Positions 1 to 32,348 of a DNA stretch of 32,348 bases are shown piece after piece. The notes beneath the pieces were generated by a model. That model ran no database searches. It was not told the DNA's origin and saw nothing but the letters and a program-made list of their open reading frames with translations. The position numbers and the translations under genes were made by a program. The first letter of the stretch is position 1; each line of letters starts with the position of its first letter. The stretch is from NCBI GenBank assembly GCA_021790425.1, contig JAJYEA010000021.1, forward strand, positions 1-32,348, given 5' to 3'. The DNA is from Thermoplasmata archaeon. GTDB taxonomy: Archaea; Thermoplasmatota; Thermoplasmata; Lutacidiplasmatales; UBA184.

Positions 1-462
1 GTTCATCGATCCGTAGATGTTCTTGTCCAGCCCCTTCGCCCGCCCGGAGATGCCCGCGATGACCGCCCCCGTCCCCTCATCCCGGACCCAGGGGAGGTCC
101 CAGCGGACCCCTTCCACGAGCACGGGCTGCGGTGCCAGGCGGATGAAGAGTCCCGAAGCGGAGAGGACGTCCAGCCAGCTCGTGTGGTGCTGCGTGAAGT
201 CGTGGGAGCCGAAGACCGCGTAGATCCGGATGCCTGCGTCCTGGAGCCGATGGAGCGCCCGTGCCACCGGCAGCACCTCCTCAGGAGGGGGAGAGGCCAC
301 GTGGAACATGTCTCCCGCGATTAGAAGGAAGTCGCAGCGCTCGCGCTCGACCACCTCCAGCGCCTTCAGCACCGAATCCAGGAGGCGCGTCCGGAGCTCC
401 TCGTCCTTCGACCAGGCGCCCACGTGCGCGTCCGCGATGTGCGCGAACCGGAACCGGCTCAT
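1..462 (-). CDS. Mre11/SbcD-family DNA repair exonuclease (N-terminal part, cut by window edge)
   Basis: The 154 visible codons form the start of a calcineurin-like metallophosphoesterase of the Mre11/SbcD type, which processes DNA ends in double-strand break repair, usually with a Rad50-type ATPase. The metal-binding motifs appear in order: DAHVG (D11, H13), GDMFH (D51) and GSHD (H87, D88). The third motif is normally GNHD, so Asn is replaced by Ser at residue 86. The ATG at 462 is preceded by a GGAGGAG Shine-Dalgarno stretch only a few bases away. An AT-rich TACAAAATAG element lies about 110 bp upstream, so this gene may have a leader. The reading frame stays open to base 1, so the capping domain and any Rad50 neighbour lie outside the window. 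The family call is firm; strict Mre11 orthology is not, because related archaeal phosphoesterases share these motifs. Confidence 0.85.
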   Translation of the reverse strand, partial: MSRFRFAHIADAHVGAWSKDEELRTRLLDSVLKALEVVERERCDFLLIAGDMFHVASPPPEEVLPVARALHRLQDAGIRIYAVFGSHDFTQHHTSWLDVLSASGLFIRLAPQPVLVEGVRWDLPWVRDEGTGAVIAGISGRAKGLDKNIYGSMN

Positions 463-615
463 GCTCCTCCGTGCATCGTCCTCTTGGAGATTCCTGGGCT
501 GGGGGGCCAGCGAGTTGCCGGCAGTGACCGAGAGCGATGCATTCCCGGACTCAGAACCCGGGGGTCTATTTTGTAGTTGCCCTAGAACCGGTCGTGTCGG
601 AGGGATCGCCGAGGC

Positions 616-918
616 TCACCGGGGCTCCTGGGAGCGCTTCATGATCGCCGCCAGGATGCCCGCCGCGGGTCCCGCGAAAAGGAGGAGCTCTTCGAGGTTC
701 ATTCCCAGTCCGCCCGATGTGGGGGTCCCTCCGGCCGGGGCCCTCGATGAAGTGCCGGGCGCTGCCTTGGGAGATGGAGGAGGTGCGGCCTGGAGCAAGG
801 CCGCCCGGAGGTCATCCGCCTCCTGTTGCATGACCTGGAAGAGCTCGCGAGCCTCCTCTAACGTGACCTCTCCGGTGGACAACCGGCGCATCAGGTACGT
901 ACGACGATTCTGGCTCAT
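616..918 (-). CDS. Small hypothetical protein with C-terminal membrane helix
   Basis: I do not recognise this 100-residue protein. Residues 1-43 are charged and look helical. Residues 44-72 are a Pro/Ala/Gly/Ser-rich linker. Residues 77-93 form one hydrophobic segment followed by a basic end, so it could be a tail-anchored membrane protein with its N-terminus in the cytoplasm. The start lies 10 bp after the stop of the Trm112 gene on the same strand, with a GAGAGG stretch before the ATG, which suggests a two-gene operon. No catalytic motif is visible and no function is proposed. Confidence 0.6.
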   Translation of the reverse strand: MSQNRRTYLMRRLSTGEVTLEEARELFQVMQQEADDLRAALLQAAPPPSPKAAPGTSSRAPAGGTPTSGGLGMNLEELLLFAGPAAGILAAIMKRSQEPR

Positions 919-928
919 CGCGTCCCTC

Positions 929-1123
929 TCAGCCCTTGGCCGGCTCCCGCTCGTCCGGGGGTAGCAGGTTCGGGATGGCGTCCTCGATCGGGTAGGTCGC
1001 CGAGCACTCCTTGCAGGTGAGGGTGCCCGTGATGATCTCCTCCTTGGACTTCTTGCCGACCTGAAGCTTGAGCTCTCCCTTGCAGAGCGGACAGCAGAGG
1101 AGCTCCATCAGATCTTCTTTCAT
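929..1123 (-). CDS. Trm112-like zinc-binding methyltransferase activator
   Basis: A 64-residue protein with the Trm112 layout: CPLCKG near the N-terminus (C11, C14), a lysine-rich stretch, a second knuckle CKEC (C37, C40), and the YPIEDAIPNLLP tail typical of the family. Trm112 is a small zinc protein that stabilises and activates several SAM methyltransferases acting on tRNA, rRNA and release factor. The ATG at 1123 is chosen over a GTG at 1150 because the TATA-like ACTTAAG at 1149-1155 sits about 29 nt upstream of it, and because Trm112 proteins start just before the first cysteine pair. It is divergent from the SAM methyltransferase at 1232 and followed by a small membrane protein. Whether the neighbouring methyltransferase is a client is inference. 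Confidence 0.85.
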   Translation of the reverse strand: MKEDLMELLCCPLCKGELKLQVGKKSKEEIITGTLTCKECSATYPIEDAIPNLLPPDEREPAKG

Positions 1124-1148
1124 CCCGGTGCCACCAGCCCGGGCCGAC

Positions 1149-1155
1149 ACTTAAG
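1149..1155 (-). promoter_or_regulatory. TATA-like box for the Trm112 operon
   Basis: ACTTAAG is centred about 29 nt upstream of the Trm112 ATG at 1123, the spacing expected for a leaderless archaeal transcript. Confidence 0.5.
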
Positions 1156-1231
1156 CATGCCGCGAGGACGGGTGGACATGGGGGCCTCGGGGTCGTCAGC
1201 GTTTAGTCCCCCGCGGGTTCTGCGGGTCGTC

Positions 1232-1996
1232 ATGATCGGAACCCGGGATGCCCGACGGCTGGTCCGCGATTGGGAGACCATGCAGACGTGGTATCTTGCC
1301 GTCCGGGAGGCCCGGTTCGAGCGCATGCTCGACCTTCTCGGATCGCGGCTCCCCCCGGACTTCCGGGCCCTCGACCTGGGCAGCGGCCCCGGGTCCCTCT
1401 CCGCCCGGATACTGGCCCGGTTCCCGCGGTCACGGTGCGTCGCGCTCGATTACGACCCGGTCCTCATGACGATCGGCCGGGCTTGGTCCCCGCCGGGAAG
1501 CGACCGGCTCACGTGGGTCGAGGCCGACCTCCGGACGAAGGACTGGCCGGCGAAGCTCGGGCGGGAGCGGTTCGATGCGATCGTCTCCACCACGGCCCTC
1601 CACTGGCTTTCCGCCTCCGAGCTGCGGGCGACCTATCGGGAGGCGTGGAAGCTGCTGCGCAAGGGAGGGATCTTCCTGAACGGAGACCGGGCGACGGTCG
1701 GACCCCGCGAGCGGACGTTGAAGCGGATGGGGACCGCGATCCACCAGGATGCGATGCGCGCCCGCGGCGGCAAGGACCTGGGGCACCCCTGGACCGCCTG
1801 GTGGAAGGAGGCCCGGCGGTATCCTTCGCTGAGACCTCTCTTCGAGGAACGGGAGCGACGATTTCCGAAGCTTGACCATCAGGACCCTGACCTGCCCGCC
1901 TCCGTGCACCTGCAGTACCTGCGGGCGGCCGGGTTCTCCGAGGCAGAAGTCCTGTGGCGCGACCTGAGCAACGCGATCACCGTTGGGATCAAGTGA
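1232..1996 (+). CDS. Class I SAM-dependent methyltransferase
   Basis: About 254 residues with a Rossmann methyltransferase core. Motif I is LDLGSGPGS, followed by an acidic strand end (ALDYD), then a motif IV-like segment FDAIVSTTALHWL and the post-motif LLRKGGIFLNGD. The ALHWL pattern resembles trans-aconitate/UbiE-type small-molecule methyltransferases, but the substrate cannot be read from sequence. The frame could start at 1157. I prefer the ATG at 1232 because a TTTAG element at about 1202 sits 28 nt upstream and the N-terminal 25 residues of the longer version look non-conserved. It is divergent from Trm112, which leaves open that Trm112 activates it. Confidence 0.75.
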   Translation: MIGTRDARRLVRDWETMQTWYLAVREARFERMLDLLGSRLPPDFRALDLGSGPGSLSARILARFPRSRCVALDYDPVLMTIGRAWSPPGSDRLTWVEADLRTKDWPAKLGRERFDAIVSTTALHWLSASELRATYREAWKLLRKGGIFLNGDRATVGPRERTLKRMGTAIHQDAMRARGGKDLGHPWTAWWKEARRYPSLRPLFEERERRFPKLDHQDPDLPASVHLQYLRAAGFSEAEVLWRDLSNAITVGIK

Positions 1997-2125
1997 GCTA
2001 GTCCTCGTTGAGCCCGGAATCCGCAGAAAGTTGGGCCGTTACGGCGTGGTTCCCGGCCGGAGTCCCCTATGGGAGTTGACGACGCCCGGAGAAATCCCGT
2101 TGCGGGCTTTTTGCGGCAACGACTT

Positions 2126-2131
2126 CTTAAA
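2126..2131 (+). promoter_or_regulatory. TATA-like box for purF
   Basis: CTTAAA within an AT-rich pocket. It is only about 20 nt from the ATG at 2148 but 28-29 nt from the in-frame GTG at 2157, which bears on the choice of purF start. Confidence 0.5.
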
Positions 2132-2147
2132 CCCCGCACTCTCTCCC

Positions 2148-3617
2148 ATGCGTACCGTGCCCGCTCAGGACAAATGCGGGGTCGCCGCGATCTCCGTGCA
2201 GGGTGAAGGGGCCGCCCCCTACCTCTATACCGGACTGCGGGCCCTCCAGCACCGCGGCCAGGAGTCCGCCGGGATCGTGACTGGCTCCCACGGCAAGCTC
2301 TACGTCAAGAAATCGATGGGGCTGGTGCACGAGATCTTCGACCGGGACTCGCTGGATGCCCTCCGGGGGACGGTCGGGATCGGTCACGTCCGGTACTCCA
2401 CGCGCGGTACGTCCACGCTCCAGAACGCCCAGCCGATCGTCGTCCCCGCCCATGACGGGGACATCGCCCTGGCCCAGAACGGGGACACCGTCAACTTCTC
2501 CCGTCTCCGTCGCCGCCTCCAGGAGGCGGGGATCGAGTTCACCGGCAACGCGGACGGCGAGGTCATGGGAAACTACCTCGCCATGCAGTATGAAACGTCG
2601 CTCAGCATGGAGTATGCGATCAAGCGCCTGATGTCGGAGATCTCCGGCGGCTACGCGATCGTGCTCCTGCACGGCAGCCGGTTCTACGCTTTCCGGGACC
2701 CGCTCGGGATCCGGCCCTTGATGCTGGGGGCCCTCCCCAACGGGTACATGGCGGCGAGCGAGTCGGTGGCCATCGAGCTCATGGGAGGCCGCCCCGTCCG
2801 GGATGTGGCCCCGGGCGAGATCGTGGTGGTCGAGCGCCCCAAGTCGAAGGACGACGGGACGCCGATGATGCGCCCCGTCCAGGGCGCCACCAGCCGCGAG
2901 ACCGCCTATTGCATGTTCGAATGGGTCTACTTCTCCCGCCCCGACTCGGAGATCAACGGCCGGCTCGTCTACCGTGTCCGCCACCGGATCGGAGAGATCC
3001 TCGGCCGGGACAGCCCCGTCTCGGCGGACCTGGTGTGCCCCGTGCCCGACTCGAGCCGTCCCCAGGCGCTCGGGCTCTCGCAGAAGTCCGGGATCCCCTA
3101 CGCCGAAGGCCTGATCAAGAACCGGTTCGTCGAGCGGACGTTCATCTTGCCCGACCAGAAGCGCCGTGAGGACGAGGTGAGCGTGAAGCTCCACCCGATC
3201 CGCGAGGTGCTCGAGGGAAAGCGCGTCGTGCTCGTGGACGACAGCATCGTGCGGGGGACCACCCTGCGGAGGATCGTCTCCATGGTGCGCGGCGCCGGCG
3301 CCACGGAGGTCCACGTGCGGGTGGGATGTCCTCCGATCGTGGCGCCCTGCTACTTCGGCGTGGACATGAAGGAGCGGCGCGACCTCATCGCCTTCCAGCG
3401 GACAGAGCAGGAGATCGCCCGCGCCCTGGAGGCCGACTCCGTCGGATACCTTTCGCTCCCCGGCCTCGTGGAGGCCATCGGATACCCGGAACGTTCGCTG
3501 TGCACGGGATGCATCACGGGGCGCTACCCCGTGGACGTCCCCCAGGAGCACCGCAGGCTCCAGCGGGCCCTGACGGACTTCGGGGGCGCCCGGTCCCACG
3601 TCGGCGCCCAGGCGTAG
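2148..3617 (+). CDS. purF: Amidophosphoribosyltransferase
   Basis: A 489-residue enzyme that makes 5-phosphoribosylamine from PRPP and glutamine, the first committed step of purine synthesis. The N-terminal Ntn glutaminase has a short propeptide before nucleophile C10 (KCGVAAI), then RALQHRGQESAG, GHVRYST and the AQNGD segment. The C-terminal phosphoribosyltransferase domain carries the PRPP loop VVLVDDSIVRGTT at about residues 359-371. C255, C401, C452 and C455 match the four iron-sulfur ligands of the Bacillus-type enzyme; the first two are 146 residues apart, as in B. subtilis. So this is likely the Fe-S form. The frame is open back to 1983, but homology starts here. The TATA position slightly favours a GTG at 2157, three codons in, which would leave a six-residue propeptide. 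Confidence 0.95.
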   Translation: MRTVPAQDKCGVAAISVQGEGAAPYLYTGLRALQHRGQESAGIVTGSHGKLYVKKSMGLVHEIFDRDSLDALRGTVGIGHVRYSTRGTSTLQNAQPIVVPAHDGDIALAQNGDTVNFSRLRRRLQEAGIEFTGNADGEVMGNYLAMQYETSLSMEYAIKRLMSEISGGYAIVLLHGSRFYAFRDPLGIRPLMLGALPNGYMAASESVAIELMGGRPVRDVAPGEIVVVERPKSKDDGTPMMRPVQGATSRETAYCMFEWVYFSRPDSEINGRLVYRVRHRIGEILGRDSPVSADLVCPVPDSSRPQALGLSQKSGIPYAEGLIKNRFVERTFILPDQKRREDEVSVKLHPIREVLEGKRVVLVDDSIVRGTTLRRIVSMVRGAGATEVHVRVGCPPIVAPCYFGVDMKERRDLIAFQRTEQEIARALEADSVGYLSLPGLVEAIGYPERSLCTGCITGRYPVDVPQEHRRLQRALTDFGGARSHVGAQA

Positions 3618-3674
3618 TCCCGCCGGGGTCCCTCTCCGGCTTTTCCGGAAGGCTTCGCTCGACTACCTGCGGGA

Positions 3675-4811
3675 TCACCGGAGGGGTCGCCGTCCTTCGA
3701 AGATCCCCGCCAGGAACTTCTGGTAGACCTTCCAACAGCGCCCGAGCGATGCGAGGTCCACCCACTCGCCTGGCCCGTGGGCTCCCCCTCCGGAAGGTCC
3801 GAAGACGATCGTGGGCCAGCGCGAACCGAAGGCGTTGAAGTCCCCGACGGCCTGCTCCACGATGCGCTCCGCGGCGTGCCCATCGCGGACCGCGGTCGCC
3901 AGGAACCGGCGGACCAGCGCGTGGGTCGGGTCGGTCTTGTAGGGAGGCGGCCAAGGGGACGTTCTCCGGACGAGCCCGAAACGTCCTTGGAGCCCCGGAT
4001 ACCGGCGCTCCGCGAGCTCGGTGAGCATCGTGAAGATCTCCTCGGCCCGATGCTCCCCCTCGCGGGTCTTGAGGATCTGGTCCACCCGGGCCTCGGCCCG
4101 CAGCGGAAGGGTCACTTCCCCCGTGCCCAGCGTGCTCAGGGAAAGCGGCGTGAAGTCGGCGGGCAGCCGGGCGACCAGATGGGCCAGGGCGGACGCGGGA
4201 CTCGCCGTCCGCTGGAAGTTCCCTTCGGCATGTCCCCCTTCTCCCGTGAAGGAGACCGTCCAGCTCCGTCGACCGACGGCGCCGAGGGCCACCCGCTCCC
4301 ACGTCGGTTCCGGGACGAGGACGAGCTCCGGGACCAGCATCCCCTGGTCGGTCAGGCGCCACGCCCCCCGCGACTCCTTCTCCTCGTCCGTCGTGACCAC
4401 GACGGTCAAGGGGGGAGGCTGGGGAGAGGACCAGTAGAATCCCCGTAGGAGGAGGAGCGAGAGGGCAAGCCCCCCCCGCATGTCGAGCGCCCCGCGTCCG
4501 TACAGGCGATCGCCCTTGACCGTGCCGGGTGCCGCGTCGGGGCGTTCCTCGGGCGGCACGACGTCCACATGCGTCGCGAGGACGGTCCCCAGCCGGCGCT
4601 CGAGCGAACCCGCGATCAGGACCGGGTAGTCGGTCTTCGGGAAGAGCCTGCGGGAGGGGATGCGGGACCGGGTCAGGAACAGCTCCACCGCCGAGAGCGC
4701 CCGGAGGGGTTCCGATCCCTTGCGGACGAGGGATGTCGTCAGCGCGACAAGCTCGGGCGGCACCGGCGCCCCGGTCTCCTCCCCGACCGGGTCGGCCGAC
4801 AGGGTCCGCAT
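3675..4811 (-). CDS. M20-family metallopeptidase / deacylase (ArgE/DapE/CPG2-like)
   Basis: A 378-residue co-catalytic zinc amidohydrolase of the M20 family. Metal-site residues are visible: H81 and D83 in ATHVDVVP, D110 in RGALDMRGG, E143-E144 in TTDEEKES, E168 in VPEPT, and a late His in GGAHGPGEW. A dimerisation domain sits between about residues 180 and 290, with the GEGGHAEG motif. Such enzymes cleave N-acyl amino acids or small peptides (DapE, ArgE, LysK, carboxypeptidase G2); the substrate is not determinable here. The ATG at 4811 is supported by TTCTTGTACC at 4831-4840, about 25 nt upstream. The frame continues upstream to 5825 only as an antisense shadow of the dehydrogenase. It is convergent with purF, 57 bp apart. 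Confidence 0.85.
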   Translation of the reverse strand: MRTLSADPVGEETGAPVPPELVALTTSLVRKGSEPLRALSAVELFLTRSRIPSRRLFPKTDYPVLIAGSLERRLGTVLATHVDVVPPEERPDAAPGTVKGDRLYGRGALDMRGGLALSLLLLRGFYWSSPQPPPLTVVVTTDEEKESRGAWRLTDQGMLVPELVLVPEPTWERVALGAVGRRSWTVSFTGEGGHAEGNFQRTASPASALAHLVARLPADFTPLSLSTLGTGEVTLPLRAEARVDQILKTREGEHRAEEIFTMLTELAERRYPGLQGRFGLVRRTSPWPPPYKTDPTHALVRRFLATAVRDGHAAERIVEQAVGDFNAFGSRWPTIVFGPSGGGAHGPGEWVDLASLGRCWKVYQKFLAGIFEGRRPLR

Positions 4812-4868
4812 GACCCGGAAGAGGAGCAGAGGTACAAGAACCGGTGGGTCAGTCCTCCGCGCACATCT

Positions 4869-4876
4869 CATATCTC
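4869..4876 (+). promoter_or_regulatory. TATA-like box for the alcohol dehydrogenase
   Basis: CATATCTC is centred about 36 nt before the ATG at 4908, allowing a leader of about 10 nt. It lies in the 96-bp divergent region shared with the M20 peptidase. Confidence 0.4.
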
Positions 4877-4907
4877 TTGGAGGGTCTGCCGGACCCGGAC
4901 TGGTCGA

Positions 4908-5924
4908 ATGAAAGTCGGACGCTTGGGCCCGGGAGGGGTGGTCGTGGCCGAGGTGGACCGTCCGGTGCTTTCCGGTGGGGACCTCCTGGTGGAGATGCAC
5001 GCCTGCGGCCTCTGCGGCAGTGACGTGGAGAAGGTCAAGGGCCACTACGCGGCCACGGGTAAGATCGGCCACGAACCGGCCGGTACCGTGGTAGGGGTGG
5101 GGTACGGGGTCACCGGATACCGCGTCGGGGACCGGGTCTTCGTGCACCACCACGTCCCCTGCTACAGTTGTGACGTCTGCCGGGCAGGCCGGTACACCTT
5201 CTGTCCCACGTACCAGAAGACGAACCTCGATCCCGGCGGCTTCGCCGAGTTCTTCCGGGTCCCGCCCGAGAACGTCTCCCGGGGAGCGGCGCTGGTGCTC
5301 CCCGACCACGTCTCCTTCGAGGAGGCCGCCCTGATCGAGCCGCTGGGGTGCTGCATCGATGCCCTGGCCGCCCTGCCCTTCCAACCGGGAGACCGTGTCC
5401 TCGTGCTGGGCCTCGGACCCATCGGACTCCTCTACCTCAAGCTCCTCCGCGTCAGCGGTGCGGGCCTCCTTGTCGGGGCCGACCTGTCGGCCTACCGGCG
5501 GGAGGTCGCGCTCCGGGAGGGCGCCGACCGGGTCTTCGACCCTCGCACGCCGGAGGGCGTCACCGAAGGGGAGTTCGACCTCGTGGTGGTGGCCACCGGC
5601 GCGGTCCGGGCCATCTCTGACGGGTTCCGTTGGGTACGCCGCGGGGGCACCGTGAACCTCTTCGGCCTCCCTGAGAAGGGCAGCCACCTGGAGACCGACC
5701 TGCAGGACCTTTACATGAAGGGTGCCCGGCTGGTTCCCACGTACGCCGCGACCGAGCGGGGGACGAACACGGCGCTCCGCCTGATCGCCTCGGGAAGGCT
5801 CCCGGTGCGCCAGCTCGTGACGCACCGGATCCCCCTTGCCCGGATCGAGGAGGGGTTCCGCCAGGCGACCGCCACCGAAGGCACGATCAAGGTGGTCATT
5901 ACTTCCGGCGCGCCCACCGCGTAG
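4908..5924 (+). CDS. Zinc-dependent medium-chain alcohol/polyol dehydrogenase
   Basis: A 338-residue MDR-superfamily dehydrogenase. The catalytic zinc site is visible as C36 (GLCGSD), H55-E56 (GHEPAG) and the later IEPLGC segment. The structural zinc cluster is C85, C88, C91 and C99. The Rossmann nucleotide loop is GLGPIG. The pattern fits the threonine/sorbitol dehydrogenase branch, so the enzyme probably oxidises a secondary alcohol or polyol with NAD(P)+; the substrate is unknown. The start is the ATG at 4908, since the fold begins with MKVGRLGPGG and the upstream extension is antisense to the peptidase. It is convergent with the secreted hydrolase at 5999. Confidence 0.88.
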   Translation: MKVGRLGPGGVVVAEVDRPVLSGGDLLVEMHACGLCGSDVEKVKGHYAATGKIGHEPAGTVVGVGYGVTGYRVGDRVFVHHHVPCYSCDVCRAGRYTFCPTYQKTNLDPGGFAEFFRVPPENVSRGAALVLPDHVSFEEAALIEPLGCCIDALAALPFQPGDRVLVLGLGPIGLLYLKLLRVSGAGLLVGADLSAYRREVALREGADRVFDPRTPEGVTEGEFDLVVVATGAVRAISDGFRWVRRGGTVNLFGLPEKGSHLETDLQDLYMKGARLVPTYAATERGTNTALRLIASGRLPVRQLVTHRIPLARIEEGFRQATATEGTIKVVITSGAPTA

Positions 5925-5938
5925 GAGCGAACGTCAGA

Positions 5939-5993
5939 GCTGCCGGCCCGGGCAGCCCGGGTTGGGAATGAACGGTCCGAGAGAATTCCAACC
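5939..5993. terminator. Two stem-loops between convergent genes
   Basis: The 74-bp convergent space holds two inverted repeats. The first is GCTGCC/GGCAGC with a 6-nt loop (5939-5956). The second has GGTTGGGAAT pairing with ATTCCAACC across one bulged G (5960-5993), ending 5 bp before the hydrolase stop. They could help termination in both directions. Archaeal terminators usually rely on T-tracts, which are absent, so this call is tentative. Confidence 0.4.
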
Positions 5994-5998
5994 TTCGG

Positions 5999-6910
5999 TC
6001 AGTACGTGCCGGCGAAGTTCGCCCGCATCTCCGCCGCGACCGCCGGGTCTTCGAAGTAGCTGACGTGGCCCGGATCGTAGACGTCCAGGGAGGGTATGTG
6101 GAGATCGGGGAAAGCGTAGAAGTGGTTGTCCCCGAGGGCGCTGACCTCGTTCGCCGCGACCAGCCCGTCATTCGCGTGGTACTGGAAGTAGGTGGCGCTC
6201 CACGTGGGGTCCGCCTCGCCGGCGTAGGCGAGCCACTCGGCGTGGGGGTAGTTGGCGCGGGCTTTGCTCGCGCTCGCGTTGAGCGAGGCCAGGAAGGCGC
6301 TTCCCGTCCACATCTCGGACATCTGGTAGCCGGTGGTATTGTAGAAGCCCGACCAGGCGGAACTCGGCGCCCCGCCGAGCGGCGACCCGAGGAAAACGAC
6401 GTTCCGGACCGTGACCCCGCGCAGGAGCGAGTGCTCCATCATGTACATCACCACGAGACCCCCCATGCTGTGCCCCACCAGGTCCACGGTCGCAAACGAA
6501 TACCCGATGGTGGCTTGGAGCCCCTTGGCGAGCTCGAGGCCGATCTTCTCGATGGGGGTGTAGGTGGTTCCGAAAAAGGTGGGGTCGACATAGACACGGC
6601 CGTCCGAGAAGGCCAACGTGAACTCGCCGTAGTAGGAGACCACGATCACCTGATAGCCCGCCGCGACGAGTTGACCCTCGAGATTGACCCCGTAGGTCCA
6701 GACGGTCCAGGCAGGGACCGTCGTGGGGTCGTACCCGTGGACGAGGACCACGTACTGTACTACGTGCGGCGGTGGGATGAGCGTACCACCGCGGCTCGCG
6801 AGCGATGTGGGGTGGGCAACCCCCACCGCGCTGGCCGAGGAGATCGAACTCGCCATCAGAACGATGACCACGAATACCGCCCCGGGGAGCAGGCGCATCG
6901 GTCGGAGCAT
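5999..6910 (-). CDS. Secreted alpha/beta hydrolase (lipase/esterase-like)
   Basis: About 303 residues. A signal peptide is clear: basic MLRPMR, then a hydrophobic core (AVFVVIVLMA) and a small-residue region before about residue 30. The oxyanion region is VHGYD (58-61) and the nucleophile elbow is GHSMGG (S148), as in triacylglycerol lipases and PGAP1-like esterases. An NDG segment and late LHIPSL and GHVSYF histidines are candidate triad Asp and His. NTT and NAS sequons fit an extracytoplasmic, glycosylated protein. The TATA-like ACTTAAGT at 6933-6940 is 26 nt from the ATG at 6910 but only about 8 nt from the first ATG at 6928, so 6910 is chosen. The substrate could be a lipid ester or another ester. 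Confidence 0.82.
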   Translation of the reverse strand: MLRPMRLLPGAVFVVIVLMASSISSASAVGVAHPTSLASRGGTLIPPPHVVQYVVLVHGYDPTTVPAWTVWTYGVNLEGQLVAAGYQVIVVSYYGEFTLAFSDGRVYVDPTFFGTTYTPIEKIGLELAKGLQATIGYSFATVDLVGHSMGGLVVMYMMEHSLLRGVTVRNVVFLGSPLGGAPSSAWSGFYNTTGYQMSEMWTGSAFLASLNASASKARANYPHAEWLAYAGEADPTWSATYFQYHANDGLVAANEVSALGDNHFYAFPDLHIPSLDVYDPGHVSYFEDPAVAAEMRANFAGTY

Positions 6911-6932
6911 GCGTTCGCGACGCCGCATGGCT

Positions 6933-6940
6933 ACTTAAGT
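6933..6940 (-). promoter_or_regulatory. TATA-like box for the secreted hydrolase
   Basis: ACTTAAGT is centred 26-27 nt upstream of the ATG at 6910 and too close to the ATG at 6928 to drive it. Confidence 0.5.
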
Positions 6941-7145
6941 TCGCCTTGACGAGGGGTCGGCGTGGAAGGGTTCGCCGTATCTTACACGGTGGCAAATAAG
7001 CGGGAATTCCTTTCGCTTGTCGGACTTGGCGTGAACGTCGACGTCGGACCGCAGACGATGATCGTGATTATGGCGAGGCACTAGGGGGCCGATTCTCCGT
7101 GGAAACCGATGCTGGGTCGGCCCATTCCTAGGTTTGCGATGGGGG

Positions 7146-7178
7146 ATATATACGCACGTGGTCATGTGCAAAAGGAGG
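7146..7178 (+). promoter_or_regulatory. Strong TATA box plus Shine-Dalgarno for the CDGSH gene
   Basis: ATATATA at 7146-7152 is the best TATA box in the window. The predicted transcript starts near 7175. An AGGAGG element at 7173-7178 lies 4 nt before the ATG at 7183, so this gene may combine a very short leader with a ribosome binding site. Confidence 0.6.
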
Positions 7179-7182
7179 AAAC

Positions 7183-7413
7183 ATGACGCGAATGGTACGA
7201 CACGATGCCAAGGGACCTGCGATCATCAAGGTCGGCGACAAAATGATCGGGGTGTGCCAGTGCGGGTTGAGCAAGTCCAAGCCGTTCTGTGACGGCTCGC
7301 ACAAGCAGGCGCACGACGAGAAGGCCGGATTGGTCTACATCTATGATGCCGAAGGGAAGCGCATCACCCTCGACGACCTCTTCCCGACCCCGAAGGAGGC
7401 CTTCGAGGCCTAG
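7183..7413 (+). CDS. CDGSH iron-sulfur domain protein
   Basis: A 76-residue single-domain protein with the CDGSH 2Fe-2S signature: C25 and C27 in CQCG, C36 in FCDGSH and H40 as the single histidine ligand. Such proteins carry a redox-active, pH-sensitive 2Fe-2S cluster and act in electron or cluster transfer. Short prokaryotic versions are usually soluble, and no membrane helix is seen here. The strong TATA box and good Shine-Dalgarno suggest high expression. It stands alone, divergent from the secreted hydrolase, so context gives no partner. Confidence 0.9.
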   Translation: MTRMVRHDAKGPAIIKVGDKMIGVCQCGLSKSKPFCDGSHKQAHDEKAGLVYIYDAEGKRITLDDLFPTPKEAFEA

Positions 7414-7439
7414 CGGGAGAGACAAGGCGCGGGGCTCCC

Positions 7440-7461
7440 GACCACGAGTGGTCTGAATTTA
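7440..7461. promoter_or_regulatory. Palindrome beside an AT-rich element
   Basis: GACCAC-GA-GTGGTC is a perfect 6+6 bp inverted repeat with a 2-bp centre (7440-7453), directly followed by the AT-rich TGAATTTA. The loop is too short for an RNA hairpin, so a protein-binding site is the likelier reading. No gene starts immediately downstream. Confidence 0.25.
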
Positions 7462-7561
7462 GACACTTGGGGGGGCCCCTGCGAGGCGACCCCGGCCAGA
7501 CCCGCAGAACTTCATTCGGCCACCGTCAGCTGTCGAAACCCTTCCACATTCGGTCGATGCG

Positions 7562-7569
7562 TAATATAG
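7562..7569 (+). promoter_or_regulatory. TATA-like box inside the 7414-7875 gap
   Basis: TAATATAG predicts a transcript starting near 7590. It is followed by a leader with GGGGGAAGG and a GTG start at 7606. Confidence 0.4.
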
Positions 7570-7605
7570 CTTAACTGACATCATTTAGCATGGTAGGGGG
7601 AAGGC

Positions 7606-7776
7606 GTGAGTTGCCTATCGGCTGCGGACGATCCGCAGGGGAATGCCCGGATGCGGCTGGCGCAGCTTTGCCGTGGCTTCCTTCTCACGGCCCCTACGGA
7701 TAGTCCCCGAGCTCAGGCGTTCCTGGTCACCTTTCTCCGCGAGGCGGATCGCTCATCCGCTCCGCAGGAAGCCTAG
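7606..7776 (+). CDS. Candidate small gene, 56 aa, function unknown
   Basis: This open frame occupies the middle of a 462-bp gap with no larger gene. It starts with GTG behind a purine-rich GGGGGAAGG stretch and a TATA-like box 40 nt upstream. The product has an amphipathic-looking centre (RLAQLCRGFLLTAP, AFLVTFLREAD) and no membrane helix. Third codon positions are about 68% G+C, lower than neighbouring genes by eye but not random. I see no family match. An alternative start is the internal ATG at 7651. The same transcript also opens with an ATG at 7590 in another frame that ends after 37 codons. The rest of the gap (7414-7560, 7777-7875) shows no gene. Confidence 0.35.
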   Translation: MSCLSAADDPQGNARMRLAQLCRGFLLTAPTDSPRAQAFLVTFLREADRSSAPQEA

Positions 7777-7875
7777 CGGAAACGGACCCTGGGCTCGCCG
7801 CTATCCGGTACAGCGTCCGCCGAGTTCCTTCGGGGATACTCCCAGGTTCTCGCTCGGAGGCGCCGCTTCGGTGCG

Positions 7876-8592
7876 CTAGCCCGCCAGTTCGTTCAGCAAG
7901 GTTCGCATCAGGAAGCCGGTGGCGAGGCAGGTTGCGAACACCGAAATCTTGGCCGGGTGGCTCTCTATGGTGACCGTCCGAGAACGGACCCATCCCCGGA
8001 TGACCGGTTGGCCGTGGCCGAGAACGATGAACTTTCCGGTGACCGTTTCGACGATCGTGAAGTCCGTACCTTCGTAGAGGATGTGCGAGGGTCCGAAGGA
8101 GTTGGTTTCGGTCTTCCAGCGGCTCAATCCTGATTCGATCAAGATGTTGTCTTCCGAGAACTGATAGGATACCGTTGCAATCGGCGTCTCCTCCTCCGCC
8201 CGGAAGATCCGATACCGGGTCGAGTAGAGACTGGAAGACGCGTAGACGGGCCCACATAGGTCCGAAGGGCTCGGTATTGCCCGCCACGGGGTCCGGCCGA
8301 CATCAATCCGGAAGACCCGCTTCGGCAAGTCCGCGATGGCCACGATCTCGGGGCCCGCGGGTATGCTGACCGCGTCGGCCACCGGTGAGCGAAGGGTGGC
8401 GAGACGGGAAGGGGTTGCGTAGGGTCGGTCAAAACGGACCGTGCATGCCTCCCCGACGGCGGAGGAGGCCATGTACTCTGACCAGAGTGAACGCAAGAGC
8501 CCGCAGTCCGGACATTTTGCGGAGTCGACGCCGGCGTCCGTCCCGCAAAGAGGGCACCGATGGGTCCCCGTTTCCAAATGGTCAGAGGACAT
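7876..8592 (-). CDS. Zinc-ribbon protein with a possible tubby/LURP-one-like C-terminal domain
   Basis: A 238-residue protein. Residues 13-30 form a zinc ribbon with CPLCG and CPDCG pairs (C13, C16, C27, C30). Residues 45-100 are variable. Residues 120-235 alternate short beta strands and end in a hydrophobic helix (about 214-235), which resembles the tubby-like/LURP-one/scramblase fold; this is a shape-based guess without a diagnostic motif. The ATG at 8592 lies inside the last codons of the HTH_10 regulator, an 11-bp overlap that indicates translational coupling. The pair is probably one transcript, so this protein may work with or be controlled by the regulator. Base composition of the pair looks slightly less G+C-rich than the flanking housekeeping genes. 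Confidence 0.6.
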   Translation of the reverse strand: MSSDHLETGTHRCPLCGTDAGVDSAKCPDCGLLRSLWSEYMASSAVGEACTVRFDRPYATPSRLATLRSPVADAVSIPAGPEIVAIADLPKRVFRIDVGRTPWRAIPSPSDLCGPVYASSSLYSTRYRIFRAEEETPIATVSYQFSEDNILIESGLSRWKTETNSFGPSHILYEGTDFTIVETVTGKFIVLGHGQPVIRGWVRSRTVTIESHPAKISVFATCLATGFLMRTLLNELAG

Positions 8593-9307
8593 CGGGGTTC
8601 ATCCCCTCCTTCATGATCTTTCTCTCGACCGTAGCGAGCGTCTCCGAGAGGGAGGACTTCGAGAGTCGCAGCACATGCGCAAGCTCGGTCATGGTGGTCC
8701 GTCTAGGAGTGTCCCAGTACCCCGCGGATCGGGCTATGCGGTAGATCTCCGCCTGTCGTGCGGTTAGGGTCGGGTTTCCCCGTCGGGACCGGTTGCAGTT
8801 GGTCCAAATTGTCCGGACCGTGAACTCCTGCTTCTCGGATTTGAGTTCGCCAATGAGACGCTGGGCCTTGTCCCTCGGTGCTTCGACTTGAATGAGTTCC
8901 GTGTTACCTTCCATCATCAACGGGAAGGAAGGGGGTATCTCGACCTTCTGGAGAATTTCCATCAACGGGCAGTGGTCTCTCGCCAAGCGCAGGGTCATGC
9001 CTCCCTTCCCACTCTCAAGAACGGTGATGAGGCCCCTTTGTAGGAGCGCCATCACGGTGGTCTTTTGCACCTCGTCCGAGAAGTCGCCGCTCAACCGAAC
9101 ATCCTCCAGGAAGAGGCCGTGGCCCAGGGGGAAGACTCGGAGTACCTTCACATGCACGTGGGGGAATGCGCTTGCAATGGCCCCGGCGGGGCATCCGTCA
9201 GGCGCTCTCACGCCCAGACCCATGACAATGACCGCTCCTTCGTGCTCCAGCTCGGTCAGCGGGGTCCCAAGACGGGGTTGGGGCTGGTGGTCCAGATCAG
9301 AAGACAT
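8582..9307 (-). CDS. HTH_10 (bacterio-opsin activator-type) transcriptional regulator
   Basis: About 241 residues. The C-terminal 50 residues are a typical HTH_10 domain: LTARQAEIYRIARSAGYWDTPRRTTMTELA, then LRLSKSSLSETLATVE as the recognition-helix region. The N-terminal 180 residues are a mixed alpha/beta sensor region of unknown ligand, as in haloarchaeal Bat-type regulators. The start is either ATG 9307 or the in-frame ATG 9328; neither has a close TATA box. An 18-bp perfect inverted repeat at 9341-9358 sits just upstream, and another palindromic cluster lies at 9517-9556. Both contain CCGAAC/GTTCGG half-sites, which suggests autoregulation. The stop overlaps the start of the zinc-ribbon gene. 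The domain resembles that of the second regulator at 24756. Confidence 0.8.
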   Translation of the reverse strand: MSSDLDHQPQPRLGTPLTELEHEGAVIVMGLGVRAPDGCPAGAIASAFPHVHVKVLRVFPLGHGLFLEDVRLSGDFSDEVQKTTVMALLQRGLITVLESGKGGMTLRLARDHCPLMEILQKVEIPPSFPLMMEGNTELIQVEAPRDKAQRLIGELKSEKQEFTVRTIWTNCNRSRRGNPTLTARQAEIYRIARSAGYWDTPRRTTMTELAHVLRLSKSSLSETLATVERKIMKEGMNPDVL

Positions 9308-9340
9308 CGGGTACCACCGTACGACCATGTCCGGCGCATC

Positions 9341-9358
9341 CGTTCGGAACTCCGAACG
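9341..9358. promoter_or_regulatory. 18-bp inverted repeat upstream of the HTH_10 regulator
   Basis: CGTTCGGA-AC-TCCGAACG is a perfect palindrome with 8-bp arms and a 2-bp centre. It lies 13 bp upstream of the possible ATG at 9328. The half-site GTTCGG/CCGAAC recurs in the cluster at 9517-9556. It is a good candidate operator; the binding protein is unknown. Confidence 0.5.
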
Positions 9359-9484
9359 CCACGGCAGCGACCTCGCGGGGGCTCTCCGACCCCTTCTCGC
9401 ACCTGCGGCTCCGGCGTGGCGGGGCCAACTCCAGCAGGGGGGATCGGAGGATGCCGAGGGAACCGTCGGGGCGCTCCATAGTGA

Positions 9485-9492
9485 TAGTATTC
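9485..9492 (-). promoter_or_regulatory. Possible TATA element for the regulator operon
   Basis: GAATACTA on the minus strand is the only AT-rich element in the 289-bp space upstream of the regulator. It would give a leader of about 155 nt. The match to a TATA consensus is weak. Confidence 0.25.
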
Positions 9493-9516
9493 ACATGCTG
9501 CTACGTCAATTCTGTG

Positions 9517-9556
9517 CCGAACCCGGTAGGCGAACATGTGAGCCGAACATGTTCGG
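9517..9556. promoter_or_regulatory. Cluster of phased CGAAC sites ending in a 14-bp palindrome
   Basis: CGAAC occurs at 9518, 9531 and 9544, exactly 13 bp apart. The last copy forms the left arm of the perfect palindrome CCGAACATGTTCGG (9543-9556). The second copy (CGAACATGTG) nearly repeats its core. The cluster lies just upstream of the possible TATA element for the HTH_10 operon and downstream of the GT4 gene. The remainder of 9329-9617 holds no convincing gene. Confidence 0.5.
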
Positions 9557-9617
9557 GTATGTCGCTGGCAGGCGGTTGGGACGCCAGGAGGACGTAAAAG
9601 GGCCCTCGCCCGGCTCG

Positions 9618-10739
9618 TTAGGTCGACTTGACCGCTTCACCGTAGGCTTCGAGGTAGCGGTCCACGACGGCATCCCACTCCCAGGACCGGGAGGCCGTCC
9701 GTGCCTTGAGGCCCATCTCCCGACACAACCCCTCGTTCCGGACGAGCTCGACGAGGTGTGACCGGAACTCCTCCTCCGTCCGCGCGACGCGACCGCCTCC
9801 TTCCCGCGACAGGGCGCGGGCCGCACCCACGTCGAAGGAAACGAACGGAAGACCGGAGGCCATCGCCTCCACGAGGCTGATCCCGAACCCCTCGTACTGC
9901 GCTCCCAGCGCATAGAGGTCGGATTCCCGATAGGCGGAGACCACCTCGGCCCGGTTGAGCGCCCCGAGGAACTTGACCTCCACTCCCAGTCGCGATGCTT
10001 GGGTGGCCACATGGGTCTGGTCCGAGGCAGACCCGGGAACGTCGCGTCCCACGACGACGAGGGATGCCAGGTCCTTGACCGGTTCGAGGGCGCTCACCAG
10101 TCGGTCGACCCTCTTGTTCGGCCAGAGCCCCCCCACGTACAGGACCAGGACCGGGCGGCTCACCCCCCACCGCTCCCGGAGGCGAAGGGGCGGGGACGGG
10201 TGTGAGAAATCCTTGAGGTCGATCCCTTCTCCCACCACTCGCACCTTGTCCTGAGGGTACCCGAAGCGGGTGATCCTTCCCGCTTCCCCCTCCGTGAGGG
10301 CTAGGTAGGCCTGGAACGCGCGCAGGCGGAAGGGGAGGTAGCGGCCGAAGTAGAGGCGGTTCAGCGGAGAAGGGTCCATCGCCAGCTGGTAGAAGTCGTG
10401 CGGGGTGATCACCTGGGGTCCGCCGAAGACCTCCGCCACCGGGAAGTAGAAGTCCGCACACCAGATCCGGTTCCCGCTCATGTGGAGCAGGTCGTAGTCG
10501 AGAGAACGCAGCGCGTGCCAGTATCCCGAGGGGATCCGGAAGCCGCCCACCCGACGCATGGGGATCCTACGCACCTCGATGCCGTCCAGGATCTCCAGGC
10601 CGGGCACGCCCGGCTCGGACTGGGTGAGGACCGTGACCTTGTTCCCGCGACGATGCAGAGCCTGCGCCAGTCCCAGCGTCCATCGCTCGGTCCCCCCTTC
10701 CGCCGGAAAGAAGCGGTGATTGACCAAGAGGACGTGCAT
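9618..10739 (-). CDS. GT4-family glycosyltransferase
   Basis: A 373-residue GT-B enzyme. The N-terminal domain opens with HVLLVNHRFFPAEGGTERW, the usual GT4 acceptor-side glycine-rich start. The C-terminal domain has VLYVGGLWPNKRVDRLV, the KFLGAL strand, and the EX7E-like stretch YEGFGISLVEAMASGLP, which binds the nucleotide-sugar. It should transfer a sugar from an NDP donor with retention, in the cytoplasm. It is transcribed away from the other glycosyltransferases, but a divergent region of 284 bp links it to the locus. The ATG at 10739 has a CCAAAAGCC element about 45 nt upstream; no strong TATA is seen. Donor and acceptor are unknown. Confidence 0.88.
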   Translation of the reverse strand: MHVLLVNHRFFPAEGGTERWTLGLAQALHRRGNKVTVLTQSEPGVPGLEILDGIEVRRIPMRRVGGFRIPSGYWHALRSLDYDLLHMSGNRIWCADFYFPVAEVFGGPQVITPHDFYQLAMDPSPLNRLYFGRYLPFRLRAFQAYLALTEGEAGRITRFGYPQDKVRVVGEGIDLKDFSHPSPPLRLRERWGVSRPVLVLYVGGLWPNKRVDRLVSALEPVKDLASLVVVGRDVPGSASDQTHVATQASRLGVEVKFLGALNRAEVVSAYRESDLYALGAQYEGFGISLVEAMASGLPFVSFDVGAARALSREGGGRVARTEEEFRSHLVELVRNEGLCREMGLKARTASRSWEWDAVVDRYLEAYGEAVKST

Positions 10740-11023
10740 CGACCGGCGAACCCTTCTTCCATAGGTGTTCGAGGGGATAGGCTTTTGGTAACCCCGGTGG
10801 CCCAGGCAGACCGCCGGCCCCTGTTCCTAGGGTAGCCCGGCTCGTGTTCAATTTGCGCAGGCCGAATGTAGCTAAATCGGGCACGTAGACCGGGAGCGCT
10901 ATCAGATCCTCAGACGAAAACTCGCCGGTCGGAGCGGGGTAGCGTCGGGTTCGGAAACCCTCTCCCTTTGGCCACTAAAGCTCCGCCAACGTTTTAAAGG
11001 GCACCCGGTATGGAAATGTTATA
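10740..11023. promoter_or_regulatory. Divergent intergenic region of the glycan locus
   Basis: The 284-bp space between the GT4 on the minus strand and the GT2 on the plus strand contains no convincing gene. The plus promoter is TTTTAAA at 10992-10998, 29 nt before the ATG at 11024. A small inverted repeat GGGTT-CGGA-AACCC lies at 10947-10960, upstream of that box. AT-rich patches near 10787 and 10850 could serve the minus gene. Confidence 0.5.
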
Positions 11024-11857
11024 ATGCAGACTAGCGACGGATTTAGGACTTCGGCCCCGAGCGAAGCGAGTCCTGCTTCCGCATACCCCACAATGGTCTC
11101 GCTCTCGCACCCCCGAGCCATCGCGGCCGCTGAGAAGATGCCCGTCTCCTCGCGCAACGACGACTCGGTGATGGTGATCCCCGCGTACAACGAAGCCCTC
11201 GGTGTCGGTTCGGTGATCGACGACCTCCGCCGCGACTTCACCCAGAAGATCCTGGTGGTCACGCGCCCGTCCACGGACGGCACGGAGGAGGCCGCGCGCC
11301 AGCACGGCGCGGAGGTCATCCAACAGCCCGGCCGGGGGAAGGGTGACGCGATCCGCGCAGCGCTCCAGTACATCAGCCAGCACTACCCCTCCGTCCTGGT
11401 GGTCGGGTTGATCGATGCCGACTGCACGTACGCCACCGCGCAGCTGCCCTTGATGCGGTCCGTCCTGATGAGCCACCCTTCGATCGGGATGGTCGTGGGC
11501 GCCCGCAGCACGTTCCGGAACAACGGCGTGCGCTCGCTCAGCTATGCCCTGGGGAACCACACCCTCGCCCGACTCCATTCCTGGCTTAACAGCGTCTCGA
11601 TGAGGGACCCGCTCTCGGGCCTTCGCCTCATCCGGGTCGAGGCGCTGTACCGCTGGACCCCCCGTGCGGCCGGGTTCGACATCGAGTGCGAGATCAACCA
11701 CCACGTCCAGAACGATGCCGGGCTGGAGGTCGCCGAGATCCCGGTGGAGTATCGTCAGCGCGTGGGACGGAAGAAGCTCGGTATCGTCCACGGGTTCCGC
11801 ATCCTCGCCCGCATCTTCCAGCTACGCTTCCAGGCCCGGCCAACGGCCCCGGAGTGA
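11024..11857 (+). CDS. GT2-family glycosyltransferase (DPM1/DPG synthase-like)
   Basis: 277 residues. The GT-A domain begins at about residue 48: VMVIPAYNEALGVGSVIDDL, then LVVTRPSTDGT, GRGKGDAIR and the metal-binding GLIDADCTY (D131, D133), then MRDPLSGLRLI and a late GRKKLG motif. This arrangement resembles dolichyl-phosphate sugar synthases and related GT2 enzymes that load a lipid carrier. There are no C-terminal membrane helices. The first 47 residues are low-complexity and may be dispensable; ATG 11138 is an alternative start. I keep 11024 because TTTTAAA at 10992-10998 sits 29 nt upstream, giving a leaderless transcript. It opens the plus-strand part of the locus and may make a lipid-linked sugar donor; this is inference. 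Confidence 0.85.
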   Translation: MQTSDGFRTSAPSEASPASAYPTMVSLSHPRAIAAAEKMPVSSRNDDSVMVIPAYNEALGVGSVIDDLRRDFTQKILVVTRPSTDGTEEAARQHGAEVIQQPGRGKGDAIRAALQYISQHYPSVLVVGLIDADCTYATAQLPLMRSVLMSHPSIGMVVGARSTFRNNGVRSLSYALGNHTLARLHSWLNSVSMRDPLSGLRLIRVEALYRWTPRAAGFDIECEINHHVQNDAGLEVAEIPVEYRQRVGRKKLGIVHGFRILARIFQLRFQARPTAPE

Positions 11858-11935
11858 ACGCAAGCCCGGGTGGTTGGGGAACCCTCCGGCCGTGAGCCTT
11901 CCCGTCATTCCCGGGCGGAGCCCAAGGCCCCATCG

Positions 11936-13078
11936 ATGACGGACACCTCACCGTTGAACGTCCTCCACGTGGCGGGGAACTACCCGATCCCTCCCCTGGG
12001 CGGGATGGAGGCGGTCACGTACTTCCTCCCGCAGGAGCTGGCGCGCCAGGGACACCGGGTGCGCGTCTATGGGGGAAGCCCCACTCCTCGTCACGACGTC
12101 GTCTCGGGAGCGGAGTTCCGCGGGCTCCCCGCCTTCCGTTTCAGCAACTGGGTGAGGGTACCCTCTTGGTCGGCCTACCGTTTCCTCCTCCAGGGGCTCG
12201 AGTGGGCCGAAGTGGTCCATATCCACAATCCCCCCGAGGTCATCCCGCTGTTGGGAGGGCGGGCCGCCCTCCGGGAGGGGAAGCCCGTGGTGTACTCCGT
12301 GCTCTCGCCCGGCACGCTCCGGCGGCACCCCAGCCTCCCGTACCGGGCCTTCGGGTCCGTGGACGAGCTGCTGGTGACCCATCAGCTCCGGCGGGCCACG
12401 GCCGTGCAGGTGAAGAACTCCCTCGATGAGGTGGCCATGAAGGGTCTCAACGACCGGGTGCGGCTCATCCCCGACGGGATCGAGACGGGGTTCTTCGTGC
12501 CGGCTCCCGGCCCCTCGACCTTCCTCGAGGACCACGGTCGGGTCGGGCGGGAACCCTTCCTGCTCTACGTGGGCCGCATTCACCCCCTCAAGGGGGTCTC
12601 CGACTTCGTCCGCATGGCCGGACTGCTCCGCCGGGATCATCCCCACTTGCTCGCGTCCGTCGTGGGGCCGGGCACCCCGGAGGAGACCGCCCAGCTCCGG
12701 AGCACCATCCAGCGCGAGGGGCTCGAGGGGACGGTGGAGTACGTCGGTACCGTCACCACCGAAGAGAAGATCCGCGCCATCGACGCTGCCACCGTCGTCG
12801 TGGTGCCGAGCCAGTCGGACTTCGTGGAGGGCTTCAGCATCATCTCGAGCGAGGCCTGGGCCCGACGGAAGCCCGTCGCCGCCTACCCGGTCGGGGCCCT
12901 CAAGGTGCGTGTCCAGAACGGGGTCAACGGATACCTCGCGGACCGGGTCGACCCGAAGGCACTCGCCACTGCCGTGACCAAGTGCCTGTCGCTCACGGTG
13001 CAGGAGGTCCCCCGGGACGTGATGCCGTGGTCGGAGGTCGCGCGGGAGTTCGGGACGCTCTACCGAGGCGGACCGTGA
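11936..13078 (+). CDS. GT4-family glycosyltransferase
   Basis: A 380-residue GT-B enzyme. The N-terminal domain has NVLHVAGNYPIPPLGGMEAV, and the C-terminal domain has LLYVGRIHPLKGVSDFV, VEYVGTVTTEEKI and DFVEGFSIISSEAWARRKPV, which carries the retaining EX7E motif. The stop codon shares bases with the GTG start of the next glycosyltransferase (GTGA), so the two are translationally coupled. The ATG at 11936 is chosen because the glycine-rich start follows within 25 residues; the longer frame back to 11870 has no supporting signal. It lies 78 bp after the GT2. Confidence 0.88.
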   Translation: MTDTSPLNVLHVAGNYPIPPLGGMEAVTYFLPQELARQGHRVRVYGGSPTPRHDVVSGAEFRGLPAFRFSNWVRVPSWSAYRFLLQGLEWAEVVHIHNPPEVIPLLGGRAALREGKPVVYSVLSPGTLRRHPSLPYRAFGSVDELLVTHQLRRATAVQVKNSLDEVAMKGLNDRVRLIPDGIETGFFVPAPGPSTFLEDHGRVGREPFLLYVGRIHPLKGVSDFVRMAGLLRRDHPHLLASVVGPGTPEETAQLRSTIQREGLEGTVEYVGTVTTEEKIRAIDAATVVVVPSQSDFVEGFSIISSEAWARRKPVAAYPVGALKVRVQNGVNGYLADRVDPKALATAVTKCLSLTVQEVPRDVMPWSEVAREFGTLYRGGP

Positions 13079-14226
13079 AGCTCGCGCTGGTCACCCAGAA
13101 CGTCTCGACCTCTCTCTCGGACAAGCCGAACCTCATGGCTCAAGGGCTCGTAGAGCTCGGTCATGAGGTCCACCTGATCAGCACCGGGGTGCCCGCCACG
13201 CGGGAGCTCGACTACCGGGGAGCCCGGACCGAAAGGGACCCCCCGTCGGCGTCGGTGCACACGAAGGTCCGCTCCCTGGACCTGGGGAGGGACGTCGTGT
13301 TGGTGTCGCCCTTCAGTCGGGCCCTCCGGGAGGACTTCGATGCGGTGCTCCTGCACGAGGACTACCCTCCCTTGTCCAAGGTCGGCTTCCTCTGGGCCCG
13401 TCGTCGCGGGTGTCCGGTCGGCATGCTCTTCGAGCGGTACTACTATCCGCCGGGGATTCCCATCTCCCTCACGTTGAAGGTCCTCGACCGGACGTGGCAC
13501 CGGCTGATGTGGAGGCGGACCCAATGGCTCCTCTACCACTCACGGGCCTCCCTGCGCTTCTTCACCGGGATGGGCGCCCCGGAGGACCGATCCCACTACT
13601 TCCCAGGATTCATCGACTCCCAGCTGTTCCGGGAGAGCGCCGACAAGGCGCGTCGCGATCCCTCCCGGGCGCGTCCCGAACCCTTGGACGTGATCTCCGT
13701 GGGGCGCCTGACCCCCTACAAGGGGCAGGACGTTCTGATCCGTGCCGTTGCGCTCCTGAAGGAGTCGGGTCGGAAGGTCCACCTCCACATCGTCGGGCGC
13801 GGGGGCATGGAGGCGGAACTTCGTGCGATGGTCGACCGGCTGGGACTGCAAGGTATGGTGGTCATCGACACCCGCTACGTGGCCCCCCTGGATGTGCCGG
13901 CACGCCTCACCACCGCCTCGATCTACGTCCAACCGAGCCGGATCGAGCCCTTCGGTATGGCCACCGTCGAAGCGATGGCGGCCGGGCTCCCCGTCATCGC
14001 CTCCTCCGTGGGCGGCCTGGCCGACTCGGTCGTCGACGGCGTCACCGGGCGATTGGTCCCGCCTGACGACCCTCACCGCCTCGCCGGGGCCCTCGGGTCC
14101 CTGATCGAGGATGCGGATCGTGCCCGTCAGATGGGGCTCCAAGGGCAGCGTCGGGCCCATGAGACCTATGACTATCACGTGGCCTGCGCCAAGCTGGATG
14201 CCATGTTGAAGGAGGTCTCCAGGTGA
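13075..14226 (+). CDS. GT4-family glycosyltransferase
   Basis: A 383-residue GT-B enzyme starting with GTG in the GTGA overlap with the preceding gene (VKLALVTQNVSTSLSDKPNL). The donor-binding half is clear: ISVGRLTPYKGQDVLI, LHIVGRGGMEAELR, and QPSRIEPFGMATVEAMAAGLPVIASSVGG, which includes the EX7E motif. It should use an NDP-sugar with retention. A second frame upstream (to 12982) overlaps the previous gene and is rejected. The GT4 pair probably adds consecutive sugars to the same glycan; that is inference from coupling. Confidence 0.88.
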   Translation: MKLALVTQNVSTSLSDKPNLMAQGLVELGHEVHLISTGVPATRELDYRGARTERDPPSASVHTKVRSLDLGRDVVLVSPFSRALREDFDAVLLHEDYPPLSKVGFLWARRRGCPVGMLFERYYYPPGIPISLTLKVLDRTWHRLMWRRTQWLLYHSRASLRFFTGMGAPEDRSHYFPGFIDSQLFRESADKARRDPSRARPEPLDVISVGRLTPYKGQDVLIRAVALLKESGRKVHLHIVGRGGMEAELRAMVDRLGLQGMVVIDTRYVAPLDVPARLTTASIYVQPSRIEPFGMATVEAMAAGLPVIASSVGGLADSVVDGVTGRLVPPDDPHRLAGALGSLIEDADRARQMGLQGQRRAHETYDYHVACAKLDAMLKEVSR

Positions 14227-14275
14227 ACGGCCCTTGGTGCGTCTTGCCTGGGAGTTCCCGGAGGACCGGCGGGCG

Positions 14276-16624
14276 ATGAACTCCCTCGTGATGGTGACGC
14301 TGCTCGTGCTGCCCGTCTTCGCCGTGCTCCTCATTGCCCTCGGATCCGCGGTCCGGTGGCTCCTCGGGTCCCTCTTGGACCGTGACTTTCGCCGTCCCTT
14401 CGTGAGCACGGGAGATCTCCTCACCCGCGTTGTCACCGACTTCGCCTTGGGCGGGGCGGCGATCACCCTTCTCTTCCTCTTCTTCGGTCTCGCGGGGGTA
14501 CGTCTCGGCGCCCCACTCGTCTACACCGTGGTCGCGGTCACCGCGGTGACCTTGGTCTACCGCGCCACCCTCCTGCGTGCCACGCTCGTGCCCTCCCTCG
14601 TCCGGTTCCTCCGGGAGACCCGGTGGGAGATCCTCGGCCTCGCCGTCATCGGCGTGATCTCGTGGCTCATCCGGATGGTGCCGTACACCGGTCTCTACGT
14701 GTTCGACGGGAATGACATCCGTCAGTACACCCTGCTGACCCAGCTCATCATCGCGAACGGATCCCTCCCGACGTCCTGGGGCGCGTTCGCATACCCGTCC
14801 TGGAACCTGGTGTGGACCAACAACCATCTCATCTTCACGGGTACGGAGTCCATCTTCGCGTTCACGAGCTTCGTCGTGCCCGTGGACCTCCCCCAGCTCA
14901 CCTCCGCCGTGGCGCTGCTCTTCAACGCCGCCGTCCCGATCCTGGGGTACGTGGTCGCCCGCCGGCTCTTCCCGCAGCAAGGGAAGGCCGTCGGCTACGG
15001 CACGGCCCTGGCGCTCGCGGTCCTGGCGGCCTACCCTCTCTTCTTCGAGCAGTGGGGAGGGATCGATGAGATCACGGGCTGGGTCGTGCTCCTGGGCTTC
15101 GTCGCCCATTTCCTGACGGACCCCGCGCCCGGCCAGCTCGGGTGGAAGCACCACGTGACGGGCGCACTCTTCCTGGGCGGCCTCCTGGTGATCTCCCCGA
15201 TCGTCTTCGCGTACGCCGTGTGCTTCCTGGTGGCCTATGCCGGGGAGTCCCTGGTGCGCCGGGCTTCCTGGCGCTCCTCGCTCGGCCGGCCCGGGTTCGT
15301 GCTCCTCCTGGGCCTCGTGCTCTCCTCCCCGCTCCTCATCCGCGGCATCCAGAACGCGCTCCAAACGGGCCAGAACCCCGGTTCCGCGGGCTGGGGAACC
15401 TTCGCGACCGCGCCGATCCTCCGGTACGGGGAGTGGGGCGGGTCGTTCTACCGGCTCGTCACGCTGACCGCCTTCGAGTATGCATGGCCCATGGTCGTAA
15501 CGGGGGGCATCGGGTTGATCTTGGCGCTGGTCCTCCGGAAGGTCTACCGGCACGCCTTCCTCCTCGCGTTCTGGGCGGGGCTGCTCTTCCTCCTGAACGA
15601 GAACGGGCCCTTCGGGCTCTTCCTGGTCCCCTATCCCGCCTGGAACTCGATCTACCCGGACCGGGTGGCGGAGTTCCTCTTCGTGATCGCGAGCCTCGGG
15701 TTCGGGGTCTCGGTCTCCGTCCTGGTCCGGGGGTTGCGGGGGCGCAAAGAAACCGGTCCGGTTCCCCGGACCCGTCTTCGGCGTTTCTTTCCGGGATGGG
15801 TCGTAAGGGTGATCGCGGCCTCCTTCACGGTGGTGCTCATTGTCGCAAGCTCCAATCAGGCCTACTACACCTACAAGGCCGACACCGCCACCGTGATCTG
15901 GGGGGAATCGCTGGTGGGGCAAGACCTGGGGGCGTACCAGTGGATCTCCGCCCACGCTCCCGCGGGAACCACCATCCTTGTGGATAACGCCGACTCTGGG
16001 ACCTGGATCCCCGAGTTCGACGGGATACGCGTCTATCCCTACAGTGAGCTCATCTCCAACAACTCCATCCTGAACCAGTACCGGTCGATGGCAGCGCAAA
16101 TGGCCATGAAGGGCAAACCGGACTTCGTGCTCTACTCCCAGGTCGGAGAGCAGTTCCACCTTGGGTACGCCTTCTACGGTGGGAAGCACGCCTACGGCCT
16201 GAGCAACTCCATACCCCTGGGAGCCCTGGTCGACTCGCCACCGGTGAAAGGCTACACCAGTCACCTGACGACCAGTTGTGCCTCCTCCTCGAACTTCACC
16301 CTGACGATCTGCGGCGCGAACGGCTCCGCCGTGATCGCCGGGCCGATCGTGCTCTCGCTCGAGGTCTGGCGAAACGCCACGGTCGTGGGGACCTATGTCG
16401 TCGACGTTCCCGCGAACACATCCTTCACCTACGTGAACCCGGGTCCGGGCTCACCCTTCCCCGGCACTTGGAGCGCGCACATCAGCGCCGTGGCTCCCGG
16501 CACCATCGTCTACCGCGGCTCGAACGAGCGGACCTTCGTGATCGCGCTCGATGCGGGCTACTTCGTTAGCCAGTGCAGCGCCCTTCCGCTCGAGGGAAGC
16601 TGTGCCCCCAGCGGGAGTTCATGA
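14276..16624 (+). CDS. Large polytopic membrane protein, GT-C-like, first of a tandem pair
   Basis: 782 residues. About a dozen hydrophobic segments run to residue 526, followed by a C-terminal domain of about 255 residues without membrane helices. That domain is likely extracytoplasmic, with sequons such as NFT, NGS, NAT and NTS. The first large loop carries FDGNDIRQYTLL (D147), the kind of acidic first-loop motif seen in GT-C glycosyltransferases that use lipid-linked donors. Conserved with the next gene are WTNNH/WVNNH, QWGGIDEITGW (260-265) and LNENGPFGLF. No WWDYG motif of STT3/AglB is present, so it is not a standard oligosaccharyltransferase. The ATG at 14276 has GGAGG 11 nt upstream; TTG/GTG starts at 14234-14237 are possible. 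The GT-C call is fold-level inference. Confidence 0.7.
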   Translation: MNSLVMVTLLVLPVFAVLLIALGSAVRWLLGSLLDRDFRRPFVSTGDLLTRVVTDFALGGAAITLLFLFFGLAGVRLGAPLVYTVVAVTAVTLVYRATLLRATLVPSLVRFLRETRWEILGLAVIGVISWLIRMVPYTGLYVFDGNDIRQYTLLTQLIIANGSLPTSWGAFAYPSWNLVWTNNHLIFTGTESIFAFTSFVVPVDLPQLTSAVALLFNAAVPILGYVVARRLFPQQGKAVGYGTALALAVLAAYPLFFEQWGGIDEITGWVVLLGFVAHFLTDPAPGQLGWKHHVTGALFLGGLLVISPIVFAYAVCFLVAYAGESLVRRASWRSSLGRPGFVLLLGLVLSSPLLIRGIQNALQTGQNPGSAGWGTFATAPILRYGEWGGSFYRLVTLTAFEYAWPMVVTGGIGLILALVLRKVYRHAFLLAFWAGLLFLLNENGPFGLFLVPYPAWNSIYPDRVAEFLFVIASLGFGVSVSVLVRGLRGRKETGPVPRTRLRRFFPGWVVRVIAASFTVVLIVASSNQAYYTYKADTATVIWGESLVGQDLGAYQWISAHAPAGTTILVDNADSGTWIPEFDGIRVYPYSELISNNSILNQYRSMAAQMAMKGKPDFVLYSQVGEQFHLGYAFYGGKHAYGLSNSIPLGALVDSPPVKGYTSHLTTSCASSSNFTLTICGANGSAVIAGPIVLSLEVWRNATVVGTYVVDVPANTSFTYVNPGPGSPFPGTWSAHISAVAPGTIVYRGSNERTFVIALDAGYFVSQCSALPLEGSCAPSGSS

Positions 16625-16697
16625 GGAAAGCGGTCCGTTGCGTTGACCGTACCCCGGGCTCGGGGGCGGCCCCGCCGGGGGCCGCGGGAGGGCCGCC

Positions 16698-19061
16698 ATG
16701 ATCCCCCTCGCCGAGGAGACGCAGGTCGCCCTTCCCTTCGTGCTCGTGGTGCTTCTCCTCGTGGGCACGACCACGAAGTGGCTGGTCGGTTCTCTGTCGG
16801 CCCGGCGGTGGGACCGTCCCTTCGCGTTCTCGGGAGAGCCCGTCTTCCGGGTCCTCGAGGACTTCGCGCTGGGGATCGCAGTGGTCCCCCTCCTCTTCCT
16901 GTTGCTGAACGGCGCGAGGGTCCCGCTGGGGGCGCCCCTGGTCTACGGGTTGGTCGGGCTGTCCCTCGTCGTCTCGGCCTACCGTCTCTACCTATTGGGG
17001 TCCCAGTTCCTCCCACGGCTTCGCGCGGCCGTCGGGGAACGACGGCGCGAGGTACTCGTGTTGATAGGAGTCTCCGCGGCCGCGCTCGCGGTCCGCCTGG
17101 CTCCGTACTCCGGTCAGTTCGTCCTCGCCGGCAACGACATCCGTCAATACACCCTGCTGAGCCAGCTCCTGGTCTCCAATCATGCGCTCCCCACGGGGTG
17201 GGGCCCCTACGCCTTCGCAGCGTGGAACCCGGCCTCGTGGGTGAACAATCACCTGCTCTTCACCGGCAGCGAGTCGGTCTTCGCCTTCCTGAGCTTCGTG
17301 ACCCCGGTCGACTTCCTCCAGCTTCCCTCCGCGACGGTGTTGATCCTGAATGCCGCGATCCCCGCGATGGGATACGGCGTATCGCGACGCCTGTTCCCCC
17401 GCGCCTCCTATCTTCCCGCCTACGCCACCGCCGCCGTTCTTGCGGTGGCGGCGGCCTACCCCCTCTACTTCGACCAGTGGGGCGGCATCGATGAGATCAC
17501 GGGTTGGGTCGTCCTGCTCGGCTTCGTGATCGTCTTCCTGGCCCCACGGGCCCGGGAGCGGCTCGAGTGGGATCGCTTGGTGCTCGGGGCGCTCCTGCTG
17601 GGCGGCCTCTTCGTGATCTCGCCGATCGTCTTCGTCTACGGGCTCTGTTTCTTGATCGCCCTGGTTTTCGAGTCCTTGCTCCGGGGCGAGGCCCGTCGCC
17701 TGACGTTCCTTTCGGCCGTTGTCACGCTCTTCCTCGGGCTCCTCTTGGCGTCCCCGCTGCTCGTGGCGGGGCTCCACAACCTGGTCCAGAACCCCCTCTC
17801 TCCGGGATCTACGGGCTGGGGAAGTTTTGCGACGGCCCCCATCCTGCGGTACGGAGACTGGGGTGGTTCCTTCTTCCGAGCGGTCACGTTGAACTCCTTC
17901 TTCTATTCGATCCCCGTGGTCGTGGCGGGAGAAGGGGGCCTCGCGCTCGTGGTCCTGCGTCGCCGAGAGTACCCCCACGGACCGATGCTGGCCCTCTGGG
18001 CGCTCTTCCTCTTCCTGCTCAACGAGAACGGTCCCTTCGGCCTCTTCTGGGTCCGCTACCCGGCGTGGACCGCGATCTTCCCCGACCGCCCGGCCGAGTT
18101 CCTCTTCGTCCTCCTCAGCGTGGCCTTCGGGCTCACCGCGGAGTTCTTCTGGACCCGCTCGAACTTCGTTCGCGGGAAGAGGCCGGTGGATTCCACCCTG
18201 CCGCGTCCTCCTCCCCGCCGGGTCCGACGGGCGGTGGCCTCCGTGCTCCTCGTGGTGCTGCTCGTGGGCGCCGGGGTCGCGATCGTCCAGACGAACCTCG
18301 AGAACGAATCCACCGTCCAATGGAGTTCCTCGCTCACCGCACAGGACCTCGCGGCGTTCGAGTGGATGGGGTCGCATGTTCCCCGGGGATCCACCATCCT
18401 CGTCAACAATGCGGATGCCGGGACGTGGATCCCGGATTTCGAGGGCCTTCGGGTCTACCCGAATCCGCCGCTGATCACGAACGCGGGTGTCGACCAGGAG
18501 TACCAGACAATGGTGAACCAGCTCAGCCAAGGGTCGTCTCCCAACTTCCAGGCCTATTCCTCGGTGGGCCGCGCCAACAACCTCACCTACGCCTACTACG
18601 GGGACGAACATGCGTACAACCTCTCGAGTCCCTTCTCGGTCAATGTGCTGGTGGACGCTCCTCCCGTTCAGAACTACACCACGGCCCTGGTCACCGGTTG
18701 CCCCACGTCGACGCCGTTCAGCATTCTCCTGTGCCGGGACAATGACACCGTGCAGGTGCAGGGGCCCATCGTCCTGTACGTGAACGTCTCCCACGACCTG
18801 ACTCCCTACGCGGAGTATGTCGTCCCGGTGCCCGCGAACGTCACCTTCACGTACCTGAACCACGAGTACACGTACCGATGGCAGGGGGAGTGGAATGCAC
18901 GCATCTCGGCCGCGCCTCCTGCCCGCGTGCTGTATCGTTCCTCCGACGAGCGGGTCTTCGTCCTGGGGCTCGACACGGGCTACTTCGCGACGGCATGCGC
19001 CGACCTTCCTTCGCTCGGCGCGTGCACCCCTTCGGCCCCGGCCTCGGTGGGGGGAGGATGA
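16698..19061 (+). CDS. Large polytopic membrane protein, GT-C-like, second of a tandem pair
   Basis: 787 residues and clearly a paralogue of the preceding protein along its full length. Shared blocks are GNDIRQYTLL (D147 in the same position), NNHLLFTG, QWGGIDEITGWVVLLGFV (W261-E266), VISPIVF, GWGSFATAPILRYG, LFLLNENGPFGLF, PDRPAEFLFV, and TILVNNADAGTWIP at the start of the extracytoplasmic domain. The first-loop Asp at 144 of the first copy is not conserved (LAGND instead of FDGND), which points to D147 as the more important residue. Several N-glycosylation sequons lie in the C-terminal domain. A GGGAGG stretch lies 6 nt before the ATG. The stop overlaps the region used to start the next glycosyltransferase. 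The pair may form a heterodimer or act on different acceptors. Confidence 0.7.
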   Translation: MIPLAEETQVALPFVLVVLLLVGTTTKWLVGSLSARRWDRPFAFSGEPVFRVLEDFALGIAVVPLLFLLLNGARVPLGAPLVYGLVGLSLVVSAYRLYLLGSQFLPRLRAAVGERRREVLVLIGVSAAALAVRLAPYSGQFVLAGNDIRQYTLLSQLLVSNHALPTGWGPYAFAAWNPASWVNNHLLFTGSESVFAFLSFVTPVDFLQLPSATVLILNAAIPAMGYGVSRRLFPRASYLPAYATAAVLAVAAAYPLYFDQWGGIDEITGWVVLLGFVIVFLAPRARERLEWDRLVLGALLLGGLFVISPIVFVYGLCFLIALVFESLLRGEARRLTFLSAVVTLFLGLLLASPLLVAGLHNLVQNPLSPGSTGWGSFATAPILRYGDWGGSFFRAVTLNSFFYSIPVVVAGEGGLALVVLRRREYPHGPMLALWALFLFLLNENGPFGLFWVRYPAWTAIFPDRPAEFLFVLLSVAFGLTAEFFWTRSNFVRGKRPVDSTLPRPPPRRVRRAVASVLLVVLLVGAGVAIVQTNLENESTVQWSSSLTAQDLAAFEWMGSHVPRGSTILVNNADAGTWIPDFEGLRVYPNPPLITNAGVDQEYQTMVNQLSQGSSPNFQAYSSVGRANNLTYAYYGDEHAYNLSSPFSVNVLVDAPPVQNYTTALVTGCPTSTPFSILLCRDNDTVQVQGPIVLYVNVSHDLTPYAEYVVPVPANVTFTYLNHEYTYRWQGEWNARISAAPPARVLYRSSDERVFVLGLDTGYFATACADLPSLGACTPSAPASVGGG
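19053..19057 (+). promoter_or_regulatory. Shine-Dalgarno that may decide a CTG start
   Basis: GGAGG is spaced 8 nt before the CTG at 19066. It also touches the out-of-frame ATG at 19058, which would end after three codons. Confidence 0.4.
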
Positions 19062-19065
19062 GCCG

Positions 19066-20250
19066 CTGACGCGCAAGGCGGCCCGAGAACCCACCCCGAA
19101 GGACGCCCCCTCCCTTCCCCGGATCTCCGTCTACTACTTCCGACCGATGGACGAGCCCTACCATGGGGCTTCCGTGGCCCTGCGGAACCTCGTCCAACGT
19201 CTTCGAACCGACTTCGCCGTGGACGTGGTCGGTCCACGGGCCTCCGGGAATCCGGCCGGGGGGCCGGACGTCTCGAACTCCTTGATCGGCATCCGCTACC
19301 TGGTCTCCTCCGTCCTTGGGGCGCTGCGCTTCCAAGCGCGGCAGGCGACGTTACCTCGGAGCGAGCGTTCCCGCCTGGTGGTGGCGTATGATGTCTATCT
19401 GGCAGGGGTGTCCGCGATCTGGGCCCGGGTGACCGGGACCCCGTTCGTCTACCTCCCCTTGGACTCGGACCGTGTGGTCTCCCAGGGATTCGTCAAGGGT
19501 GGATACGCGGGGGGAAGTGCCCGGCGATGGCTTCGTGGGCCGAACGAGCGGATGGCCCTCCGAACGGCCGATCTCGTGGTCGTGCTTTCCCCCTTCATGC
19601 GGCAGGAGCTCGTGAAAGACGGGATCCCGGAGCGTCGCGTGATGGTCGTCGGGGTGAAGCGGCCGGCCCCACGACGGGACCCTGTGGCGGTCGCCGAGTG
19701 GCGGCGACGGTTGAAGCTGGAGGGACGCACCGGCGTGATCTTCCTGGGAAGCTTCCGCTACCCTCCCAACGTCCAGGCGTTCCAGTTCCTGCGCGAGATG
19801 GTGCGGTCCAGCTTCCCTTTCCGCCCCGACGGACCGCAGTTCGTGGTGGCGGGATTCGACTCGGAGGGGTATGCTGATGTTACGATACCCAACCTGACCG
19901 TGGTCGGGAGCGTCTCGGACCTCGACGGGCTCCTCGAAGCGTGCGATGTCGCGGTCGCCCCCATGGACGTGCAGGGCGGGACGAGCCTCAAGATGATCGA
20001 CTACGTCCTGCACGGGCTCCGGGTCGTCGCGACCCCGGAGGCGACCGCGGGGGTCGCCGCTTCCCCGCTCATCCACACGGTCGCGCGGGAGCGGTTCGTG
20101 GAGGGGTTACATGCGGTGCTCGACGAGGCGGGTCGGTCCCCCCGACTCGATCCGGACCCCTCCTACCTCTCGCTCTACGTGGGCTCGGACGACCTTCGGG
20201 AGTTCGTCGAATCGGCCCGCCGTCTCATCGACCGGCACGCCGGCCGGTAG
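19066..20250 (+). CDS. GT4-like glycosyltransferase with probable non-ATG start
   Basis: About 394 residues. The N-terminal strand RISVYYFRPMDEPYHGAS is the GT-B start. The donor half has GVIFLGSFRYPPNVQAF, NLTVVGSVSDLDGLLEACDVAVAPM and GGTSLKMIDYVLHGLRVVAT, typical of GT4-like enzymes. The frame has no ATG, GTG or TTG between the end of the previous gene and residue 27 of the domain. An ATG at 19147 would delete the first strand, and the upstream ATG at 18895 would overlap the membrane protein by 167 bp. A CTG at 19066 has GGAGG 8 nt upstream, so I use it. The 3' end overlaps the convergent FkbM methyltransferase by 26 bp. Confidence 0.75.
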   Translation: MTRKAAREPTPKDAPSLPRISVYYFRPMDEPYHGASVALRNLVQRLRTDFAVDVVGPRASGNPAGGPDVSNSLIGIRYLVSSVLGALRFQARQATLPRSERSRLVVAYDVYLAGVSAIWARVTGTPFVYLPLDSDRVVSQGFVKGGYAGGSARRWLRGPNERMALRTADLVVVLSPFMRQELVKDGIPERRVMVVGVKRPAPRRDPVAVAEWRRRLKLEGRTGVIFLGSFRYPPNVQAFQFLREMVRSSFPFRPDGPQFVVAGFDSEGYADVTIPNLTVVGSVSDLDGLLEACDVAVAPMDVQGGTSLKMIDYVLHGLRVVATPEATAGVAASPLIHTVARERFVEGLHAVLDEAGRSPRLDPDPSYLSLYVGSDDLREFVESARRLIDRHAGR

Positions 20251-21172
20251 GCGCGTAGAAGACGTTGCGGCAACGGTCGAACCCCGGCACGGGGAAGACC
20301 ATGAGCTCCACGGCGTGACGCCGGGCGTAGCCCAGGGCGGTCAGATGGCGCTCCACCTCGCGGTCGAGCCGGAGGGAATGCGTTTCGAGGATGATCCAGG
20401 GCGCCTGTTCCTGGAGGAGGCGCCGCGCCCCCCGGAGCACCCGCATCTCGGCCCCCTCCACATCGATCTTGAGGAGCGTCACCCCCTTCAAGTCGAAGGA
20501 GTCGATCGTGCACAGGGTGACGGGGGTGGCGGTCCCGGCCGGTCTTCCGGGCGAGGGGGGATCTTCCCTCCCCGGGGTGAGGTCCACGTCAGAGACGAAA
20601 GAACGGACGGTGTGGACCCGGGTCTCCCGGTTCAGCCGGAGGTTGGCGTTCAGTACGTCGAAGACCCAGGGTACCGGCTCGAACGCATGCACCTGGGGGG
20701 TCCCGAGCGCCCGGGTGCAGAGGAGGGAGAAGTCTCCGAATTGTGCCCCCACATCCAACACGGTACCGTGGAACGCGGGCAAGAAATCCTCGAAGCGCGT
20801 GTAGATCCGGTCGCGGAAGACCTCGCAAAGGAACTCGCCCGCGGTCTCCGGGGTGAACCGGATCCCGAACTCCCGTTCCGCGATCTGCCGTGCCTCCTGA
20901 CCCCGTTGTCGCTCCCAGCGGTTCCAAGGAAAGATGACCTTCCCCAGCGAAGGGACGAGCCGGAGATGCAGCTCGAGCCACTGCCGTGTCGAATAGCGCC
21001 CCTCCTCGGACTCTGCCGCACCGGCTGAGGTCGAAGGAGGCGTGCCCAGCAGCCCTCGTTCCCACTCGAGAAGCCTCCAGAGCCGGCGGGCGGGGGGCAA
21101 CGTCGGTTGGTTCAACACCCCGAGCGCCGCCTCAGCCTCGGCCGCGGCGGACCGGGCCCCTTCCTGCGTCAT
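20225..21172 (-). CDS. FkbM-family SAM-dependent methyltransferase
   Basis: 315 residues. The first 110 residues are an uncharacterised helical region. The FkbM core follows: TVLDVGAQFGDFSLL for SAM binding, HAFEPVPWVFDVL, TLCTIDSFDLKGVTLLKIDVEGAEMRVLRGA and LETHS. FkbM-type enzymes O-methylate sugars or polyketides, and they are common in surface-polysaccharide loci. That fits its place at the edge of the glycosyltransferase run, though it is convergent and so separately transcribed. It shares 26 bp of 3' end with the last GT4. The ATG at 21172 has no strong TATA nearby; CACTTAATG at about 21246-21254 would give a leader of roughly 50 nt. Confidence 0.8.
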   Translation of the reverse strand: MTQEGARSAAAEAEAALGVLNQPTLPPARRLWRLLEWERGLLGTPPSTSAGAAESEEGRYSTRQWLELHLRLVPSLGKVIFPWNRWERQRGQEARQIAEREFGIRFTPETAGEFLCEVFRDRIYTRFEDFLPAFHGTVLDVGAQFGDFSLLCTRALGTPQVHAFEPVPWVFDVLNANLRLNRETRVHTVRSFVSDVDLTPGREDPPSPGRPAGTATPVTLCTIDSFDLKGVTLLKIDVEGAEMRVLRGARRLLQEQAPWIILETHSLRLDREVERHLTALGYARRHAVELMVFPVPGFDRCRNVFYAPTGRRAGR

Positions 21173-21369
21173 GCCGTCTTCTGCCCCCTAGTCGGTGCAG
21201 GAGACCGCGGCCTCCCGGACCTGACTTGGGCGAGGGGGGGCTCCGCATTAAGTGTTTCACGGACCGGCAGGACGCGCATCGGTCCTCCGCCATCGGGGAA
21301 AGAGGGGGGGCGCCCGTTCGTCACGGAGAGCGTTGGGCACGCGTTTCTCCGATCTACTCGGCCGAAGCA

Positions 21370-21375
21370 CTTATG
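21370..21375 (+). promoter_or_regulatory. Promoter element of tRNA-Ser
   Basis: CTTATG is centred 32 nt before the first base of the tRNA, close to the expected distance for an archaeal tRNA promoter with a few leader bases. The rest of 21173-21369 shows no gene. Confidence 0.4.
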
Positions 21376-21404
21376 CGTTCACAGGCGTGCTCCGCTTGGT
21401 TCAT

Positions 21405-21489
21405 GCCGAGGTGGCTCAGTCCGGTACGGCGCGAGTCTGGAAAGCTCGTGGAGTCCTTCTCCGCGGGAGTTCAAATCTCCCCCTCGGCG
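21405..21489 (+). tRNA. tRNA-Ser (anticodon GGA)
   Basis: An 85-nt type II tRNA. The acceptor stem pairs GCCGAGG with CCTCGGC, and the discriminator is G. The anticodon arm is CGAGT-CTGGAAA-GCTCG with GGA at 21439-21441, which reads UCC and UCU. A long variable arm follows (TGGAGTCCTTCTCCG region), and the T arm is GGGAG-TTCAAAT-CTCCC. The CCA end is not encoded and no intron is present. A pyrimidine-rich stretch (TTCCCTCTTCTTCCC) follows and may terminate it. Confidence 0.93.
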
Positions 21490-21539
21490 CTTCCCTCTTC
21501 TTCCCGTTCCGCAACCCTCCCCCGCTCGAGCATCCGACG

Positions 21540-22001
21540 ATGAACGTCTCGGAAGCGAGCGAGCAGGAGGTTCTGGCGATCGTCGAACGCTCGCTCGCCT
21601 CCGGAGACCGGGCAGGGTCTCTCTCGGAGACCTGCCGGGTCCTGCGCTCCCGCTTCGCTCAGTACAACTGGGTCGGTGTCTATCTCCTCGAGGGTTCCCA
21701 GTTGCGCCTTGCGGCGTGGGATGGCAAGGAGGCGACGGAACACACCCTCATCCCGGTCGACAAGGGGATCTGCGGGATGGCCGCCCGGGAGGACCGCACG
21801 GTGATCGTCGGGGACGTGGACCAGGACCCGAGCTACCTGGCCTGCTTCCCCTACACACGGAGCGAGATCGTGGTCCCCATCCGCAAGGGGGGGAGCGTGG
21901 TCGGGGAGATCGACATCGACGGTGACCGCCGGAACGCCTACGACGCGTCGGACGACCGGTTCCTCACCCGGGTGGCCGAGCGCTTGGCCACCATCCTCTG
22001 A
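21540..22001 (+). CDS. GAF-domain protein, free methionine-(R)-sulfoxide reductase-like
   Basis: 153 residues, the size of the small GAF enzyme fRMsr, which reduces free methionine-R-sulfoxide. The typical segments are present: YNWVGVYLL, IPVDKGICGMAA and YLACFPYTRSEIVVPI, plus GEIDIDGD. Of the three cysteines known in the E. coli enzyme (C84, C94, C118), the latter two are kept (C78 and C102 here), while the first position is Thr66. The enzyme may therefore use a shorter thiol relay, or the protein may be a ligand sensor. It starts 50 bp after tRNA-Ser without a visible TATA box, so co-transcription with the tRNA is possible. It is convergent with the phosphopantoate ligase. Confidence 0.8.
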   Translation: MNVSEASEQEVLAIVERSLASGDRAGSLSETCRVLRSRFAQYNWVGVYLLEGSQLRLAAWDGKEATEHTLIPVDKGICGMAAREDRTVIVGDVDQDPSYLACFPYTRSEIVVPIRKGGSVVGEIDIDGDRRNAYDASDDRFLTRVAERLATIL

Positions 22002-22034
22002 GCGAGGGTTCCCGACGGACCTGTTCCTGCGGCT

Positions 22035-22796
22035 TCAGGCGGTCCCGCGGGCCATCTGGCGGAGCCGTTCCGCGATGAATTCGTAGGCCGATCCCCGCAG
22101 TGCGTCGGGGTCCGCCCCTTGGACGATCTGCGTCCAGGAGCCCGGGCGTTTCCTCAGCGCCAGGGCCTGACGCCGGATCTCCGGGAGGGCGCGGGTCAGC
22201 TCGTCGATGATGGGGAGAGAGGCGGCTCGGGTCGTCCGGGAGAGTGGGTTGAGGTCGATCGTGATCACGAACTTGCCCGTGCGGGCCAGCGCTTGGGCCC
22301 GGTCGCCGTCCTCCAAGGGGACCAGCACGGTGTCCGCGGCGAGGATCCCGTTCTCGTCCACCCAGCCTCGGTCCGAGGGAAGTCCCCGGAGACGGGCCGT
22401 GGGGTGCACTCCGAGCACGTCGATGACCCCGGCCCGCCGGAGCTTCTCGGCGATCCGCTCGGCCCGCTGGGGGGTCCGGTGGAAGAGGTTGACCTCCACA
22501 CGGAGACCTGGAAGGGCGGCGGCGAGCTGGGCGACCTCCCGGGAAGCGAGCGCAGCGACGTTGCCGTTCACGGAGAGGACCGGATGTTCGGAGAGGAGCA
22601 GGCGGGCGGCCGCCGCCCGCTCCGCCTTGAGGGCAAAGGGCGTGCTCCCTTCTCCCAGGAGGTAGTCGAAGGCCTCCCCCCGGCCGTGCGCGATCAGACC
22701 TTCCGGGGCCACGATGCCCCTTCCCATTTCCTCCGCCAGGTACGCCCGGACGAGGAGGCTATGGTACCGGGGATGGGATCGCGGTATGGGACTCAT
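22035..22796 (-). CDS. 4-phosphopantoate--beta-alanine ligase
   Basis: 253 residues. It joins 4-phosphopantoate and beta-alanine with ATP to make 4'-phosphopantothenate, the archaeal step replacing bacterial PanC. It matches the archaeal family along its length: [69 protein letters not shown] and [15 protein letters not shown]. The ATG overlaps the stop of the acyl-CoA dehydrogenase (ATGA), so the two genes are translationally coupled. The pairing of a CoA-biosynthesis enzyme with a CoA-thioester oxidising enzyme makes metabolic sense. The much longer frame upstream is antisense to nothing useful and is rejected. Confidence 0.93.
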
Positions 22797-23944
22797 GAGA
22801 AGTCGGGACCGAGCAGCTCCTTCGCGACGACCATCCGTCGGATCTCGCTCGTGCCAGCCCCGATCTCCAGGAGCTTCGCATCCCGCATCAGTCGCTCCAA
22901 CGGGTACTCCCGCATGTAGCCGTTCCCTCCGAAGATCTGGATTGCGTCGAGCGCGACACGGGTGGAGGCCTCGCTCGCGTAGGTGAGCGCGGTGCACGCG
23001 GGTCCGTTGACGCGCCGGTCGTGGGTCACCGACCCCAGGGCATTGTAGAGCAGGAGCCGGGACGAAAGGAGCTGGGCGTACATGTTGGCGAGTTTCTCCT
23101 GGATCAGCTGGAAGGACCCGATGGCGGCGTTGAACTGCCGCCGTTGCCGGGCATAGTCGAGCGAGAGGTCGAGGCACTCCGCCATGATGCCCACGGGGAT
23201 GGCGGAGAGCACGGCCCGCTCCACGTTGAGCCCGCTCATGACGATCCGCACCCCCTCGTTCTCCTTCCCGACGAGGTTTTCCGCGGGGACCTCCACATTG
23301 TCGAAGGCGAGCTCGCCCGTCGGCGAGCCTCGCATCCCCATCTTGTCGAGCTTGCGAGCGACCGAGAATCCCGCGTATTCCTTCTCGACGATGAACGCGC
23401 TGATCCCCTTCGCCCCACGGTCCGGGGCGGTCTTCGCGTAGACGAGGAGGGTGTCGGCGACCGGGCCGTTCGTGATGAACGTCTTCGAGCCATTGAGCAC
23501 GTAGTGGTGCCCCTTGCGCTCGGCCCGGGTTCGCATGGAGAGGGCATCGCTCCCCGCCTCAGGTTCCGTGAGGCACAGGGCGCCGGTCTTCTTCCCGCTG
23601 GCCAGGTCCGGCACGTACCGTTTCCGCTGATCTTCGGATCCGTTGCGCGCGAGGTTGTCCAGGCAGAGGTTCGAATGGGCCCCGACCGAGAGTGCGAGCG
23701 CGGGCGAGGCTCGTGCGAGCTCCTCGAGCACCACGCCCTGGGCGACGTACCCCTGTCCGGCGCCTCCGTGGGCCTCCGGCGCGGTCACGCCCAGGAACCC
23801 CATCTCCCCCAGGTGACGGAAAACGTCCGCGGGCCAGAAATCCTCCCGGTCCATCCGTTCGACGACCGGCCGGACCTCCTTCCGGGTCACTGCGCGCACG
23901 GCCGCCTGGAGGTCCTGCTCTTCCGGCGTGAGGGTGAAGTCCAT
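22793..23944 (-). CDS. ivd: Acyl-CoA dehydrogenase, isovaleryl-CoA dehydrogenase type
   Basis: A 383-residue flavoprotein that oxidises an acyl-CoA to the enoyl-CoA and passes electrons to ETF. Specific isovaleryl-CoA dehydrogenase signs are present: the catalytic base position is E242 in [11 protein letters not shown], as in the human enzyme (LMSGLDLERLVL), and the usual C-terminal Glu site is [12 protein letters not shown] with Gly instead. Other shared blocks are [31 protein letters not shown] and [19 protein letters not shown]. This suggests leucine degradation. The ATG at 23944 is the family start. The frame extends to an ATG at 24091, but the extra 49 residues are unrelated to the family and probably form a leader behind the CATATAG promoter. 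It is followed by phosphopantoate ligase with ATGA overlap. Confidence 0.92.
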
Positions 23945-24088
23945 GGCGTTCAGGAAGGAGCGGGGGGCAAGAGGCTTGCGGGTCTTCGTCGGAGCGATGA
24001 GGAGCCGCCAGGGGCCGGAAGGCCTGCAGGACTTCCCGCCGTAGTCTTTCTCGAAGTTGGTCCTAAGTTTGGTAATTGCCAAGTTGCT

Positions 24089-24095
24089 CATATAG
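24089..24095. promoter_or_regulatory. Divergent TATA element
   Basis: CATATAG lies between the acyl-CoA dehydrogenase (minus) and the DsrE-like gene (plus). Read on either strand it predicts leaders of about 40 nt for dsrE and about 120 nt for the dehydrogenase. Confidence 0.45.
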
Positions 24096-24157
24096 GCGGG
24101 TCACAGGTTCCGAATCAGGTGGCCGTACAACGGCCCCGGAACAAGAGGAGGAGCACG

Positions 24158-24694
24158 ATGGCAGCAGCAGCGGCGCTGAGTCAAGCGCACACGGGTTTCG
24201 AGGAGCCGGCGAACGAACCGAAGGGATTGTCGATGGTGGTCTTCTCGGGCGACCTCGACAAGGTCATGGGAGCGTTCATCATCGCGAACGCCGCGGCCGC
24301 GATGGACATGCCCGTGACCATGTTCTTCACCTTCTGGGGGTTGAACGTCCTCCGCCGCGGCGAGTCGGTCCACCTCAAGTCGTCCAAGACCATCGTAGAG
24401 AAGATGTTCGGCCGGATGATGCCGCGCGGGCCGGACCACCTCACGATCTCCCAGATGAACATGGCCGGGATGGGGACGCGCATGCTCAAGAACGAGATGC
24501 GGAAGAAGAACATCATCCCGTTGTCGAAGCTGATCGAGCAGGCGCAGGCTCAAGGGGTCCAGATGATCGCCTGCGAGATGTCCATGCAGGTCATGGGGAT
24601 CAAGAAGGAGGAGCTCCTCCCGGGAGTCATGCTCGCGGGGGCCGCGACCTACGTCGCGCGCGCCGACGAGAGCCGGGTGTCGCTCTTCATCTGA
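24158..24694 (+). CDS. DsrE/DsrF-like (peroxiredoxin-family) sulfur-relay protein
   Basis: 178 residues. The core GLSMVVFSGDLDKVMGAFIIANAAAAMDMPVTMFFTFWGLNVL is typical of the DsrE/DrsH-like fold. A single conserved cysteine in ACEMSMQVMGIKKEEL matches the active-site position of this subgroup. Related proteins carry persulfide sulfur in sulfur trafficking; some are linked to membrane-bound redox modules. The first 20 residues are Ala-rich and poorly conserved. GAGGAG precedes the ATG, and the promoter is the divergent CATATAG. Function beyond the family is not visible. Confidence 0.85.
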   Translation: MAAAAALSQAHTGFEEPANEPKGLSMVVFSGDLDKVMGAFIIANAAAAMDMPVTMFFTFWGLNVLRRGESVHLKSSKTIVEKMFGRMMPRGPDHLTISQMNMAGMGTRMLKNEMRKKNIIPLSKLIEQAQAQGVQMIACEMSMQVMGIKKEELLPGVMLAGAATYVARADESRVSLFI

Positions 24695-24755
24695 GCGAAC
24701 CGGGGACCCGGGGGAGCTCTCCGGGTCCCTTCCCCAGGGAACGACCGGCGTCCGG

Positions 24756-25466
24756 TCAGGCGGGCTCCTGCGAGACTTCGTGCAGGAGACGGTTCTCGAT
24801 CGTCGCGAGGGACTCCGAGAGGGCGGACTTCGATATCTGAAGGACCTCGGAAAGCTCCTGGAGGGAGGTGCGGCGAGGAACATCCCAGTACCCCGCCGAT
24901 AGCGCCCTCTGGAAGATCTTGCGTTGCCGATCCGTGAGCACGCTCTTGGGGGAAAGCGCACGCTCGTGGCGAATGGACACCATCCTGGCCTCCGGTGAGA
25001 GCTTGCGGAGCCGGGCGAAAAGTCGACCGATGTCTCTCCGGGAGGCGACGACCGTGACGTGGACCACGCCTTGGTCGAAGACACACGGGAACCGGAGCAT
25101 GATCTCGAGTTCCCGGAAGATGGTCGTGAAGGGTGTCGGCTTCAAGATCACTCGGAACACGGCCGAGTTCTCGGACCGTTCCAGGATCTCGACGGACCGC
25201 ACATTCGGCCCCCGCCGGATCTCGTTCGCAAGGGCCTCGCGGTCGAACAGGCCCTTGACGGTGTTGTCCTCCATCACGAGGTTGCCGTCCAAGATCATGC
25301 GGCTCATCGTGACAAAATGGAGGTCCGGATGGTTCCGGGCGACATGCCCGTGCCACGTGGGATAATCTTCCCCCATGGGAACGGTCATCCTACAGATCAG
25401 GACATCGGAGGATGCCCCTTCTTCGGGCTCCCCTTCCTTGACGGGATCCTCTTGATTCATGCGCAT
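24756..25466 (-). CDS. HTH_10 (bacterio-opsin activator-type) transcriptional regulator
   Basis: About 236 residues. The C-terminal HTH_10 domain reads LTDRQRKIFQRALSAGYWDVPRRTSLQELS then LQISKSALSESLATIENRL. The N-terminal part is a mixed alpha/beta region of unknown ligand. The layout and the AGYWD-PRRT motif match the regulator at 8582, so the two are paralogues. Starts at 25466 and 25460 are both possible; the AAATACA element at 25494-25501 favours them over the longer frame from 25544. It is divergent from the small membrane-protein gene at 25600 and may control it. Confidence 0.82.
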   Translation of the reverse strand: MRMNQEDPVKEGEPEEGASSDVLICRMTVPMGEDYPTWHGHVARNHPDLHFVTMSRMILDGNLVMEDNTVKGLFDREALANEIRRGPNVRSVEILERSENSAVFRVILKPTPFTTIFRELEIMLRFPCVFDQGVVHVTVVASRRDIGRLFARLRKLSPEARMVSIRHERALSPKSVLTDRQRKIFQRALSAGYWDVPRRTSLQELSEVLQISKSALSESLATIENRLLHEVSQEPA

Positions 25467-25493
25467 CAGAGTTACGGCCCGATTACTGTTCAC

Positions 25494-25501
25494 TTGTATT
25501 T
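25494..25501 (-). promoter_or_regulatory. TATA-like box for the second HTH_10 regulator
   Basis: AAATACA on the minus strand is centred about 32 nt upstream of the ATG at 25466, in the divergent space 25467-25599. Confidence 0.4.
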
Positions 25502-25599
25502 GAACGCGAGCATGAGTTCGAAAGCGGACTTTGGCATGATTCAACTCAGATATCGGGCGACTGGGTGCTCCTTATCACCTTCCATAGCTTCGGGTAGAC

Positions 25600-26025
25600 G
25601 TGAGCATCGCGTGCCGCGCTGAAGCCGGACATCCGTGCCAGTGCGCATGCGATTCGGGGCATCGGGACATCCGTTGGAACCTTCCCAGGGATCCCACCCG
25701 GGCACGAACCCCCTTCCAGCACGCTCGGGTCTTCTGCCTGCAGTGCCGCCATGAGCTCAACGCTCGGAAACTGCCGGTACCGCCCGATCAGGCCGCTCAT
25801 GCCCGGCGGAAGAGGATCAATGCCAGCCTCACGTGCGGGATTGGCGTCGGGATGATGGCGATCGCATTCCTCTTCTTGCTGTACCATCCCATGTTTCCCA
25901 TCTGGGTCGTGGGATTTGCTGTGTTCATGCTGATCGGACTTCCCGTTACGTTCGCGGGCATCAACGGGCTCCTGTTCGGTTATCTCGATCTCCAGGATTG
26001 GCAGGAAGGACTGAGCCAGGGCTGA
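25600..26025 (+). CDS. Small membrane protein with N-terminal cysteine motifs
   Basis: 141 residues, unrecognised. The N-terminal half is cysteine- and arginine-rich (C5, C13, C15, C17 and a CLQC pair at 46-49), which suggests a metal-binding or zinc-ribbon-like domain. Two hydrophobic segments follow (about 76-95 and 101-126) before a short acidic tail. It would be anchored in the membrane with the cysteine domain probably cytoplasmic. The GTG at 25600 has CTTATC 26-27 nt upstream, the leaderless geometry. A long antisense frame over the same region (25546-26448) lacks such features and is rejected. A different start is possible. Confidence 0.5.
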   Translation: MSIACRAEAGHPCQCACDSGHRDIRWNLPRDPTRARTPFQHARVFCLQCRHELNARKLPVPPDQAAHARRKRINASLTCGIGVGMMAIAFLFLLYHPMFPIWVVGFAVFMLIGLPVTFAGINGLLFGYLDLQDWQEGLSQG

Positions 26026-26076
26026 CGGCCCCGGGTTCCGGATCGCACGGTTCCGTGCCTTCCAGTGGAGCGAATG

Positions 26077-26083
26077 CTTTATT
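26077..26083 (+). promoter_or_regulatory. TATA-like box for xerA
   Basis: CTTTATT is centred about 29 nt upstream of the ATG at 26110. Confidence 0.45.
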
Positions 26084-26109
26084 CGGCTTGTCTGCCATTT
26101 GTCAGACAC

Positions 26110-26988
26110 ATGGCGACCCCGCCTGACCTCGAGGAGAGGCTCACCGCCTTCCGTGTCCGCATGGAAGGTGAGGAGAAGAGCCGGTGCACCGTCCGGCAGT
26201 ATCTCTTCTTCGCCAGGCACTTCCTGGACTTCGTCGGGAAATCCCCGTCGGAGGTCACCGCCGCCGATGTCGAGCGGTACCGGGAACACCTTGTGCTGGA
26301 GAAGCGCTACTCGAAGAACTCGGTCTATCTCGCTCTCCGGGCGGTGGCCTACTTCCTTCGGTCCTGCGGGGTCCGCACCATGGAGGAGGTCGAGGTGCCT
26401 CGTCGTACCGCCAAGCTCCCCAACTACCTCACCGAGGAGGAGACACACCTCTTGCTCGAGGCGGGCGCCAAGGATGTCCGGCTGGAGGCCGTCCTGCGCC
26501 TACTCAGCTATGGGGGTCTTCGCGTCGGTGAGCTTTGCCGGTTGGAGCTGGACGACGTGGACCTTGACCATCTGACCGTGCGGGTCCGTCGAGGGAAGGG
26601 GGACAAGGACCGCATGATCGTCATCGATGAGAGCACGGCGGACGCCCTCCGGTCCTGGACCGCGGCCAAGCCCACGTACGTCCCCGGCCACGCGGCCGAA
26701 TGGGGCACTCCGCTGCCCCACTCCGATCCGAATTCGCTCTTCTCGCTCGGGACCGAGACCGTTGAGCGGATGGTCAAGCGGGCCGCCGTCGATGCCGGCA
26801 TCCACCGCCGGGTGACCCCGCACACCCTTCGACACACGCTCGCCACGACCCTCCTGCGTCGGGGGCTCGATATCCGGTTCATCCAGAAGCAGCTCGGGCA
26901 CGCCAGCGTGGCGACGACGGAGATCTACACGCACGTGGACACGCAGGCGCTCCAAGAGGCGTACCGGCACGCCAAGCCGCGCTACTGA
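26110..26988 (+). CDS. xerA: Tyrosine recombinase XerA-like
   Basis: 292 residues with the two-domain layout of Xer recombinases. A SAM-like core-binding domain spans 5-95, and the catalytic domain spans 105-285. Catalytic residues: R138 (GGLRVGEL), K163/K166 (RGKGDKDR), H238 and R241 (HTLRHT), H264 (LGHAS) and Y273 (IYTHV). XerA resolves chromosome dimers in archaea at dif. The gene is not beside an attachment site or phage genes, so a housekeeping role is more likely than an integrase. The longer frame from 26065 is rejected on promoter spacing. The 3' end overlaps the TFB gene by 7 bp. No clear dif site was recognised nearby. Confidence 0.9.
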   Translation: MATPPDLEERLTAFRVRMEGEEKSRCTVRQYLFFARHFLDFVGKSPSEVTAADVERYREHLVLEKRYSKNSVYLALRAVAYFLRSCGVRTMEEVEVPRRTAKLPNYLTEEETHLLLEAGAKDVRLEAVLRLLSYGGLRVGELCRLELDDVDLDHLTVRVRRGKGDKDRMIVIDESTADALRSWTAAKPTYVPGHAAEWGTPLPHSDPNSLFSLGTETVERMVKRAAVDAGIHRRVTPHTLRHTLATTLLRRGLDIRFIQKQLGHASVATTEIYTHVDTQALQEAYRHAKPRY

Positions 26989-27923
26989 CGGGCGGACGCC
27001 TTCGCGGCGCGGGCGGGATGCTCCTTGAGCAACCGGTCCAGGAGCTTCGTGGTGCTGCGGAGCGTCATCTCGGTCACGGAGCCCACGCGGGCAAGGTCGC
27101 TACGGCGCTTCTTCTCGCCGTGCTGCTCGGACGCGATGTAGATCAAGGCGGCCACCAGGCCGTGGGGGGAAAGCCCCGAGACCTCCGGCCGGTCCGCGGC
27201 GCGCTCGATCATCTCCTCGACCGTGGATCGCACGGATGGGGAGAGGGCGAGCTCCTCCGCGTAGCGCTGGAGATATGCTTTGAATCCCACCAGGGGGACC
27301 GGCGCCGGCAGACCCCGGTTCAGGGTCTTGAAGGCACGGCCGACTTCCCAGCGGCGAACGCCGACGGCTTCCGACACCTCGACGAGCGTCTGGGGCATCC
27401 GGTAGCTCCGGCAGGCGGTGTAGAGCGCGGCACCCACGCTCGCGGGGAGGCTCCGTCCGCGGAACAGTCCCCGCACGGATCCCTCGTGAAAGACGCGGGC
27501 GGCTTCGACCTTGACCACGGGGGGAAGGTCCATCCGGCTGGCGGAGCGGCCGATGGCCTCGATGACCTCGGGGTTCTCGGACTTGCGCTGGCTCCCCCTC
27601 GTCACCTCTCGGCGCATCATCCAGCCGAGGTGACCGTAATGCAAGCGCGTGCTCGCAGGAAGGGGGTTCCCCCGGGCATCCCGTGACCCGCTGAGCGTCG
27701 TACCCAGGTCCCGTCGGGTCCCGTGGACCTCCACGGACGGACCGATCCCTCGGCCCCCCCCGGTCCCGCCGTTCGGATCGACCGGCGACGGGTAGTTCAC
27801 CAGCTCAGAGCCGGAGAAGACAAGGCCGCAGTCGGCGCAGTGGGCCTCCCGGGTCCTGGGGTCGAGGACCCGACGAGCGCTGCGGCACGCGGGGCAAGTC
27901 TCGTCATCGGGCACGGAGAGCAC
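26982..27923 (-). CDS. tfb: Transcription initiation factor IIB (TFB)
   Basis: 313 residues. The N-terminal zinc ribbon has CPAC and CADC pairs (C10, C13, C29, C32). A B-finger/linker region spans about 40-105. Two cyclin-like repeats span about 105-195 and 200-300, including MDLPPVVKVEAARVF, ALYTACRSYRMPQTLVEVSEAVGV and GLVAALIYIASEQHG. TFB recruits RNA polymerase to the TBP/TATA complex. The GTG at 27923 starts the frame. The TTTTAA box at 27939-27944 is only 18 nt from it, but 27-28 nt from an in-frame GTG at 27914, which is probably the true start. Many archaea have several TFBs; whether this is the main one is unknown. It is convergent with xerA. Confidence 0.92.
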   Translation of the reverse strand: MLSVPDDETCPACRSARRVLDPRTREAHCADCGLVFSGSELVNYPSPVDPNGGTGGGRGIGPSVEVHGTRRDLGTTLSGSRDARGNPLPASTRLHYGHLGWMMRREVTRGSQRKSENPEVIEAIGRSASRMDLPPVVKVEAARVFHEGSVRGLFRGRSLPASVGAALYTACRSYRMPQTLVEVSEAVGVRRWEVGRAFKTLNRGLPAPVPLVGFKAYLQRYAEELALSPSVRSTVEEMIERAADRPEVSGLSPHGLVAALIYIASEQHGEKKRRSDLARVGSVTEMTLRSTTKLLDRLLKEHPARAAKASARQ

Positions 27924-27938
27924 TAGTCCGCCCGGGAC

Positions 27939-27944
27939 TTAAAA
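27939..27944 (-). promoter_or_regulatory. TATA-like box for TFB
   Basis: TTTTAA on the minus strand. Its spacing fits a start at 27914 better than at 27923. Confidence 0.5.
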
Positions 27945-27970
27945 CCTTGTGTCCAGCCTTGACATGGCGT

Positions 27971-28834
27971 TCAGGTCAGGGTCTCGGCACCGTCGGGGAG
28001 CAGCAGGAACGTCTTCTCCGCCTGGGAGACCAGTCCCCCTCCTGTTTCCAAGAACACCGGGTAGGTCTGGAGGAACTTCCGGCGTCGGAGGACGAGGGTG
28101 CGTACTTCGGGGTCGGGGACCCATCGCAAACAGAACGGGAGGGTACGGAACCGGGTGAAGAGCGATGCGAGCTCGGGCTCCCGGTCGGCCGGAGGTTCCG
28201 TCCGGAACCGCATGATGTTCCCGAAGGGCCCGTCGTGGATGTGCCCCTGGCCGTTCGTGGCGAAGGGCTCCACTGCCACCACCTCGCCCACCTCCAGCCG
28301 CGCGGGGGGCTGGCCCGCAGAGTTCGGGATTGACTTCCCGGCGTGGAGCAGGTAGCGTTCGATCGTGTGGCCCGAGAGGTCCACAATGGGCTTCAGGCCC
28401 CGCGCGTGAATGGCGCGCTCGATCGCTTGCGAGACGGCCCGGGTGTCCATGCCGCCCCTCAGGACCGCCGATCCGGACTCGAGGGCATCCCGGGTCGCCC
28501 CCAGGAGGGCAGCATGGCGGGAGGAACCGACCTCGACCGTGGCCGCATTGTCCGAGGCATACCCGTCGATCTGGGCCCCTACGTCGACCTTCAGGACTTC
28601 CCCGTCGCGGAGGCGCCGGCCGTCCTCCGGGGAGGGGGTGTAATGGGCCGCCTGGACGTCGATCGACAGGTTGACCGGGAAGGAAGGGAGGGCACCCTCG
28701 GTGCGGATGACCTTCTCGACCTCCTCTGCGATGTCGATCAGGCTCTGGCCGGGACGGGCCATGGAGACCCCGGTGGCAAGCGCCAAGGCCCCGACCTTGC
28801 CCGCCTTCCGCCAGAGTTCCAGATGCTCGACCAT
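27971..28834 (-). CDS. map: Methionine aminopeptidase, type II
   Basis: 287 residues. It removes the initiator methionine from nascent proteins. The pita-bread metal ligands and active-site histidines are in family order: H64 (AHYTPS), D84 and D95 (KVDVGAQIDGYASDNA), H156 (SGHTIERY), E189 (AVEPFAT) and a C-terminal Glu in SQAEKT. The spacing follows the Pyrococcus enzyme, and the inserted helical region before the last strand marks type II. CTTAATAC at 28856-28863 is about 25 nt upstream of the ATG at 28834, a leaderless start. It lies 24 bp after the Sua5-type gene stop. Confidence 0.95.
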   Translation of the reverse strand: MVEHLELWRKAGKVGALALATGVSMARPGQSLIDIAEEVEKVIRTEGALPSFPVNLSIDVQAAHYTPSPEDGRRLRDGEVLKVDVGAQIDGYASDNAATVEVGSSRHAALLGATRDALESGSAVLRGGMDTRAVSQAIERAIHARGLKPIVDLSGHTIERYLLHAGKSIPNSAGQPPARLEVGEVVAVEPFATNGQGHIHDGPFGNIMRFRTEPPADREPELASLFTRFRTLPFCLRWVPDPEVRTLVLRRRKFLQTYPVFLETGGGLVSQAEKTFLLLPDGAETLT

Positions 28835-28855
28835 CGCGGGTCCATCGGTGGTATC

Positions 28856-28863
28856 GTATTAAG
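28856..28863 (-). promoter_or_regulatory. TATA-like box for map
   Basis: CTTAATAC is centred 25-26 nt upstream of the ATG at 28834. It overlaps the 3' end of the upstream Sua5-type gene. Confidence 0.5.
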
Positions 28864-29473
28864 CGGAGCGGGGGACGCGGGCCTGCGGCGGGGGGTCCAG
28901 GCTGCCCCGAACCAGACGCAGGCCAGGGCCCGTAAGGTCAACGATGGTCGAGGGGGTGCCCGTGGGGCTTGGACCTCCCCCCAGGAAGACGGCCACCTCC
29001 CGACGGAACTCGCGGCGGGCTCCGGCCAGGTCACGGCAGGGAGGGCTCCCGTGGCGGTTGGCCGAGGTCGTGGTGACGGGACCTACTCTCCGGGCGAGCT
29101 CGAGCGCCACCGGATGGTCTGGCACCCGGACCCCGATCGCTCCCGAGGGCGAGATCACGGTGGGGGACAGGACCCGACGGGCGTACGCCGAGGCGGGCAG
29201 GAGGAACGTGTAGGGTCCGGGAAGCGACCGACGAAGGACGGCGCGCATGGTGTCGGTAAGCTCGGCAAACGTCTCCACTTCCTCCGTCGAGGAGAGGATG
29301 ACGGAGATCGGCAGTCCTCCGGGTCGGCGCTTCAGCTGGACGACCTTGTCCACCGCCGACGTCTGGATCGCAAGACCTCCGACCCCCCAGAGCGTGTCCG
29401 TGGGGTAGACCACGAGGTCCCCCCTCCGGAGCGCGCGCTCCGCTGTGTCGAGACCCTTACAGGTACTCCTCAT
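28859..29473 (-). CDS. Sua5/YrdC/TsaC-type threonylcarbamoyl-AMP synthase (short form)
   Basis: 204 residues, the single-domain YrdC length; the extra C-terminal Sua5 domain is absent. It makes threonylcarbamoyl-AMP from threonine, bicarbonate and ATP for the t6A modification of ANN-decoding tRNAs. The family motifs are VVYPTDTLWGVGG, KRRPGGLPISVIL and TTTSANRHGSPP. The ATG at 29473 lies 17 bp inside the end of ndk, so the gene is probably co-transcribed and coupled. The longer frame from 29587 only re-reads ndk. Confidence 0.9.
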   Translation of the reverse strand: MRSTCKGLDTAERALRRGDLVVYPTDTLWGVGGLAIQTSAVDKVVQLKRRPGGLPISVILSSTEEVETFAELTDTMRAVLRRSLPGPYTFLLPASAYARRVLSPTVISPSGAIGVRVPDHPVALELARRVGPVTTTSANRHGSPPCRDLAGARREFRREVAVFLGGGPSPTGTPSTIVDLTGPGLRLVRGSLDPPPQARVPRSA

Positions 29474-29915
29474 CGACGCGCTGGTAGGGAACGTAGTCGG
29501 CCTCGGTGAAGTAGAGGGCGAGTTCCCGTTGCGCGGTGGCGACCGAGTCGGAGGCGTGGACCACGTTGGGCGTGAGGGCGAGCGCAAGGTCGCCGCGCAC
29601 GGTGCCCGTCGCGGCCTCCCAGGGCTTGGTGGCGCCGTTCATGGCCCGGACAACAGCGACCGCATTGCGGCCCTCCAGGGCCATGGCGAAGACCGGTGAG
29701 GAGGTGATGAACCGCTCCAGCTCGGGGAAGAAGGGCTTTGCCTTGTGCTCTTCGTAGTGCTTCTCGGCGAGTTCCCGGCTGATCCGCATCATCTTGCCCG
29801 CGACGACCTTGAGTCCCCGGGCTTCGTAGCGCCGGACCACCTCGCCGATCAGTCCGCGTCGTACTCCGTCGGGCTTCACCATCACGAAGGTGCGTTCGAC
29901 CTGTGCCTGCGCCAT
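29457..29915 (-). CDS. ndk: Nucleoside diphosphate kinase
   Basis: 152 residues, the standard length. It transfers the gamma-phosphate between nucleoside di- and triphosphates through a phosphohistidine. Visible are the KPDGVRRGLIGE start (K14), NAVAVVRAMNGAT, and the active-site NVVHASDS with H120. The TATA-like CTTAAGAA at 29937-29944 is 25-26 nt upstream of the ATG, a leaderless arrangement. It is the first gene of the ndk/Sua5 pair. Confidence 0.96.
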   Translation of the reverse strand: MAQAQVERTFVMVKPDGVRRGLIGEVVRRYEARGLKVVAGKMMRISRELAEKHYEEHKAKPFFPELERFITSSPVFAMALEGRNAVAVVRAMNGATKPWEAATGTVRGDLALALTPNVVHASDSVATAQRELALYFTEADYVPYQRVDEEYL

Positions 29916-29936
29916 GGCCTCCGGGAACGGGCGGGA

Positions 29937-29944
29937 TTCTTAAG
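29937..29944 (-). promoter_or_regulatory. TATA-like box for ndk
   Basis: CTTAAGAA is centred 25-26 nt upstream of the ndk ATG at 29915. Confidence 0.5.
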
Positions 29945-30036
29945 CACTCGCGCGGCGGGCCTTTCCCGGGGGGGCACGGCGGCCCCCCGGTGACCGCCGC
30001 AGGTTTGATAGCGGGCCATTGCTGGGAGGGGCCAAG

Positions 30037-30831
30037 ATGCCCCCCCCGACCCCACGCTTCGCGATCGTGATGACCGTCCGGAACAACGCCCGTTACATCC
30101 GGCAGGCCATGGGCACCCTCTTTCCGGAACTGGGGCCGGACGGGGAGGTGGTGATCGTCGACGCGCTGTCGTCGGACGGTACGACCGAGATCCTCCGGGA
30201 GCTCGCTCGGGATCATCCCGTCAGGGTCATTGTGGAGGCCTGCACGCGGGGCAAGGGACGCCACATCGGCATCCTGTCGACAGGCGCACCGATCGTGATC
30301 ACCCAGGTGGACGCGGACGTGAGCTACCAGGCCGGGGCCCTCCGAACCGCGATCGAAGAGTTCGAACGGAGGGGGCGGCGGGGGCTCATGGTGACCTTTG
30401 GAAAGTACGACTCGAATCCCGGGACCGCGAAGTTCTTCGTCTGGGACCGGGCATTCTATCTCTCGACCGGTGGCTACGAGGACCGGAACCTGCACGACGA
30501 CATGAAGATCATGCGCAAGGTGCTCACGATGGGGGGGGCGCATCGGTTCTTCGTGGACAAGATCGGGGTCGACCTCCAGGAGCTGGACGGGTCGCACCGC
30601 AATCCCCCGCGGGGCTGGGCGCTCGCCCGTGAGAACGTCCGGATCGCCCGCGTCTTTCACGGGGATGGGTGGACCTTCGGGACCTACCTCAAGTTCCTCT
30701 GGCTCACCCGACGCTCCGTGCCACGCTACCTCGCGGCGGCCCCGCTCGCGTTGGTGGCCTTCCTGCGCAAGCCCCTGCACCTCTCGCCCGACCAATTGAA
30801 CCGTATGACCCCGTCCGGTCCCTCTCCCTGA
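30037..30831 (+). CDS. GT2-family glycosyltransferase
   Basis: 264 residues. The GT-A core begins at once (FAIVMTVRNNARYIRQAM), followed by VIVDALSSDGT, TRGKGRHIGI and the metal-binding TQVDADVSY (D92, D94). A later LHDDMKIMRK segment could hold the catalytic base. The C-terminus (about 215-250) has a hydrophobic stretch that may touch the membrane. The start is the ATG at 30037: GGGAGGGG lies before it and TTTGATAG lies about 30 nt upstream; a TTG at 30019 is less likely. It is divergent from ndk and stands apart from the main glycan locus, so its product is unknown. Confidence 0.8.
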   Translation: MPPPTPRFAIVMTVRNNARYIRQAMGTLFPELGPDGEVVIVDALSSDGTTEILRELARDHPVRVIVEACTRGKGRHIGILSTGAPIVITQVDADVSYQAGALRTAIEEFERRGRRGLMVTFGKYDSNPGTAKFFVWDRAFYLSTGGYEDRNLHDDMKIMRKVLTMGGAHRFFVDKIGVDLQELDGSHRNPPRGWALARENVRIARVFHGDGWTFGTYLKFLWLTRRSVPRYLAAAPLALVAFLRKPLHLSPDQLNRMTPSGPSP

Positions 30832-30898
30832 CCCGGGTCGGTCGGTGCGCCCCCGTCCGCGTGCGTCCGATTACGCCGAGAAACTGACGGTATCAAAC

Positions 30899-30904
30899 TT
30901 TAAA
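30899..30904 (+). promoter_or_regulatory. TATA-like box for the TPD-domain nuclease
   Basis: TTTAAA is centred about 32 nt before the ATG at 30934, predicting a leader of a few nucleotides. Confidence 0.5.
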
Positions 30905-30933
30905 CCTCCGTTGGTCTGGGGAAGTCTGACGGC

Positions 30934-31950
30934 ATGCCTCTTCTGACGCGCGAGGAGTACTCGAACCTCCTGAAACAACTAGAGACGTACGACGATATTC
31001 ACCGGCTCCACGAATCCACGGGGTTGAGCCGGGACCTTCTCCTCGTGATCTACACCCACCGCGTGACGCGCGATGCGACCCGACGGTACTACACGGTGCT
31101 GAACCACGTCCGGGAGATGGTCTCGGAGTGGCACCACGGGCGGAGCTACACGGAGATCGCCCGGAAGTGGCGGTTCCCTCCCGTGCTCATCGCCCAGATG
31201 ATCGAGAAGCAGAAGCAGACGCCCCGAGGGGTCTTCTGGGACGGGTTCCGCCGCCCGGAGGAGATCCGCGACGCCCGCATCCGTGCCGAGGTGCAGGAGG
31301 CCGTGGCGGCCGACTGGATCTACTCTCCCCGCGGCGGGGAGATCCAACGGGAGCGCGGGGTGCTCGGAGAGAAGCGCCTGCACGACTGGCTCGAGAAGTA
31401 CGGGGTCCCGTACCGGACCGAGAAGGAGCTCCGGGGCCAGTACTCGAAGACCCCGGACGCCCTCCTGGGGCGTCCCATCGGATTGAACGGCCAGCGGATC
31501 AACTGGATCGAGTCCAAGGCCAACTTCGGAGACGATGTGGAAGTGGGCCGGAACCTGCGCAAGCAGCTGGAACCCTACGTCAACCTCTTCGGGGGCGGCG
31601 TGGTGGTCTACTGGTTCGGCTACGTGCGCGGAACCAAGAACTCGGACCAGATCCAAGTGATGGACGGGGAGGAGTTCGAAGCGATGGTCCCCACCGAGCC
31701 GCCGGAAGGGGAGAATGCTCCCCCGGCCGCCCCTTCCGCCCCCGCACCCGCGCCAGAATCGAGGGAGATCCCTCGCAGCGTGGCGAACATGCCGCCCCCT
31801 TCCCGCCGACGTGGGGGGGAGTGGAGGGAACGCCGCGAGCCTAGGCGCCCGGAGGGGGGGGAGCCGATGCGGCCGTCAGGACCTTCCGTATCTCCGACTC
31901 CGCCGCATCAGCGGCGACGGAAGCTTGCTGACCGGTCTGCATATTTCTGA
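30934..31950 (+). CDS. TPD-domain nuclease, archaeal homologue of CDIN1/C15orf41
   Basis: 338 residues. The N-terminal 100 residues look like two helix-turn-helix units. The nuclease domain follows with G145-E146, the signature TPD (173-175), the ESK motif (193-195) in INWIESKANFGDD, and LFGGGVVVYWFGYV. These blocks closely resemble the human CDAN1-interacting nuclease (TPD, HWIESKASFGDE, GLVIYWYGF), a PD-(D/E)xK-type protein mutated in congenital dyserythropoietic anaemia type I. The substrate in archaea is unknown. Residues from about 252 on are Pro/Ala/Arg-rich and probably disordered. The last 36 codons overlap the 3' end of hisS on the other strand. Confidence 0.88.
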   Translation: MPLLTREEYSNLLKQLETYDDIHRLHESTGLSRDLLLVIYTHRVTRDATRRYYTVLNHVREMVSEWHHGRSYTEIARKWRFPPVLIAQMIEKQKQTPRGVFWDGFRRPEEIRDARIRAEVQEAVAADWIYSPRGGEIQRERGVLGEKRLHDWLEKYGVPYRTEKELRGQYSKTPDALLGRPIGLNGQRINWIESKANFGDDVEVGRNLRKQLEPYVNLFGGGVVVYWFGYVRGTKNSDQIQVMDGEEFEAMVPTEPPEGENAPPAAPSAPAPAPESREIPRSVANMPPPSRRRGGEWRERREPRRPEGGEPMRPSGPSVSPTPPHQRRRKLADRSAYF

Positions 31951-32348
31951 CGACCACCTCGTTCCGGGCACGTTCCTCGGGAGCCAGCAGCACGAGCGTC
32001 CTCGCACCCCGCCGGGCCGCCTCTTTCATCTGGGCCGACAGGCTCCGTCCCATGATGTCGCGCTCGACGCTCAGTCCCGAGGCCCGCAGACGTCCGACCC
32101 ACGCGATGGACTCCGACCTCAGGCCGTCGCCGGCCACCGCGACGTAGACGTCGGGCACGGGGCTCCGGGTGGGCCAGAGCTTGGATTCCCGCAGGAGCAT
32201 CTCCAGGGTCTGGTCGCCGATGGCGACCCCGCAGGCGGGGAGGGAAGGTCCCCCGAAGAGCTCGACGAGCCGGTCGTAACGTCCCCCGCCGAAGAGGGAG
32301 CGCATCGTCTGGCCGCTGTCGAAGCACTCGAAGACCGTCGAGGTGTAG
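31841..32348 (-). CDS. hisS: Histidyl-tRNA synthetase (C-terminal part, cut by window edge)
   Basis: About 169 codons reach the right edge with the frame open. The catalytic-domain end is clear: YTSTVFECFDSG then MRSLFGGGRYDRLVELFGG, the class II HisRS histidine-binding region, and CGVAIGDQTLEMLL. The anticodon-binding domain follows (PDVYVAVAGDG, LRASGLSVERDIMGRSLSAQMKEAARRGAR, VVVRNMQTGQQ). It charges tRNA-His with histidine. An ATG at 32305 is internal and not the true start. The C-terminus ends in AAPPPPGA-like residues and overlaps the TPD nuclease gene by 110 bp. Confidence 0.93.
   Translation of the reverse strand, partial: YTSTVFECFDSGQTMRSLFGGGRYDRLVELFGGPSLPACGVAIGDQTLEMLLRESKLWPTRSPVPDVYVAVAGDGLRSESIAWVGRLRASGLSVERDIMGRSLSAQMKEAARRGARTLVLLAPEERARNEVVVRNMQTGQQASVAADAAESEIRKVLTAASAPPPPGA

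Follow-up and report, generated by a model that had tools for sequence, protein, structure and literature searches.

Results

An array of three units upstream of the HTH_10 operon

The window, that is, the whole stretch of 32,348 nucleotides analysed here, carries a 40-bp element flanked by two minus-strand genes, a glycosyltransferase gene that stops at 9618 and an HTH_10 regulator gene that starts at 9328. The element is composed of three 14-bp units in 13-bp steps and is read towards the HTH_10 gene. The features of the locus are as follows.

9543..9556, minus strand: unit 1, the perfect palindrome CCGAACATGTTCGG; outermost from the promoter, with no mismatch to CCGWACNNGTWCGG at all four orthologues
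9530..9543, minus strand: unit 2, GCTCACATGTTCGC, offset by 13 bp; of the three, it varies most between species
9517..9530, minus strand: unit 3, CCTACCGGGTTCGG, offset by 26 bp; most related promoters retain its GTWCGG end
9484..9491, minus strand: TATA-like A+T-rich stretch AATACTAT, 25 bp past unit 3, at the A+T peak over 11 sites
9329..9465, minus strand: putative 5' leader from the expected transcription start to the HTH_10 ATG, placed by the TATA-like stretch and approximate in its limits
8582..9328, minus strand: HTH_10 regulator (PF04967), 248 aa, operon gene 1 and proposed binder; mean pLDDT of the model 83
7876..8592, minus strand: zinc-ribbon-like protein, 238 aa, operon gene 2, with an 11-bp overlap with gene 1; the Zn-ribbon match is weak and below the cut-off

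The earlier note had described CGAAC at 9518, 9531 and 9544 with an exact spacing of 13 bp, the last copy building a perfect 14-bp palindrome, and the coordinates bear this out: the copies occupy 9518-9522, 9531-9535 and 9544-9548, and the palindrome spans 9543-9556. The true repeat unit exceeds CGAAC and consists of 14 bp (9517-9530, 9530-9543 and 9543-9556), with an overlap of one base between neighbours. On the minus strand, CCGAACATGTTCGG is followed by 13 bp with a GTTCGC end, 13 bp with a GTTCGG end, 25 bp and then AATACTAT, which places the palindrome approximately 52 bp from the TATA-like box. The 13-bp step corresponds to about 1.24 helical turns; since this is not a whole number of turns, the units are evenly spaced but do not lie on one face of the helix, and adjacent units face different ways.

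A search of the 2,495,854-base (2.5-Mb) assembly, as had been proposed, returned the 14-mer CCGAACATGTTCGG a single time, and the 12-bp core CGAACATGTTCG has eight one-mismatch places elsewhere in the same genome (flanks read by eye). Exact matches to CGAAC-N8-CGAAC in the window are confined to the two overlapping places within the element, and its loose form with up to two mismatches is at background (58 places vs 50 expected).

The stretch at 9484-9491 probably acts as a TATA box, and the transcription start would be positioned accordingly. A short open frame (MERPDGSLG..., 9297-9494, minus strand) overlaps both the putative leader and the beginning of the HTH_10 gene; its ATG at 9479 precedes the expected transcription start, which makes translation of this frame doubtful. 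The window holds a second HTH_10 gene (24759-25571, minus strand) without the element, the best upstream palindrome having three mismatches.

Conservation and specificity across Thermoplasmata

The element is found upstream of the HTH_10 orthologue in all four Thermoplasmata species that have one (G000, the genome of the window, and G001, G002 and G004), which answers the question of conservation in relatives raised by the earlier note, and upstream of 0 of the 22 other HTH_10 frames examined. The four orthologues show 0 mismatches to the palindrome pattern and 0 or 1 to the full pattern, against at least two and at least five, respectively, in the 22 other frames. Upstream DNA was thus read for 26 HTH_10 frames (two of the 22 non-orthologues with a short upstream region, three from other genera); HTH_10 matches total 65 across the five genomes of the genus, so that these frames cover a minority of the paralogues. 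The remaining species of the genus, G003, lacks both an exact site and an HTH_10 match of orthologue grade (best E 2.7e-22).

The same architecture was present upstream of the best HTH_10 homologues in G002 and G004, and G001 was added by pattern search. A DNA search with 9329-9620 against 103 genomes of the family matched four, including the own genome; outside the own genome, G004 alone matched on the element, at a different gene than HTH_10, and the two further outside matches align to other parts of the query. Across the 103 genomes of the family, the strict pattern CCGWACNNGTWCGG-N20-GTWCGG, derived from some of the sites concerned, has seven exact matches, confined to G000, G001, G002 and G004. 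Of these, G002 C45:28709, G002 C59 and G001 C217 were discovered by the pattern itself, and those of the close relatives G001 and G002 are not independent of each other. In 400 genomes of the class the same seven were found and none elsewhere, so that the motif is not at background frequency; a background frequency is what the earlier note had named as refuting its reading. A reversed control pattern gave 0 matches. With one mismatch allowed, eight matches appeared in other genera of the family set.

Looser patterns were less selective. CGAACATG-N5-CGAACATG with up to one mismatch has five places in the 103 genomes, one of them in G016, and with up to three mismatches it returned many weak matches alongside the real sites. 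Two-mismatch matches to the 40-bp pattern lie at G002 C2 and G003 C39 (flanks read only); three-mismatch matches in G000 (C31, C36, C13) were set aside, their flanks looking by eye like coding DNA. In a broad collection of genome contigs, the pattern matched 27 stretches, 3 archaeal (sites already known) and 24 non-archaeal. Seven Saccharibacteria records (L141, L144, L151, L157, L159, L160 and L161) match a 39-base pattern exactly, perhaps through a common coding stretch.

Spacing of the units and distance to the promoter

Across four sites outside the window, the highest means for GTWCGG are 1.0, 0.92 and 0.71, at offsets 0, 26 and 13 respectively, over a background of 0.29 (sd 0.15); the +26 unit is independent of how these sites were discovered, while the +13 unit belonged to the CGAACATG-N5-CGAACATG search pattern. 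Over 11 sites, a set that excludes the near-copies in G001, the A+T content peaks at position 66 (66-68) at 0.70, compared with a mean of 0.41 (sd 0.07). Poorer fits were seen on the Peptidase_A4 side of G002 C4 and G001 C21, where there is no clear TATA-like box, and at the small-protein sites of G004 C48 and C27, which deviate from the promoter layout.

Genes next to other copies of the element

In G001, G002 and G004, copies of the element lie upstream of small-protein genes and also between divergent small-protein and Peptidase_A4 genes, and G004 has a copy upstream of a zinc-ribbon gene. The Peptidase_A4 assignment rests on a Pfam match of the G002 protein (48.1 bits); the cut fragment in G004 has no Pfam match and was assigned by 59% identity to the G002 protein. 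Given that the zinc-ribbon gene of G000 is inside the HTH_10 operon, both of the full-length zinc-ribbon genes that match best, those of G000 and G004, are under the element. No Peptidase_A4 of the element-linked kind was found in G000 or G003, and a model search for the small protein gave no match in G000. With its one exact site, G000 shows no regulon beyond the HTH_10/zinc-ribbon operon.

At two loci, L081 (G004) and L126 (G002), the element-linked small-protein gene is followed by a UbiA-like prenyltransferase and a GGGP-synthase-like gene, named by sequence appearance. A second small ORF starting MFGDP is located near the small-protein gene in G004 (L080) and G001 (L129), between it and a convergent HTH_10 gene, and the letters MFGDP also occur in the upstream sequence of G002 (L083).

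The HTH_10 protein

PF04967 matches residues 188-240 of the protein encoded at 8582-9328 with 51.4 bits (cut-off 23.1). This is its sole Pfam match at E 0.01, with no PAS or GAF domain, as in the short Bat-like proteins of the NarO/DmsR type, and the protein is homologous over most of its length to short haloarchaeal HTH proteins (approximately 24-31% identity). In the predicted model, residues 183-248 resemble a LuxR/GerE HTH domain (Z about 6), and the N-terminal part comes closest to Thermoplasma Ta1207 (5m86; Z 9.4, a modest value, rmsd 3.6, 139 aligned). By our own reading of strand and helix order in the model, the N-terminal part would consist of two ferredoxin-like repeats in tandem, which possibly bind a ligand. 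A sequence search of the PDB returned nothing relevant, Foldseek by itself gave weak matches only for the model, and a single-protein search of the broad genome-contig collection found no match. For redox sensing, NarO has conserved cysteines in its N-terminal part. The window protein has three cysteines, which are not common to both the G002 and G004 orthologues in the alignment, and redox sensing of the NarO type is therefore not indicated.

Haloarchaeal homologues

A search of plasmid proteins with the HTH_10 protein matched 109 records. From 40 listed matches, eight loci (L175-L182) were picked before their DNA was viewed. Several of these homologues lie beside nirK, nosZ, halocyanin or cbb3 oxidase genes, DUF2249 and radical SAM genes are also among the neighbours, and in many cases the palindrome is found upstream. 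Palindromes with up to two mismatches number 48 in the eight loci (some in coding DNA) vs about 2.8 from block shuffles. In five of the seven homologues with an annotated start, one of them from Halorussus halophilus with the exact palindrome, such a site lies 38-48 bp before the ATG; the other two have no palindrome within 100 bp, and the eighth locus, which lacks annotation and was read by eye, is outside this count. The 13-bp phasing does not recur in these loci, as offsets 13 and 26 are at background (15 sites).

Discussion

On the observed sequence, uniqueness, conservation and spacing of the element and its linkage to the regulator gene, we consider it quite probable that 9517-9556 is an operator through which an HTH_10 regulator of the NarO/DmsR kind controls itself along with a small regulon, and that this operator takes a three-unit form with a fixed promoter distance. 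The claim of the earlier note that regulatory sites lie at the promoter of the HTH_10/zinc-ribbon operon is thereby well supported, the pattern being rare and conserved at all orthologues. The HTH_10 protein of the window, as the likely binder, would most likely occupy the three units as dimers, perhaps in a cooperative manner, and act on the promoter from a fixed distance, with the array ending 25 bp before the TATA-like box. It would thereby control its own operon and, in the sister species, also a few small-protein genes, a Peptidase_A4 and a zinc-ribbon gene. A dimeric regulator, as suggested earlier, would suit both the palindrome and a C-terminal fold predicted to be LuxR/GerE-like; the phasing does not place adjacent units in the same orientation. 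On our best reading, the three-unit form at a fixed promoter distance is new, and the simpler haloarchaeal form is already known.

That the element arose by chance, as a palindrome and short repeat between genes, or that it forms an RNA hairpin or terminator behind the glycosyltransferase gene, has practically no weight left. The loose CGAAC repeat is indeed at background in the window, and the element does follow the glycosyltransferase stop, but its conservation at genes with differing upstream neighbours already contradicts this explanation, and neither chance nor a terminator accounts for the rarity and the fixed spacing to the TATA-like box. It is also distinctly unlikely that a real operator is bound by another factor, either an HTH_10 paralogue or an unrelated protein, with the HTH_10 gene merely one of its targets. 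The many HTH_10 matches in the genus would provide candidates, and in the accessible part of PMC11218638, which also places the motif at a bacterio-opsin-activator gene of Haloferax mediterranei, the protein that binds this core is called undisclosed. The element, however, tracks the orthologue group and is absent from the other HTH_10 genes examined, and haloarchaeal homologues, too, carry the palindrome at their own promoters.

Whether binding activates or represses is a separate matter, as the sign is not fixed by sequence. Self-control is often negative, and the site might be a repressor operator at which binding shuts off the operon and the further targets. We regard this as unlikely, given that the array lies upstream of the TATA-like box and leaves the core promoter free, a position that suggests activation. 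The accessible text of PMC10062603 also argues against repression, since mutation of the motif in H. mediterranei significantly lowered the activity of the nos and nor promoters; the drop at nir was non-significant and at nar there was none. A further-reaching and very unlikely extension would have HTH_10 dimers placed side by side at 13-bp intervals, with a rotation of roughly a quarter turn from one to the next, in a short helical arrangement; from a fixed 25 bp before the TATA-like box, the last unit would recruit basal factors. Together with the small proteins, the secreted Peptidase_A4 and the LuxR-like regulator, this would amount to peptide-linked signalling in Thermoplasmata, grown from the operator that serves anaerobic respiration in haloarchaea.

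Two archaeal lineages have the same 12 bp at the promoter of the regulator itself, which provides a defined site, a candidate protein and a small target set, so that binding and specificity are directly testable. For archaeal HTH_10 regulators, the accessible literature describes few operators, and a phased array at a fixed distance from the core promoter would be a clean case for the action of an archaeal regulator on TBP and TFB. We found no paper on such an array in Thermoplasmata within a coverage that excludes most subscription journals. The string CGAACATGTTCG also turns up in work on p53.

Bacterial regulators of the LuxR/GerE/NarL type bind short inverted repeats as dimers, and their HTH domain resembles the modelled C-terminal part of the window protein, whereas the predicted N-terminal part differs in being closest to Thermoplasma Ta1207. 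The consensus of the bop UAS, ACCcnactagTTnGG, has CC, AC, GTT and GG in common with the palindrome. As far as the accessible part of PMC1447603 goes, the Bat activator of Halobacterium resembles the system described here in its kind of HTH and in having its site upstream of the bop promoter. In contrast to the window protein, for which Pfam finds HTH_10 only, Bat carries PAS and GAF domains according to the available portions of PMC1447603 and PMC11218638.

A close likeness is to the haloarchaeal denitrification motif CGAAYATDKTYG (nirK, nor, nosZ), which is tied to NarO/Bat-like HTH_10 regulators and has the palindrome sequence in common with the element; according to the accessible text, the motif at the nos and nor promoters of H. 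mediterranei has exactly the sequence of the 12-bp core. The haloarchaeal targets are denitrification genes, whereas none of these was seen among the genes adjoining the known Thermoplasmata sites, which are not denitrification-like in appearance. In both systems, judging from the available parts of the haloarchaeal reports, the motif stands at the promoters of the regulators themselves, but haloarchaea use a single palindrome near the start codon, and the Thermoplasmata element consists of three phased units that end 25 bp before a TATA-like box.

Follow-up and report, generated by a model that had tools for sequence, protein, structure and literature searches.

Characterised relatives of PMT_2 (PF13231), a GT-C family of Dol-P-mannose-protein mannosyltransferase-like or ArnT-like proteins, use polyprenyl-P-sugars. 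The combination of a polyprenyl-P-sugar synthase with a GT-C enzyme is an established extracytoplasmic design (PMC11127046), and in the three-component extracytoplasmic glycosylation systems (GtrA/GtrB/Gtr*; GT136, PMC11127046) the synthase gene lies near the GT-C gene. In the GT-CA enzyme PimE, the first-loop Asp, D58, is the catalytic base and is held by the Tyr at +4, Y62 (PMC12041525).

The window analysed here, i.e., the whole stretch of 32,348 nucleotides from an uncultured Thermoplasmata archaeon, likewise contains a putative polyprenyl-P-sugar synthase gene near genes for GT-C-like polytopic proteins. In contrast to the GtrA/GtrB/Gtr* systems, the locus is archaeal, encodes two paralogous GT-C-like proteins and includes GT4 genes, and none of the scanned proteins of the window was recognised as a flippase. 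Judged from the sequence, the two paralogues probably form an unnamed family of GT-C-type (GT-CA-like) glycosyltransferases and would depend on a Dol-P-sugar and finish a surface glycan.

The paralogous pair and its gene neighbourhood

The initial annotation described two adjacent polytopic proteins of about 780 residues with shared motifs, flanked by GT4 genes. Both ORFs, the GT4 genes before and after them (Table 1) and the four motifs were confirmed: GNDIRQYTLL (residues 145-154), QWGGIDEITGW (259-269 in protein 1, 260-270 in protein 2), LNENGPFGLF (440-449 and 441-450) and NADxGTWIP (571-579). The two proteins are 49% identical end to end (630 bits). Third-codon-position GC of 0.89 and 0.86 supported both genes as genuinely coding. 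Four homologues start in register with the ATG at 14276. Two long antisense frames (14042-16264 and 16992-19094) were rejected as GC-rich shadow frames, homologues existing for the sense proteins. No third copy was found in the source genome.

Table 1. Features of the glycosyltransferase run and its borders; G031 is a genome of another genus described below.
Feature	Position	Strand	Remarks
GT4	9618..10739	-	Top NCBIfam match Agl16 (far under cut-off); divergent from the run; absent from the G031 module
GT2, AglJ / dolichyl-phosphate-hexose-transferase-like	11024..11857	+	Presumed polyprenyl-P-sugar (donor) synthase
GT4	11870..13078	+	Ortholog of G031 GT4c (43%); true start possibly nearer 11936
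GT4	12982..14226	+	Ortholog of G031 GT4a (43%); true start probably near 13018
GT-C-like polytopic protein 1	14276..16624	+	782 aa
D147 codon of protein 1	14714-14716	+	
WGGIDE of protein 1	residues 260-265		
LNENGP of protein 1	residues 440-445		
C-terminal extracytoplasmic domain of protein 1 (predicted)	from ~residue 532		
GT-C-like polytopic protein 2	16698..19061	+	787 aa; paralogue in tandem with protein 1 and sharing its motifs
GT4	19069..20250	+	Ortholog of G031 GT4b (42%); mechanical ORF begins at 18895, within protein 2
FkbM-type methyltransferase	20225..21172	-	Convergent with the last GT4; absent from the G031 module

The run reads GT2-GT4-GT4-pair-GT4, all on the plus strand, and is followed on the minus strand by the FkbM-type methyltransferase gene. 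This gene converges with the last GT4 gene, the two sharing about 26 bases at their ends, and its product could possibly methylate the glycan. The GT2 matched NCBIfam AglJ at 6.4e-38, under the curated cut-off. A further GT2 gene lies at 30019-30831, far from the run.

Relatives in other genomes

Searches across 103 family genomes and 400 class genomes found full-length relatives of the pair in only two others: Thermoplasmata archaeon YF1.bin117 (G003), with one copy, and G031, with two convergent copies. Together with the window pair they make up the five full-length homologues used below. Scans of genome contigs returned one relative only, and scans of viral contigs none.

The G031 cluster contains one GT2, three GT4s and two paralogues, the same set as in the window in a rearranged order; the GT2s are 49% identical and the GT4s 43, 43 and 42%. 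Orthologs of the window GT2 at about 50% identity occur in only three other genomes of the 103. The lone G003 homologue adjoins no glycosyltransferase genes; it is flanked by a large, secreted PKD/phosphoesterase-like protein and by a beta-propeller protein (L046:10203-13499 and 17620-19998). The repeated placement beside glycosyltransferase genes was seen as the orthologous GT2/GT4 set in two genera, and not for the G003 copy.

In the trees, the members of the window pair were sisters (100/100), as were those of the G031 pair (94/87), and every window-G031 cross-pairing was rejected (AU p <= 4.3e-5). Hence either each pair goes back to a duplication of its own, or the copies were homogenised.

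Relationship to GT-C enzymes

Database annotation of the pair was scant. Neither protein matched NCBIfam, no meaningful sequence match to solved structures was found, and searches of Pfam gave no match to MFS, to STT3 or, at E<=1, to PMT_2. The sole Pfam match was to DUF6541 (PF20176), with scores of 23.7 and 26.8 for the window pair and a further score of 21.7, all below the gathering cut-off of 29 that defines membership; two of the five homologues had no match to it. The G003 homologue is collinear with the DUF6541 model over residues 57-588, although also below the cut-off. DUF6541 is itself a family of no assigned function, and a search of one literature collection found no paper naming DUF6541 or PF20176.

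Profile comparison was more informative. The five homologues were used as the hhalign query (the core profile) against PMT_2 (12 GT-C proteins), STT3-like, DUF6541-like and MFS sets from related genomes, together with reversed versions. The core aligned with PMT_2 at a probability of 91.5% (E 8.5e-7, query columns 117-302, in the N-terminal half that spans the membrane) and with the DUF6541-like set at 71%, whereas the MFS and STT3-like sets reached 0.3% each and the reversed controls at most 1.5%. Splitting the PMT_2 set into halves gave 80% and 74%; 19 of 20 block-shuffled queries stayed at 1.7% or less and one reached 10.7%. Single-sequence comparisons with PMT_2 were mostly weak. In the alignment, D147 coincides with the Asp in the DEGxY loop motif of PMT_2, the query NDIRQYTLLTQLIIANGSLP standing opposite MDEGVYLNAAATITRGGVP.

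No variation was seen among the five homologues at D147, R149, H184, E191, D264, E265, N441, D462 or D573, and WG(G/A)IDE is kept in each. Y151, four residues past D147 and replaced by F in one homologue, repeats the spacing of D58 and Y62 in PimE. Hydropathy and K/R counts predict about 14 helices with the N-terminus outside. The D147 loop (139-206), with a single K/R, is predicted to lie outside, as are WGGIDE, LNENGP and the C-terminal domain by hydropathy and positive-inside charge. The acidic first-loop residue of GT-C type proposed in the initial annotation therefore stands, being both invariant and aligned with the PMT_2 loop Asp, and the large extracytoplasmic domain agrees with prediction.

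By profile, the pair shares with PMT_2 the outer-loop DxxxY...G..P motif and the helices that follow. It departs from that family in having GxDIR instead of DE, three predicted helices ahead of the one leading into the D147 loop and a large C-terminal outer domain. Several traits of GT-C (GT-CA) enzymes were found: homology to an accepted GT-C family, through PMT_2 though with the STT3-like set unmatched; a polytopic core with an extracytoplasmic active loop, as predicted; and a conserved acidic residue, D147, within the first of the long outer loops. The AlphaFold models, with a pLDDT of 40 for the full protein (three sequences) and 37 for the C-terminal domain alone, were too poor for a comparison of folds. 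It is the remote homology that suggests a GT-C fold.

The core profile also matched in 33 of the 103 family genomes, mostly through proteins of about 700 aa and best in their DLxAxxW...P region. The hhalign alignment of the core with this wider family spans 610 columns (99.8%) and sets D147 of GxDIR and D264 of WGGIDE against the invariant Asp of NxxDGS and GSxDF. The Asp aligned to D147 is invariant in 21 of 21 members, and Pfam gave no meaningful match in any of the 21 scanned. Conservation of D147 and WGGIDE, as anticipated earlier, was seen among the five homologues (with A for the second G allowed); of WGGIDE, the wider family keeps just the D. In one genome (G101), a wider-family member divergently adjoins orthologs of the window GT2 and of one GT4. 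Of 22 wider-family members, 7 had a glycosyltransferase gene at a distance of 5 kb or less, as did 1 of the 19 MFS controls. The difference is weak and in part a product of selection: two of the 22 entered the count with their context already known. Loci of the wider family include L009-L037, L048:15723-17798 and L147:9809-11956. The family, GT-C-like as well, shows two motif types, YDGS and YDSS, and GT4 neighbours seem confined to the former.

An AglB/STT3 identity of the pair was rejected, in line with the initial annotation: WWDYG is absent from both proteins and there is no STT3 profile match. The pair shares with AglB/STT3 a polytopic N-terminal half followed by a large outer C-terminal domain. 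The same genome encodes its own WWDYG-bearing AglB of about 2,189 aa (L191:1171-7737, minus strand; G000:C129), which makes the pair unlikely to be the oligosaccharyltransferase. In that AglB the STT3 part is followed by several CarboxypepD_reg / SdrD_B-type domains, and similar open frames of 2,100-2,400 aa occur in several related genomes. Another GT-C cluster of the source genome, L193 (G000:C135, minus strand), consists of three tandem open frames of 1,110-1,139 aa with PMT_2 matches (1567-4983, 4880-8293 and 8297-11626).

Proposed function and alternatives

For donor, acceptor and catalysis we infer the following route. The AglJ-like GT2, presumed to be the natural donor synthase for the pair, would load a hexose onto polyprenyl (dolichyl) phosphate at the cytoplasmic face. 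The GT4 enzymes would draw on nucleotide sugars to assemble a surface glycan or a lipid-linked one. After flipping, the pair would move the sugar from polyprenyl phosphate onto the glycan at the outer face; D147 would act as the base in catalysis, and the acceptor would be bound by the C-terminal extracytoplasmic domain.

The earlier proposal of a glycosyltransferase or ligase pair was left open between the two. Its GT-C kinship was supported by the PMT_2 profile and the placement of D147, and the controls (transporter, reversed and block-shuffled) gave background values; nothing favours a ligase over a monosaccharide transferase, and the AglJ-like neighbour points to the latter. En bloc transfer from a pyrophosphate-linked oligosaccharide by a ligase, polymerase or O-oligosaccharyltransferase-like enzyme, instead of use of a polyprenyl-P monosaccharide, would accord with GT4 enzymes able to make a lipid-linked oligosaccharide and with a large outer domain that could accommodate a polymer or a protein as acceptor. 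We consider it distinctly unlikely, given that the matching profile is PMT_2 and not the STT3-like set, that WWDYG is found in a separate AglB and that the adjoining GT2 resembles a monosaccharide-phospholipid synthase. A non-enzymatic role, as a membrane transporter or a flippase for glycans that carries an extracytoplasmic domain, would suit polytopic proteins in a cluster that lacks a recognised flippase; with the MFS profile at background and the conserved charged motifs predicted on the outer face, as fits a GT-C loop motif, this is highly improbable.

Within the GT-C interpretation, labour might be divided between the copies of an obligate heteromer, one catalytic and the other supporting, as in PMT1/PMT2 and EmbA/EmbB. 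Both genomes with the full glycosyltransferase module have two copies that group by genome, which agrees either with a pair having been selected for more than once or with homogenisation. Yet every invariant acidic residue is kept in both copies, so that neither looks inactivated, a single copy suffices in G003, and the sister grouping in G031 is the less firm of the two; a heteromer of this kind seems unlikely.

Most likely, the GT-C-type pair is a new family within a known enzyme class and not a new kind of system. A bolder version, which we regard as rather doubtful, would place the proteins, together with the wider Thermoplasmata family of ~700 aa, in an archaeal GT-C family that is new at the rank of a CAZy family, with a paralogue pair as the catalytic unit, re-created independently in two genera and coupled to its own Dol-P-sugar synthase. 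As the pair and the wider family are without usable annotation, counts of the glycosyltransferases that act at the outer face in Thermoplasmata are probably too low. Little is known of the surface glycans of this lineage, and the run offers a donor synthase and a transferase that can be tested as partners.
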